Shown here: piece after piece, positions 1-50,783 of the stretch
Position numbering within the stretch: position 1 is the first letter of the stretch
Layout: every line of letters starts with the position of its first letter
Source of the DNA: Acetobacteraceae bacterium
GTDB lineage: Bacteria > Pseudomonadota > Alphaproteobacteria > Acetobacterales > Acetobacteraceae
Direction of reading: 5' to 3'
NCBI GenBank assembly: GCA_027487675.1
Contig: JAIYDD010000022.1
Location: forward strand, 1 to 50,783
Length of the DNA: 50,783 bases
Notes under the pieces: model-generated
Seen by the model: the letters and a program-made list of their open reading frames with translations, nothing else
What the model was told of the DNA's origin: nothing
Database searches by the model: none
Position numbers and translations under genes: made by a program

Positions 1-975
1 GACGTGGACCGCGACAAGGCGCAGGCCTTGGGGATCCGCATCAGCGACATCTTCGCCGCGCTGCAGGCGACGCTGGGCGGCTTCTACGTCAACGACTTCA
101 ACCTGTTCGGCCGCACCTGGCAGGTGAACCTGCAGGCCGAGGCGACGGATCGCGACGAGATCCCGGACATCTGGCGCATCCATGTCCGCAACAGCCGCGG
201 CGAGATGGTGCCGCTGCGCTCGGTCGCCGATGTGCGCGTCGTGCTCGGGCCGCAGACCATCACGCGCTACAACAATGCGCGGTCCGTGCTGATCAACGGC
301 GCGCCGCGGCCGGGCGTCTCCTCGGGCGACGCGATCGCGGCGATGGAGCAGATCTCCGCCCGCGCGCTGCCCACCGGCTATGGCTACGAATGGACCGGCA
401 CCGCGTTCCAGGAGAAGCAGGCGGCCGGGCAGACCGGCGTGATCCTGTCGCTCGCGGTGCTGTTCGCCTATCTGTTCCTCGTCGCGCTCTACGAAAGCTG
501 GGTGATCCCGGTCCCCGTGCTGATGTCCGTCGTCGTCGGCGGGCTGGGGTCGATGGCGGCGCTGATGATCGCGGGCATGTCGCTCGACGTCTATGCGCAG
601 ATCGGGCTGGTCGTGCTGATCGCACTGGCCGCCAAGAACGGCATCCTGATCATCGAATTCTCGAAGGAGGCGCGGGAGAAGGGTGCCTCCATTCGCGAGG
701 CCGCGATCGAGGGTGCCAGGCTGCGCTTCCGCGCGGTGATGATGACCTCCATCGCCTTCATCCTGGGCCTCATCCCGCTGGTGATCGCGGAAGGTGCCGC
801 GGCGCTGTCGCGGCGCGCGGTGGGCACGCCGGTCTTCGGCGGCATGCTGGCGGCGTCCACCATCGGCATCTTCATGATCCCGATGCTCTACGTGGTGTTC
901 CAGACGATGCGGGAACGGGTGAAGGCGATGTTCGGCGGCGGCGCGGCGGCCAGGGGGCACGCGCCGGCGGAGTGA
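1..975 (+). CDS. RND-family multidrug efflux inner-membrane transporter, C-terminal part (5' end outside window)
   Basis: The reading frame is open from base 1, so the gene starts upstream; about 324 C-terminal residues are visible out of roughly 1040 usual for AcrB/MexB-type proton-driven pumps. The first ~130 residues match the last part of the periplasmic docking/pore region ([16 protein letters not shown], then VPLRSVADV). They are followed by the second transmembrane half: a helix at about residues 142-162, the conserved [20 protein letters not shown] stretch after the fourth helix, and [20 protein letters not shown]. These are hallmark HAE1-family sequences. The protein would work with a periplasmic adaptor and an outer-membrane channel, presumably encoded upstream. 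The stop is at 973-975, 98 bases before the next gene. Substrate cannot be told from this part. Confidence 0.95.
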
Positions 976-1073
976 ACCGGGTGGTGCGGGACCGTCGCAA
1001 TCTGCGAGGCCCCGCGCGAATCCCCCCGGCACGGGCGATGCACCGGCGCCGGCGTCATCCCGGACACCGCGCC

Positions 1074-2213
1074 ATGCCCGAAGCCACGACCCGCCCTGCC
1101 GCCGACCTGATCGTCTTCGGCGAGGATTGGGGCGGCCATCCTTCCTCCACCCAGCACCTGGTCCGCCACCTGGCGGCCGACCGGCGGGTGGTCTGGGTCG
1201 ATTCGATCAAGCTGCGCCGGCCGCGATTCGGCGCCGCCGACTTGGCGCGCGCCGTCGCCAAGCTGCGCGCCGCGGCACGGCGCCGCCCCGGCACGGCCGT
1301 CCCCGCCCCCTTCCCCCGCGTGCAGCCGCTCGCCATCCCGATGACCGAAAGCGCCCCCGGCCGCGCCGCGAACCGGCTGCTGATCGGCGGCGCGGTGCGG
1401 CGCGCGGCGCGCGCGGCGGGGCTGGATCGGCCGGTCCTCTGGACCTCCCTCCCCTCCGCCCTGCCGGCGCTTGGCGCGCTGGGGGAACGGGCGGTGGCCT
1501 ATTGCTGTTGCGACGATTTCGGCGCGCTGGCCGGGGTGGACCATGCCGCGGCGCTGCGCATGGAGGCGGAGTTGGCCGCCCGCGCCGAGCTGATCCTGGC
1601 CGCCAGCCCGCTGCTGGCCGCGCGCTTCGACCCCCGCAAGACCCGGCTGCTGCCGCATGGCGTGGATTTCGCGCGCTTCGCCGAGCCCGCCCCGCCGGCG
1701 CCGGACCTGCCGCGCGGCGCCCCGGTGGCGGGCTTCTACGGATCCCTCGCGCCTTGGATCGACCTGAAGCTGGTGGCCGCCGTGGCGCGGCTGCTGCCGC
1801 AATGGCGCTTCGTGATGGTGGGCGAGGCGGCGACCGACCTCTCGCCGCTGGCCGGGCTGCCGAACCTGGTGCTGACCGGCCCGAAGCCGCATGCCGCCCT
1901 ACCCGGCTTCACGCAGCACTGGACGGCGGGGATGATCCCCTTCCTGGACAATGCCCAGGTGCGGGCGAGCAATCCGCTGAAGCTGCGCGAATACCTGGCA
2001 GCCGGGCGACCGGTGGTGGCGACCCCCTTCCCGGCGCTGGCGTCCTATGCCGGGCTGGTGGCGCAGGCGACCACGCCGGAGGCCTTCGCCGCGGCGCTGG
2101 AGGCCGCACGGGCCGACCCGCCGGGCGCGGCCGCGGCGCGGCGCGCGGCGGTGGCCGGCGAAGGCTGGGCGGCCCGCGCCGCGCAGGCCGCGCGGCTGAT
2201 CGCGCAGCTGTGA
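1074..2213 (+). CDS. Glycosyltransferase, GT4/GT1-like (379 aa)
   Basis: Predicted GT-B-fold glycosyltransferase. The N-terminal half carries LIVFGEDWGGHPSSTQHLVR followed by VVWVDSI, resembling the donor-independent Rossmann half of sugar transferases that act on cell-surface polysaccharides. The C-terminal half has LLPHGVDFARF, VAGFYGSLAPWIDLKLV, the VLTGPKPHAALP strand-loop, and MIPFLDN...SNPLKLREYLAAGRPVVATP. That last segment is the typical nucleotide-sugar-binding stretch, in which the E-x-L-A-A-G-x-P-V-V motif contacts the donor. ATG 1074 is chosen because homology begins directly after it; an in-frame ATG at 1038 would add 12 Arg/His-rich residues of no obvious use. No other polysaccharide genes are adjacent, so acceptor and pathway are unknown. 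The 3' end converges on the next gene with an 18-base gap. Confidence 0.8.
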   Translation: MPEATTRPAADLIVFGEDWGGHPSSTQHLVRHLAADRRVVWVDSIKLRRPRFGAADLARAVAKLRAAARRRPGTAVPAPFPRVQPLAIPMTESAPGRAANRLLIGGAVRRAARAAGLDRPVLWTSLPSALPALGALGERAVAYCCCDDFGALAGVDHAAALRMEAELAARAELILAASPLLAARFDPRKTRLLPHGVDFARFAEPAPPAPDLPRGAPVAGFYGSLAPWIDLKLVAAVARLLPQWRFVMVGEAATDLSPLAGLPNLVLTGPKPHAALPGFTQHWTAGMIPFLDNAQVRASNPLKLREYLAAGRPVVATPFPALASYAGLVAQATTPEAFAAALEAARADPPGAAAARRAAVAGEGWAARAAQAARLIAQL

Positions 2214-2231
2214 CGCGACGGGCCGGCGGCT

Positions 2232-2633
2232 TCAGCCGCCGCCGGTGCCGGCATCCTCGCCCATCAGGGGGCGCAACGTGCCGAGTGCCTCGCCGGCGGC
2301 CTCGCGCACGGCGCGGGGCTCGGCGCCCTCGTCGCGCGCGGCGGTCATCGCCTCCGACACTTCCTTCACCGCTTCCTGCCAGTTCGGGCCCTGGCGGGCG
2401 CCGGCGGGCAGGCGCAGCATGGCGCGCTCCACCTCGTTCAGCGCCTGGCGCAGTCGCGACATCGCCATGCTGCCGGGCAGGCTGCCCTGATCCAGGCGGG
2501 TGAGCGTGTCGCGCAGCTCGGCTTCCGCGGCGCGGAGGGCGCGCATCCCCTCGGCATGCGCGGCCGGCTGGGCGAGCGCGGCGCCATGCAGCATCAGCCC
2601 GGCGAGCAGGGCCGCGGCCAGGGTCTTGCGCAT
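2232..2633 (-). CDS. Small secreted helical protein of unknown function (133 aa)
   Basis: I do not recognise a named family. The N-terminus (MRKTLAAALLAGLMLHGAAL then AQPA) is a clear Sec signal peptide with cleavage likely after Ala-Leu-Ala, about residue 21. The mature ~110 residues are predicted almost entirely helical, with alternating Ala/Leu/Glu/Arg (EAELRDTLTRLDQGS, ALNEVERAMLRLPAGAR, EAVKEVSEAMTAARDEG). They end in a Gly-rich tail. A periplasmic helical bundle is the most one can say. It is divergent from the CoxL-like gene across 120 bp and convergent with the glycosyltransferase, so it is its own transcription unit. Confidence 0.65.
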   Translation of the reverse strand: MRKTLAAALLAGLMLHGAALAQPAAHAEGMRALRAAEAELRDTLTRLDQGSLPGSMAMSRLRQALNEVERAMLRLPAGARQGPNWQEAVKEVSEAMTAARDEGAEPRAVREAAGEALGTLRPLMGEDAGTGGG

Positions 2634-2753
2634 CGCGGTGCTCCCTCGTGTCTGGCCGGCCGAACGCCCGGGCACGCGGCGCGGTTGCCCCCCTTCCCGA
2701 ACCGCCCTGGCTGCGCAGATATTGGGGCAGAGGAACCGCGGGGATTGAGGACC

Positions 2754-5063
2754 ATGGCAAAGTTCGGCTTGAGCCAGGCGGTGCGGCGCGTCGAGGACCC
2801 CAGGCTGCTGACGGGGCGCGGCCGCTACACCGACGACATCGGGATGGAAGGCCAGGCGCATGGCGTGGTGCTGCGCAGCCCGCACGCCCATGCCCGCATC
2901 ACCGCGATCGACACTGCGCCGGCGCTGGCGGTGCCGGGAGTGCTGGCGGTGATCACCGGCGCCGACCTGGCGGCCGCCGGGCTCGGCCCCGTGCCCTGCG
3001 TGATCCCGCTGAAGAACAAGGACGGCACGCCGCGCGCCGAGACGCCGCGGCTCGCGCTCGCCACCGACACCGTGCGCCATGTCGGCGACCCGGTGGCCTT
3101 CGTGGTGGCGGAAACCCCGCAGGCGGCGCGCGACGGCGCCGAGGCCGTGACGGTGGAGTATGACGTGCTGCCGGCGGCGACCGACCTCGCCACCGCGCAT
3201 GAGGCCGGCGCCGTGCAGGTCTGGGACAGCGCGCCGGGCAACATCGCCTTCGACTGGGAAGCCGGCGACAAGGCGAAGACGGAGGCCGCCTTCGCCCGCG
3301 CCGCGCATGTCACGCGGCTGACCGTGGTGAACAACCGCGTCGTCGTGGCTTCCATGGAAGCCCGCGCCGCGGTGGCGGCCTGGGAGGGCGGCAAGCTGAC
3401 GCTGCACACCAACACCCAGGGCTCCTGGCTGGTGCGCAACCTGATGGCGAATGTGGTGTTCAAGATGCCGCCCGCCGATGTGCGCGTCGTCACGCCCGAT
3501 GTCGGCGGCGGCTTCGGCATGAAGCTTTACCTCTATGCCGAGCATGTGCTGGTGGCGTTTGCCGCGAAGCAGGTCGGCCGCCCGGTGAAGTGGGCGAGCG
3601 AGCGCACCGAAGCCTTCCTGTCCGACACGCATGGGCGGGACAACATCACGCTCGGCGAGCTGGCGCTGGATGCGGACGGCAAGTTCCTGGCGCTGCGCAC
3701 CAAGAACTGGGCGAACATGGGCGCCTATCTCAACACCTTCGCGCCCTTCATCCCGACCGGCGCCGGCACCAAGGTGCTGGCCAGCGTCTACGGGTTCGAG
3801 GCGATCCACGCGAACGTGCTGGGCGTGATGACCCACACCGTGCCGGTGGACGCCTATCGCGGCGCCGGCCGCCCCGAATCCAACTACCTGGTGGAGCGCC
3901 TGATCGACACCGCGGCGCGCGAGCTCGGCATCGACCGCATCGAGATCCGCCGCCGCAACATGGTGCCGCAATCGGCCATGCCCTACGTCACCGCGATGGG
4001 CCAGCGCTACGACAGCGGCGATTTCGCGCAGCTCTTCGGCGCGGCGCTGGAGAAGATGGACTGGGCCGGCTTCGAATCTCGCCGCGCCGACGCCGCCGCG
4101 CGCGGGAAGAAGCGCGGCATCGGCGTCGCCTACTACCTGGAAGCCACCGGCGGTGGCCCGACGGAGAACGCCAAGGTCGCCTTCGCGGAGGACGGCTTCG
4201 TCGATGTCTATGTCGGCACGCAATCCACCGGCCAGGGCCACGAAACCGCCTATGCGATGCTGACGGCGCATGAGCTCGGCGTGCCGATGGAGAAGATCCG
4301 CATCCAGCAGGGCGACAGCGAAACCCTGCCCGAAGGCGGCGGAACGGGCGGCGCGCGCAGCCTCTATTCCGAAGGCCAGGCGATCCTGGTGACGACGGCG
4401 AGCGTGATCGAGAAGGGCAAGCAGGCCGCGGCCGAGCACCTGGAAGCGGCCGTCGTGGACATCGAGTTCGCCCCCGGCGCCGGCCGCTTCGCGGTGGCGG
4501 GCACCGACCGCGGCGTCGGCATCCTGGAACTCGCCGGCATCCAGCGGCAGCGCGTGGCAGCCGGCCAGTCCACCATCCTGCTCGATGCGCAGGAGACGGC
4601 GAAGATCGAGGCCCACACCTTCCCGAACGGCTGCCACGTGGCCGAGGTGGAGGTGGATCCCGACACCGGCGTCGTCACCGTGCCGCGCTACATCGTGGTG
4701 GACGATGTCGGCCACGCGCTGAACCCGCTGATCGTGCGCGGCCAGGTGCATGGCGGCGTGGCGCAGGGCGTCGGCCAGGCGCTGATGGAACGCACCGCCT
4801 ACGACCACGAGAGCGGGCAGCTGCTCTCGGCGTCCTTCATGGACTACGCGCTGCCGCGGGCGGAAGACCTGCCGGACATCGACGTGGACCTGATCGAGGT
4901 GACCTGCGAGACCAACCCGCTCGGCGTGAAGGGCGCGGGGGAAGCGGGCGCGGTGGGGTCGCCGCCGGCCGTCATCAACGCGCTGGTGGACGCGCTGGGG
5001 GGCAAGGTGGTGGATATGCCGGCGACGCCGGAGACGGTGTGGCGGGCACTGAACGCGGCCTGA
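2754..5063 (+). CDS. CoxL-like (form II) molybdopterin-binding subunit of an aldehyde/xanthine dehydrogenase-family hydroxylase (769 aa)
   Basis: Large catalytic subunit of the molybdenum hydroxylase family; it begins with the typical RRVEDPRLLTGRGRYTDDI. Other hallmarks are GGGFGMK for cofactor binding, and the active-site loop A-Y-R-G-A-G-R at residues 367-373, which is the form II ('CoxL-like', BMS) signature rather than the A-Y-x-C-S-F-R of true form I CO dehydrogenase. GVKGAGEAGAVGSP supplies the catalytic glutamate (E730). Length fits the family (about 770-800). Usually it pairs with an FAD (CoxM) and a 2Fe-2S (CoxS) subunit; neither is adjacent here, so partners must lie elsewhere. Substrate is probably an aldehyde or N-heterocycle, not CO. 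ATG 2754 places the conserved start exactly at the N-terminus. Confidence 0.88.
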   Translation: MAKFGLSQAVRRVEDPRLLTGRGRYTDDIGMEGQAHGVVLRSPHAHARITAIDTAPALAVPGVLAVITGADLAAAGLGPVPCVIPLKNKDGTPRAETPRLALATDTVRHVGDPVAFVVAETPQAARDGAEAVTVEYDVLPAATDLATAHEAGAVQVWDSAPGNIAFDWEAGDKAKTEAAFARAAHVTRLTVVNNRVVVASMEARAAVAAWEGGKLTLHTNTQGSWLVRNLMANVVFKMPPADVRVVTPDVGGGFGMKLYLYAEHVLVAFAAKQVGRPVKWASERTEAFLSDTHGRDNITLGELALDADGKFLALRTKNWANMGAYLNTFAPFIPTGAGTKVLASVYGFEAIHANVLGVMTHTVPVDAYRGAGRPESNYLVERLIDTAARELGIDRIEIRRRNMVPQSAMPYVTAMGQRYDSGDFAQLFGAALEKMDWAGFESRRADAAARGKKRGIGVAYYLEATGGGPTENAKVAFAEDGFVDVYVGTQSTGQGHETAYAMLTAHELGVPMEKIRIQQGDSETLPEGGGTGGARSLYSEGQAILVTTASVIEKGKQAAAEHLEAAVVDIEFAPGAGRFAVAGTDRGVGILELAGIQRQRVAAGQSTILLDAQETAKIEAHTFPNGCHVAEVEVDPDTGVVTVPRYIVVDDVGHALNPLIVRGQVHGGVAQGVGQALMERTAYDHESGQLLSASFMDYALPRAEDLPDIDVDLIEVTCETNPLGVKGAGEAGAVGSPPAVINALVDALGGKVVDMPATPETVWRALNAA

Positions 5064-5081
5064 TCGACGCGTGAAAAAGTC

Positions 5082-5130
5082 CGAGGGGCGCTGCCCCTCG
5101 GGCACCCCGGCAGGAAACTGAGTTTCCTGC
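5082..5130. repeat. Two adjacent intergenic palindromes
   Basis: 5082-5100 reads cgaggggc-gct-gcccctcg, an 8-bp perfect stem. 5110-5130 reads gcaggaaact-g-agtttcctgc, a 10-bp perfect stem with a one-base centre. They lie between the convergent ends of the CoxL-like gene and the oxidoreductase gene, so they could also end transcription from both sides, though no T-tract follows. The same two sequences recur at 44883-44903 and 44979-44997. Confidence 0.8.
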
Positions 5131-5142
5131 ACCTTCCAAAGA

Positions 5143-6135
5143 TCAGGTTGCCAGCAGCGACTCGATCAGGCGCTGCGCGGGCAGGCCGGTTGCACCGGCG
5201 TTGGACGGCGCGCGGCCTTCGGCGATGGCGTCCAGCATCTCCGCCAGCATGGCGCGGTGTGGGCCGTGATCGAAGGCCATCGGGTCGGCGCCGCCGCCGC
5301 CGGCCAGGCCACGATCCAGCACCTCCGGCGCGCAGCCCCTCACGTGCAGTTCCAGCCGCTCCGCCACCAGGGTGGCGCTGCCGCCCGTCCCCGCGATCTC
5401 GATGCGCTCGGGCCAGCGAGGCTCCGCCACCGTCGTCGCATCCAGCACGCCGATCGCGCCGCTGGCAAAACGCAGCGCGGCGCAGGCGACGTCCTCGGTG
5501 TCGATCGATCGCAGCGGCGAGGTCACGGCAAACCCCTTCACCTCCGCCACCGGGCCCGCCAGGTGCAGCAGCAGGTCGATGCTGTGGATCGCCTGCGTCA
5601 GCAGCACGCCGCCGCCATCGCGCGCGCGCGTGCCCCGGCCCGGCTGCGCAAAATAGGCCGCATCGCGCCACCAGCGGATCGAGGCCAAGCAGGACAGCAA
5701 CCGCCCCAGCTCCCCGCCCTCGACCGCCTGCTTCAACCGCAGCGCGCCGGGGCGGAAGCGGTGCTGGAACACCACGCCGAGCGTCACGCCGGCGCGCGCC
5801 GCCACCTGCACCACCGCCTCCGCGCGATCCGCCGTGATCTCCAGCGGCTTCTCCACCAGCAGGTGCCTGCCCGCCGCCGCCGCGGCCTCCACCACCGGAA
5901 GATGCGCGCCGGGCGGCGTCAGCACCACCACCAGGCCGAGGCCGGGCGCCGCCAGCAGCGCATCCAGGCTGTCCAGGACCGGCGCCGACCAGCGCGCGGC
6001 GAAGGCGGCCCGCCGCTCCGCGCTGGGCGAGAAGCCGCCGACCAGCCGCGCGCGGCCAGCCGCTTCCAGGTCACGGATCGCCAGCATGTGCGGTGCCGCC
6101 GCCATGCCGAGACCCACCACGCCGATGCCGATCAT
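5143..6135 (-). CDS. Gfo/Idh/MocA-family NAD(P)-dependent oxidoreductase (330 aa)
   Basis: The N-terminal Rossmann fold is plain: MIGIGVVGLGMAAAPHML contains the G-x-G-x-x-G dinucleotide site, and LVVVLTPPGAHLPVVEAAAA followed by HLLVEKPLEI supplies the family's E-K-P motif (residues ~95-105), whose lysine is usually catalytic. The C-terminal half contains FQHRFRPGALRLKQ, a dehydrogenase-type alpha/beta domain, and H-S-I-D at about residue 185. Such enzymes oxidise or reduce sugars, inositols or related cyclic polyols; the substrate cannot be assigned here. ATG at 6135 is preferred over an upstream start at 6168 because the fold begins there. That ATG also overlaps the stop of the upstream enoyl-CoA hydratase gene (ATGA), so the two are translationally coupled. 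Confidence 0.88.
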   Translation of the reverse strand: MIGIGVVGLGMAAAPHMLAIRDLEAAGRARLVGGFSPSAERRAAFAARWSAPVLDSLDALLAAPGLGLVVVLTPPGAHLPVVEAAAAAGRHLLVEKPLEITADRAEAVVQVAARAGVTLGVVFQHRFRPGALRLKQAVEGGELGRLLSCLASIRWWRDAAYFAQPGRGTRARDGGGVLLTQAIHSIDLLLHLAGPVAEVKGFAVTSPLRSIDTEDVACAALRFASGAIGVLDATTVAEPRWPERIEIAGTGGSATLVAERLELHVRGCAPEVLDRGLAGGGGADPMAFDHGPHRAMLAEMLDAIAEGRAPSNAGATGLPAQRLIESLLAT

Positions 6136-6860
6136 GCGCCCTTCCCCTCGCGCAGCGCCGCCAGGCACAGCACGTTCATCTCGTTCTCATAGGCGAGGCC
6201 AGCGGACAGCGGCGCCTCCAGCGAGTGCCGCACGGCCGCCTTCACCGCCTGCACCGCCACCGGCGGCAGCGCGGCGAGCCGGCGGCACAGCGCCATCGCC
6301 GTCTCCCCGAGCGCCGCATCGTCCACGACCTGCTCGACCAGGCGCAGCCGCAGCGCTTCCTCCGCGTCCACCTGCTCGCCGGTCAGCAGCAGCCGCATCG
6401 CCTGGCCGAGCCCCGCCACGCGCGGCAGCAACTGCGAGGCGCCGCCGCCACCCACCCAGCCGCGCGTGACCTCGGGGAAGCCGATGCGCGCGCTGCGGCC
6501 GGCGATGCGGATGTCGGCGGCCAGCGCCAGTTCGAACCCGCCGCCCAGCGCCCAGCCCTTCACCGCGGCGACGACCGGCTTGCGGATGCCGCGCACCGCG
6601 CCGGGATAGTCGGGGCGATGCCGGAAATCCCAGGCGGTGGGAAAGGCCTCGATCGCACGCAGATCCATGCCCGCGCAGAAGGCGCGCTCACCGGCGCCGC
6701 ACAGCAGCACGGCGCGGATGGCGTCGTCGGCGTTGATGGCGCGCGCGTGGTCGGCCAGCCGGACCGCCATCGCATTGGTGATCGCATTGTGCTTGGCGGG
6801 CCGGTCGAGCGTCAGCACCGCCACCCCCTCCGCCACGGCCAGCGTGACCTCGCCGTCCAT
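6132..6860 (-). CDS. Enoyl-CoA hydratase/isomerase (crotonase family) (242 aa)
   Basis: Crotonase-superfamily enzyme handling an acyl-CoA thioester. Visible hallmarks are VLTLDRPAKHNAITNAM near the start; AFCAGMDL (residues ~57-64), the first half of the oxyanion hole; and KGWALGGGFELALAADIRIA (residues ~96-115), the second half. These are followed by IGFPEVTRGWVGGGGASQLL. In hydratases two glutamates around residues 120 and 140 act as acid and base: E is kept in the FPEV element, while the first position is less clear, so isomerase or hydrolase activity is possible. Slightly short for the family (about 255). The ATG at 6860 follows a good ribosome site (GGCGGGAGGAACGGG). It is co-transcribed with the oxidoreductase and divergent from the CoA-transferase pair across 64 bp, which suggests one shared acyl-CoA pathway. 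Confidence 0.9.
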   Translation of the reverse strand: MDGEVTLAVAEGVAVLTLDRPAKHNAITNAMAVRLADHARAINADDAIRAVLLCGAGERAFCAGMDLRAIEAFPTAWDFRHRPDYPGAVRGIRKPVVAAVKGWALGGGFELALAADIRIAGRSARIGFPEVTRGWVGGGGASQLLPRVAGLGQAMRLLLTGEQVDAEEALRLRLVEQVVDDAALGETAMALCRRLAALPPVAVQAVKAAVRHSLEAPLSAGLAYENEMNVLCLAALREGKGA

Positions 6861-6924
6861 CCCGTTCCTCCCGCCGATCTTGCCGGCTAGAGTAGCGCCA
6901 AGGACAGGAGGGGACAGGCCCAGG

Positions 6925-8469
6925 ATGCGCAGGGTCACGGCCGCGCAGGCGGCAGCGCTGGTGCGCGACGGCGACACGCTGCTGATCGGCGGATCGGGCG
7001 GCGGGCATGCGGTGCCGGATGCGCTGCTGGCCGCGCTCGGCCAGCGTTTTCGGGATAGCGGCGCGCCGCGCGCGATCACCGCGCTGCACCCGGTGGGCGT
7101 CGGCGATGGCGCGCAGCGGGGCCTGGGGCACCTGGCGCAGAAGGGCCTGCTGAAGCGCAACATCGCCGGCAGCTACGTCAACAGCCCGCCCGTCGGCGCC
7201 ATGGCGCTGGCCGACGAGATCGAGGCCTGGTCGCTGCCGCAGGGCGCGCTCAGCCAGCTGATGCGGGAGATGGCGGCGGGCCGGCCGGGGCTGCTGACGA
7301 AGACGGGCCTGCACACCTTCGTGGACCCGCGCCTCGGCGGCGGCCGGCAATCCCCTTCGGCGCGCGAGGACCTGGTCGAGCTGGTCGAATTCCGCGGCGA
7401 GGAGTTCCTGTTCTACAAGCCCTACAAGGTCGATATCGCCTTCCTGCGCGGCACCACCGCGGACGAGGACGGCAACGTCTCCATGGAGCACGAAGCCGTC
7501 ACGCTGGAGATGCTGTCGGAAGCGCAGGCCACGAAGCGCGCAGGCGGCATTGTCGTGGTCCAGGTCGCGCGCATGGCGCGCCGCGGCAGCCTGCATCCGA
7601 AGATGGTGAAGATCCCCGGCATCCTGGTGGACCTGGTCATCGTGGTGCCCGAGCAGGAACAGACCTTCCTGACGCCCTATTCGCCGGCCTATTCCGGCGA
7701 GGTCCGCGTGCCGCTGGACGACATCCCCCGGCTGAAGCTGGATGCACGCAAGATCGTCGCGCGGCGCGGCGCGCTGGAGCTGTTCCCAGGCGCGGTCTGC
7801 AATCTCGGCTCCGGCATCTTCACCGGCATCGCCAATGTGGCGGCCGAGGAGGGCTGCCTCGACGCCGTGTGCCTCACCAACGAACAGGGCAATGTCGGCG
7901 GCGCGCCGGCTTCCGGCGGCGATGCGGGCGCGGCGATGAACCCCGACGCGCAGCTCGACCAGCCCTACCAGTTCGACTTCTACGATGGCGGCGGGCTGGA
8001 CCTCGCCTTCCTGTCCTTCGCGGAGTTCGACGCGGCGGGCAACGTCAACGTCTCCCGCTTCGGCGGCAAGCTGATCGGGCCGGGCGGCTTCATCAACATC
8101 AGCCAGAACGCGAAGCGCGTGATCTTCGGCGGCACGCTGACCGCCGGCGGCAAGCCGAAGGCGGTGGCGCAGGTGGAGCAGATCACCTTCTCCGGCGCCT
8201 ATGCGCGCAGCCGCGGCCAGCCGGTGCTGTATGTGACGGAAGCTGCGGTGTTCCGCCTGGGCAAAGCCGGCCCGGAACTGGCGGAGATCGCGCCGGGCCT
8301 GACGCCGGACGACATCGCCGCGCGCATGGGCTTCCGGCCGGCGTTGGCGCCCGACCTGCGCGTGATGGACGCGCGGCTTTTCGCCGAGGCGCGCATGGGC
8401 CTCGCCGCCGAGATCGCCGCGAAGCCGCGCAAGCCGGCCTCGGCCAGGCTGGCGGAGCTGCCCGCATGA
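6925..8469 (+). CDS. Acetate/3-oxoacid-type CoA-transferase, alpha and beta fused (514 aa)
   Basis: Family I CoA-transferase that moves CoA between a carboxylic acid and an acyl-CoA through a glutamyl-CoA intermediate. The N-terminal (alpha-like) half begins MRRVTAAQAAALVRDGDTL, the CoA-transferase N motif. The middle has VDIAFLRGTTADEDGNVSME. The beta-like half starts near residue 265 (RKIVARRGALELFPGAVCNL) and carries the catalytic loop N-E-Q-G-N-V-G-G with E320. Length and single-chain form match bacterial YdiF/Pct-type enzymes (propionate or acetoacetate CoA-transferase). The stop overlaps the ATG of the MaoC gene (ATGA), so both are co-translated, presumably activating an acid and hydrating its enoyl-CoA. 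The substrate is not determined. Confidence 0.9.
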   Translation: MRRVTAAQAAALVRDGDTLLIGGSGGGHAVPDALLAALGQRFRDSGAPRAITALHPVGVGDGAQRGLGHLAQKGLLKRNIAGSYVNSPPVGAMALADEIEAWSLPQGALSQLMREMAAGRPGLLTKTGLHTFVDPRLGGGRQSPSAREDLVELVEFRGEEFLFYKPYKVDIAFLRGTTADEDGNVSMEHEAVTLEMLSEAQATKRAGGIVVVQVARMARRGSLHPKMVKIPGILVDLVIVVPEQEQTFLTPYSPAYSGEVRVPLDDIPRLKLDARKIVARRGALELFPGAVCNLGSGIFTGIANVAAEEGCLDAVCLTNEQGNVGGAPASGGDAGAAMNPDAQLDQPYQFDFYDGGGLDLAFLSFAEFDAAGNVNVSRFGGKLIGPGGFINISQNAKRVIFGGTLTAGGKPKAVAQVEQITFSGAYARSRGQPVLYVTEAAVFRLGKAGPELAEIAPGLTPDDIAARMGFRPALAPDLRVMDARLFAEARMGLAAEIAAKPRKPASARLAELPA

Positions 8470-8903
8470 AGCTCGGCCTCGCGCCCGGCGAGAGCGCGAC
8501 CTTCACCAAGACGCTGACCGAGCGCGACCTGCTGCTGACCGCCGAGATCACCGGCGACCACGACCCGCTGCATGTCGATGCCGACTATGCCGCGCGCACG
8601 CCCTTCGGCCGGCGCATCGCGCATGGCGCGCTGGTTCTCGGCCTGCTCTCGGCGACCGCCAGCGCCATCGCGCACCGCGCCATCGCGAGCGGGGCAGACG
8701 GCGTGCCGGTCTCGCTCGGCTACGACCGCGTGCGCTTCCTGAAGCCCGCCTTCATCGGCGACACGCTGACCGCCGAATACGTGATCGAGACGCTCGACGA
8801 GGCCCGCGGCCGCGCCGAGGCCGCCTGCCAGGTGCTGAACCAGCATGGCGAGGCCTGCCTGGTCGCCCGGCATATACTGCGCTGGGTGGCCGAAACCAGG
8901 TAA
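8466..8903 (+). CDS. MaoC-like (R)-specific enoyl-CoA hydratase (145 aa)
   Basis: Single hot-dog domain. The catalytic signature of (R)-hydratases is visible as G-D-H-D-P-L-H-V-D at about residues 31-39, with the Asp and His dyad, followed by FGRRIAHGALVLGLLSA, the hydratase-2 helix. A further hot-dog strand pattern is VRFLKPAFIGDTLTAEY. Length is normal for PhaJ/MaoC single-domain enzymes (about 135-160). It hydrates trans-2-enoyl-CoA to (R)-3-hydroxyacyl-CoA. Gene order (CoA-transferase then MaoC, overlapping ATGA) points to an acyl-CoA degradation or polyester-precursor pathway. The divergent crotonase at 6132 would give the (S) route. Confidence 0.88.
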   Translation: MKLGLAPGESATFTKTLTERDLLLTAEITGDHDPLHVDADYAARTPFGRRIAHGALVLGLLSATASAIAHRAIASGADGVPVSLGYDRVRFLKPAFIGDTLTAEYVIETLDEARGRAEAACQVLNQHGEACLVARHILRWVAETR

Positions 8904-8982
8904 CGGACCGGTTCCCAAACCGGCGCGGAACGGGTTAGCCTGCCCGCCGCAAGCCGGGGCCAGACGCCGGCAGGAGGGGAAC

Positions 8983-9987
8983 ATGTCCATGCATCGTCGT
9001 ACGCTTCTGGGCGGCATCGCCGCCGCCGGCGGGCTTCTGGCCGCGCCGCACGTCGTCCGGGCCCAGCAGGTCATCACGCTGAACGGCGCCAGCCAGTTCA
9101 ACCCGGACCACGTCTTCAACCGGACGATGACGAGGTTCGAGGAGCTGGTGAAGCAGTACTACGGCCGGCCGGTGAACTTCGTGATGCACAACAACAGCTC
9201 GCTGGGGCTGGAAAAGCAGTACTTCGAATACATGTCGGCCGGCCGCGCGGTGGACTTCGCCATCGTCAGCCCCGCCCACATGTCCACCTTCAGCCGCGCC
9301 GCCCCCTATATCGACGCGCCCTTCCTGTTCCGCGACCTGGCGCATTGGAACCAGGTCATCGATCAGGACCTGTTCAAGCCGGTGGCCGACGAGGTGGAAC
9401 GCCGCGCCCGCGTCATGCTGATCGGCTACGCCGGCGGCGGCGTGCGCAACATCTTCTCGAACCGCCCCGCCACCAACATGGCGCAGTTGCGCGGGCTTCG
9501 CGTGCGCGTGCAGGGCGCGCCGATCTGGTCGCGCACCTTCCAGGCGATCGGCATGGCGCCACAGGTCATCGCCTACAACGAGATCTACAACGCCATCCAG
9601 AACAATGTGATCGAGGCCGGCGAGAACGAGGCCGCGGGCGTCGAGCAGATGCGCTTCTTCGAGGTCGGCCCGAACCTGCTGATGACGCAGCACGCCATCA
9701 CCATCCGCCCGCTCTGCTTCTCGGTCGCCACGCTGCAGCGCCTGCCGCGCGAGCTGCAGGACGCCATCCGCCGGGCCGGGCGCGAGGCCGGCACCTTCGG
9801 CCGCCAGACCGAGAGCACGGAGGACGAGCAGAAGCTCGCCGCGCTGGAAGGCGCCGGCCGCCTGCGCCGCATCCCCTTCACCGAGCGCGCGCAGATGAAT
9901 GCGGCCGTGCAGCCCGTGATGGTCGCCTATGCCCGGGAGATCGACGCGGAAGGCATCCACAACCGGATCGCCGGCCTCTCCTCCTGA
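8983..9987 (+). CDS. dctP: TRAP transporter solute-binding protein DctP (334 aa)
   Basis: Periplasmic receptor of a TRAP carboxylate transporter. It has an N-terminal signal with a twin-arginine-like start (MHRRTLLGGIAAAGGLLAAP) ending HVVRAQQ, so export may be via Tat. The mature chain matches the DctP fold, including FAIVSPAHMSTFSRAAPYID, the ligand-clamp region LRGLRVRVQGAPIWSRTFQA with the conserved Arg that salt-bridges the substrate carboxylate (R within LRVRVQ), and the long hinge helix around EIYNAIQNNVIEAGENE. Length is typical. ATG 8983 is preceded by the ribosome site GGAGGGGAAC. The gene leads a dctP-dctQ-dctM set. The ligand is an organic anion that cannot be named from sequence. 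Confidence 0.93.
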   Translation: MSMHRRTLLGGIAAAGGLLAAPHVVRAQQVITLNGASQFNPDHVFNRTMTRFEELVKQYYGRPVNFVMHNNSSLGLEKQYFEYMSAGRAVDFAIVSPAHMSTFSRAAPYIDAPFLFRDLAHWNQVIDQDLFKPVADEVERRARVMLIGYAGGGVRNIFSNRPATNMAQLRGLRVRVQGAPIWSRTFQAIGMAPQVIAYNEIYNAIQNNVIEAGENEAAGVEQMRFFEVGPNLLMTQHAITIRPLCFSVATLQRLPRELQDAIRRAGREAGTFGRQTESTEDEQKLAALEGAGRLRRIPFTERAQMNAAVQPVMVAYAREIDAEGIHNRIAGLSS

Positions 9988-9994
9988 TCGCCGC

Positions 9995-10023
9995 CGGCGG
10001 GGCGGCCTTGCGCCGCCCCGCCG
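9995..10023 (+). terminator. Hairpin between dctP and dctQ (attenuator)
   Basis: Perfect 12-bp inverted repeat, cggcggggcggc at 9995-10006 and gccgccccgccg at 10012-10023, with a 5-base loop. It begins 8 bases after the dctP stop. No T-run follows, so it more likely stabilises the dctP message or partly attenuates transcription, keeping the binding protein in excess over the membrane subunits, as is common in TRAP operons. Confidence 0.6.
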
Positions 10024-10063
10024 CTCCCGGCCCGGACGCCTGCCAACAGCAAGGATCGACCGC

Positions 10064-10579
10064 ATGGCGCCGCCTGGCGCGCGCGGCGTGCTACGCCGCA
10101 TCATCGCCCTCTACAGCCGCCTTCTCGACCTGCTGCTGGTGCTGACCGTCGCCGTCATCATCGTGCCCGTCACGCTGCAGATCTTCGCGCGCTTCACGGA
10201 ATGGCTGCCGCGCTACATCTGGACCGAGGAGGCGTCGCGCTTCCTGCTGGTGTGGATGATCATGATCGGGGCCATGATCGGCGTGCGCGAAGGCACGCAT
10301 TTCACCGTGGACCTGTTCCCGAAGCTGACCGGCCGGACCCGCGCGGCGATGGACATGCTGGCCGGCGTCTTCGTGCTGGCCATGGGCGCGATCTTCCTCT
10401 GGTACGGCTGGGAATTCACCGATTTCGCCTGGTTCCGCATCAGCGAACTGGCGGAGCTGCCGCTCTGGCTGATCCACATGGCGTGGCCGATCGCCGGCTT
10501 CACCTGGCTGCTTTTCCAGGGCGAGCGCATGTGGGACGACATCCAGGTGCTGATCCATGGCGAGCGGACGGACGCGTGA
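10064..10579 (+). CDS. dctQ: TRAP transporter small permease DctQ (171 aa)
   Basis: Small four-helix membrane subunit of the TRAP transporter. Hydrophobic segments lie at about residues 19-40 (LLDLLLVLTVAVIIVPVTL), 55-75 (LLVWMIMIGAMIGV), 95-115 (FVLAMGAIFLWYGW) and 140-160. The characteristic WTEEASRFLLVWMIMIG and the REGTHFTVDLFP loop are present; both are DctQ signatures. The TGA stop shares bases with the ATG of dctM (TGATG), so the subunits are translationally coupled. It sits 76 bp after dctP, across the hairpin noted there. ATG 10064 is preferred to longer upstream readings because the first helix follows directly. Confidence 0.9.
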   Translation: MAPPGARGVLRRIIALYSRLLDLLLVLTVAVIIVPVTLQIFARFTEWLPRYIWTEEASRFLLVWMIMIGAMIGVREGTHFTVDLFPKLTGRTRAAMDMLAGVFVLAMGAIFLWYGWEFTDFAWFRISELAELPLWLIHMAWPIAGFTWLLFQGERMWDDIQVLIHGERTDA

Positions 10580-11898
10580 TGGGCGGCAACGTCATCGATC
10601 CCGCCACCGCCGCCTGGATCCTGTTCGGCGGCTTCTTCGCCATGCTGGCGCTGCGCGTGCCGGTCGCGGTCGCGCTGGGGCTCGCCTGCCTGCCGCCGCT
10701 GCTGATCGAGCCGCGGCTGTGGCCGATGATCCTGGTGCAGGAGACCTTCAACGCCTACAACAGCTTCATCCTGCTCGCCGTGCCCTTCTTCCTGCTGGCG
10801 GCGAACCTGATGACGATCGGCGGCATCACGGAACGCCTGATCCGCCTGTCCCGCGCCATGGTCGGCCACCTGCCGGGCAGCCTGGCGCAGATCAACGTCG
10901 TGCTCTCGATCTTCTTCGCCGGCATCTCGGGCAGCTCCACCGCGGATGCCGCGAGCCAGGGCAAGTTGTTCATCGAGGCGCAGCGGCGGGAAGGCTACGA
11001 CGTCTCCTTCTCCGTCGCCATCACCGCCGTCTCCGCCGTGCTGGCGGCGATCATCCCGCCTTCCATCATGATGATCATCTGGGGCGGCGTGCTGACCGTC
11101 TCGATCGGCGGGCTGTTCCTGGCGGGCGTCATCCCCGGCCTGCTGCTGGGCCTGGTGCAGATGGCGACCGTGCATGCCTATGCGAAGGCGCGCGGCTACC
11201 CGACCTATGGTCGCGCGACATGGGGCGAGCTCGGCTCGGCGCTGTTCGTCTCCATCCCCGCGCTGATGACGCCCTTCATCATCATCGGCGGCAAGATCTT
11301 CGGCTGGTTCACGCCGACGGAAGCGGCCTGCATCGCCGTGCTCTACGCCATGGTGCTGTCGGTGATCGTGTATCGCGAGATGAACCTGAAGGGGCTGTGG
11401 ACCGCCTTCAGCGACACCGGGCGCTTCGCCGCCATCACGCTGTTCGCCGTCGGCACCGCCAGCGCCTTCGGCTGGCTGCTGGCCTTCTACAAGATCCCCG
11501 ATGCGCTGCTCTCGGGCGTCGGCGCCTGGGAGATGGGGCCGATCATGACCGGCTTCTTCATCGCCGGCGTCTTCCTGGTGGTCGGCTGCTTCCTGGATGC
11601 GATCCCGGCCATCATCATCGTCGGCACCATCCTGCAACCGTTGGCGGAAGCGGCGGGGCTGCACCCGATCCACTTCGCGATGATCGGCATCGTCAGCCTC
11701 GCCTTCGGGCTGGTCACGCCGCCCTACGGGCTCTGCCTGCTCATCTCCTGCGCGGTGGCGGGGGTGCGGGTGGTGGACGTGCTGAAGGACACCTGCATCA
11801 TGCTGCTGCCTATGCTGGGCGTCCTCGCCCTGGTGATCCTGTGGCCAGAGGTGTCGCTGTTCCTGCCGCGCCTGCTGGAACCCGACTTTCTGAAATAG
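10579..11898 (+). CDS. dctM: TRAP transporter large permease DctM (439 aa)
   Basis: Large translocating subunit that couples organic-anion uptake to the sodium gradient. It is about 12 hydrophobic helices long, with family signatures PFFLLAANLMTIGGITERLI (residues ~63-82), FFAGISGSSTADAASQGKLF, which contains the inverted-repeat ion-binding G-S-S-T loop, and IIPPSIMMIIWGGV. The second-half loop is seen in LVTPPYGLCLLISCAVAGV. Length matches DctM (about 425-440). The start codon overlaps the dctQ stop. With DctP and DctQ this is a complete TRAP system. Confidence 0.95.
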   Translation: MGGNVIDPATAAWILFGGFFAMLALRVPVAVALGLACLPPLLIEPRLWPMILVQETFNAYNSFILLAVPFFLLAANLMTIGGITERLIRLSRAMVGHLPGSLAQINVVLSIFFAGISGSSTADAASQGKLFIEAQRREGYDVSFSVAITAVSAVLAAIIPPSIMMIIWGGVLTVSIGGLFLAGVIPGLLLGLVQMATVHAYAKARGYPTYGRATWGELGSALFVSIPALMTPFIIIGGKIFGWFTPTEAACIAVLYAMVLSVIVYREMNLKGLWTAFSDTGRFAAITLFAVGTASAFGWLLAFYKIPDALLSGVGAWEMGPIMTGFFIAGVFLVVGCFLDAIPAIIIVGTILQPLAEAAGLHPIHFAMIGIVSLAFGLVTPPYGLCLLISCAVAGVRVVDVLKDTCIMLLPMLGVLALVILWPEVSLFLPRLLEPDFLK

Positions 11899-11941
11899 CC
11901 CCGCGCTGGACGCGCCGCGCGCGCGGCGCCACCTTCGGGGC

Positions 11942-13747
11942 GTGAGCGCCACCGCCCCCCTCCCCCCGCGCCCGCCGCTGCATGCGCTGCGGCTGGTGCT
12001 GCCCGTCCTGCGTCCCTACCTGCCGCGGGCGCTGGCCGCCGTCGCGGCGCTGCTGGCGGCGGCGGGGCTGACGCTGCTGCTCGGCCAGGGCGTGCGGCTG
12101 CTGGTGGACGAGGGCTTCGGGGCGGAGGGGACGCGCGGCCTGGATGGCGCGGCCGCGCTGATGGCCACCGTCGTCGCCGCGCTGGCCTGCGCGACGGCGC
12201 TGCGCTTCTACCTGGTCTCCTGGCTCGGCGAACGCGTCGCGGCCGACCTGCGCCGCCGCGTCTTCGAGCATGTCCTGACCCTTTCGCCAGGCTTCACGGA
12301 CACCGCGCGGACGGGCGACATCCTGTCGCGCATGACGGCCGATGTCGGGCTGCTGCAGTCGCTCGTCGGCTCCGCGCTGTCGATGGGGCTGCGCAACCTG
12401 GTCACCGGCCTCGGCGCAGGCGCGATGCTGGTGGCCACCTCGGCAAAGCTCGCCGCGATCGTGCTGGTGGTGGTGCCGCTGGTCGTGGTGCCGCTGGTCG
12501 TCTTCGGCCGGCGCGAACGGCGCCTGTCGCGCAGCGCGCAGGAACGCATCGCCGACCTCGCCGCCACCGCGGAGGAGACGCTGAACGGCCTGCGCACCGT
12601 GCAGGCCTTCACGCACGAACCCGTCTCCCGCGCCCGCTTCGGCGCCGAGGTCGAGGCCTCGGTCGCCGCCAGCCTGCGGCGCGTGGCCAGCCGGGCCACG
12701 CTGATCCTGGCGGTGATCCTGCTGGGCTTCGGCGCCATCACCTTCAGCCTGTGGGTCGGCGGCCACGACGTGATCGCGGGGCGGATGAGCGGCGGGGAGC
12801 TGGCCTCCTTCGTCTTCTACGCGGTGCTCGTCGCCTCCTCCTTCGCCACCTTCAGCGAGTTGTGGGGCGAGGTGCAGCGCGCCGCCGGCGCGGCGGACCG
12901 GCTGCTGGAACTGCTGTCGGTCACGCCCGCCATCGCCGCCCCGCCCCGCCCGGCCCTGCTGCCCAGCCCGCCGCAGGGCCGCGTCGCGCTGGAGGGCGTT
13001 CGCTTCGCCTATCCGACGCGGCCCGACAGCGCGGTGCTGGACGGCGTCTCGCTGGCGGTGGAGCCCGGCGAGACGGTCGCCATCGTCGGCCCCTCCGGCG
13101 CCGGCAAGACCAGCATCTTCCAGCTGCTGCTGCGCTACTACGACCCGCAATCGGGCCGCGTGCTGGTGGATGGCATCGATGCCCGCGCCGCCGACCCCGC
13201 CGCGCTGCGCAAGCGGCTCGGCCTGGTCGCGCAGGACCCGACCATCTTCGGCGCGACGGCCGCCGACAACATCCGCTTCGGCCGGCCCGATGCGTCCGAT
13301 GCGGAGATCCGCGCGGCCGCGGAGGCCGCGGCGGCGCATGGCTTCATCGCGGCGCTGCCGCAGGGCTACGACACGCCGCTCGGCCCGCGCGGCGTCACCC
13401 TTTCCGGCGGGCAGCGCCAGCGCATCGCGATCGCGCGCGCCATCCTGCGCGACGCGCCGATCCTTCTGCTGGACGAGGCGACCAGCGCGCTGGACGCGGA
13501 ATCCGAACATGCCGTGCAGCAGGCGCTCGAGCGCCTGTCGCGCGGCCGCACCACGCTGGTCGTGGCGCATCGCCTCGCCACCGTCCGCCGCGCCGACCGC
13601 ATCCTGGTGATGGAAGCCGGCCGCATCGTCGCCGCCGGCACGCATGACAGCCTGGTGCGCGGCGGCGGGCTCTATGCCCGGCTGGCCGCGCTGCAATTCG
13701 CCGACGCGGCGCCGGCCGGGCTCACGCCGCCTTCGCCTCGCCGCTGA
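11942..13747 (+). CDS. ABC exporter, fused membrane and ATPase domains, MsbA/lipid exporter-like (601 aa)
   Basis: Half-transporter that would act as a homodimer in the inner membrane. Six helices occupy about residues 20-300; the segment after helix 2 reads [20 protein letters not shown], typical of type IV ABC exporters. The nucleotide-binding domain has Walker A GPSGAGKT (residues ~384-391), the Q-loop VAQDPTIF, signature [16 protein letters not shown], Walker [13 protein letters not shown] and the switch histidine in VAHRLATV. All catalytic residues are intact. The GTG start at 11942 is used because no ATG lies near the conserved N-terminus. Cargo may be a lipid or drug. The 3' end overlaps the convergent chemoreceptor gene by 26 bases. 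Confidence 0.92.
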
Positions 13748-15422
13748 CGAGCGCGGTCACCGCCTCCCGCATTGCGCGCTCCTCCGCCTCGTCCGCGAAG
13801 TCGTAGGCCAGGTGCAGCGTGTTGGGCGAGGCCGCCGCCAGCCGCGCCCGCTGCGCGGGCAGCCCCGCGGCACGGAGGGTCACCGTGTCGAGCCCGGCGG
13901 GGGGGTCGGCGATGGCGACGCAGGCGCCGCCGAAGGACAGGTTCATCAGCACGCCTTCCAGCGCCCCGCGCGCCGTGTCGAGCCGCACCGGCAGGCGCAG
14001 CGCATGGCGCTCGTGCCGCCGCCGGTCGGCCTCCTCAAGGCTGCCGCGCACGAAGCCGACGAGGGTGTCGCCCAGCCCATGCAGCGCCGCCGCGACCTGG
14101 CCGGCGGCGCCATGCATCATCGCGACGTTCATCTGGTTCTCGTCGAGCAGCGCGGCGGCGGCGGCGACGCGGCCGGTCGAGGAGCGCGCGGCCGCGGAGC
14201 TGTCGGCCGCCGCCGCCGCGACCTCCGCGATCGCGTCCGACTGCCGCGCCATCGCCGCCGCGACGCTTGCGGAGATCGCGTCGAGATCGGCGATCGCACG
14301 GCCGATGCTCTCGATGGCGGACAGCGCCGCGCCGCTGCTGGCCTGCACGGCGGAGAGCCGGTCGCCGATCTCCGCGGTGGCGGTGGCGGTCTGCCCCGCC
14401 AGCGCCTTCACCTCCCCCGCGACCACCGCGAAGCCCTTGCCGGCCTCGCCGGCCCGCGCCGCCTCGATGGTGGCGTTCAGCGCCAGCAGGTTGGTCTGGC
14501 CGGCGATGCCGCCGATCAGCCGGCTCACCTCGCCGATCCGCTCCACCGTGCGGGCGAGTTCGGCGAACAGGCTGCGCGCCTGGTCGGCGCGGCCGGCCAG
14601 GTCGCGCACCGTCGCGGCGGCGCGCGCCATCTCCCCGGCCGTCTCGCGCACGCGCTCCGTCATGCCAGCGGCGGCGGCGGCTGCGCGGTCGGTGCCCTCG
14701 GCGGAGCGCGCGCTTTCGGCCCGCGCCCCCTCCGCCTCGCGCGCAACGCGGGTGGCGGCGGCCTCGATCTCGTCGATCAGCTGGGTCAGCTCGCCGGTGC
14801 TGCCCAGGATCTCCTGCACCGCGCCGGTGCTCCGCGCCTCGACCTGCCGGGCCAGCTCGGCGATGGCGCGCGCGCGGCTGTCGACGGCGGCGCGGGCCAT
14901 GCTCTCGCTCTGCGCCTCCGCCGCGTGGGCGACCAGGATCTGGTGGCGCAGCGCCTGCGCGCCGTCGAGCACGGCATCGACCTCGCGGATCCCGGTGGGC
15001 GGCGGGATGGTCACCGCCGCGTCGCCGCGCGTCAGCGCCCCCAGCGCAGCCACCCCGTCGTGCAGCGGCCGCCCCGTCGCCCGCAGCGCCGATCCGGCCG
15101 CTAGCGCGGCGAGGAGGGCGAAGCCGACCAGCGCGGCGACCAGCACCAGGTCGCGCGCCACGCCGTCCGAGCCGGGATCGGCCGCGGCCACCATCTCCGC
15201 CACCGAAAGCGCGCTCGCGCCGGGCCGAGCCGCCTCCGCCGCCGCGGCGGCGACGAGCGCCGCGCCGTCGCGCGCCGCCGCGAGATCGGCCCAGACCGCG
15301 GCGCCGATGCCGAGCACGCCGAGGCCGCCGAGCAGCGCCAGGGCGAGCGCGAGCCGCAGGCGGAGACTGCGCGGCGGCAGGCGCCGGGGCGGGGATGCGG
15401 TCGGTGCGGAGGCTCTGGCCAT
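13722..15422 (-). CDS. Methyl-accepting chemotaxis protein with C-terminal PilZ domain (566 aa)
   Basis: Chemoreceptor-like signal transducer. Two membrane helices lie at about residues 22-44 and 91-111, leaving a periplasmic loop of only ~45 residues, too small for a standard ligand-binding domain. The cytoplasmic coiled coil contains the kinase-control tip around residues 303-345 ([20 protein letters not shown] then [15 protein letters not shown]), so CheA/CheW binding should be intact. From about residue 467 a PilZ domain follows: [12 protein letters not shown] gives the R-x-x-x-R motif, and NLSFGGACV the second (D/N)-x-S-x-x-G motif for cyclic-di-GMP. The fusion would tie chemotactic or adaptive output to c-di-GMP. 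It is divergent from the gas vesicle operon and overlaps the ABC exporter's 3' end. Confidence 0.93.
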
Positions 15423-15616
15423 GCTGGGAACTCGCTCGCGTCAGGGTGCGTCGCCCGAGGGGGCGAGAGCGGGCAGCTTGCGCGCCACGCACCAAGAACC
15501 GGTAAAGCCCGGCGCGGCGGCGCGCCTTTACGTCTTCGCAACCGGTCGCCTGCTAGACCATGCGCTAGACGCCCGGACCGATCCGGGCTGGCAGCGGCAG
15601 GAGGCCGTGATCGCGC
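15423..15616. promoter_or_regulatory. Divergent control region between the chemoreceptor and the gas vesicle operon
   Basis: A 194-bp gap holding promoters for both directions. Structure seen: accggt occurs at 15498-15503 and again at 15541-15546. Between them is a hairpin with gtaaag (15502-15507) pairing ctttac (15526-15531) over a GC-rich core. A direct repeat ctaga occurs at 15553 and 15565, 12 bases apart. No confident -35/-10 pair was recognised; assignment as regulatory rests on position. Confidence 0.5.
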
Positions 15617-16327
15617 ATGGAATTCGGCACGCGCAGCATCCGATCGGCCGGCCAGGGCAGCGGCAGCGTCGAGGTGACGCTGCCTGCGGCCTTCCGCGAC
15701 CTGGCGGGCCTGCCATGCCACCTGGCGCTGCGCGACGGCCTGCGCCCGGAGATCGTGCTGCGCCCCGACCTGCGCGCCGCGCGCGCCGCCTTCGGTCGGC
15801 TCTGGCTGCTGCTGGCGGCGGCGCTCGCGGCCGAGGTGGGCACCGATCCGCCGCTGGCCGATTGCGTCGTCACGCTGCGCCCGGCCGAGGGGGCGCGCGA
15901 CGCGCCGCGCCTGGCCTGGACCGATGGCCTCGCGCTGGCCGGGTCGCCCCCACATGGCGGGATGCCGCTGGCGCGCTCCGCCGCGGCGCTGGCGCGCATG
16001 CTTGCCGCGCCGCTCGGCATCGCGCCGGCCCTGCGGGAGGGCTTCGGCGATGCCTGCGGCTTCGCGCTGGCCGGCCACGCGCCGCCCGGCGCGGAAGCCG
16101 CCTGCGACATCGGCGCGGCGCTGCTGGCCGCGCACGGCATCGCGCCCGGCGCGCCGCTGGCCGAGGCCAACGACCACGCCCTTTCGCCCCGCTTCGCGGA
16201 AGCCGCCGCCCCCGCCCTGCGGCGTCTGCGCGACGCGCATCTCGACTGGACCGCCGACCCGCCCCGCCATGCCTCGCTGCTCGCCGCCTGGCGACGCGGC
16301 GTCGCGCTCGAACTCTCCGGAGCCTGA
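15617..16327 (+). CDS. Uncharacterised first protein of the gas vesicle operon (236 aa)
   Basis: No family recognised with confidence. The first ~50 residues (TRSIRSAGQGSGSVEVTLPA then AFRDLAGLP) resemble the swapped-hairpin AbrB/SpoVT DNA-binding pattern (T-R-x-V-x-x-S-G-x-S-x-x-V-T-L-P-x-x). The rest is Ala/Leu-rich, predicted alpha-helical and without membrane segments. If the resemblance is real, the protein may be a regulator of the operon; this is inference from a short match. It lies 6 bases before gvpN on the same strand, so co-transcription is nearly certain. ATG 15617 is the first start that includes the hairpin-like segment. Confidence 0.6.
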   Translation: MEFGTRSIRSAGQGSGSVEVTLPAAFRDLAGLPCHLALRDGLRPEIVLRPDLRAARAAFGRLWLLLAAALAAEVGTDPPLADCVVTLRPAEGARDAPRLAWTDGLALAGSPPHGGMPLARSAAALARMLAAPLGIAPALREGFGDACGFALAGHAPPGAEAACDIGAALLAAHGIAPGAPLAEANDHALSPRFAEAAAPALRRLRDAHLDWTADPPRHASLLAAWRRGVALELSGA

Positions 16328-16333
16328 ACCGCC

Positions 16334-17263
16334 ATGCGCAAGACCGCCCACGAGGCCGCCGAGGCCGGCCCGCCCGACGTGGTGCGAACGGACGCGACGG
16401 AGCGCCTCGCCGGCCGTGCGCTGGCCTATCTGGAAGCCGGCTGCGCCGTCCACTTCCGCGGCCCCGCGGGCAGCGGCAAGACCCGCGCGGCACTCGACCT
16501 CGCCGAGCGCCTGGGCCGGCCGGTGCTGCTGCTGGTCGGCGATGCGAGCTTCGACACCTCGGCGCTGGTGGGCGGGGAGGCGGGCAGCCGCACGCGTCGC
16601 ATCGTCGACCGCTACATCACCAGCGTGATGAAGGTGGAGACGGAGACCGCGCCGGTCTGGCTCGACCGCGCGCTGACCATCGCCTGCGTCGAGGGCTGCA
16701 CGCTGGTCTATGACGAGTTCAACCGCGCGCCGGCCGCGGCCAACAACGTCCTGCTGACGGTGCTGGAGGAACGGCTGCTGGTGCTGCCGAAGGCGCCGAA
16801 GGAAGGCGCCATGCGCGTGCACCCCGAATTCCGCGCCATCTTCACCTCGAACCCCGAGGACCATGTCGGCACGCAGGACGCGCAGGACGCGCTGCTGGAC
16901 CGGATGGTGACCATCGACCTCGACGGCTTCGACCGCGAGACGGAAGTGGCGATCGCCGCCGCGAAGTCGGGCCTGGATGGCGCCTGCGCGGCGCGAATCG
17001 TCGACCTGGTGCGGGATTTCCGCCGCTCCCGCGAATGGCTGCGGCGGCCGACGCTGCGGGCTTCCGTGATGATCGCGCGGCTGACGCGCGCGCGGGGGCT
17101 TGCCGTCTCGGCGGCGGAGGAAGGCTTCGTGGAGCTGGTGCTCGACGTGCTGGGCAGCCGGCTCAAGCCCGGGCCGGGCGGCGGGCCGGATCCGCGCGCG
17201 CGGCAGATGCTGGTGCGGCTCGTGGAGCACTACTGCGGCCAGCCGGCGGAGCGCGCGGCGTGA
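16334..17263 (+). CDS. gvpN: Gas vesicle AAA+ ATPase GvpN (309 aa)
   Basis: MoxR-type AAA+ ATPase required for full-size gas vesicles in cyanobacteria and haloarchaea. Walker A is FRGPAGSGKT at about residues 41-50, Walker B is TLVYDEFNRAP around residue 130, and sensor-1 is FTSNPEDHVG. The stretch ALVGGEAGSRTRRIVDRYIT followed by VMKVETETAPVW is characteristic of GvpN specifically rather than of other MoxR proteins. Length is normal. It lies 6 bp after the preceding gene; its stop overlaps the GTG start of the next gene by 4 bases. Confidence 0.96.
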   Translation: MRKTAHEAAEAGPPDVVRTDATERLAGRALAYLEAGCAVHFRGPAGSGKTRAALDLAERLGRPVLLLVGDASFDTSALVGGEAGSRTRRIVDRYITSVMKVETETAPVWLDRALTIACVEGCTLVYDEFNRAPAAANNVLLTVLEERLLVLPKAPKEGAMRVHPEFRAIFTSNPEDHVGTQDAQDALLDRMVTIDLDGFDRETEVAIAAAKSGLDGACAARIVDLVRDFRRSREWLRRPTLRASVMIARLTRARGLAVSAAEEGFVELVLDVLGSRLKPGPGGGPDPRARQMLVRLVEHYCGQPAERAA

Positions 17264-17598
17264 GCCGGCCCATGCCGCGGGCGACGATCCGCGCCCTGCC
17301 GCCGGCGCCGACGCGCCGCCGGCCGGGGAAAGAGACGCAGCTGGAAGGCGCGGCGGCGGAGTTCGCGCTGCTGGCCCAGCGCCGCGCGCGGCTGCGACGG
17401 CAGCTCGACCTGCTGGAGCGGCAGAAGAACGCGGCGGATGCGATGATGGCGCAGGTGGAGACACGGATGGCGGAGCTTTCGCGGCGCATGGGATCGCTCG
17501 GTCCCGCCGTGCCGGCCGCGGCGCTGCCGCCCGCCCCGCCACCGCAGCCCGCCGCGCCGCCGCCCGCGGCGCGCCGCGGCCTCGTCATGCGCGCCTGA
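17260..17598 (+). CDS. Small coiled-coil protein of the gas vesicle operon (112 aa)
   Basis: Not a recognised gvp family. A basic N-terminus (residues 1-25) precedes a predicted helix or coiled coil at about 30-80, with heptad-like Leu/Ala spacing ([20 protein letters not shown], then [16 protein letters not shown]). The tail (83-105) is Pro/Ala-rich and ends in ARRGLVMRA. The GTG start at 17260 overlaps the gvpN stop (GTGA); ATG 17272 would remove four residues. Position between gvpN and gvpO suggests an accessory or scaffolding role during vesicle assembly; this is inference. Confidence 0.7.
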
Positions 17599-17612
17599 GG
17601 AGGGACGCGGCG

Positions 17613-17870
17613 ATGAACCCCACCGACATCGTGGAGCAGGCGAAGCGCCAGATGGCGGCGCTGACCGGCCTGCCGCCCGACACCGTGGCGCGGCTCGATC
17701 GCGCCGATGACGGGTGGGAGGTGGCGATCGACATGCTGGAACACCGCGCCATCCCGCGCACCCACGACCTGATCGCCGCCTTCGAGGTGAAGCTGGACGA
17801 TACCGGGCGCATCCTGCGCTGGAAGCGCACCGGCCGCTTCCAGCGCGGCCAGGCGCGCGAGGAGGCGTGA
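17613..17870 (+). CDS. gvpO: Gas vesicle protein GvpO (85 aa)
   Basis: Small soluble Gvp protein. The family pattern is visible: W-E-V-A-I-D-M-L-E near residue 35, then [20 protein letters not shown] and the closing basic-aromatic segment [11 protein letters not shown]. GvpO is required for vesicle formation in haloarchaea and actinomycetes, and has been linked to gvp expression there. Length (85) is shorter than archaeal GvpO because the variable N-terminus is absent. ATG 17613 follows GAGGAGGGACG, a strong ribosome site, 14 bases after the preceding stop. Confidence 0.9.
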
Positions 17871-17874
17871 GGCC

Positions 17875-18171
17875 ATGTCGCTGAACCATGCCGTCGGCGG
17901 CGCCTCGCTGGCCGACATCCTGGAACGCATTCTCGACAAGGGGATCGTGATCGCGGGCGACATCTCGGTCCACCTCGTCGGGGTGGAGCTGCTGACGATC
18001 CGGCTGCGCCTGGTCGTCGCCTCCGTCGACCGCGCGCTCGAGATGGGCATCCGCTGGTGGGAAGCGGATGCGGCGCTGACCGGGGAAGCCCGCCGGCTGG
18101 CCACCGAGAACGCCGCGCTGGCCGAGCGCGTCGCGCTGCTGGAACGGCGGCTGGCGGGGGGCGGCGCATGA
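17875..18171 (+). CDS. gvpJ: Gas vesicle minor structural protein GvpJ (98 aa)
   Basis: GvpA-family amphipathic protein. The core [20 protein letters not shown], then [18 protein letters not shown], is the conserved helix-strand-strand-helix of the shell protein. The following [13 protein letters not shown] is diagnostic for GvpJ rather than the main GvpA. A charged C-terminal helix ([16 protein letters not shown]) extends beyond the GvpA core. GvpJ is a minor component thought to help nucleate the vesicle tips. It starts 4 bases after gvpO and its stop overlaps the next ATG. Confidence 0.92.
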
Positions 18172-18701
18172 GCGGGCGGCGGCATCCGCCTTCCGTCGCC
18201 CGCGCGCTGTCCGAGCGCGCGCGCGCGGCCGAGGCGCCGGCGGCGGCGCCGGCCAACCTCGTGGACGGCATCCGTGGCCTGATGGACGGGCTGCAGAAGC
18301 TGGCGGAGACGGCCGGCGCGGCGCGCGGCGAGCTTGGCGGGCAGGACGGCCGGATCGTCTTCGGCTGCTCCATCCGCACCACCGATGGCGTGGTGCAGAG
18401 CTTCGGCACGCCGGCGCGCGCCGAAGCGCCTGATGCGCGCGAACCGCTGACCGACGTGATGGAGGAAGCCGACGCGATCCTGGTGGTGGCGGAGGTGCCG
18501 GGGCTGGATCCCGCGCAGCTCTCGCTCTCGCTCGAGGGCGGCGCGCTGCTGATCGAAGGCGGCGGGCGCGTGCGGTACCGGCGGCGCGTCGTGCTGCCGG
18601 CCGCGGTGGATGCGGCGCGGATGACGCAGGCCTGCCGGAACGGGATCCTCGAAGTGCGCCTGCCGCGCGCTTCGCCAGGCGGCACGGGGGACGGCGCATG
18701 A
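18168..18701 (+). CDS. gvpH: GvpH-like Hsp20/alpha-crystallin-domain protein (177 aa)
   Basis: The N-terminal ~95 residues contain a short helix ([20 protein letters not shown]) and [10 protein letters not shown], as in GvpH proteins. The C-terminal part (residues ~95-165) is an alpha-crystallin-like beta-sandwich: [45 protein letters not shown], and the closing [13 protein letters not shown], which corresponds to the N-G-x-L-x-x-x-x-P motif of Hsp20 proteins. GvpH acts as a small chaperone that binds hydrophobic Gvp proteins. It overlaps gvpJ and gvpF by 4 bases on each side. Confidence 0.88.
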
Positions 18702-19456
18702 GCGGGCTCTGGCTCTACGGCATCGGCGCCGAGGCGCCGGGCGGCGCGCCGCTCGGGGAAGGCGTCGGCGGTGCCGCCGTCGCGGCGCTGGCGCTCGGCG
18801 GTTTCGTCGCGCTGGTCTCCGCCGCACCCGCGGAACCGCCGGCGCCGACGCGGCGGCACATGCTGGCGCATACCGCGGTGCTGGAACGCGCGGCGGCGGC
18901 GGCGGACCTGCTGCCGGTGCGTTTCGGCACGGTGGCGCCGGCGCAATCGGCGCTGGAACGCTGCCTGGCGCATCACGAGGCCCAGCTGCGCGGCGCGCTG
19001 TCCGGCGTCGCCGGCTGCGTGGAGCTCGGCCTGCGCGCGGCCTGGCGCGACGACGTGGTGTACCGCGAGATCATGGCCGCCGAAGCCTCGCTGCGCGCGC
19101 TGCGCGACCGGCTGCAGCTGCGCCCGGCGGCCGAGACCTATGGCGCGCGGATCGAGCTGGGCCGGCGCGTGGAGGCGGCGGTGCAGGCGCGGCGGGCTTC
19201 CGATGCGGCCGCCATCGCAGCGGCGCTCGATCCGCTGGCGCAGCGCAGCGTCGCGCTGGCCACGGTCGATGACAGCCAGGTGCTGCACCGCGCCTTCCTG
19301 GTGCGGCGCGAGGAGGAGGCGCGCTTCGATGCCGCCGTCGCCGCGCTGGAAGCCGCGCAGGGCGAGCGGCTGGCCTTCCGCTACGTGGGGCCGGTGCCGC
19401 CCTTCAACTTCGTCTCGCTGCGCGCCGAATGGCTCGGCGCGCCGGCCCGGGGCTGA
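18698..19456 (+). CDS. gvpF: Gas vesicle protein GvpF (GvpF/L family) (252 aa)
   Basis: GvpF/GvpL family member. Hallmarks are the start LWLYGIGA, the central [20 protein letters not shown] leading to LLPVRFGTV (the most conserved GvpF/L element), VELGLRAAW, and the C-terminal [13 protein letters not shown] (family consensus G-P-W-P-P-Y-x-F). It has an N-terminal ferredoxin-like and a C-terminal alpha/beta domain. GvpF binds GvpA and is thought to keep it soluble or seed assembly. Placement just before gvpG matches the usual gvpF-gvpG order. This is one of three GvpF/L-type genes here. Confidence 0.93.
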
Positions 19457-19466
19457 GGGATCGCGC

Positions 19467-19715
19467 ATGGGGATGCTGTCCACCCTTCTGATGCTGCCCG
19501 TTGCGGGTCCTGCCGCCGGCATCGCCTGGATCGCCCGCAAGATCGGCGAGCATGCCGCGAGCGAGCTCGACGACCCGAACCGCATCCAGGCCGCGCTGCT
19601 GGCGCTCGAGAAGCGGCTGGAAGCCGGCGAGATCGGCGAGGAGGCCTTCGAGGCGGAGGAGGCTGCGCTGCTCGGCGAACTGGCCGAGATGCGCGCCAGG
19701 CGGGCCGGCGCGTGA
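19467..19715 (+). CDS. gvpG: Gas vesicle protein GvpG (82 aa)
   Basis: Short helical protein. The hydrophobic start [20 protein letters not shown] is followed by a charged helix with the GvpG pattern ([20 protein letters not shown]). Length is typical (about 80-90). In haloarchaea GvpG interacts with GvpF and GvpL and is essential in the accessory complex. ATG 19467 lies 10 bases after the gvpF stop; the stop overlaps the GTG of the AAA ATPase gene (GTGA). Confidence 0.9.
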
Positions 19716-21799
19716 CGGCGCTGCGCCTTCTCGTCGCCGGCGCGCGGGCCGAGGATGCGGGGCGCGGCATCGTGCGCCTCGATCCCGCGGACATGGCCGC
19801 GCTCGGCGTCGCGACGGGCGAGGTGGTGGCGATCCGCGGCGGCAGGCTCGCCCATGCGCGGGCCATGCCGGAGCGGCCCGAGGCCCGCGGCCAGGCCCGC
19901 ATCGCGCTGGATGGCGCGACGCGCGGCAATGCCGCCACCGCGATCGGGGAGGCGGTGGAGATCGCCGCCGCCGGCCGCGTGCCGCCCGCCAAGCGCGTGG
20001 TGCTGGCGGCCGAGGGCGGCCGGCCGGCGCTGGCCGCGCTCGACCGCGCGCTGGAAGGCGTGCCGCTGGCCGCCGGCGACGCGGTCCGCCTGACGCTGCC
20101 CGGCGGGCGGGAGGTGACGCTGCGCGTCGCGCGCCTCGACCCCGCCGGCCCCGCCATCCCGGACGCCGCGACGCGCATCGAGGTGGAAGGCGCGCCCGCG
20201 CCGAAGGTCGCGCCGCGGCCGCGGGAGGAAGTGCGCTACGAGGATCTCGGCGGCCTCTCGCGCGTGCTGCCGCGCATCCGCGAAGTGGTCGAACTGCCGC
20301 TGCGCCGGCGCGATGCCTTCGCGGCACTCGGCATCGCACCGCCCCGCGGCGTGCTGCTGGTGGGTCCGCCCGGCACCGGCAAGACGCTGATCGCCCGCGC
20401 GGTCGCCACCGAATCCAACGCCACCTTCATCGCCGTCAACGGGCCGGAGATCATGGACCGCTACTACGGCGCGTCCGAGGGCGCGCTGCGCGCGGTGTTC
20501 GAGCAGGCGCGCAAGGAAGCCCCGGCGATCGTCTTCATCGACGAGATCGACGCGATCGCGCCCCGCCGCGACGGCCTGTCGGGCGAGAAGCAGGTGGAAC
20601 GCCGCGTTGTGGCGCAGCTGCTGACGCTGATGGACGGGCTCGGCGGCCGCGGCGACGTGGTGGTGCTGGCGGCGACCAACATGGCCGATGCGCTGGACCC
20701 CGCGCTGCGCCGCCCCGGCCGCTTCGACCGCGAGATCCGCATCGATCCGCCGGACGCCCCTGGCCGGCGCGAGATCCTGGCGGTGCATTCGCGCGCGATG
20801 CCGCTGGCGCCCGATGTCGCGCTGGATGCGCTGGCCGAGCGCACGCCGGGCTTCGTCGGCGCGGACCTCGCCGCACTCTGCCGGGAAGCGGCGCTCGCCG
20901 CGCTGCGCCGCGCCGGCGTGCTGGACGGCGCGGCGCCGGCCGAGGCGCTTGCGGTCACGGCGGCCGACTTCGAGGCGGCGCTGCCCGGCATCGTCCCCTC
21001 CGCGCTGCGCGAGACGCATCTGGAGGTGCCCGCCACCGGCTGGTCCGCGGTCGCGGGGCTCGACACGCTGCGCGGCGAGTTGGAACGGGCCGTGCTCTGG
21101 CCGCTGAAGCGCCCCGAGGCCTTCGCGCGCATGGGGCTGCGCCCGCCACGCGGCGTGCTGCTGCACGGCGCGCCGGGCACCGGCAAGACGCTGCTGGCGC
21201 GCGCGCTGGCGGGCGAGGCGGGCGTGGCCTTCATCGCGGTGCGCGGGGCCGAGCTGCTCTCGCCCTGGCAGGGCACGTCGGAACGCGCCTTGCAGCGCAT
21301 CTTCGAACGCGCCCGCGCCGCCCGGCCCTGCCTGCTGTTCTTCGACGAGATGGACGCGATCGCGGGCCAGCGCGGCGGCGGCGACGGCGCGACGGTGGAG
21401 CGCATGGTCGCGACCTTCCTGACCGAGATGGACGGCATCGCCGATCCGCCGGGCCTTGTCGTGCTGGGCGCCACCAACCGCGCCGACCGCATCGACCCCG
21501 CGCTGCTGCGCCCCGGCCGCTTCGACCTGGTGGTGGAGATGCCGCGCCCCGACCAGGCCGGGCGGCGCGCCATCATCGGCCTGCATGCGGCGCGCATGCC
21601 GCTCGGGCCGGATGCCGATCTCGATGCGCTGGCCGCCGCGACCGCGGGTCTGGTCGGCGCCGACCTTGCGGGCCTCTGCCGCCGCGCCGCGCTGCTGGCG
21701 ATGGCGGAGGCCGATGCGCCGGATGCCGCGGTGGTCGGCATGCGGCACCTGCAGACAGCGCTGGCCCAGGAAGGGAAGGCACGCCGATGGACGATGTGA
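19712..21799 (+). CDS. CDC48/p97-type double-ring AAA ATPase within the gas vesicle operon (695 aa)
   Basis: Two tandem AAA modules after an N-terminal domain resembling the Cdc48 double-psi barrel (residues ~1-165). D1 has Walker A GPPGTGKT at 218-225, Walker [11 protein letters not shown], sensor ATN and the arginine-finger region [11 protein letters not shown]2 has Walker A GAPGTGKT at 486-493, Walker [11 protein letters not shown] and [14 protein letters not shown]. Both rings keep their catalytic glutamate. The C-terminus is shorter than in eukaryotic p97. Such ATPases pull apart or thread protein complexes. The gene overlaps gvpG (4 bp) and the J-domain gene (13 bp), so it belongs to the operon. 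A role in remodelling Gvp assemblies is inferred from position. Confidence 0.93.
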
Positions 21800-22776
21800 C
21801 GCTGCTCGGCATCGCGCCGGCGGCCGGGGCGGAAGCCCTGGCGCGCGCGATGGAAGCCCTGCCGGGACCGCCGGTCGCGGTGCATGTCGCGGGCAGCATC
21901 GCCGGGCTCGCGCAGCCGGCGGAACGCGCGCGGCGCGGGCTGCTGCTGGCGCGGGACCGTGCCGGGCTGCTCGCCTCCCTGGCGGCGCTGCAGCGGCGGC
22001 TGGAAGCGGCCTGCGTCGCGGGGCCCTTCCTGCCGGCCGATCCGGGCGCGGCGCGCCTGCCGGCGGCGGAACTGCCCGGGCTGCTTGCCGCCGCCGCCCC
22101 GCTGCTGGAGGAAGCGCTGGCCACGAAGGGCGCGCGCCATCAATGGGACGTGGTGATCCGCTGGAACGCCGAAGCCGTGGTCGCGCGCCACCGCGCGGAA
22201 CTCCAGGGCCTGGCCGGCGCCGCGCTGGCGCGCGCCATCCGCGCCACGCTGGTCGGCGAGCGCGAGATGCGCGCCGCCGCGCTGCGCGCCGCGCTGCGCG
22301 GCGCGGTGCTGGCGATCGCGGAGCCGCTGCCGGTCGAGGAGGACGCCGCGACGGGGCTCACCGTGCTGGTCCCCGCGGGCGGCGAGGCGGCGATCGAGGC
22401 CGCGCTCGGCACCCTTCCCGAAGAAGCGTCGCGCGACGCCGCGGCCGATCTGCGCGGCCCGCTGCCGCCGCTGGGCTTCGCGGCGCTGCGGCTGGCGGAG
22501 GTGCCGGCGGGCGCGGTGGAACGCGCCTGGTCGCTGCTCGGCCTGCCGGAAGCGGCGCCCGAGGCGCTGCCGGCCTCCGACCTCACGCGGCACTGGCGCG
22601 GGATCGCGGCGAAGCTGCATCCGGACCGCGCCGGCGCCGCGGCCGACCCGGCACGCTTCGCGGAGGCCCACGAAGCCTATCGCCTGCTGCGCAGCCTGGC
22701 GGGGGAAGCGCCGCTGGATCGCGTCCTGCTGGCCGCCCGCGCGCGGCGCCGCCTTGTCCTGCCGGAGGCCGCGTGA
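21787..22776 (+). CDS. GvpF/L-like protein fused to a C-terminal DnaJ J-domain (329 aa)
   Basis: Residues ~1-255 have the general GvpF/L layout: an N-terminal alpha/beta part, a variable middle, QWDVVIRWN in place of the usual V-E-x-x-x-x-x-W strand, and [15 protein letters not shown] near the end resembling the family's G-P-x-P-P-x-x-F motif. The similarity to gvpF is weaker than that of the other two copies. From about residue 262 the chain becomes a J-domain: [12 protein letters not shown], then [18 protein letters not shown] with an intact H-P-D tripeptide, then [16 protein letters not shown]. The J-domain would stimulate a DnaK-type ATPase and so bring Hsp70 to bound Gvp proteins. It overlaps the upstream ATPase by 13 bases and the downstream gene by TGATG. 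Confidence 0.8.
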
Positions 22777-23531
22777 TGACCGCCGATGCGCTCTACGCCT
22801 ATGCCGTGCTGCCCGCCGGCGCGGCGCTGCCCGCCGGCGCGCCGGCGATCCTGCCCGGCGCCACGCATGCGCTGGTCGAGGCCGGCGGGTGCGCGGCGCT
22901 GGTCAGCGCGGTGCCGCGCGGGCCGTTCGGCGCCGGGCCGGAAGGCCGCATGGCCGATCCCGAATGGGTGGCGGACCGCGCCCGCGCGCATCACGGCGCC
23001 ATCGCCAGCGCGGCGGCCTCCGGCCCGGTGCTGCCGCTGTCCTTCGGCGCGCTGTTCTCCGGCCCCGCGCCGCTCATCGCCTGGCTGGATGCCCGCGGGC
23101 CGCGGCTGCGCGCCGCGCTGGCCGACGTCGCCGGCTGCGCCGAATGGACCATCCGGGTGGAGGAGGACGCGGCCGGCCACGCCGCCTGGCTCGACCAGCA
23201 TGACGAGGCGCTGCGCGACCTGTCGCGCAAGGTGGAAGCCGCGCCGCAGGGCACCGCCTTCCTGCTCGGCCGCAGCCGCGCGAGGCGGCTGGAGGCGGCG
23301 CGCGCCGCGCGCCGGGCGGAGTTGTCGCGCGACCTGGCAGCCCGGCTCGCGGCGCATGCCAGCGCGCTGCCGGGCGAGCTGACGGCGCTGGTGCCGCAGG
23401 GCAATGCCGACCGGCTGCGCGACGACCTCGCGCGGATCGAGCGTGACCTGGCGGGCACCGGGCTCGCCGCGCGGCTCGCCGGGCCGTGGCCGCCCTACGC
23501 CTATGCGCGGGCGGCGCTGCGCGATGCGTGA
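22776..23531 (+). CDS. gvpL: Gas vesicle protein GvpL (GvpF/L family) (251 aa)
   Basis: Third GvpF/L-type gene. It begins ALYAYAVLPAG, contains ARAHHGAIASAAASGPVLPL followed by SFGALFS (family L-P-x-x-F-G-x-x-F), CAEWTIRVEED, FLLGRSRARRLEAAR, and ends with the conserved GPWPPYAYA. The position just before gvpS and gvpK matches the gvpL-gvpS-gvpK order of actinomycete clusters, hence the symbol; F versus L cannot be decided on sequence alone. The ATG at 22776 shares bases with the preceding stop, and the 3' end overlaps gvpS by 8 bases. Confidence 0.9.
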   Translation: MTADALYAYAVLPAGAALPAGAPAILPGATHALVEAGGCAALVSAVPRGPFGAGPEGRMADPEWVADRARAHHGAIASAAASGPVLPLSFGALFSGPAPLIAWLDARGPRLRAALADVAGCAEWTIRVEEDAAGHAAWLDQHDEALRDLSRKVEAAPQGTAFLLGRSRARRLEAARAARRAELSRDLAARLAAHASALPGELTALVPQGNADRLRDDLARIERDLAGTGLAARLAGPWPPYAYARAALRDA

Positions 23532-23742
23532 GCCCCTGCCGCTGCCACCGCAGCCGCCGCCGCAATCGCTGGCGGATGTGCTGGACCGGCTGCTCGACAC
23601 CGGCGTGGTGCTGGACGGGCAGGTGGTGATCTCGCTGGCCGGGGTGGACCTGGTGCATGTCGGGCTGCGGGCGCTGCTGGCCTCCGTGGACCGCGCGGCG
23701 GCGCTGGTGCAGCCCGCGCGCCTGCCGGGGGACGGCGCATGA
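23524..23742 (+). CDS. gvpS: GvpA-family minor protein, GvpS-like (72 aa)
   Basis: Small GvpA-family protein. After a Pro-rich start (LPLPPQPPPQ) comes the core SLADVLDRLLDTGVVLDGQV, then VISLAGVDLVHVGLRALLAS, the conserved shell fold. It lacks the W-W motif of GvpJ, and LVHVGLRALL resembles GvpS/GvpM-type minor proteins. Location between gvpL and gvpK supports GvpS. It overlaps gvpL by 8 bp and gvpK by 4 bp. Confidence 0.85.
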   Translation: MREPLPLPPQPPPQSLADVLDRLLDTGVVLDGQVVISLAGVDLVHVGLRALLASVDRAAALVQPARLPGDGA

Positions 23743-24029
23743 GCGCGACGGCGGACGCACCGGCGCCGGTGCGCATCGCGCTCGATCCCGCGGCGCTGGA
23801 ACGCGACCTGGCGCGGCTGGTGCTGACGCTGGTGGAACTGCTGCGCCGGGTGATGGAAGCGCAGGCCGTGCGGCGGCTGGACGCCGGCACGGTGACGGAG
23901 GCGGAGGCGGAGCGCCTCGGCCTCGGGCTGATCGCGCTGAAGGGCGCGGTGGCGGGGCTGTGCACGCGGCTCGGCATCGCGCCGGAAGACCTCAACCTCG
24001 ATCTCGGCCCGCTGGGCCGGCTGCTGTGA
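23739..24029 (+). CDS. gvpK: Gas vesicle protein GvpK (96 aa)
   Basis: GvpK family: LERDLARLVLTLVELLRRVM, then EAQAVRRLDAGTVTEAEAER, then LGLGLIALKGAVAGLCTRLG and the typical ending EDLNLDLGPLGRLL. Helical throughout. Function is structural or accessory and poorly defined, but the gene is present in nearly all gvp clusters. The ATG overlaps the gvpS stop; the next gene follows after 13 bases. Confidence 0.95.
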   Translation: MSATADAPAPVRIALDPAALERDLARLVLTLVELLRRVMEAQAVRRLDAGTVTEAEAERLGLGLIALKGAVAGLCTRLGIAPEDLNLDLGPLGRLL

Positions 24030-24042
24030 ACGGGGACTGACG

Positions 24043-26487
24043 ATGGGCGCTGCCTTGCGCGGGATCGGGCCGGTCAGGCTGCTGGCCGGGATGGCGGCGG
24101 CGGTGGCCGCGGCGTTGCTCGGGCTTTCGCTGCTGCGGCCGCCGGCCGTGCTGCCGGCCGCGGCGCTGCCGCCGTCGCCGACGCCGGCGCAGCTGGTGGC
24201 GGCGCTGACGGCCGGCGACCGCGCCGCGCTGGTCGAGGATCTGCGCGCCGTGGCGGGGCTGCTGCAGATGGCCGATCCGCAGGCGGTGCGCGTGGCGCGC
24301 GCGCGGCTGGAAGCCGTGGCGGCGGCCGAGGAACGCCGCGCCGGCGATGCGCCGCCGGCGCTGGTGCTGACGGGGCTCGCGACGCGGCTGGATGCGGCGA
24401 CGGGGGCGCTGGCCTCCCGCGCGCCGGTGGCGCCGGTCGATCCGGTGGCGCTGCTGGCGGCGGGGCTGGCGCTGCTGGCGGCGCTGGCGGCGCTGCTGGC
24501 GCGGCCGCGCGCGGCCAGCCTGCCGCCGGAACTCGCCGCCGCCGCGGCGGCGCTGGCGACGCTGCGCCAGGAAGGCGAGGCGGCCGGCCGCGCGCTCGCC
24601 GAGGCCGCGACCGCCGGCCGCCGCTTCGAGGAGCAGGCCAAGGGCGCCGAGACCCGCCTGGCCGGCGCGGCGCGGGAGGCGGAGGCGGTGCGGCTTGCCG
24701 CGGCGGAGCTCGCGGCGCTGCGGCCGGAAGCGGTGGCGGCCGCCGCGGCCTCCTTCGCCGCGGTGGCGGAGGATGGCGCGGCGCGGATCGATGCTGCCGC
24801 CGAGCGGCTGGCCGAGCAGGCGGCCGCGCCCTTGCTGGCGCTGGAGACGTGCGCGCAGGAGCTGCGCGAGGCGGCGGCCGGGATGCAGCCACGGCCGGAG
24901 GCGCTGGAACAGGCGCTCGGCGCCGCGCTGGCGGCGGCCGGCGTGCCGGAGCGGCTGGCGGCGCTGACGCCGGAGGCCATCGCGGCCGCGCTGCCGCCGG
25001 TGGATCCGCCGGACCTCAGCGACATCCGCGCGCGGCTGGCTGCGCTGACGCCCGAGGCGATCGGCAGCGCGCTGCCGCCGGTCGAGCTGCCGGAACTTGC
25101 CGACATCCGCGCGCGGCTCGACGCGCTGACGCCGGACGCCATCGCGGCCGCCCTGCCGCCGGCCGAGCGGCCCGACCTGTCCGACATCCGCGCGCGGCTC
25201 GCCGCACTGACGCCCGACGCCATCGCCGCCGCCCTGCCGCCCGCCGAGCGGCCCGACCTGTCCGACATCCGCGCGCGGCTCGACGCGCTGACGCCCGAGG
25301 CCATCGCGGCCGCCCTGCCCGCCGTCGAACCGCCGGACTTCGCCGACATCCGCGCGCGCCTCGAGGCTCTGACACCGGCGGCGGTGGCGGCCGCGACGGT
25401 CGCGGGCCTTGCCGCGCACCAGGCACCGCTGCTGGCCGAACTGCCGAAGCTGCGCGAGGCACTGGCCGCGTCCCGCACCGCGGAGGCCGAGGCGCTTGCC
25501 GCCCGGATCGAGGCCGCGATGCGCGACGCCGCCGCGACCCGCCCCGAGCCCGCCACGCGCCAGGCGGCCGAGGCGGTGGACGCCGCGCTGCAATGCCTGC
25601 GCACGGCCGCGGAGGACACCGCGGCGCGGCTGGACGCCGCGGCAACCCGCGTTTCGGCGCGCGCCGAGGCGCCGGCGGCGGCGCTCGACGCGGCGGCGAA
25701 GGACCTGCTCTCGGCGATGGCCGGGCTGGTGCCCGCGCAATCCAAGCTCGATGCGCTGTCCTCGGCGGCGGAAGCGGCGGTGGCGCGGGTGGAGGCGGCG
25801 GCACTGGCCGGCGCACAGGCGCTCGCCACCGGCCCGGCCCAGCTGCGCGACGCGGCGGAGGCGATCGCCGTGGCCTCGACCGATGCCGCCGAGCGGCTCG
25901 CCAGGCTGGCCGAGCAGGAGGTCTCCGGCGCGCTGCGCAGCGCCGCTGACCAGACCGGCGCCGTCGCGGCGCGCGCGACGGACACGCTGGCCGCCGCAGG
26001 CGAACGGTTCGGCGAGCAGGCGGAAGCCGCCGGGCAGCACCTCGCCCGCGGCTCCGCGGCGCTGGAGACGGCAGCCCGCAGCCTGGCCGAAGGCGCGGCG
26101 CGCGACCTGGCCCGCGCGGCGGCCGAGGCGAGCGAGAGCGCGATGGCCCTCCGCCAGGCGATCGCCGCGCAGGCCGAGCGCGCGCCGCCGCCGGATGCCT
26201 CCGCCGCGACCGCGGCGCTGCGCGCCATGGGCGATGCGCCGCCCGTCCTGGCCGCGGCGCTGCAGCGGCTGGGCAGCGTGGAAGGCGAGGTCAGCGCGCT
26301 GCAGCAGGAAGCCGAGCGGCTGGCGGAGAGCGCCGCGAACGGCGACGCCGCGGCCCTGCCCGATGCGGTGGGCGCGCACACGCCGGCGCTGCTCGGCAGC
26401 CTGGAGACGACGATCGGCCGGCTGCGCTCGGTGGCCACCGCGCTGGCGCTGGCCGGCGACAGCACGGCGACACGCCGCAGCGCCTGA
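24043..26487 (+). CDS. Membrane-anchored coiled-coil protein with five 27-residue repeats (814 aa), last gene of the gas vesicle operon
   Basis: No family recognised. Two hydrophobic segments (about residues 11-31 and 135-153) frame a ~100-residue loop; the rest is a long Ala/Glu-rich, probably coiled-coil region. Residues 304-438 consist of five 27-residue repeats with consensus R-L-x-A-L-T-P-x-A-I-A-A-A-L-P-P-x-x-x-P-D-L-x-D-I-R-A; a sixth, decayed copy starts at 439. The tail (450-814) has further Ala-rich helices without Trp or Tyr enrichment. GvpC, the outer brace of vesicles, also has tandem repeats, but of about 33 residues and without membrane segments, so this is not a standard GvpC. 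It starts 13 bases after gvpK and ends the operon. A membrane-vesicle tether or length-controlling scaffold is conceivable. Confidence 0.8.
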   Translation: MGAALRGIGPVRLLAGMAAAVAAALLGLSLLRPPAVLPAAALPPSPTPAQLVAALTAGDRAALVEDLRAVAGLLQMADPQAVRVARARLEAVAAAEERRAGDAPPALVLTGLATRLDAATGALASRAPVAPVDPVALLAAGLALLAALAALLARPRAASLPPELAAAAAALATLRQEGEAAGRALAEAATAGRRFEEQAKGAETRLAGAAREAEAVRLAAAELAALRPEAVAAAAASFAAVAEDGAARIDAAAERLAEQAAAPLLALETCAQELREAAAGMQPRPEALEQALGAALAAAGVPERLAALTPEAIAAALPPVDPPDLSDIRARLAALTPEAIGSALPPVELPELADIRARLDALTPDAIAAALPPAERPDLSDIRARLAALTPDAIAAALPPAERPDLSDIRARLDALTPEAIAAALPAVEPPDFADIRARLEALTPAAVAAATVAGLAAHQAPLLAELPKLREALAASRTAEAEALAARIEAAMRDAAATRPEPATRQAAEAVDAALQCLRTAAEDTAARLDAAATRVSARAEAPAAALDAAAKDLLSAMAGLVPAQSKLDALSSAAEAAVARVEAAALAGAQALATGPAQLRDAAEAIAVASTDAAERLARLAEQEVSGALRSAADQTGAVAARATDTLAAAGERFGEQAEAAGQHLARGSAALETAARSLAEGAARDLARAAAEASESAMALRQAIAAQAERAPPPDASAATAALRAMGDAPPVLAAALQRLGSVEGEVSALQQEAERLAESAANGDAAALPDAVGAHTPALLGSLETTIGRLRSVATALALAGDSTATRRSA
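24952..25356 (+). repeat. Five tandem 81-bp coding repeats
   Basis: In-frame repeats inside the 814-residue protein, each encoding 27 residues from R-L-x-A-L-T-P to D-I-R-A, with units at 24952, 25033, 25114, 25195 and 25276. Units 3 and 4 are nearly identical even at the DNA level (both with gccgagcggcccgacctgtc), indicating recent duplication. A degenerate sixth copy starts at 25357. Confidence 0.9.
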
Positions 26488-26530
26488 TCCTTGCCGGCGC
26501 GGGTCGCGACCTGCGGCGGCCGGGCAGCCC

Positions 26531-27862
26531 TCAGGCTGCCGCCGACCAGTCCGCGGCCTTGCCCATCTCGCCGCGCGGCAGGCTCTCGCCGACATCGAAG
26601 CGCACCGGGCGTTCAGGTGCGCTCAGCCGCGCCGCGCACCAGGCGGCCAGGCGCTGCGGCAGGCCCGCCGCGTCCACCCCCGCCGCCGGCACCACGAAGG
26701 CCTTCAGCCGCGGCTCGGCCAGCGTGGCGTCCAGCCGCACGACGGCCTCCGCCACCTCCGGGTGCCCCGCCAGCAGCGCCGCGATGCGGCCAGGGAAGAC
26801 GTTCACGCCGCCCACCTGCACCGCCTGGTCCTTGCGGCCCACCGGGCGCAGCCTTCCGTCGGGCAGCCATTGCACGCGGTCGGGCAGCGGCACCTCCGCG
26901 CCGGTCGCGGCCTCGACCAGCGACGCGCCCTCCCCGCCCCGGCCCGGGCGCCAGCGCGGCAGCAGGCGAAAGGAGGCGGCAGGGTCGTTGCGCCAGCCGA
27001 TGCCGGCGGTCTCGCTGCTGCCATAGACCTCCAGCACCTCGGCGAAGCCCATGTTGCGCAGCGCCCGCGCGGTGGCGACCGGCAGCGGCGCGGTGGAGGA
27101 GACCACGCGGATATCGGGCGCGACGGTCGCGGCATGCGCGGCCATCAGCGCGAGCCCGGTGGGGAAGCCCACCAGCAGGTCGCCCGGCCGCAGCAGCGCC
27201 GCGAGGCGCGCCGGCGTGGCGCCGCGGCGGGCCAGCACCGGCAGTCCGAAGGCGTGCGGCATCAACACGCCGAATAGGCAGCCATAGATGTGATGCGCCG
27301 GCACGGTCAGCACCACGCGGCGGCGGCCGGCGAAATGCCCGGCCCAGAAGGCGGCCTCGTCCAGCAGGGTCGCCATGGCGTGGCCGGCGATGCGCGGCGC
27401 GCCGGTGCTGCCGGAGGAGGCGAAGCAGAGCCCGCTGACACCGTGGCGCAGCGCGCCGGCGACGATGCCGGCCCAGGCATCCAGCCGGCGCTCCATCAGC
27501 AGCCAGCCCTCTGCGCCGGTCTCGTGCAGGCGGAACAGCCGGTCCACCGCCGCGGCGCAGGCGATGACGCCCAGGCTGTCGAGGCCGAGCCCGGCCTCGC
27601 CGAGCGGCATGTCCTCGGGCCAGGCCTCGGCCTCGGCGGGGTCGATGCGGCGGCCGGTGGCGGCGGCGATCTCCTGCGCCAGCAGCGGGCGCAGCATGCG
27701 GGCGATGGCGTCGAGCGGGAGGTCGAGCGGCAGGCCGGGGCGCAGGGGCTCGGCGGGTGGTTCGGGGATCGCCGGCGGCCGGCAATCCTCCGGGCCGGCG
27801 CCGCCCGATTGCTGGGGCGAAGGGCCGTGCGGCAGCCGGTCGGCCTGCGCGGGGATGCTCAT
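26531..27862 (-). CDS. pcl: p-Hydroxycinnamoyl (4-coumarate)-CoA ligase of the photoactive yellow protein type (443 aa)
   Basis: Adenylate-forming ligase expected to make p-coumaroyl-CoA, which then loads the chromophore on photoactive yellow protein. Motifs: phosphate-binding loop ASSGSTGAPR (residues ~148-157), VPAHHIYGCLFGVLMP, the adenylate motif EVYGSSETAGIGW, and the C-terminal hinge GRKDQAVQVGGVNVFPGRI. The chain is short compared with plant 4CL (about 550), as is usual for PYP-type ligases, because most of the N-terminal subdomain is missing. Residues ~50-115 contain EAGLGLDSLGVIACA, which resembles an acyl-carrier helix II, with S96 where a pantetheine serine would sit. Start at 27862 is chosen for its GGGAG ribosome site; 27922 is a longer alternative. 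Opposite strand to pyp, two genes away. Confidence 0.88.
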   Translation of the reverse strand: MSIPAQADRLPHGPSPQQSGGAGPEDCRPPAIPEPPAEPLRPGLPLDLPLDAIARMLRPLLAQEIAAATGRRIDPAEAEAWPEDMPLGEAGLGLDSLGVIACAAAVDRLFRLHETGAEGWLLMERRLDAWAGIVAGALRHGVSGLCFASSGSTGAPRIAGHAMATLLDEAAFWAGHFAGRRRVVLTVPAHHIYGCLFGVLMPHAFGLPVLARRGATPARLAALLRPGDLLVGFPTGLALMAAHAATVAPDIRVVSSTAPLPVATARALRNMGFAEVLEVYGSSETAGIGWRNDPAASFRLLPRWRPGRGGEGASLVEAATGAEVPLPDRVQWLPDGRLRPVGRKDQAVQVGGVNVFPGRIAALLAGHPEVAEAVVRLDATLAEPRLKAFVVPAAGVDAAGLPQRLAAWCAARLSAPERPVRFDVGESLPRGEMGKAADWSAAA

Positions 27863-28036
27863 GCGGGTGCTCCCGTGTGGGTCCTGCAGGCGGAGGGCCG
27901 GCGTGTCGTCGGGGCGCATCACCGGGCCATCGCGCTATGGACGGCGCAACGCATGAAGGTTCGGTGAACGCCGGGCTTTACGCCGGCTTCATCCGCGCGC
28001 GGCAGACTGCGGCCCAGGACGAGGCTGGAGAACGGC

Positions 28037-28534
28037 ATGCTGCCCTTCGCATTCGCCGCCGCGGCGCTGGCGGCCCCACCGCCACCGCCGGCGCGCCCGA
28101 CGCCGGCCGAGCCGCGGGAGGCCGGGCTGGTGACGCTTCAGGTCAGCGGCGGCAAGCCCCTGCGCCTGCGCGGCACGCTGGTGGCGGAGGCGAATTCCTG
28201 GGCGCCCGGCACGGCGGCCTGGCACGAGGTCTCCGCCTGGCGCTGCGAGGGGCGGGAGATCGCGGTGGCGGTGCGCACGCTGCTGAAGGCGGAAGGCTCG
28301 GCCGACGTGCACCGCGCGGAGATCTTCCCCAGCCTCGGCGAGGCGCAGGCCTGGCTGGAGGAATTCGACCCGATCGCCGACCTGCCCGTCGATCTCGATG
28401 CCTCGGACCGCCGCGTCAGCGCGGTCGACATCGCGCTGCGCGCGGCGGCGCTGCGCGGCCGGGCCGACGCGGTGGCGCGCCAGTGGCGCGCGCTGCTCGG
28501 CGAGGTGCTGCTGCGGCTCGACCGCGCGCCGTGA
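28037..28534 (+). CDS. PYP-neighbour paralog 1, uncharacterised (165 aa)
   Basis: Uncharacterised protein homologous to the gene at 29715: the two align without gaps from about residue 39 to 120. Shared features are (K/R)PL at 40-42, G-x-L at 46-48, WHEV at 62-65, a K-A-x-G turn, and D-(L/V)-P-x-D-L at about 115-120, followed by a helical tail. The N-terminus here (MLPFAFAAAALAAPPPPPAR) is Ala/Pro-rich and might be a weak signal sequence or a flexible arm. It starts 174 bp from the divergent pcl gene, with CTGGAG as ribosome site, and lies directly before pyp. Role unknown; a PYP partner is the obvious inference. Confidence 0.8.
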   Translation: MLPFAFAAAALAAPPPPPARPTPAEPREAGLVTLQVSGGKPLRLRGTLVAEANSWAPGTAAWHEVSAWRCEGREIAVAVRTLLKAEGSADVHRAEIFPSLGEAQAWLEEFDPIADLPVDLDASDRRVSAVDIALRAAALRGRADAVARQWRALLGEVLLRLDRAP

Positions 28535-28601
28535 CCGACCGCGCATCGATGCCCGACGGCGCCGCCATCCGCCAGACGAGGCGGACCACATCGACGGCCA
28601 T

Positions 28602-28631
28602 GGGCCGTGAGGCCCCTGCGGCTCACGACCC
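28602..28631 (+). promoter_or_regulatory. Hairpin in the leader of pyp
   Basis: gggccgtgag (28602-28611) pairs with ctcacgaccc (28622-28631), 10 bp with one mismatch and a 10-base loop. It lies in the 145-bp gap between paralog 1 and pyp, about 50 bases before the pyp start. It could be an attenuator or a message-processing site; no promoter motif was recognised. Confidence 0.45.
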
Positions 28632-28679
28632 CGCTTCGGCCGCCGCGACCCCAGCCCCAAGGACCGAAGGACACGCCCC

Positions 28680-29054
28680 ATGGAGATGATCAAGTTCGGT
28701 GCCGACCATGTCGACAACCTGGTCGCGCAGGATCCCACGCGGCTCGACCGGCTGCCCTTCGGCGCCATCCTGGTCGACCGCGTCGGCAAGGTGATGAAGT
28801 ACAACGCCTATGAGAGCGCGCTGGCCTCGCGCCCCGCGCATGAGGTGATCGGGAAGAACTTCTTCCACGATGTCGCGCCCTGCACCAAGGGCCACCAGTT
28901 CCAGGGCCGCTTCCAGCAGGGCGTGGCGCAGGGCAGCGTGAACACGATGTTCGAATATGCCTTCGACTACAAGATGCAGCCCGCCAAGGTGCGCGTGCAC
29001 ATGAAGTCGGCCTCGATGGACGAGGGCATCTGGATCTTCATCAAGCGCATCTGA
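28680..29054 (+). CDS. pyp: Photoactive yellow protein (124 aa)
   Basis: Small PAS-fold blue-light receptor that carries a p-coumaric acid thioester. The alignment with Halorhodospira PYP is full length with a one-residue N-terminal gap: IGKNFFHDVAPCTKG contains the chromophore cysteine C68 (Cys69), and VNTMFEYAFDYKMQPAKVRV matches the central sheet. The chromophore pocket keeps Y41 (Tyr42), E45 (Glu46) and R51 (Arg52). Position 49 is Ala where Halorhodospira has Thr50; from memory Rhodobacter sphaeroides PYP also has Ala there, which would tune colour and kinetics. All residues needed for photocycling are present. The ATG has GAAGG nine bases upstream. It sits inside the gas vesicle locus, between members of one unknown family. 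Tyrosine ammonia-lyase, which makes p-coumarate, is not in this window. Confidence 0.97.
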   Translation: MEMIKFGADHVDNLVAQDPTRLDRLPFGAILVDRVGKVMKYNAYESALASRPAHEVIGKNFFHDVAPCTKGHQFQGRFQQGVAQGSVNTMFEYAFDYKMQPAKVRVHMKSASMDEGIWIFIKRI

Positions 29055-29070
29055 GCGGACGGATCCGGGG

Positions 29071-29718
29071 ATGCGCGCCGGCACGACGGACGAGGCGGCG
29101 ACGATGGCCGGGACACCGGCGGAGGCCTTCGCGGCCACGCGGCTGCCCCGCCACGGCCAGCGGCCGCTGTGCTTCCAGGGGCGGCTGCTGATCTCGGCGG
29201 TGGTGGCGGAACCGGGCCTGCCCGTCGCGTCCGCCATCGCCCTGCATGAGGTGCTGGGCGGCGGCTTCGTGGCGGCGGTGCGGCACGAAATGCGCGCCCC
29301 GCTGCGTGCCGAGCCGCGCTGCTACGCGGCCGCGGCGGCGGCGGCGGACGGCGTGCTGGGCTTCCTGCATGCCCATGACCCGCTGCGCGACCTGCCGGCC
29401 GATGCGCTGCTGGCCGCGGCGGGCGGTGGCTTCGGCCCGGCGACCGACCCGGCCGGCGCGCCGGATGCCTGCGCGGCGGAGGATGACGCCGGGGCGGATG
29501 CCCCCGGCGCGCCCCTGATGTCGGAGGCCGAGTTGCTGGCGGCCGCGGCGCTTCTGGCGCCGCGCCTGCGCGCCGCCTGGCACGGGCTGCTGGCCGCCTG
29601 CTTCGGCCCGCCGGCGGCGGGCGGGACGGCCCGAGGCGAAGGGATGCGCGCCCAGGATGGCCGCGAGGAGGACGGCGCCCCAAGGCGCGAAGCGAGCTGC
29701 GAAGGAGAACCGCGATGA
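29071..29718 (+). CDS. PYP-neighbour paralog 2, diverged (215 aa)
   Basis: Third, most diverged member of the family at 28037 and 29715. Shared elements are QRPLCFQGRLL (residues ~30-40), IALHEV (the WHEV position), VAAVRHEM, and HDPLRDLPADAL. It is longer because of an acidic Ala/Asp-rich insert (~135-155) and a charged tail (~195-215) absent from the others. ATG 29071 starts 16 bases after the pyp stop; ATG 29104 is an alternative that would drop 11 residues. The TGA overlaps the ATG of paralog 3. Co-transcription with pyp is very likely. Function unknown. Confidence 0.72.
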   Translation: MRAGTTDEAATMAGTPAEAFAATRLPRHGQRPLCFQGRLLISAVVAEPGLPVASAIALHEVLGGGFVAAVRHEMRAPLRAEPRCYAAAAAAADGVLGFLHAHDPLRDLPADALLAAAGGGFGPATDPAGAPDACAAEDDAGADAPGAPLMSEAELLAAAALLAPRLRAAWHGLLAACFGPPAAGGTARGEGMRAQDGREEDGAPRREASCEGEPR

Positions 29719-30209
29719 ACGTGATCAACGTCTACGAGGCGATGGAGCGGCCGGATGCCGCCTCGATGGCGCCGCGCCACGCGGCGCGGCAGATGTCGGG
29801 CAATGTCTTCACGCTGCGCCGGTCCGGCGCGCGGCCGCTGAGCTTCTCGGGCCGGCTGCTCGGCCACCACAACGGCTACCGCGTCGGCACGCCGCTGTGG
29901 CACGAGGTGAACCTCTACCAGATGGACGATGGCCGCTACGTGGCGGACATCCGCGTCTTCACCAAGGCGCAGGGCGCGAAGGACCAGTTCCACGTCGCCC
30001 TGGTGGACAGCATGGAGGAGGCGCTGCAGGCCTTCGAGGGCCATGACGCGCGCGGCGACGTGCCGGCCGATCTCGCGATCGACGACGAGGCGATGTCGCC
30101 GGCGGAGCTGCTGGTGCAGGCGGCGACGCTGAAGGCGCGCGTCGCGGATTGCGTGGCGGCCTACCGCTCTGTCGTGGCGACCTTCCTGGCCGAGCTGAAC
30201 CGCGGCTGA
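29715..30209 (+). CDS. PYP-neighbour paralog 3, uncharacterised (164 aa)
   Basis: Same family as the gene at 28037, nearly equal length. [20 protein letters not shown] is followed by [19 protein letters not shown] and [17 protein letters not shown]; then [10 protein letters not shown] and a C-terminal helix ([20 protein letters not shown]). No signal peptide or membrane segment is seen, and the first 30 residues are polar. A soluble alpha/beta domain plus helix is likely. The ATG overlaps the preceding stop and has GGAG upstream (GAAGGAGAACCGCG). It is the last gene before the gvpA leader. Function unknown. Confidence 0.8.
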
Positions 30210-30294
30210 TCGCGGCTCGGGCGGCCGAAAATCGCCGATTCCGGCCGCGCGGGAACGCTTCCTCAATCCCCGGCCGCCAGGATCGCGGTGGCCG

Positions 30295-30383
30295 CGGGAA
30301 GGACCCCTCGGGACGACACCAGACGGGAAGACCCACCTTCGGGACCACCCCCCACCGGGACCACCCCAACCGGGACACCCCAC
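30295..30383 (+). repeat. Six tandem ~15-nt repeats upstream of gvpA
   Basis: Six consecutive units each begin with cggga, at 30295, 30309, 30324, 30340, 30356 and 30371, with lengths 14, 15, 16, 16, 15 and 13. Units 4 and 5 read cgggaccacccc. They end 61 bases before the gvpA start. Spacing of about one and a half helical turns is unlike simple codon repeats, and the segment is noncoding. An array of protein-binding sites or a leader minisatellite are the two readings. Confidence 0.8.
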
Positions 30384-30391
30384 CGGCGCCA

Positions 30392-30420
30392 CGGCCGACC
30401 CCGACAGGCAGGGGCGGCCG
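30392..30420 (+). promoter_or_regulatory. Leader hairpin and ribosome site of gvpA
   Basis: cggccgacccc (30392-30402) pairs with ggggcggccg (30411-30420) with a one-base bulge and an 8-base loop. It is followed by GGAG at 30435-30438, six bases before the gvpA ATG. A stable 5' hairpin just upstream of the ribosome site could protect the message of a structural protein needed in very high amounts. Confidence 0.55.
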
Positions 30421-30444
30421 GGAACCCCCAACACGGAGCTGCCG

Positions 30445-30663
30445 ATGACCATCAACAAGTCCCTCGCCTCTTCCTCGCTGGCCGAGGTCGTGGACCGCAT
30501 CCTGGACAAGGGCGTCGTGCTCGATGCCTTCGTCCGCGTCGCCCTGGTCGGCATCGAGCTGATCGCCATCGAGATCCGCGCGGTGGTGGCCTCGGTCGAG
30601 ACCTACCTGAAGTATGCCGAGGCGGTCGGGCTGACGACCGACCCGGCGGCCGCGTCCGCCTGA
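30445..30663 (+). CDS. gvpA: Major gas vesicle shell protein GvpA (72 aa)
   Basis: Main structural protein that forms the ribbed, water-excluding wall of gas vesicles. The sequence [20 protein letters not shown], then [20 protein letters not shown], then [17 protein letters not shown] is the canonical GvpA core, including the highly conserved I-L-D-K-G and [12 protein letters not shown] elements. Length is normal. It is the only true gvpA in the window and is separated from the accessory operon by pcl, pyp and the paralog family, with its own 235-bp leader. This suggests independent, strong expression. Confidence 0.97.
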
Positions 30664-30680
30664 GCGGGGGGCCGCGCGTG

Positions 30681-31628
30681 ATGCCGGAAGGCGAAGGGCA
30701 GGCTGGCGGTCGCCTCGGCGGCCGCGCGGCGCTGCTGGCCTATCGGGCGGAGCGCGCGGCCGCCCGCATGCGGCTGCGCGAGGAGCTGCGCGAGGGCCGC
30801 GCGGCGCTGCGCGCGGCCCGACTGCCCGACCGGGCGGAGGCCGAGCCGCCGCCGCCCGTCGACACCGCGGCGCCGGCGGTGGCCGAGGAACCCTCGGTCT
30901 TCGCCGCGCTGCTCGGCGCCTCGCCGCCGGCGGCGCACCATGAGCCCCTGCCGGCGGCGGAGCGTGAGCCGGCGCCGGCGGCCGCGAAGCCGATCGAAGC
31001 GGCGCCGCCCGCCGCCCACGCCGAAGCCGAACCCGAACCCGAAGCCGAAGCCGAAGCCGAAGCCGAAGCCGAAGCCGAAATCACCTTGTCCGCGCCGGCC
31101 GCAAGCGCGCCCGCCGCCGACCCCGCCGCACCGGCCGCGCCGCCCGCGGCGCAGCTGGACGCGGCGGCCAAGGCGCCGCCCGACTTGGCGGTGGCCGCTG
31201 CACCCGAAGCCGACGCGCCCGCCGCAGCGCCGGCCGCCCCGCCGGCCGGGACGCCAGGCGAGCCCGACGCGGGCACGCAGCCGCCCGTCCCGCAGGGCGC
31301 GGCGCCCGCGCCCGATGCGTCGCCGGATGTCGTGCCGGTCGCGCCCGAAGCCCTGGCGCCAGCCGGCGCACCGGCGCCTGCCGCACACACGCCTGCCGCG
31401 CCGACGCCTCCTGCCCCCACGCCTGCGGTGGCCATGCCCACCGACCTTTCCGCCATCGCGGAGCTCGGCCCCGGCATGCGGCTCAGGCTGCGGCAGCTCG
31501 GCATCGCCAGCCTGGACGATCTGGCCGGCGCCGATGCGCGCGCGCTCCGCGAGGGGCTGGGCGAGATCAGCCGGCTGCTGCGCGTCGAGCGCTGGATCGA
31601 GGCCGCGCGGCACCTGCGCGCCGCCTGA
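30681..31628 (+). CDS. Low-complexity protein with C-terminal helix-hairpin-helix-like domain (315 aa)
   Basis: The N-terminal ~55 residues form a charged helix (YRAERAAARMRLREELREGR). The middle, about 50-255, is Pro/Ala/Glu-rich and probably disordered, including an (EA)n run from the hexanucleotide repeat at 31023. The last ~55 residues (LSAIAELGPGMRLRLRQLGI, then ASLDDLAGADARALREGLGE) resemble the helix-hairpin-helix fold found in 'flap endonuclease-like' and ribosomal-protein-associated domains (G-I-G-P-x-x-x-x-x-L-x-x-x-G-I-x-x-x-x-x-L-A). It follows gvpA by 17 bases, so it is co-transcribed. A linker or outer-surface protein joining vesicles to another structure is one possibility; no function is assigned. 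ATG 30681 is used; GTG 30678 is equivalent. Confidence 0.75.
   Translation: MPEGEGQAGGRLGGRAALLAYRAERAAARMRLREELREGRAALRAARLPDRAEAEPPPPVDTAAPAVAEEPSVFAALLGASPPAAHHEPLPAAEREPAPAAAKPIEAAPPAAHAEAEPEPEAEAEAEAEAEAEITLSAPAASAPAADPAAPAAPPAAQLDAAAKAPPDLAVAAAPEADAPAAAPAAPPAGTPGEPDAGTQPPVPQGAAPAPDASPDVVPVAPEALAPAGAPAPAAHTPAAPTPPAPTPAVAMPTDLSAIAELGPGMRLRLRQLGIASLDDLAGADARALREGLGEISRLLRVERWIEAARHLRAA
31023..31076 (+). repeat. Hexanucleotide microsatellite (gaagcc)n in coding sequence
   Basis: Nine consecutive 6-base units, gaagcc except for two gaaccc variants near the start. They encode alternating Glu-Ala or Glu-Pro. Slippage would change length by two residues without frameshift. Confidence 0.9.
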
Positions 31629-31678
31629 GCCGCGGCGCTTCCGCGGACGCCCGCGCGGGCCTAGCTAGGGGCCTGGGC

Positions 31679-31851
31679 GGGCTCGCGTGTGGCGAGCCCC
31701 CCTCACCCAACCCTCTCCCCCCTGCGGGGGAGAGGGCTTCAGCCCGGGGGGATCGGATGCGCCTGAAGCCGCGAACCGCCCCCAACCCCCGGGGTCCAGG
31801 GGCCTTTCGGCCCCTGGCGGGTAGAGTACGAGAGGGGCGGAGCCCCTCTCG
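31679..31851. repeat. Cluster of four intergenic hairpins after the gvpA operon
   Basis: In the 245-bp gap to the LysR gene: gggctcgc/gcgagccc at 31679-31699 (likely terminator of the gvpA unit); ccctctcccc/ggggagaggg at 31711-31736; ccaggggcc/ggcccctgg at 31796-31817; and cgagaggggc/gcccctctcg at 31829-31851. The last three belong to palindrome families that recur elsewhere in the window. No other gene is visible in the gap. Confidence 0.8.
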
Positions 31852-31873
31852 GGCCACCCTCTGACCCCCGCCC

Positions 31874-32746
31874 ATGGCCGACCTCGACATCTCCCTCCTC
31901 CGCGCCTTCGTCACCCTGGCGGAGACCCTCTCCTTCTCCCGCACCGCCGAGCGCATCGGCCGGTCGCAATCCGCCGTCTCCATGCAGATCCGCAAGTTGG
32001 AGGAGCTGCTCGGCGCCCCCCTCTTCGCCCGCGACAAGCGCCATGTCGCCCTGACCGCGGAGGGCGAGGCGCTGCTCGGCGATGCGCGCCGCATGATCGC
32101 GCTGGCCGAGTCGATGGCCGCGCGCATCCGCAGCCCCGACATCGCCGGCGAGGTGCGCTTCGCCTCGCCCGAGGATTTCGCGACGCAATACCTGCCGGAG
32201 ATCCTGGCCGCCTTCGCCGCCAAGCACCCGCAGGTGCGGCTCGACGTGAATTGCGACCTGACGCTGCGCCTGGTGGAAGCTTTTGGCCGCGGCAAGCACG
32301 ACCTGATCGTGGTCAAGCAGGACCCGGCCGAGCCCTATCCCGGCAGCCGGCCGCTCTGGCGCGAACGCCCGGTCTTCGTCGGCCGCCGGCGCGAGCGGCC
32401 GCAGGACGGGGAGGCGCGGCTGCCGCTGGTGCTCTCCCCCGCGCCCTGCGTGTATCGCCGCCGCGCCGTCTCGGCGCTGGACCAGGCGGGCCTACCCTGG
32501 GGCATCGCCTATACCAGCCCCTCCTTCGCCGGCACGGTCGCCGCGGTGCGCGCCGGGCTTGGCGTCACCGTCCTGCCGGAAGCCATGCTGCCCGACGGCC
32601 TGGCGGCGCTGGACGAGGCGCAGGGCTGGCCGCGCCTGCCGGAGGTGGAGATCGCGCTGCTGGCCGCGCCGCGGCCCTCCCCCGCCACCGCCGCGCTCGC
32701 CGCCTTCGTGGAGGAGCGGGTGCCGACTTATCGGCATAACCGATAA
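31874..32746 (+). CDS. LysR-family transcriptional regulator (290 aa)
   Basis: The N-terminal winged helix is typical: LLRAFVTLAETLSFSRTAER, then IGRSQSAVSMQIRKLEELLG and LFARDKRHVALTAEGEALL (residues 6-70). A linker helix and a two-lobed effector domain follow; VRFASPEDFATQYLPEILAA begins lobe 1. Length is normal. Effector unknown. The gene lies 81 bp upstream of dabB in the same direction, and a palindrome with dyad ttatcgg/ccgataa overlaps its own stop codon. It is therefore a good candidate for the regulator of the dabBA genes, as CbbR-type regulators control carbon-concentrating genes elsewhere. Confidence 0.93.
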   Translation: MADLDISLLRAFVTLAETLSFSRTAERIGRSQSAVSMQIRKLEELLGAPLFARDKRHVALTAEGEALLGDARRMIALAESMAARIRSPDIAGEVRFASPEDFATQYLPEILAAFAAKHPQVRLDVNCDLTLRLVEAFGRGKHDLIVVKQDPAEPYPGSRPLWRERPVFVGRRRERPQDGEARLPLVLSPAPCVYRRRAVSALDQAGLPWGIAYTSPSFAGTVAAVRAGLGVTVLPEAMLPDGLAALDEAQGWPRLPEVEIALLAAPRPSPATAALAAFVEERVPTYRHNR

Positions 32747-32760
32747 CAGCAATCCGATAA
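32728..32760 (+). promoter_or_regulatory. Probable LysR operator upstream of dabB
   Basis: ttatcgg at 32728-32734 and its inverted copy ccgataa at 32740-32746 form a 19-base dyad that fits the T-N11-A style of LysR sites. A further half-site ccgataa lies at 32754-32760, 14 bases from the second. It begins in the last codons of the LysR gene and ends 67 bases before dabB, right where an activator would bind. The AT-rich patch stands out from the surrounding GC-rich sequence. Confidence 0.65.
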
Positions 32761-32827
32761 ATTCGCTTCACGCATCCAAACGGCCATCGCAAAAGCGCCC
32801 CGCTTCCGCAACGGGGTCCGCATCTTC

Positions 32828-34219
32828 ATGGCGCGCCTGCTTCCGCCTCTGCTCTGGCTCGGCTTCGGCCTGTCCTGCGTGCTGCTGGCGCTGCGCGCCG
32901 GGGCGCCGCCGGTGGATGTCGGGCCGCTGCGCATCGACGCTTTGGCGCTGTTCCTGGCGGCGGCGGTGCTGCTGGTCAGCGCGGTGGTGCACGGCTTCGC
33001 ACTGCGGCACATGCAGGGGGAGGCCGGGCAGCACCGCTTCTTCGCAAAGCTGGCGGCGCTGACGGCGGTGGCGCTCGGGCTCGTCGCGGCGGATTGGCTG
33101 CCGCTGTTCGCCGCGATGTGGCTGGCCATGGGCTGGCTGCTGGCGGACGCCATCGGCCATGTCCAGGGCTGGCGCCAGGCGCAGGCGGCGGGCCGCTTGG
33201 CGCGGCGCTGGTTCCTGGCCGGCGGCGCGGCGCTGGTCGTGGGAATCGGGCTGCTCGGCGCCGCAACCGGGGAAGGCCGGATCTCCGGCGTCGTCGCCGC
33301 GGCGGCGGAAGCGGATGCGGTGCTGGTCGGCCTCGGCTGCGCGCTGCTGGCGCTGGCCGCCGCCATCCAGTGCGGGGTGTTCCCGGCGCATCGCTGGCTG
33401 GTCTCCTCGATGACCGCGCCGACGCCGGTCTCGGCCCTGATGCATGCCGGCCTGGTCAATGCCGGCGGCATCCTGGTGGCGCGCTTCGCGCCCGCCTTCG
33501 AGGCAGCGCCGGCCATCCTGCTGCTGCTGTTCGCGCTGGGCGCCGCCAGCGCCCTGTTCGGCGCCTTGGCGGCGCTGGTGCAGACCGACGTGAAGCGGGG
33601 GCTTGCCTGCTCCACCACCGCGCAGATGGGCTTCATGCTGCTGCAATGCGGGCTCGGCTTCCACGCCGCGGCCATGGCGCACCTGCTGCTGCACGGGCTC
33701 TACAAGGCGAGCCTGTTCCTCGGCGCCGGCTCGGGCCTGGGCGCGGCACGCCGCCCCTCGCCGCCGGCCGCGCCGGGGCTGTCTGCCGCGCTGCCGGCCC
33801 TGGCCGGGGCGCTCGCCATGGGGCTTGGCTTCGCGCTGGTCTCGGGCAAGGCGGATGCCGGGGCGGGCATGCTGCTCGTCCTGTTCGCGGCCCTCGCCGG
33901 CGGGCAGGCCGGACTGGCGGCGGCGGAGGCCGGGCGCATCGCGCGCGCCGCCGTGCCGGCGCTGCTGTTCGTCGCCGGGATGTTCTACGGCGCGCTGGTC
34001 GCGGGGATCGAGGCGCTGCTGGCCGGCACGCCGGGGCTGGTCGCGCCGCAGCCGCTCTCGGCCGCGCATGTCCTGGTGGCGCTGGCCTTCGCCGGCGCCT
34101 GGATCGCGGTGCTGGCCGGCTGGCACCGGCGCTCCGCCGCGCTCTATGCCCGGCTGGTCTGGCTCTCCCGCCCGGCCGCCGCGGCCATCTCCGACCGCCG
34201 GGAGGCGACCCATGCCTGA
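32828..34219 (+). CDS. dabB: Inorganic carbon transporter membrane subunit DabB (NuoL/MrpA-like) (463 aa)
   Basis: Proton-conducting membrane partner of DabA. About 13 hydrophobic helices; the family's proton-channel motif region appears as AIQCGVFPAHRWLVSSMTAP, then TPVSALMHAGLVNAGGILVA, which is the Mrp/Nuo signature including the channel lysine/glutamate region. Later HLLLHGLYKASLFLGAGSGL keeps the conserved H and K. DabB couples the proton gradient to one-way CO2 hydration by DabA. The 3' end overlaps dabA by 8 bases. It follows the LysR gene. Confidence 0.9.
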   Translation: MARLLPPLLWLGFGLSCVLLALRAGAPPVDVGPLRIDALALFLAAAVLLVSAVVHGFALRHMQGEAGQHRFFAKLAALTAVALGLVAADWLPLFAAMWLAMGWLLADAIGHVQGWRQAQAAGRLARRWFLAGGAALVVGIGLLGAATGEGRISGVVAAAAEADAVLVGLGCALLALAAAIQCGVFPAHRWLVSSMTAPTPVSALMHAGLVNAGGILVARFAPAFEAAPAILLLLFALGAASALFGALAALVQTDVKRGLACSTTAQMGFMLLQCGLGFHAAAMAHLLLHGLYKASLFLGAGSGLGAARRPSPPAAPGLSAALPALAGALAMGLGFALVSGKADAGAGMLLVLFAALAGGQAGLAAAEAGRIARAAVPALLFVAGMFYGALVAGIEALLAGTPGLVAPQPLSAAHVLVALAFAGAWIAVLAGWHRRSAALYARLVWLSRPAAAAISDRREATHA

Positions 34220-36566
34220 CCTCGCCCGCCTTGCCGCGCAGATCGAGATCGCGGCCGGCCATGTGACGCCCTACTGGCCGCTGCGCGGCTTCATCGCCGC
34301 CAATCCCCTGCAGGGGCTGGAGGAACAGCCCTTCGAATCGGCGGTGCGCACCGCCGCCGGCCTGTTCGGCGCGCGCTGCTGGCCCTCGGCCGGGATGTTC
34401 CGCGCGGCGCTGGCGGAAGGCCGGATCGACCCGGCCATCCTGGCCCGCACCGCCGCGCGCCACGGCCTGCCCGACGCCGCCGACCCGGCCGCGCTGGACC
34501 CGCCCGCCGCGCTGCCGGCCCGGCCGGCCGCGCCCTCGGCCGTGAACCGCGTGGCGATCCGCTGGCTGGCCGCCTTCCTGGACGAAGGCCAGGCCGTCTG
34601 GCCGATGCCGGGGCGCGAACTCGGCCTCTGGCCCGCCTTCCGCCGCATCGCCGGCCACGACGCCGAGATTCCGCGCGGGGCGGAGGCGATGGCCCTGCCG
34701 GACCAGCCCCTGCCCACCATCGCCGCCCTGCTGGACGGCGTCGCCGAGGCCGACCGCACCGTGCTGCTGACGCGCCACCTGGCGGCGCTGGCCGGCTGGG
34801 CGGGCTTCATCAAGCAGCGCGGGCGCGACCGGACGAATGCCTGGGCGCAGGCCGCGCCGGCGGGGCTGGCGGACCTGCTGGCGCTGCGGCTGTTCCTCGC
34901 CCGGCAATTCGCCGAGCCGGTCGCCGCCCCGGCTGCCCCGCCGGCGCCGGACGCCGCCCCGATCTGGCTGGAAGCCTGGGAGGAGACCTGGCGCGAGGGC
35001 CTGGCCGCGCGGCTGGCCGGCAGCGGCCCGGCGCCGCGCACCGCGCCGCTGGCGCAGCTGGTCTTCTGCATCGACGTCCGTTCCGAGGTGCTGCGCCGGC
35101 ACCTGGAACGCCGCGGCCCCTGGGAGACGCTGGGCTTCGCCGGCTTCTTCGCCGCCGCGATCGCCGTGCGACCCTTCGGCGCGGAGGCCGCCCACGCCGC
35201 CTGCCCCGTGCTGCTCGAACCCCGCCAGGTGGTTCCCGAAGGCGCCGCCCCGGGCGCGGAGGCGGCCGGCGAGAAGCGGCTGGCGGGCCTCGCGCGGCTC
35301 GGCCAGGCCAAGGCCGGGCTGCGCGCGCTGAAGGACAGCGTCGCCGGCGCCTTCGGCTTCGTGGAGGCGGCGGGCGCGGGTTTCGGCGCGGCGATGGTGG
35401 CGCGCACCGTGGCGCCGCGCGGCTTCGCGGCGGTTGCGGGCCGGCTGGCCGCCCGCGTCGCGCCGCCCGCGCCGACGGCGCCGCGCCTCGCGCTCGCCTG
35501 CGACGACGGGGGCGCGGAACCGACGGGCCTCAGCCCGGCCGAGCAGCTCTCGATCGCGGAAGCCGCGCTGCGCATCATGGGCCTGACCAGCGGCTTCGCG
35601 AAGCTGGTGGTGCTGTGCGGCCATGGCGGGCGGGCGGTGAACAACCCCTTCGCGGCGGGCCTCGACTGCGGCGCCTGCGCGGGGCATCGCGGCGGGCCGA
35701 ACGCCCGCATCGTCGCCGCCATCCTGAACGACCCGGCGGTGCGGCAGGGCCTCGCGGCGCGCGGCATCGCCATCCCGGCGGACACCGTCTTCCTCGGCGC
35801 CGAGCATGACACGACGACCGATGCGCTGGAGATCCTGGACCCGCCGCCCGGCGGCGCCCAGGCCGCGATCCTGGCGCGGCTGCGCGGCGACCTGGCGGCC
35901 GCGCAGCGCGGCGCCGCGGCCGAGCGCATGGCCCGCCTGCCCGGCGCCTCCATCGCCGACCCGGTGGCGGAAGCCGAGCGCCGCGGCGCCGACTGGGCCG
36001 AGACGCGCCCCGAATGGGCGCTGGCGCGCAATGCCGGCTTCATCGTCGCCGATCGCGGCTTCACCCAGGGGCTCGACCTGGAAGGCCGCTGCTTCCTGCA
36101 TTCCTACGACTGGCGCGCGGATGCGGATGGCACGGCGCTGGAGGTGATCCTGACCGCGCCGATGGTGGTCGCGGAATGGATCAACACGCAGTACTACTTC
36201 TCCACCGTGGACAATTCGGTGTTCGGCGCCGGCAGCAAGGTGACGCACAGCGTCGTCGGCGCGGTCGGCGTCATGCAGGGCAATGGCAGCGACCTGATGA
36301 CCGGCCTGCCGGCGCAATCGGTGTTCCGCGCCGATGGCGAAGCCTATCACGAGCCGCTGCGGCTGATGACGGTGGTGCGCGCACCGCGCGCCCGCGTCGA
36401 GGCGATCATCGCGCGGCAGAAGATCCTGCGCACGCTGTTCGCCAATGGCTGGGTGGCGCTGCTGGTGGCCGACCCGGAGACGGGCGCATTCTGGCGGCGC
36501 AACCGCGACGGCAGCTGGCGCGCGACGGTCGCGCCCGCGGCGGCGCCGCTGTCGGTGGCAGCCTGA
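34212..36566 (+). CDS. dabA: Inorganic carbon transporter catalytic subunit DabA (DUF2309/UPF0753) (784 aa)
   Basis: Cytoplasmic zinc protein with a beta-carbonic-anhydrase-like site. Conserved elements: HVTPYWPLRGFIAANPLQGL at the N-terminus; LVFCIDVRSEVLRRHLE with C286 and D288; VVLCGHGGRAVNNPFAAGLD followed by CGACAGHRGG with H471 and C486. The spacing (Cys-x-Asp, then His plus 15 to Cys) equals that of the Halothiobacillus zinc ligands (C351, D353, H524, C539). Later INTQYYFSTVDNSVFGAGSK, then VTHSVVGAVGVMQGNGSDL, is strongly conserved in the family. With DabB it accumulates bicarbonate. The Dab pair is known from chemoautotrophs and some heterotrophs; no carboxysome or RuBisCO gene is in view. 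Confidence 0.95.
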   Translation: MPDLARLAAQIEIAAGHVTPYWPLRGFIAANPLQGLEEQPFESAVRTAAGLFGARCWPSAGMFRAALAEGRIDPAILARTAARHGLPDAADPAALDPPAALPARPAAPSAVNRVAIRWLAAFLDEGQAVWPMPGRELGLWPAFRRIAGHDAEIPRGAEAMALPDQPLPTIAALLDGVAEADRTVLLTRHLAALAGWAGFIKQRGRDRTNAWAQAAPAGLADLLALRLFLARQFAEPVAAPAAPPAPDAAPIWLEAWEETWREGLAARLAGSGPAPRTAPLAQLVFCIDVRSEVLRRHLERRGPWETLGFAGFFAAAIAVRPFGAEAAHAACPVLLEPRQVVPEGAAPGAEAAGEKRLAGLARLGQAKAGLRALKDSVAGAFGFVEAAGAGFGAAMVARTVAPRGFAAVAGRLAARVAPPAPTAPRLALACDDGGAEPTGLSPAEQLSIAEAALRIMGLTSGFAKLVVLCGHGGRAVNNPFAAGLDCGACAGHRGGPNARIVAAILNDPAVRQGLAARGIAIPADTVFLGAEHDTTTDALEILDPPPGGAQAAILARLRGDLAAAQRGAAAERMARLPGASIADPVAEAERRGADWAETRPEWALARNAGFIVADRGFTQGLDLEGRCFLHSYDWRADADGTALEVILTAPMVVAEWINTQYYFSTVDNSVFGAGSKVTHSVVGAVGVMQGNGSDLMTGLPAQSVFRADGEAYHEPLRLMTVVRAPRARVEAIIARQKILRTLFANGWVALLVADPETGAFWRRNRDGSWRATVAPAAAPLSVAA

Positions 36567-36629
36567 GGCGCGGGGCAAGACGGGCGCGGATCTGCCAGCA
36601 TCCGCGCCGCTGGCGACAAGGAGTGTCCG

Positions 36630-36986
36630 ATGTCCATGGGTGCGACCGACGAGCTGGTCTTCCACCAGCTCAAGAAGATCGAGATCATCGTGCGCGGCGA
36701 GCGCCAGGTCTTCGTCCGCGACCTGCTCGCGGGCGCGGGCCTCAGCGGCTGGACGCTGATCCGCGACGTCGCCGGCCAGGGCCATCACGGCTTCCACGAA
36801 GGCCGGCTGCTGTGGAACGACCAGGCGAGCGTGGTGATGTTCATGGCCGTCGGCACCGAAACCGCCATCCGTCGCGTTGCCGCGGGCCTGAAGCCGGTCT
36901 TCGAGAAGGGCTCGGGCGTGATGTTCATCTCCGACACGCATGTCGTGCGGCTGGAACACTTCGTGCCGGCCGAGGAGCGCGGCTGA
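36630..36986 (+). CDS. PII-like signalling protein linked to DabBA (118 aa)
   Basis: Ferredoxin-like PII fold: ELVFHQLKKIEIIVRGERQV, then FVRDLLAGAGLSGWTLIRDV, where G-W-T aligns with the G-x-T-x-x-x-V strand of PII. The T-loop is short (QGHHGFHEGRLLWND) and lacks the uridylylated Tyr51 context of GlnB. It ends with KPVFEKGSGVMFISDTHVVR. It therefore belongs with the SbtB/CPII-like group that senses adenyl nucleotides or bicarbonate, not with nitrogen GlnB/GlnK. It begins 63 bases after dabA with an ideal ribosome site (AAGGAG, 6 bases before ATG 36630), so it likely gates the carbon pump. Confidence 0.85.
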   Translation: MSMGATDELVFHQLKKIEIIVRGERQVFVRDLLAGAGLSGWTLIRDVAGQGHHGFHEGRLLWNDQASVVMFMAVGTETAIRRVAAGLKPVFEKGSGVMFISDTHVVRLEHFVPAEERG

Positions 36987-37107
36987 GGCTGCGACGCCCG
37001 CCCACCCGATCCCCGGTGTTCATCCCCCCGCCCCTGGTCTAGGCTCCGCGCCGAGGGGATCGTCTTGGGGCGTCCGCTGCGGGCCGTGCCCGGGCGAGGG
37101 GAACGCC

Positions 37108-37848
37108 ATGCGGATCGCCGTGCTGTCCGACATCCATGCGAATGCCGAGGCCTTCGAGGCCTGCCTGGCCGATGCCGCGCGTCGCGGCGCGCGCCGGCAC
37201 GTGCTGCTCGGCGACCTGGTCGGCTACGGCGCCGATCCGCACCGCGTGCTGGACCGCGCGCAGGCGCTCGCCGCCGAGGGCGCCGTCATCGTCAAGGGCA
37301 ACCATGACGAGGCGGCGGTGCTGGACCGCGGCGGCATGACCGCGGACGCCGCCGCGGCCGCGGCCTGGACGCGCGAGGTGCTGGACGCCGCCCAGAAGGA
37401 GTTCCTCGCCTCCCTGCCGATGGAGGTGGAGGAGGAAGACCGCCTCTATGTCCACGCCGATGCCGCCGAGCCCACGCGCTGGCACTACCTGCGCGATGCC
37501 GAGGATGCGCGGCGCAGCCTGGATGCCGTGCCGTCCCGCGTCATGCTGTGCGGGCATGTGCATGTCCCGGCGCTCTACGGGCTGACGGCGGCGGCGAAGC
37601 TCGTCGCCTTCAAGCCGGTGCCGGGCGTCGGCGTGCCGCTGACGCGGCCGCGGCGCTGGGTCGGCGTGCTGGGCGCCGTCGGCCAGCCGCGCGATGGCAA
37701 CCCGGCCGCCTGCTACGCCATGCTGGACGAGGCGGCGAACGAGCTGACGCTGCACCGCGTGCCCTACGACATCGAGTCAGCCGCCGCCAAGATCCGCGCC
37801 GCCGGCCTGCCGGAACGGCTCGCCGCGCGCCTGTTCCGGGGACAGTGA
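37108..37848 (+). CDS. Calcineurin-like metallophosphoesterase (246 aa)
   Basis: Metal-binding motifs in order: SDIHANAEAF (D-x-H), GDLVGYGADP (G-D), GNHDEA (G-N-H-D), VHADA and GHVHVPALYG (G-H-x-H). All two-metal ligands are present. The layout matches YfcE/diadenosine- or protein-phosphatase-like small enzymes. It ends 2 bases before the kinase-USP gene, so the pair could form a kinase/phosphatase switch. Whether the substrate is protein or nucleotide cannot be told. ATG 37108 follows GAGGGGAACGCC. Confidence 0.9.
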   Translation: MRIAVLSDIHANAEAFEACLADAARRGARRHVLLGDLVGYGADPHRVLDRAQALAAEGAVIVKGNHDEAAVLDRGGMTADAAAAAAWTREVLDAAQKEFLASLPMEVEEEDRLYVHADAAEPTRWHYLRDAEDARRSLDAVPSRVMLCGHVHVPALYGLTAAAKLVAFKPVPGVGVPLTRPRRWVGVLGAVGQPRDGNPAACYAMLDEAANELTLHRVPYDIESAAAKIRAAGLPERLAARLFRGQ

Positions 37849-37850
37849 CG

Positions 37851-39290
37851 ATGGCCCAGGCCCGGCTGCGCGAAGGCGAGGAGATCGACGGCTTCCTGAT
37901 CGGCGCGCCGCTGCATGTCGGCGGCATGGCGGCGCTGTGGGAGGTGACGCACCCGGACCACGAGCTGCCCATGGTGATGAAGGTGCCGCGCATCGCGGAG
38001 GGCGAGGACCCCGCGGCCATCGTCTCCTTCGAGATGGAGCAGATGATCCTGCCGCGGCTCGCGGGGCCGCATGTGCCGCGCTTCGTCGCCTCGGGCGGCT
38101 TCGACCGCCAGCCCTACCTGGTGATGGAGCGCATCCCCGGGAAAAGCCTGGTGTCGCTGCTGGACGCCTTGCCGCTGCCGGTCGAGCGCGTGGCGGAGCT
38201 CGGCGCGCGGGTGGCGGAGGCGCTGGATGCGCTGCACCGCCAGCATGTCGTGCACCTGGACGTGAAGCCCTCCAACATCCTGCTGCGCGCAGGGGGAGAG
38301 GCGGTGCTGGTGGATTTCGGCCTGTCGCACCACCGCCAGCTGCCAGACCTGATGGAGGAGGAGTTCCGCCTGCCCTACGGCACCGCGCCCTACATGGCGC
38401 CGGAGCAGATCATGGGCATCCGCTGCGAGCCGCGCAGCGACATCTTCGCGCTGGGCGCGATGCTCTACTTCTTCACCACCGGCGAACGCCCCTTCGGCGA
38501 CCCGCAGCGCCTGTCCGGCCTGAAGCGCCGGCTGTGGCGCGACCCGGTGCCGCCGCGCAAGCTGCGCCCCGACTGCCCGGACTGGCTGCAGGAGCTGGTG
38601 CTGCGCTGCCTGGAAGTGCCGCCCGAGCGCCGCCACCCCACCGCCTCGCAGCTGGCCTTCGAGCTGCGCCACCCGGACCAGGTGCCGCTGACCGCCCGCG
38701 CCCGCAAGCTGGCGCAGGATGGCTGGGCGGCCGCGACGCGCCGGCGCTTCCACCCCGACCACAAGCCGCGCTTCGACCGCGTGCCCTCGGTGGGCGAGGA
38801 AGCGGCGATCGCGCCGATCGTCGCCGTCGCGGTGGACCTGCCGGCCGAGGACCCGGCGCTGCACGCGGCGCTGCGGGAGACGGTGGGGCATATCCTGGCC
38901 ACCCTGCCCGGCGCGCGGCTGGCCTGCGTCAACGTGCTGCGCCAGAACCGCATCGCGCTCGACACCACGCTCGACGAGCAGGGGCGCAACAAGCATCTCC
39001 AGCGCCTGGTGGAGCTGCGCCACTGGGCGGCGCCGCTGGCGCTGCCCGAGGGCCGCATCACCTTCCACGTGCTGGAGGCGACGAGCCCCGCGGCGGCGAT
39101 CCTGGAACATGCCCGGGTGAACGGCATCGACCACATCGTGATGGGCGCGCGGGCGGGGTCGCTGCGGCGGCGCATGCTGGGCAGCGTCTCGGGCGAGGTG
39201 GCGGCGGAGGCGCCGTGCAGCGTGACGGTGGTGCGCGCCCGCGGCGGCGGGGGCGCGGAGGCGCTGCCGGCGGAGGCAAGCGCCGGCTGA
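37851..39290 (+). CDS. Bifunctional Ser/Thr protein kinase - universal stress protein (479 aa)
   Basis: The kinase domain spans about residues 10-280. The ATP-anchoring lysine is K44 (VMKVPRI), the catalytic loop is HLDVKPSNILL with D138 (H-L-D replacing H-R-D, still catalytic), and DFG is at 156-158. YGTAPYMAPEQIMGIRCEPR is the activation/P+1 region. A universal stress protein domain fills about residues 325-460, starting IAPIVAVAVDLPAED and ending with the ATP motif G-A-R-A-G-S...G-S-V-S-G-E-V-A (G-x2-G-x9-G-S) and PCSVTVV. The start is 2 bases after the phosphoesterase stop, so the two are co-expressed. Targets unknown. Confidence 0.92.
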   Translation: MAQARLREGEEIDGFLIGAPLHVGGMAALWEVTHPDHELPMVMKVPRIAEGEDPAAIVSFEMEQMILPRLAGPHVPRFVASGGFDRQPYLVMERIPGKSLVSLLDALPLPVERVAELGARVAEALDALHRQHVVHLDVKPSNILLRAGGEAVLVDFGLSHHRQLPDLMEEEFRLPYGTAPYMAPEQIMGIRCEPRSDIFALGAMLYFFTTGERPFGDPQRLSGLKRRLWRDPVPPRKLRPDCPDWLQELVLRCLEVPPERRHPTASQLAFELRHPDQVPLTARARKLAQDGWAAATRRRFHPDHKPRFDRVPSVGEEAAIAPIVAVAVDLPAEDPALHAALRETVGHILATLPGARLACVNVLRQNRIALDTTLDEQGRNKHLQRLVELRHWAAPLALPEGRITFHVLEATSPAAAILEHARVNGIDHIVMGARAGSLRRRMLGSVSGEVAAEAPCSVTVVRARGGGGAEALPAEASAG

Positions 39291-39311
39291 CGGCGAAGGG
39301 CGCCCCCTGCC

Positions 39312-39464
39312 CCTCTCCCCCCGACGGGGGGAGAGGCCGGGTGAGGGGGGACTTTGCAGGACCCGCGCAGGCCGCAGGCGTGGCCCCCGGCCAGGACGGC
39401 AGCCCCCGGGCTCGGAAGCCCCCCTCACCCCACCCTCTCCTCCCCCGTCGGGGGGAGGGAGAGC
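39312..39464. repeat. Two intergenic C-rich palindromes
   Basis: 39312-39336 reads cctctcccccc-gac-ggggggagagg, an 11-bp perfect stem. 39434-39464 is an imperfect copy (ccctctcctccccc / ggggggagggagag). Both lie in the 200-bp gap between the convergent kinase-USP and BKACE genes. They match the copies at 31711 and 46676 and are flanked by gtgagggggg/cccctcaccc, which would extend the pairing. No gene is seen in the gap. Confidence 0.8.
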
Positions 39465-39490
39465 ACAGCGGGGGGCGAAGCGCCCGCCCC

Positions 39491-40426
39491 TCAGAACGCC
39501 ACCTTGTCCCCGCCCTTCAGGCTCAGGATCTCCCGCGCCTCGTCCGGGGTGGCGATGGACATGCCCAGCCCCTCGATGATCTGCCGCGCCAGCCGCACCT
39601 GCTGCGCGTTGCTCTCGGCAAGCTTGCCCGGCCCGGCCCACAGGCTGTCCTCCAGCCCGACGCGCACATTGCCGCCCATCGCCGCCGCCATCGCCGCGAC
39701 GCGCAGCTGCGCGGCACCCGCGCCCAGCACCGACCAGCGATACTGGTCGCCGAACAGCCGGTCCGCGGTGCGCTTCATGTGCATCACGTCGTCCGGGTGG
39801 CTGCCGGTGCCGCCCTGGATTCCGAAGACGGTCTGGATGAACAGCGGCGCCTTCACCAGCCCGCGGTCGAAGAAGTACTTCAGGTTGTAGAGGTGCGCCG
39901 TGTCATAGCACTCGAACTCGAAGCGGGTGTCGTTGTCGGCGCAGGTGGTCAGGATGTACTCGATGTCGGCGAAGCTGTTGCGGAACACGATGTCCTTGTT
40001 GGAGAGGTAGTCGCGCTCCCACTGGTGCTTCAGCTCCTTGAAGCGGTTCAGCATCCCGAACAGGCCGAAATTCATCGAGCCCATGTTGAGGCTGGCCACT
40101 TCCGGCTTGAAGGTCGCCGCCGGCAGCACGCGCTGCTGGATGGTCATGGTCGGCGCGCCGCCGGTGGTCAGGTTCACCACCGCGTCGCTGCGCTGCTTGA
40201 TCACCCGCAGGAAGGGCGCGAAGGCCTCCGGCGTCTGGTCCGGGCGGCCATCCTGCGGGTCGCGGGCGTGCAGGTGGATGATGGCGGCGCCGGCTTCCGC
40301 GGCGCCGATCGCCGCATCCGCAATCTCCTGCGCCGTCACCGGCAAATGCGGCGACATCGACGGCGTGTGGATCGCGCCCGTGACGGCGCAGGTGATGATG
40401 ACCTTGCGGTCGAGCTTGCCGGCCAT
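39491..40426 (-). CDS. Beta-keto acid cleavage enzyme (BKACE, DUF849) (311 aa)
   Basis: TIM-barrel, zinc-dependent enzyme of the Kce/BKACE family, which cleaves a beta-keto acid with acetyl-CoA to give acetoacetate and a new CoA ester. Visible: KVIITCAVTGAIHTPSMSPH (the barrel's first strand), AAIIHLHARDPQDGRPDQTP with the zinc H-x-H, VVNLTTGGAPTMTIQQR, FECYDTAHLYNLKYFFDRGL, and the ending VRVGLEDSLWAGPGKLAESN, the conserved catalytic G-x-E-D. The substrate cannot be read from sequence. ATG 40426 follows GGGGAGA. Confidence 0.93.
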   Translation of the reverse strand: MAGKLDRKVIITCAVTGAIHTPSMSPHLPVTAQEIADAAIGAAEAGAAIIHLHARDPQDGRPDQTPEAFAPFLRVIKQRSDAVVNLTTGGAPTMTIQQRVLPAATFKPEVASLNMGSMNFGLFGMLNRFKELKHQWERDYLSNKDIVFRNSFADIEYILTTCADNDTRFEFECYDTAHLYNLKYFFDRGLVKAPLFIQTVFGIQGGTGSHPDDVMHMKRTADRLFGDQYRWSVLGAGAAQLRVAAMAAAMGGNVRVGLEDSLWAGPGKLAESNAQQVRLARQIIEGLGMSIATPDEAREILSLKGGDKVAF

Positions 40427-40541
40427 GCGTTTCTCTCCCCGAGGCTCTGACCGCCGGCGCGCCGGCCTCGATAGGGCCGCCGCCGGACGGATCATGCGCT
40501 GCGCAGGGTGGCGCCGCGCGGCGGGCGCGACAAGCCGGGGG

Positions 40542-41786
40542 TCAGCCCGGCTCGGCCGCCAGCAGCGCCAGCCCCTCGGCGACCGAGACGAAGGCGCCGC
40601 CCGCCACCACGCGCTCCGCGCCGAAGCGGTCCTCGAAGATCCGCCGCACGGCAGGCACCAGGGACGTGCCGCCGGTCAGGAACACCCGGTCCACCTGCCC
40701 TGGCTCCAGCGCCGCATCGGCCAGCGCGGCATCGACCGCCGCGCCGATGCGCGCCAGGTCGGGGGCGATCCAGCCCTCGAACGCCGCGCGGGTGATCGGC
40801 GCGGCGATGGCGAAGTCGCGATGCGCGAAGTCCAGCACCGCCTCCTCCGCCTCGGACAGCGCCGCCTTCACGCCGGAGACGGCACGGTACAGCGCGTATC
40901 CCGTCTCGTCCTCGATCAGCGTCACCAGCTGGCGCAGGCGGTCGGGGTGGTCGGCGGTGCGCGCCACCTCCGCGATGTCGCGCAGCGTGCGCGGCGCGCG
41001 CATCATCGACAGCAGGTGCCAGCGCGCGAAGCTGGCGTACCAGCCGACCGGCACCGGCAATTCCTTGCCCATCACCCGGTAGCTGTCGCCCTTGCCGAGG
41101 CGCGGGGAGACGACGCGGTCGATGATGCGGTAGTCGAAGGCATCGCCAGCGATGCCGACGCCCGCATGGCCCAGCGCCTCCACGCTGCGCGGCGGGCCGG
41201 GCTGGAAGCGCAGCACGGAAAAGTCGCTGGTGCCGCCGCCGAAATCCGCGACCAGCACGGTCGCGGCGCGATCCAGCGTGCTAGCGAAGCGGTGCCCGGC
41301 CGCGGCCGGTTCCAGCGCCACCTCCACGCGCGGCAGGCCGGCGGCGGCGAAGGCGGCGCGGAGGCGTTGTTCGGCCAGCGCATGGTCGGCGGCGTCGCCC
41401 ACGAAGCGCACGGGGCGGCCGACGACAATGCGCGCCCCCTCCAGCTCCGCGCGGAAGGGTGCGAGCAATTCGCGCAGGAACAGCGCCACCAGCGCCTCCA
41501 GCGTGAAGGCGCGGCCCAGGATGCGCGTCTCGGTGAAGCTGCGCTGCGCCAGGTAGCTCTTCATCGACATGATCAGCCGCGCCTCGAGCGGATCCTCGAG
41601 ATAGGCCTCGATCGCGTCCGCCCCGGCGGCATGGCGCAGGCGGCCATCCCCGCCCGCCCAGAAACACAGGACGGAACGCAGGACGTCGCCCGTCGCCTGG
41701 CGCAGCGTCTCCGCCGAGCCGTCGGGACGCAGACGGGCGACGACGCTGTTGGTGGTGCCGAAATCGATGCCGATGGCAGGGCGCAT
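40542..41786 (-). CDS. Hsp70-fold ATPase, YegD-like, lacking the peptide-binding domain (414 aa)
   Basis: Starts IGIDFGTTNSVVARL, the first phosphate loop of the actin/Hsp70 fold. The second is LVADFGGGTSDFSVLRF and the adenosine loop is VFLTGGTSLVPAVRRIFEDR. The chain ends at about residue 414, so there is no canonical substrate-binding beta-sandwich or lid; YegD (about 450 residues) is similar. Such stand-alone Hsp70 ATPases are of unclear function. It is the third gene of a minus-strand series with DUF3141 and the small protein at 41923. A partnership with the J-domain protein at 21787 is formally possible but distant. Confidence 0.9.
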   Translation of the reverse strand: MRPAIGIDFGTTNSVVARLRPDGSAETLRQATGDVLRSVLCFWAGGDGRLRHAAGADAIEAYLEDPLEARLIMSMKSYLAQRSFTETRILGRAFTLEALVALFLRELLAPFRAELEGARIVVGRPVRFVGDAADHALAEQRLRAAFAAAGLPRVEVALEPAAAGHRFASTLDRAATVLVADFGGGTSDFSVLRFQPGPPRSVEALGHAGVGIAGDAFDYRIIDRVVSPRLGKGDSYRVMGKELPVPVGWYASFARWHLLSMMRAPRTLRDIAEVARTADHPDRLRQLVTLIEDETGYALYRAVSGVKAALSEAEEAVLDFAHRDFAIAAPITRAAFEGWIAPDLARIGAAVDAALADAALEPGQVDRVFLTGGTSLVPAVRRIFEDRFGAERVVAGGAFVSVAEGLALLAAEPG

Positions 41787-41840
41787 GGGGCGGGCGTTCA
41801 AGCCTGCCGGGGGCGGGCTGTCCAGGGAGCGCGGGTGGCC

Positions 41841-41887
41841 CGAGAGGGGCGCTGCCCCTCTCGTACGTCGGCGGCAGTGCCGCCGAC
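41841..41887. repeat. Two intergenic palindromes
   Basis: 41841-41863 reads cgagaggggc-gct-gcccctctcg and 41867-41887 reads gtcggcggc-agt-gccgccgac. Both are perfect. They lie in the 136-bp gap upstream of the Hsp70-like gene. The first matches 31829-31851 except for its 3-base loop. Confidence 0.8.
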
Positions 41888-41922
41888 CCAGCCAGGGGCC
41901 GAAAGGCGCCTGGATCCCGGGT

Positions 41923-42129
41923 TCAGGGGGCGGGGCGCGGCACTTCCAGCGCGCGCCACAACGACAGCGCCAGGGCGCGCGCGGTGGGCTCGTCGGCCAC
42001 CACGCGCAGGCGCTGGCCGTCGCGGCCGACCAGCTCGACCTCGGCGCCGCCATCGGATGTGAGAAGGGAGGCGGCGACGATGTCGGCCGCCGGCACCGTC
42101 CGGCTTTCGCCGCGCGGCATGGGGGTCAT
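41923..42129 (-). CDS. Small hypothetical protein (68 aa)
   Basis: Not recognised. After a short polar N-terminus (MTPMPRGESRTVPAADI) the sequence reads VAASLLTSDGGAEVELVGRD, then GQRLRVVADEPTARALALSL and ends in a helix. Two or three beta-strands and one helix are likely; no signal peptide. Codon usage fits its neighbours. It stands between DUF3141 and the Hsp70-like gene on the same strand, with a modest GGAA ribosome site. Small size limits certainty. Confidence 0.5.
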   Translation of the reverse strand: MTPMPRGESRTVPAADIVAASLLTSDGGAEVELVGRDGQRLRVVADEPTARALALSLWRALEVPRPAP

Positions 42130-42224
42130 CGGCGGAGTTCCTTCTGCCGTCCTGCCGCGCTGTTCGCGGCCGGCGCAGGCTGCACCGGCCGGGCTTGCAC
42201 GATGGTTTACGCGCGCGGCCCTGC

Positions 42225-42261
42225 GGCGTGGCGCGGGCCGCCATGGCCCGCGCTCCACGCC
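42225..42261 (-). terminator. Strong hairpin downstream of the DUF3141 gene
   Basis: ggcgtgg-cgcgggcc (42225-42239) pairs with ggcccgcg-ctccacgcc (42245-42261) around a 5-base loop, about 15 bp of stem with a small internal irregularity. It starts 14 bases past the DUF3141 stop on the minus strand. There is no T-tract, as is common in high-GC genomes. Confidence 0.6.
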
Positions 42262-42274
42262 CGGGTGCGACGCA

Positions 42275-44554
42275 CTACGCCGCCGCCAGCACCGCGCGCA
42301 GCCGGCCGAGCATCGCCAGCGCCGGCTCGCCCAGTTCCTCCTCCGGCCCCGCCACTTCCGCCACCGCATCCAGCGCGCGGCGCCGATCGGCGGCATCCGG
42401 CAGCAGCGTCGGCAGCGTCGCCAGCGCCTCCTCCGGCGAGAGCTCCACGATCAGCGTCTGCTCGCGGATCAGCGCCTGCCGCGCCGCCGCCGTCATGCCG
42501 GCAAAAGGCTGCTCCGTGGTCAGCAGCGCATTCGACCGCGCGAGCCGCGTCCGCCGCACCCCGCCGCGCGCCCGCGCCAGCAGGATCATCATGCGCACGA
42601 CGGCCTCGGCGTAGCCGCCCTCCGCGATGCGGGCGAGAACGGCGCGCAGCTCCGGCGCCTCGGCCAGCGCCTCCGTCGCCGCGGCGGCGGCATCCTCCAC
42701 CGGCTGCGCCGGCGCGCCGAGCGTGCCGAGCGCGCCATACACCGCATGGAAGGCGGCTTCCTGCCAGGCGTCGCGCCAATCCCGCCAGGTGTCCATCGTG
42801 CGCTCCACCTGGTCGGCGAAGGCGCGTTCCATGGCCACGAAGGGATTGTCGGCGCGCGCCGGCGCGCGGCGGTCGCGCACCATGCCGGCGGCCGCGGCGA
42901 AGGGCCACATGAAGGGGTTCATGTCGCTGACCATGTAGCGCCGCGCGCGCATCGGATGCAGCTGGCGCCGCGCTTCCGCCGTCTGCTCCGTCGCCACCTG
43001 GCGCACCACGGGCCCGACGAACATGTCGTAGAGCGTCTGGTTGACGGCGGAGATGCGCGCCACCGCCGGGAAGGCCTCGTTCTCCGCCTCCCCCGACACC
43101 GCGCGGATGTCCTCGATGGTGCGGGAGACGAGCTCCACCGCATAGCCGGCATTCACGCCGCTGCCTTCCTCGCCCGTGATGCGCAGCTCGTAGAGGCCGG
43201 GCGGCAGCGATTCGATCATCTCGAGCGTCGTCGCGATCTCCGAATGCTCCTTCAGCGCGACCTTGCCGGAGACGAAGATGCCCAGATGCCCGATCTCGTC
43301 ATGCACCAGGTAGACGATGGTCTGGCCGAGGCGCCGGATCTCCTTCTCGTCGCGGTAGACGTCGGCGATCCAGCGCAGCGCCTGGCCCGGCGGGGTGATG
43401 TTGTCGCCGGCCGAGGCGAAGACCACGACGGGCGACTTCACCGCGCGCATGTCGAAGGTCGCGCCGTGCCGCGCGCCGGGGCCGGCGCTGATCTGGCCGC
43501 GCGCGAAGCGGTCGCCGATGAACAGGTTCTCGACCACCCACATGATCTCGTCGCGGTTCATCAGGTAGTAGCCGCCCCACCAGCGCTCGAACTCCAGGAA
43601 GCGCTCGGCCTCGCTGTCGGCGCGTTCGTAGAGCTGCCAGTACTTGCGGAACCAGGTGTTGGCCGGCGACAGGGCCTCGAAGTTCAGCACCAGGTTCGCG
43701 CCGTCGAACTTGCCGTTGCCGAGATCGGCCATCAGCGCCGCGGGCCAGGACCCGCCCGCCAGGCCGCCGGTGTAGCGCATCGGGTTGCGCCCCTGCTCGC
43801 CCGCCCAGTAGGACAGCGGCGCGCCGTTCAGCACCAGCGGCCCCGTCAGCTCGGGGTCCGAGGCGCCGAGCATCATCACCGCCCAGCCGCCCTGGCAGTT
43901 GCCGATGACGACGGGCTTCGGCGCGTCCGCGTGCAGCTCGTGCACCCGCCGCAGGAACACCCGCTCGGCCTCGGTGATGTCGAGGATGGTCTGGCCGGGC
44001 TCGGGGTCCTTGAAGAAGATCACGAAGTAGACCGGATGGCCGCGGCGCAGCGCGACACCGACCTGGCTGTCGGACTTGAAGCCGCCGATGCCCGCCCCGT
44101 GGCCGGCGCGCGGGTCGATGATGACGAAGGGTCGCAGCTTCGGGTCGGTGCGGCGCATGCCGGCATCGGGCTTGATGCGCACCAGGGCGTAGTTGCAGCG
44201 CCGCGGCAGGCTGCGGCCGTCCACCACGATCTCCCAGTCGAAGACCAGCACGGGCGGGCAGCCGGCCTTCTCGTGCTCCACGAAGGCATTGCCGGCGCGG
44301 CGCATCGTGTCCCAGAACAGCACGGCGCGCTGCGCGGCATCGATCGCGTAGTCGGCCGCGTCATGGGCGAGGGCGGCCGGCGTGCGGCCGAGGAAATCGC
44401 CGAGGGGCGGCATCTCGCCCGGCTTCGGCGCCAGCGCCTCCGCATGGCGGGAGATCAGGCCGTGCAGGGCGAGCGCCTGCTCCGCCACCCGGTTCAGCGT
44501 CTCAGCGCCCTTGCCGAGAAGCTCCCGTCCGGGGGGAGGGGTCACCGCGTTCAT
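42275..44554 (-). CDS. DUF3141 alpha/beta hydrolase related to polyhydroxyalkanoate synthase (759 aa)
   Basis: An N-terminal helical region (residues ~1-85) precedes an alpha/beta-hydrolase core. The nucleophile elbow is VVIGNCQGGWAVMM, a G-x-C-x-G box with Cys, as in PhaC synthases and unlike the Ser of lipases. VVFASAGDNITPPGQALRWI supplies the Asp region, and VHDEIGHLGIFVSGKVA a His near the expected place (G-H-L-G-I-F, nearly the PhaC G-H-I-x-G pattern). The C-terminal ~300 residues are not found in PhaC. Catalysis of polyester formation is unproven; the family is annotated only as DUF3141. It is the first gene of a minus-strand group. Confidence 0.88.
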   Translation of the reverse strand: MNAVTPPPGRELLGKGAETLNRVAEQALALHGLISRHAEALAPKPGEMPPLGDFLGRTPAALAHDAADYAIDAAQRAVLFWDTMRRAGNAFVEHEKAGCPPVLVFDWEIVVDGRSLPRRCNYALVRIKPDAGMRRTDPKLRPFVIIDPRAGHGAGIGGFKSDSQVGVALRRGHPVYFVIFFKDPEPGQTILDITEAERVFLRRVHELHADAPKPVVIGNCQGGWAVMMLGASDPELTGPLVLNGAPLSYWAGEQGRNPMRYTGGLAGGSWPAALMADLGNGKFDGANLVLNFEALSPANTWFRKYWQLYERADSEAERFLEFERWWGGYYLMNRDEIMWVVENLFIGDRFARGQISAGPGARHGATFDMRAVKSPVVVFASAGDNITPPGQALRWIADVYRDEKEIRRLGQTIVYLVHDEIGHLGIFVSGKVALKEHSEIATTLEMIESLPPGLYELRITGEEGSGVNAGYAVELVSRTIEDIRAVSGEAENEAFPAVARISAVNQTLYDMFVGPVVRQVATEQTAEARRQLHPMRARRYMVSDMNPFMWPFAAAAGMVRDRRAPARADNPFVAMERAFADQVERTMDTWRDWRDAWQEAAFHAVYGALGTLGAPAQPVEDAAAAATEALAEAPELRAVLARIAEGGYAEAVVRMMILLARARGGVRRTRLARSNALLTTEQPFAGMTAAARQALIREQTLIVELSPEEALATLPTLLPDAADRRRALDAVAEVAGPEEELGEPALAMLGRLRAVLAAA

Positions 44555-44709
44555 TCGTCCGTCCTCAAGCCTTGGCCGTGCTGCAACGCAGCGTATAGGG
44601 TGCCGTGGCAGGTGGCGAGCGTTACGTCCGGGTAAGGTGGGCGGCCCGCGGCGATCCGCTGCCGGCTGGGCGCCGGGCCGGCGCACCAGCGCGCCTTACC
44701 GCCCGGAAG
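44555..44709. other. Upstream region of the DUF3141 gene, no gene seen
   Basis: This is the first part of the only gene-free stretch over 300 bp (44555-45037). It should hold the promoter for the DUF3141 transcript; no clear -35/-10 pair was found. The remainder of the stretch is occupied by the two repeat elements listed next. Short readings through the stretch have no family match. Confidence 0.5.
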
Positions 44710-44818
44710 GCTAGAGCGTGATCGCCGAAGGGCGGAACGCCCGAAGGCGTGAATCACGCGGCAAAACAATAGGCCAGACCATGATCGGCGATTCGCACCT
44801 CCCCGATCATGGTCTAGC
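44710..44818. repeat. 109-bp composite palindromic element
   Basis: Bounded by inverted gctaga (44710) and tctagc (44813-44818). Inside are two hairpins: gcgtgat...atcacgc (44716-44759) with nested cgcc/ggcg and gggcg/cgccc pairs, and agaccatgatcgg/ccgatcatggtct (44776-44815), a perfect 13-bp stem. Symmetric ends plus internal stems resemble a BIME or a short nonautonomous element. Confidence 0.75.
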
Positions 44819-45041
44819 AGGCTGCGGAAATTCGCCGGCTGAAGAAGGCAGCGGGAGGGCGCTGCCCTCCCGTACCCACCCGCCAGGAAACTGAGTTTCC
44901 TGGACCTTCCCGAAATTTAACGGGATATATCAATAACTAAGGGGAGGTGCAGGAACATCAGGTTCCTGCCAGGGTGCTCGAGGGGCGGAGCCCCTCGACC
45001 TTTCCCTTTGCTTCCCGAGGCGAATTTCCGCGGCCTGCTAG
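44814..45041. mobile_element. MITE-like element with 21-nt inverted ends (228 bp)
   Basis: ctagcaggctgcggaaattc (44814-44833, plus one g) recurs inverted at 45021-45041 with a single mismatch. The interior carries four perfect palindromes (44852-44872, 44883-44903, 44949-44969, 44979-44997) and an AT-rich core around 44912-44940 (atttaacgggatatatcaat), which is foreign to this genome's composition. No transposase is encoded. Its right end includes the gluconokinase stop codon. Overlaps the previous element by 5 bases. Confidence 0.7.
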
Positions 45042-45544
45042 GCAGCCCGGCGGCCCAGCAGCGACTCGACGGCCAGTTCGACCAGCGCCTCGGGCGGCGC
45101 GGTCACGTCGAGGGTGATGGCCCCCTCCTCCGGCGCCGGCGGCTCCAGCGTCGCGAACTGGCTCGCCACCAGGCTCGCCGGCATGAAGTGGTCGCGGCGC
45201 GCGGCCTGGCGCGCGGCGATGACCGAGGCGGGTCCGTGCAGCCAGACCAGCCGCAGCCCCGGCGCCGCCCCCCGCAGCCGGTCCCTGTAGCTGCGCTTCA
45301 GCGCCGAGCAGGTCACCACGCAGCCACGCTGCCGGTGCCCCGCCAGGTGCAGCCCGATCGCATCCAGCCAGGGCCAGCGATCCTCGTCGCAGAGCGGCTG
45401 GCCGGCCGACATCTTCGCGATGTTCGCGGGCGGGTGGAAATCGTCCGCGTCGCGGAAGCCGAGGCCGAGCCGCCGTGCCGCCAGCGCGCCCACCGTGCTC
45501 TTCCCCGCGCCGGAGACGCCCATCACCAGGATCTGCACGCTCAT
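45038..45544 (-). CDS. gntK: Gluconokinase (168 aa)
   Basis: P-loop kinase that phosphorylates D-gluconate to 6-phosphogluconate. Walker A is MGVSGAGKS (residues ~8-16), followed by RDADDFHPPANIAKMSAGQP, the substrate-binding signature of GntK, then DEDRWPWLDAI, CSALKRSYRDRLRG and RRDHFMPASLVASQFATLE. Length (168) is normal. The stop codon lies in the inverted end of the MITE-like element, so the last residues may have been replaced by insertion. It is monocistronic. It would feed gluconate into the Entner-Doudoroff or pentose phosphate pathways. Confidence 0.95.
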   Translation of the reverse strand: MSVQILVMGVSGAGKSTVGALAARRLGLGFRDADDFHPPANIAKMSAGQPLCDEDRWPWLDAIGLHLAGHRQRGCVVTCSALKRSYRDRLRGAAPGLRLVWLHGPASVIAARQAARRDHFMPASLVASQFATLEPPAPEEGAITLDVTAPPEALVELAVESLLGRRAA

Positions 45545-45747
45545 GCCGCGCGCGCCCCGGCACGCGGCCGCATGGCGAGCGGCGCCGCGCCGGGCGCCGG
45601 CCTCGGATGGTGTCGCATCGCCCCCAGGCTCCCCCGGCCGAGGCGGGCGCCGCGGGCAGGCGCGGCGCCGGTTCCCCGGCGCACTTATCCTGGCGAAGAG
45701 TTGACGCGCCGGCTAGCCTTCATGAAGTCGTAAGGAGTCGCCGGCGG

Positions 45748-46641
45748 TCAGGGCGGCACCGCCTCCGGCCGCTTCGGGGTGACGGGGATGCGCAGGTAGC
45801 GCACGCCATTCGCCTCCGCCGCGGGGAAGCGCCCGGCGCGCACGTTCACCTGGATCGAGGGCAGCAGCAGCGCCGGGGCGGCGAGCTTGGCGTCGCGGGT
45901 GGTGCGGAAGGCGACGAACTCGTCTTCCGTGGTGCCGTCCTTGACGTGCGGGTTGTGGGCGCGCTGTTCGGCGACGGTGGATTGCCAGGCGAAGCGGTCC
46001 CGCCCCGGCGCCTTGTAGTCGTGGCACATCCACAGGCGCGTCTCGGGCGGCAGGTCCAGCAGGCGCCTGATGGACCGGAACAGCGTGCGCGCATCGCCGC
46101 CGGGGAAATCGCAGCGGGCGGTGCCGTAGTCGTGCATGAACAGCGTGTCGCCGACGAAGACGTCCTGGCCGATGCGGACGGCCATGCAGGCCGGGGTGTG
46201 GCCGGGGGTGTGCATCACCTCCGCCACCAGGCTGCCGATGGCAAAGGTGTCGCCATCCTGGAACAGCGCGTCGAAATCGCCGCCCTCGGGCAGCAGGTCG
46301 TCCAGCCCGAAGACCGGGCGGAAGATGGTCTGCACCTTGGTGACCCCCGCGCCGATGCCGATCCGCGCGCCGGTGCGCGCCTTGATCCAGGGGGCGGCGG
46401 TCAGGTGGTCGGCATGGACATGGGTCTCGATCACCCAGTCGATGGCGATGCCGTCCGCGGCCGCCGCGTCCAGCATCGCCTGGGCGGAGCGCGTGTCGGC
46501 CTCACCGCTGCGGTTGTCCCAGTCCAGCACCGGGTCGATCACCGCGCCGCGCTGCGTGGCGGGGTCGGAGACCAGGTAGCTGACGGTGTTGGTCGGCTCG
46601 TCGAAGAAGGCCCGGATGGCCGGGCCGTGCTGCTGGGGCAT
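45748..46641 (-). CDS. ETHE1/Blh-like persulfide dioxygenase, MBL fold (297 aa)
   Basis: Metallo-beta-lactamase fold enzyme. The motif T-H-x-H-A-D-H appears as ETHVHADHLTA (residues ~71-81), followed by VMHTPGHTPACMAV, VFVGDTLFMHDYGTARCDFP and MCHDYKAPGRDRFAWQ, which form the mononuclear iron site of ETHE1-like sulfur dioxygenases (His, His, Asp). The D-Y-G-x-x-R-x-D-F element is diagnostic for this group rather than glyoxalase II. It oxidises persulfides (glutathione persulfide) to sulfite. No sulfide:quinone reductase or rhodanese is adjacent. Confidence 0.88.
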   Translation of the reverse strand: MPQQHGPAIRAFFDEPTNTVSYLVSDPATQRGAVIDPVLDWDNRSGEADTRSAQAMLDAAAADGIAIDWVIETHVHADHLTAAPWIKARTGARIGIGAGVTKVQTIFRPVFGLDDLLPEGGDFDALFQDGDTFAIGSLVAEVMHTPGHTPACMAVRIGQDVFVGDTLFMHDYGTARCDFPGGDARTLFRSIRRLLDLPPETRLWMCHDYKAPGRDRFAWQSTVAEQRAHNPHVKDGTTEDEFVAFRTTRDAKLAAPALLLPSIQVNVRAGRFPAAEANGVRYLRIPVTPKRPEAVPP

Positions 46642-46675
46642 GTCATCCTCCCGCCCTGCCCCCTGGCGCGAAGGT

Positions 46676-46698
46676 CTCTCCCCCCATAGCGGGGAGAG
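46676..46698. repeat. Intergenic palindrome of the ctctcccc family
   Basis: ctctcccc (46676-46683) pairs with ggggagag (46691-46698) and is followed by ggttgggtgagggg, like the flanks at 31700 and 39338. It lies in the 123-bp gap between the sulfur dioxygenase start and the xdhB stop. Confidence 0.75.
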
Positions 46699-46764
46699 GG
46701 TTGGGTGAGGGGGGCCCACCGAGAAGAAGGCATCCCGCCACCCGGCGGCAAGCCCCTGCCGCGG

Positions 46765-49095
46765 TCAGCCCTTGTGTCGAAGCGCCATCAGCACCCGTTC
46801 CGGCGTCGCCGGCAGGTCGAGGCTGTCCACCCCGATCGCGTCCTTCAGCGCGTTCCACACCGCGGTCGCCAGCAGCAGCGGCGGCTCGCCCACCGCCTTC
46901 GATCGGAAGATCGTCTCGCTCCGCGCCGGCGCGCCGTCCAGCAGGCGGACATTGAAGGCGGGCGGCACGTCGCGCGAGCCCGGGATCTTGTAGGTGGAGG
47001 GCCCGACGGTGCGCAGCCGGCCGCCGGCGTCCCACCACAGCTCCTCGCAGGTCAGCCAGCCCTGGCCCTGGACGAAGGCGCCCTCGATCTGGCCGCGGTC
47101 CACGGCGGGGTTCAGGCTGCGGCCGCAATCCTGGACGATGTCGGTGCGCAGGCAGCGATGCTCGCCCGTCAGCGTGTCCACCACCACCTCGGAGACCGCC
47201 GCGCCGTAGGAGAAATAGAAGAAGGGCCGGCCGCGCATCTTCTCGCGGTCCCAGTGGATGTCGGGCGTCCGGTAGAAGCCGGTGGCGGAGAGCGACACGC
47301 GCTCCATGAAGCACAGCCGCGCCAACTCCCCGAATTCCAGGAAGCGGTTGGCGCCGACGCGCTCGGCCCAGGCGCGGTCGTCGGCGAAGACCACCGCCTC
47401 CGGCGCGATGGACCAGCGCTTCGCCGCCACCTCCGCCATCCGCCCGCGGATGGCGGTCGCGGCATTGTGGGCCGCCCAGCCATTCAGGTCGGACCCGGTG
47501 GAGGCCGCGGTCGGCGCGGTGTTCGGCACCTCCGCCGTGTTGGTCGCGGTGACGCGGATGCGCTCCATCCCGACGCCGAAGGCATCCGCCACCACCTGCG
47601 CGACCTTCACGAACAGGCCCTGGCCCATCTCCGTCCCGCCATGGTTCAGGCGGATCGAGCCGTCGGAATAGACATGCACCAGCGCGCCCGCCTGGTTCAG
47701 GTGCATCGCGCCGAAGCTGATGCCGAAGCACAGCACCATGCTGCCGAGCCCCCGCCGCAGCGTCGGGTGCTGTGCGTTGAAGGCATCGATGGACGCACGG
47801 CGGCGGTCCCAGTCGGCATCGCGGCGCGTCTCGGCCCAGACGCGGGCGATCAGGTCGCCCTCCACCGCCTGGCCATAGGGCAGTTCGGACCCATTGCCCT
47901 CCGCGCCCATGAAGTTGCGGGCGCGCACCTGCTCGGGCGGCAGGCGCAGCGCGGCGGCGACGCGGTGCACCACATCCTCCATCAGCAGCGCGCCCTGCGG
48001 CCCGCCGAAGCCGCGGAAGGCGGTGTGGCTGACGGTGTTGGTCTTGGCGGCGAGGCAGGTCAGCGCCACCGCCGGCACGTCGCAGCAGTTCAGCGCATGG
48101 GTGATGGCGCGGAACACCACGCCGCCCGACATGTCCGTGCTCCAGCCACCATCGGCGGCCAGCAGCGCGTCCAGCGCCAGGATGCGCCCGGTGTCGTCGA
48201 AGCCGGCCGTCCAGCGATACAGGAAGGGGTGCCGCTTGCCGGTCGCGATCATGTCCGCGCGCCTGGTCAGCCGCAGCTTGACGGGCTTGCCCGACACGCG
48301 CGCGCCGAGCGCGGCGGCGGCCGCGATCCAGCTGGCGTTGCTCTCCTTGCCGCCGAAGCCGCCGCCCATGCGCCGGCAGGTGACGGTGACGCGGCTGTAG
48401 GGCAGGCCGAGCACGCGGGCGACGATGTGCTGCCCTTCCGAGGGATGCTGGGTGGAGGAGACGACCGCCATCTCCCCATCCTCGCCCGGCGTCGCCAGCG
48501 CGATCTGGCCTTCCAGGTAGAAATGCTCCTGCCCGCCGGCGCGGAGTTCGCCGGAGAGGCTGCGCGGCGCCGCGGCGATGGCGGCGGCGGCGTCGCCGCG
48601 GCGGATGTGCTGCGGCGCGACCACGTATTGCTCGCGCGCCAGCGCCTGCTCGATGGTCAGCACCGGCTCCAGCGGCTCGATGCGCGGCTGCACCGCGGCG
48701 GCCGCGCGCAGCGCCTGGTCGCGCGTCGCGGCCAGCACCATCGCGACCGGCTGGCCCGCGAATTCCACGAGGCTTTCGGCAAACAGCGGCTCGCCCTTGC
48801 CGGCGGGCGCGACGTCGTTCTCGCCCGGGATGTCGCGCGCGGACAGCACCGCGACCACGCCCGGCATCGCCAGCGCCGCGGCGGCATCGATCCCCCGCAG
48901 CCGGCCATGCGGCAGCGGCGAGTGCACCAGCACGGCATGCAGCGTGCCGGGGGCCTCGGCGAGGTCGTCGGCGTAGCGCGCCTCGCCCGTGCAATGCTTC
49001 AGCGCGCTGTCGTGGCGCAGCGCGGCGCCCGCGCCTTTGCGTGGCAGGCCCGGCTCCGCCGGGACGCGGGGCAGGTTCTGGCCGCCATCCATCAC
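46765..49095 (-). CDS. xdhB: Xanthine dehydrogenase molybdopterin-binding subunit XdhB (776 aa)
   Basis: Catalytic subunit that hydroxylates hypoxanthine and xanthine to urate. Hallmarks: KHCTGEARYADDL near the start, EGQIALATPG, RRMGGGFGGKESNASWIAAA (molybdopterin contact), HTAFRGFGGPQGALLMEDV with the substrate-binding Arg, and SKAVGEPPLLLATAVWNAL with the catalytic glutamate. Length agrees with Rhodobacter capsulatus XdhB (777). It lies directly after xdhA, with a 4-base overlap (ATGA). The third gene, xdhC, which inserts the sulfurated cofactor, is not adjacent. Confidence 0.95.
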   Translation of the reverse strand: MMDGGQNLPRVPAEPGLPRKGAGAALRHDSALKHCTGEARYADDLAEAPGTLHAVLVHSPLPHGRLRGIDAAAALAMPGVVAVLSARDIPGENDVAPAGKGEPLFAESLVEFAGQPVAMVLAATRDQALRAAAAVQPRIEPLEPVLTIEQALAREQYVVAPQHIRRGDAAAAIAAAPRSLSGELRAGGQEHFYLEGQIALATPGEDGEMAVVSSTQHPSEGQHIVARVLGLPYSRVTVTCRRMGGGFGGKESNASWIAAAAALGARVSGKPVKLRLTRRADMIATGKRHPFLYRWTAGFDDTGRILALDALLAADGGWSTDMSGGVVFRAITHALNCCDVPAVALTCLAAKTNTVSHTAFRGFGGPQGALLMEDVVHRVAAALRLPPEQVRARNFMGAEGNGSELPYGQAVEGDLIARVWAETRRDADWDRRRASIDAFNAQHPTLRRGLGSMVLCFGISFGAMHLNQAGALVHVYSDGSIRLNHGGTEMGQGLFVKVAQVVADAFGVGMERIRVTATNTAEVPNTAPTAASTGSDLNGWAAHNAATAIRGRMAEVAAKRWSIAPEAVVFADDRAWAERVGANRFLEFGELARLCFMERVSLSATGFYRTPDIHWDREKMRGRPFFYFSYGAAVSEVVVDTLTGEHRCLRTDIVQDCGRSLNPAVDRGQIEGAFVQGQGWLTCEELWWDAGGRLRTVGPSTYKIPGSRDVPPAFNVRLLDGAPARSETIFRSKAVGEPPLLLATAVWNALKDAIGVDSLDLPATPERVLMALRHKG

Positions 49096-50501
49096 GCGAC
49101 CTCCTCGATCTCGGCGACTTCGGCGGGCAGGTCGGGCCGCGTGGCGCGCAGGTGCAGCCGGTGCAGCAGCCCCTGCGCGACCGCCAGGCGATAGGCCGCG
49201 CTGCCGCGCCAGTCGGACAGCGGCGCGATGTCGCCGGCCAGCGCCTCCGCCGCCGCCGCGACCGCGGCCGCGTCGAAGGGGCGGCCGAGCAGCGCGGCCT
49301 CGGCGCCGGACGCGCGCACCACGGTCGCCGCGACGCCGCCGAAGGCCAGCCGCGCCTCGACCGTCACGCCGCCTTCGACGCGCACCAGCATCGCCGCGCC
49401 GACCGTCGCGATGTCCTGGTCGTGGCGCTTGCTGATCTTCTCGAAGCCCAGGTGCGCGCCCGCGGGCGGCCAGGGCAGCAGCACGGACACCACCACTTCG
49501 TCCGCCGCCAGGTCGTTGCTCCGGTAGCCGGTCAGGAACCGCTCCACCGGCACCTCCCGCATCCCGCGCGCGGAGGCCACGGTCACCACCGCGCCGAGCG
49601 CCACCAGCGGCGGCAGCGCATCGCCGATCGGCGAGGCCGTGCCGAGATTCCCCCCCAGCGTGCCGAGCCCGCGGATCTGCCGCGACCCCAGCCGCGCCAG
49701 CAGCCCCGACAGCGCCGAGAGCCGCATCTCCGCCCGCACCGCATCCAGCAGCCGCGCATAGGGCGTGGCGGCGCCGATGCGCAGCCCGGCCGCCGTCGCC
49801 TCCAGCGCGTGCAGTTCCGGCACGTTCAACAGGCAGATCACCTCGGCAGGCTGCTCGCGATGGTCGGAAATCCGCAGGTTCAGGTCGGTGCCGCCCGCCA
49901 GCAGCCAGGCGCCGGGATGCGCCGCGCGCAGCGCCAGCAATCCGGGCAGGCTCGCCGGCAGGTGGAAGACCTGGCCCGGCGCCTCGAACCGCGCCGGGCC
50001 CGGCGCGGCCAAAGCGGGCGGCGCGGCACTGTCATCGGCCAGCGCGCCAAAAACCTCGACAATCGGCCGGTAGCCGGTGCAGCGGCAGAGATTGCCCGCC
50101 AGCGCCTCGTGCAAATCGCCGCCCTGCCGGCCATGCGCCCAGGCGGACATGACGATGCCCGGCGTGCAGAAGCCGCACTGCGTGCCGTCGCTCTCGGCCA
50201 TCGCGACCTGGATCGGGTGCGCCGCGCCATCGCCGCCGCGCAGCCCTTCCACCGTGCGCACCGCGCGGCCATGCAGCTGGCCGAGCAGCGTCAGGCAGGC
50301 ATTGACCGGCAGGCGGGCCCCGTCGGGCTGCTCCAGCACCACGGTGCAGGCGCCGCAATCGCCCTCCGCGCAGCCCTCCTTGGTGCCGGTCAGCGCCGCC
50401 GGCCCGCGCAGCCAGTCGAGCAGCGTGACGGTTGGGGATGTGCCCGGCGGCAGCGTCAGCGGCCGGCCGTTCAGGGTGAAGGCGATCTGGGTCCCGGTCA
50501 T
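49092..50501 (-). CDS. xdhA: Xanthine dehydrogenase FeS/FAD subunit XdhA (469 aa)
   Basis: Electron-transfer subunit in the fused form found in alphaproteobacteria. The plant-type 2Fe-2S domain has GTKEGCAEGDCGACTVVLE, with C at about 44, 49 and 52 and C69 in NACLTLLG. The second 2Fe-2S domain has TQCGFCTPGIVMS and AGNLCRCTGYRPI. From about residue 165 the FAD domain follows: LLAGGTDLNLRISDH, then GLGTLGGNLGTASPIGDALP. Length fits R. capsulatus XdhA (about 462). All cluster ligands are intact. Confidence 0.95.
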   Translation of the reverse strand: MTGTQIAFTLNGRPLTLPPGTSPTVTLLDWLRGPAALTGTKEGCAEGDCGACTVVLEQPDGARLPVNACLTLLGQLHGRAVRTVEGLRGGDGAAHPIQVAMAESDGTQCGFCTPGIVMSAWAHGRQGGDLHEALAGNLCRCTGYRPIVEVFGALADDSAAPPALAAPGPARFEAPGQVFHLPASLPGLLALRAAHPGAWLLAGGTDLNLRISDHREQPAEVICLLNVPELHALEATAAGLRIGAATPYARLLDAVRAEMRLSALSGLLARLGSRQIRGLGTLGGNLGTASPIGDALPPLVALGAVVTVASARGMREVPVERFLTGYRSNDLAADEVVVSVLLPWPPAGAHLGFEKISKRHDQDIATVGAAMLVRVEGGVTVEARLAFGGVAATVVRASGAEAALLGRPFDAAAVAAAAEALAGDIAPLSDWRGSAAYRLAVAQGLLHRLHLRATRPDLPAEVAEIEEVA

Positions 50502-50592
50502 GACACGGAAGTAAGCGAACCCCGTGCCGCGGTCGAGGGGGGCGGCGCCGCAGGCGCGCGAAGCCAGGGTCGCGAACCGGACGAAACCCCCA

Positions 50593-50623
50593 CCCTCCCG
50601 CGACGCGCAGCGTCGTGGGAGGG
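50593..50623 (-). terminator. Hairpin terminator between the right-edge gene and xdhA
   Basis: ccctcccgcgacgc (50593-50606) pairs with gcgtcgtgggaggg (50610-50623), 14 bp including one G-T pair, with a gca loop. It lies 55 bases past the stop of the right-edge gene on its strand, within the 176-bp gap that also holds the xdhA promoter. Best explained as a terminator for the upstream minus-strand transcript. Confidence 0.65.
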
Positions 50624-50677
50624 CGGAGGCCCGCCTGCGCCGCGCCGACCGTCGCCGGTCTGGGGCCCCGCCCCGCC

Positions 50678-50783
50678 TCAGGCGAAGACCAGCTCCCCCG
50701 CGCCGAGCGGCCTGGTCACGCCGGCGACGAAGACCTCGTCGCCCTGGCCGAGGTCGATCGCGACGCCGGTGTAGGACCAGCGC
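50678..50783 (-). CDS. C-terminal end of an unidentified protein (partial, 34 residues visible)
   Basis: An open frame on the minus strand ends at a TGA read from 50680 down to 50678 and runs off the window's right edge. The visible sequence ends GVAIDLGQGDEVFVAGVTRP, then LGAGELVFA. The codons are GC3-rich like real genes here, and a hairpin follows the stop. Too short to identify; XdhC cannot be confirmed. Confidence 0.45.
   Translation of the reverse strand, partial: RWSYTGVAIDLGQGDEVFVAGVTRPLGAGELVFA

Follow-up and report, generated by a model that had tools for sequence, protein, structure and literature searches.

A photoactive yellow protein gene within a gas vesicle locus

The window analysed here is a 50,783-nucleotide stretch of contig JAIYDD010000022.1 from an Acetobacteraceae bacterium. 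It holds a gas vesicle cluster that is complete for GvpA and the accessory proteins F/L, G, J, K and N, the last recognised by its AAA_5 domain and synteny and taken by us to be gvpN. No Pfam match to GvpO was found among the scanned window ORFs, which are part of all its ORFs. The gene order and coordinates given in the initial annotation held up: pyp and a pcl-type ligase gene lie between the gvp operon and gvpA (Table 1). That annotation had passed over three paralogous ORFs around pyp (X1-X3) and an MCP-PilZ gene. In several relatives gvpA is likewise followed by a homologue of the Ala/Pro-rich protein, and no conserved motif or operator was seen upstream of gvpA.

Table 1. Features of the pyp-gas vesicle locus, in window coordinates
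Feature	Coordinates	Strand	Basis
MCP signalling and PilZ domain protein, adjoins gvp operon	13722..15422	-	PF00015, PF07238
236 aa protein before gvpN in several relatives	15617..16327	+	No Pfam family; synteny
gvpN-like AAA_5 ATPase, head of gvp operon	16334..17263	+	PF07728; homologue in relatives' gvp loci
gvpA/J-type Gas_vesicle protein	17875..18171	+	PF00741, 62 bits
gvpH-like HSP20 protein	18168..18701	+	PF00011 over cut-off; PF05455 (GvpH) 20.9 bits, cut-off 22
gvpL/F	18698..19456	+	PF06386, 208 bits
gvpG (start is first ATG of scanned frame)	19467..19715	+	PF05120
CDC48-type AAA ATPase	19712..21799	+	PF00004, PF02359
GvpL/F-like protein, weak DnaJ-like C-terminus	21787..22776 (start inferred; 21796-22776 scanned)	+	PF06386 over cut-off; DnaJ under cut-off
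gvpL/F, further copy	22776..23531 (22773-23531 scanned)	+	PF06386, 135 bits
gvpJ/S-type Gas_vesicle protein	23524..23742	+	PF00741
gvpK	23739..24029	+	PF05121
814 aa Ala-rich protein	24043..26487	+	No Pfam family; apparent N-terminal membrane segment and repeats (by eye)
pcl, PYP-type 4-coumarate--CoA ligase	26531..27862 (ORF opens upstream at 27922)	-	TIGR02372
X1, first paralogue of unnamed family	28037..28534	+	Alignment; tree group X1; AlphaFold2 pLDDT 90
pyp, photoactive yellow protein, 124 aa, single PAS domain	28680..29054	+	TIGR02373; Y41/E45/R51/C68
X2, second paralogue	29071..29718	+	Alignment, tree
X3, third paralogue	29715..30209	+	Alignment, tree; AlphaFold2 pLDDT 86
gvpA, main gas vesicle shell protein	30445..30663	+	NF006874 121.2 bits, over cut-off; PF00741
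Ala/Pro-rich protein, weak helix-hairpin-helix C-terminus	30768..31628	+	HHH_5 18.1 bits, cut-off 27

At the level of sequence, pyp is confirmed as encoding an intact photoactive yellow protein (PYP). Its product matches TIGR02373 (photo_yellow) over its full length at 166.7 bits (cut-off 143.05), and the chromophore site is complete and correctly placed in the initial annotation, with Y41, E45, R51 and C68 all found; C68, Y41 and E45 are Cys69, Tyr42 and Glu46 in Halorhodospira numbering. PYP variants are its top PDB matches. The consensus residues Ser47 and Ala50 of a PYP family survey (984 homologues, 113 predicted operons; PMC12826048) are those of the window PYP. Within the clade, gvp-linked PYPs differ from unlinked ones in loop 46-50; we set aside spectral tuning by this loop, as no absorbance is predictable from the difference. 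The closest PYP match, 86% identical, comes from an Acetobacteraceae MAG, and the window genome shares its family with genome G509, one contig of which has the gene content of a Roseococcus suduntuyensis contig (locus L038). Both observations support the non-Rhodobacter lineage that had been supposed.

The ligase is tentatively assigned by TIGR02372, its best family by far, at 315.5 bits over residues 71-456, which does not reach the curated cut-off of 334.7; most of 80 PYP loci have a pcl homologue close to pyp. A search of the genome for tyrosine ammonia-lyase, suggested at the outset, yielded two aromatic lyase genes (PF00221) and no clear tyrosine ammonia-lyase. One is HutH-like with an SH motif and the other atypical, with GASD replacing GASG, if these motifs mean for lyase assignment what we presume. 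The cell probably either imports the p-coumarate precursor or produces it with a lyase that escaped recognition.

Linkage of pyp and gvp across genomes

In all 11 surveyed genomes that carry both genes, no more than about 3.5 kb separates pyp from a gvpA-family gene; one of the 11 pyp genes contains a stop. The count rests on over-cut-off PYP and gvpA-family genes, draws on surveys begun from gvp and from PYP, and includes close relatives. It omits under-cut-off TIGR02373 matches of generic PAS and PYP-like proteins (87.5 bits in G462 and fusion-type matches in G019, G151 and G348, for example), genome G916 with its under-cut-off Gas_vesicle match, and an HSP20-type match of 26% at locus L103. 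With every genome that has both genes showing them together, the linkage is not chance. The survey of Acetobacteraceae proposed in the initial annotation found it again in that family, and it recurs in Sphingomonadales, Parvularculaceae and genome G262. In G262 the order is pyp-pcl-gvpA, with one X gene about 2.6 kb before pyp, and among the nine genomes of its family only G262 has gvpA. A search of plasmid records returned PYP in 12 and a gvpA-like gene in 46; X3 matched none.

We regard the locus as a PYP blue-light module within a gas vesicle locus. The linkage is observed directly; we infer, tentatively and as the likeliest of the readings considered, that blue light tunes vesicle production via PYP, perhaps together with the X proteins.

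A family of paralogues around pyp

X1, X2 and X3 surround pyp, and pyp-X2-X3 has the packing of an operon. X2 starts 16 nt past the end of pyp, and its last 4 nt are shared with the start of X3; the order pyp-X2-X3 and its close spacing are also found at loci L036, L038 (Roseococcus suduntuyensis), L039 and L041. The window proteins have no Pfam or NCBIfam match over curated cut-offs, and 24 further members reached best E values of 0.0044 (Pfam) and 0.019 (NCBIfam), one member each and none over cut-off. EXLDI (TIGR04342) weakly resembles the X protein of locus L121 (20.1 bits, cut-off 32) and matches one of 24 other members (E 0.019), but not the nine other X proteins compared alongside L121. 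AlphaFold2 models X3 as five strands and a long C-terminal helix. Foldseek against the PDB returned nothing at E <= 0.001 for X3 or X1; the matches of X3 to Pur-alpha lie at E 0.07 to 0.3. One unnamed match to X3 (2.2e-4) came from a viral library.

X is present in all 11 genomes with gvp and PYP. Among the 12 gvp genomes without over-cut-off PYP, it occurs in three, all Acetobacteraceae and one of the window's genus, and X therefore cannot serve PYP alone. These three genomes favour the reading that X1-X3 are gas vesicle accessory proteins like any others, unconnected with PYP, a reading compatible with the alternatives below. Against it, X is absent from the other nine, and at locus L049 an X3-clade gene stands beside pyp in a genome in which gvpA was not found, a MAG that may be incomplete. 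We consider this reading somewhat unlikely. Viewed from PYP, nine of the 80 PYP loci include X, and eight of these nine also have gvp. A draw of 168 genomes of the family gave X in three; each of them has both gvp and PYP, and one of the three pyp genes contains a stop. The counts leave out G224, a genome without gvpA or PYP match, where an X match was marginal (E 9.1e-4, 19.7 bits).

Evolutionary rate does not support a strict link of X3 to PYP. Changes confined to the window versus those confined to G580, a genome of the window's genus, numbered 11:28, 11:22, 12:24, 13:23 and 16:19 for X3 (five outgroups; p between 0.0095 and 0.74), and 8:21 for X1 with one of three outgroups. Because G580 also changed faster in the CDC48 control (31:59, p 0.004), the speed-up is not specific to X3. 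An AU test, moreover, did not reject placing the positional X3 genes of G563 and G597 inside the X3 clade (p-AU 0.09 and 0.06), so these may be fast X3 orthologues, which speaks against a strict X3-PYP link.

PYP as an addition to the vesicle locus

In our reading PYP is an accessory control, and the vesicle locus also exists without it. Over-cut-off PYP is missing from 12 of 19 gvp genomes, including G580, which retains X1-X2-X3-gvpA; this arrangement marks PYP as an add-on. Conversely, gvpA was absent from 45 of the 49 PYP genomes searched, a list that excluded four loci known to have gvp. The two counts speak against a strict form of the initial inference that blue light controls buoyancy or gvpA expression. 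All three observations also favour a lifestyle island without regulation, in which pyp-pcl and gvp both suit life near the water surface and move together while PYP serves another purpose. A loose island would be expected to shuffle more, however, and the recurrence of X1-pyp-X2-X3 in several genera, with pyp tightly spaced with X2 and X3, counts against it; we judge it unlikely. Joint decay is suggested by a single case, Roseococcus thiosulfatophilus, where a stop interrupts pyp, pyp has no pcl beside it and the Gas_vesicle genes are down from three to two.

A second candidate output

The MCP-PilZ protein is a second candidate output of PYP. Its homologues directly flank pcl-pyp at loci L042-L044, which belong to Craurococcus and to two Belnapia genomes whose PYPs are identical, and where gvpA was not found; they share about 46% identity with the window protein over 350 residues. 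PYP could thus signal through MCP-PilZ to a chemosensory or c-di-GMP output governing motility or biofilm, with the gvp neighbourhood secondary or a second output. Consistent with this, the window gene adjoins the gvp operon, an MCP without PilZ match lies near the PYP-gvp locus of L041, and MCP and c-di-GMP proteins are proposed as PYP partners in a passage of PMC12826048. We nonetheless find this route improbable, since about 13 kb separate the gene from pyp in the window, no homologue was found in the fetched stretches (some short) of L036-L040, L045, L049 and L076, and MCP genes are common: a search of 109 loci gave weaker MCP matches at 12 further ones, the PilZ part being matched in L042-L044 only.

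A model for light-tuned buoyancy

Blue light causes a conformational change in proteins of the PYP family. Returning to light-tuned vesicle production, the 16 nt gap and 4 nt overlap predict that pyp, X2 and X3 are co-expressed, presumably from a single transcript. Light-altered PYP would act through a neighbouring partner to turn vesicle formation up or down, and the cell would thereby adjust its depth to light. Among candidate partners we place the X proteins first, X3 in particular, and MCP-PilZ second. In favour of the model are the intact PYP and ligase, the linkage, the tight pyp-X2-X3 packing, the distribution of X, the pairing of pyp with an X3-clade gene at L049 and the decaying locus; against it count X genes in genomes lacking PYP, a rate change that is not specific to X3, the AU results, the absence of a conserved motif before gvpA and of a solved structure matching X at E <= 0.001. 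A more specific version, in which the X family and chiefly X3 passes the PYP signal to the vesicles, with X1 and X2 serving the vesicle and X3 binding PYP, and in which this light-to-buoyancy module is common to Acetobacteraceae, Sphingomonadales and Parvularculaceae, strikes us as doubtful.

Relation to known systems

Kyndt et al. (2004), a study cited in PMC3646047, reportedly found the Rhodobacter capsulatus PYP beside gas vesicle genes. The Rhodobacter precedent invoked in the initial annotation is indeed in print and extends to Loktanella: passages of PMC3646047 place a PYP gene close to the gvp cluster in R. capsulatus and Loktanella sp. SE-62, as in the window. The window belongs to another lineage, and those passages mention neither the X genes and how they are arranged nor an MCP-PilZ gene close by. 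A passage of the PYP table in PMC6273459 lists Burkholderia, Haliangium, Curvibacter and others near an entry for 'Gas vesicles' and 'cell buoyancy' (to which of the species it applies is uncertain); it proposes a buoyancy role for PYP, as we do here, and that passage does not name Acetobacteraceae. The main text of PMC12826048 mentions none of gas vesicles, gvp, buoyancy, Acetobacter- or Roseococcus; in its Table 1 the Rhodobacter PYPs are listed with unknown biological function, and one passage calls the PYP signalling chain an open gap. Passages retrieved from the literature on gas vesicles and Roseococcus had no bearing on the PYP-gvp question. What is new here is the linkage in every genome with both genes, the X1-X3 paralogues around pyp, the distribution of X, the status of PYP as an add-on and the MCP-PilZ candidate output.

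From these loci comes a short list of co-inherited candidates for PYP signalling. Together with natural strains with and without pyp in one genus and a decaying locus, they make the idea of blue-light control of buoyancy directly testable. The X genes of gas vesicle loci form a family without a name, and those that lie next to pyp may help connect light to floating.

A photoactive yellow protein gene among gas vesicle genes

Profile searches of the window confirmed the genes and coordinates that the initial annotation had given for pyp (photoactive yellow protein, PYP), pcl (PYP-type 4-coumarate--CoA ligase) and gvpA. The chromophore site that it had called complete is kept in full in the window protein (Y41, E45, R51, C68). 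The region upstream of these genes encodes two more Gas_vesicle proteins, an HSP20/GvpH-like protein, three GvpL/F-like proteins, GvpG, GvpK, a CDC48-type ATPase and a GvpN-type AAA protein. Partial matches to an Ala-rich protein encoded 3' of gvpK lie close to gvp genes, or to members of the X family described below, in several relatives.

Features of the window and of related loci
Locus	Feature	Coordinates	Strand	Remarks
Window	MCP-PilZ gene	13722-15422		MCP signalling and PilZ domains; adjoins gvp operon
Window	Ala-rich protein gene	24043-26487		814 aa, repeat-bearing; no Pfam family
Window	pcl	26531-27862	minus	top model 4-coumarate--CoA ligase, 315.5 bits, below cut-off 334.7
Window	X1	28037-28534		paralogue near pyp
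Window	pyp	28680-29054		PYP model 166.7 bits, cut-off 143.05
Window	X2	29071-29718		paralogue near pyp; 25% identity to X1
Window	X3	29715-30209		paralogue near pyp; 28% identity to X1
Window	gvpA	30445-30663
Window	LysR regulator, DabB-like ORF (named by eye), DabA inorganic carbon transporter gene, P-II-like gene	31874-36986		directly 3' of gvp locus
Window	Universal stress protein-kinase gene	37827-39290		universal stress protein domain fused with protein kinase domain
L037	Tandem pyp pair	6220-6591, 6906-7277		within gvp locus; no X1-type gene found there
L040 (G432)	pyp of Roseococcus thiosulfatophilus	10001-10372		in-frame stop at chromophore-site tyrosine codon; also L141
L049	pyp, X3-type gene, pcl	10001-12481		Sphingomonadales MAG, completeness uncertain

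Three paralogues of an unnamed family, X1, X2 and X3, surround pyp. Only 16 nt separate the end of pyp from X2, and the overlap between X2 and X3 is 4 nt; this packing suggests that pyp-X2-X3 forms a single operon. Searches with the window X proteins gave no hit in Pfam or NCBIfam at E ≤ 0.1; across 24 family members the best values (Pfam 0.0044, NCBIfam 0.019) came from one member each and are chance-like, and the X protein of locus L121 scored 20.1 bits against EXLDI, below the cut-off of 32. In the AlphaFold2 models of X1 (pLDDT 90) and X3 (pLDDT 86), five strands and one short helix are accompanied by a long helix at the C-terminus; no solved structure matched either model at E ≤ 0.001.

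Linkage of pyp, gvp and X across genomes

Starting from gas vesicles, we searched PF00741 in overlapping draws from the class (385 genomes, 5 matches), the window's family (230, 12) and the phylum (349, 6, one under the cut-off), and in the family of genome G262 (9, 1). These hold 19 distinct over-cut-off gvp genomes, including the window's own, and the other 18 were searched for PYP and X. PYP exceeded its cut-off in six (G262, G432, G509, G592, G594, G601; 7/19 with the window), and in each pyp lies within about 3.5 kb of a gvpA-family gene. X occurs in nine of the 18: these six plus G580, G563 and G597, whose genomes gave no PYP match.

Starting from PYP, we scanned named genomes and kept the best 80 of 240 PYP loci. 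Eight contain gvp genes (L036-L041, L045, L076; an HSP20-type match in L103 was left out of this count), and X is present in those eight and in L049. Among the whole genomes of 49 of these 80 loci, gvpA was found in four (L036, L041, L045, L076), always linked to pyp; the other 45, that of L049 included, gave no gvpA match. L037-L040 fall outside this list because they are already the gvp genomes G592, G509, G594 and G432. In loci L012, L013 and L014, from other genomes of the class, the PYP domain ends long open frames, preceded by about 450-500 residues, apparently as fusion proteins.

The initial annotation had suggested surveying pyp-gvp linkage. With both searches pooled, the two genes are linked in all 11 distinct genomes that carry both, and X is present in 11/11 of these and in 3/12 gvp genomes lacking an over-cut-off PYP, counts that are not independent and take in close relatives. 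For PYP genomes lacking gvp, X was searched in fetched loci, up to 10 kb per side; whole-genome searches of four PYP genomes of the class sample (G015, G164, G175, G271) gave no X match. X occurred in G000 (the window's genome) and G262 among the 385 class genomes, a marginal G224 match not being counted, and in three of 168 genomes of a family draw (G000, G432, G509), all with gvp.

Evolution, apparent loss and decay

Of the 11 gvp-linked sequences in an 88-row PYP tree, to which L037 contributes two, 10 lie on the same side of the midpoint root, with support 92/86. They belong to a group of 14 rows with members from Acetobacteraceae, Sphingomonadales and Parvularculaceae, and the linkage label requires three changes over the tree. 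Belnapia and Craurococcus lie inside this group with pyp-pcl present and no gvpA found in their genomes. The X tree (41 rows) recovers X1, X2 and X3 groups with mixed support and seven divergent rows outside them; X3 and homologues from other orders group at 96/91. Rate comparisons and tree tests gave no support for tying X3 alone to PYP.

G580, from the window's genus, retains X1-X2-X3-gvpA, with no PYP match anywhere in its genome and no pcl in the fetched stretches. In the X tree each of its three X genes pairs with the window's counterpart as sister (X1 97/92, X2 85/76, X3 99/93), a placement suggesting that pyp was lost in G580. R. thiosulfatophilus, whose pyp is interrupted by a stop, has two Gas_vesicle genes left versus three in relatives, and neither main-type gvpA nor pcl was found beside pyp; R. 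suduntuyensis and G601 keep an intact pyp, three Gas_vesicle genes and pcl. R. thiosulfatophilus is a single case of joint decay of pyp and gvp. Roseococcus PYPs carry Gln where most PYPs have Glu46.

Chromophore supply and candidate outputs

A search for tyrosine ammonia-lyase (TAL), proposed in the initial annotation, found two aromatic lyase genes in the window's genome, with no clear TAL among them. The first is HutH-like and the second shows GASD instead of the expected GASG motif. A passage of PMC12826048 counts just 7 TAL instances across that study's 113 pyp operons.

Gene integrity, order and conservation are established directly here. PYP would take up blue light and, through X or the MCP-PilZ protein, may alter vesicle formation. 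No motif common to the regions upstream of gvpA was found. MCP-PilZ is a candidate second output of PYP: in the Belnapia and Craurococcus loci L042-L044, from genomes without a gvpA match, pcl has an MCP-PilZ homologue (about 46% identity over 350 residues) as its immediate neighbour. Near the PYP-gvp locus of L041 there is an MCP gene that gave no PilZ match, and among 109 loci searched, 12 others had weaker MCP matches, none with PilZ (0/12).

The PYP-gvp neighbourhood that the initial annotation mentioned for Rhodobacter is in print: a passage of PMC3646047 places PYP beside gvp in Loktanella sp. SE-62 and R. capsulatus. Gas vesicle and buoyancy entries appear in a table of PYP species in PMC6273459, and a passage of PMC3594816 mentions buoyancy. 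Relative to these passages and that of PMC12826048, the lineage is new, and searches of an open-access library gave no paper on PYP, or on gas vesicles or gvpA, in Acetobacteraceae. What sets this locus apart from another PYP-gvp example is the X family and its order inside the locus.
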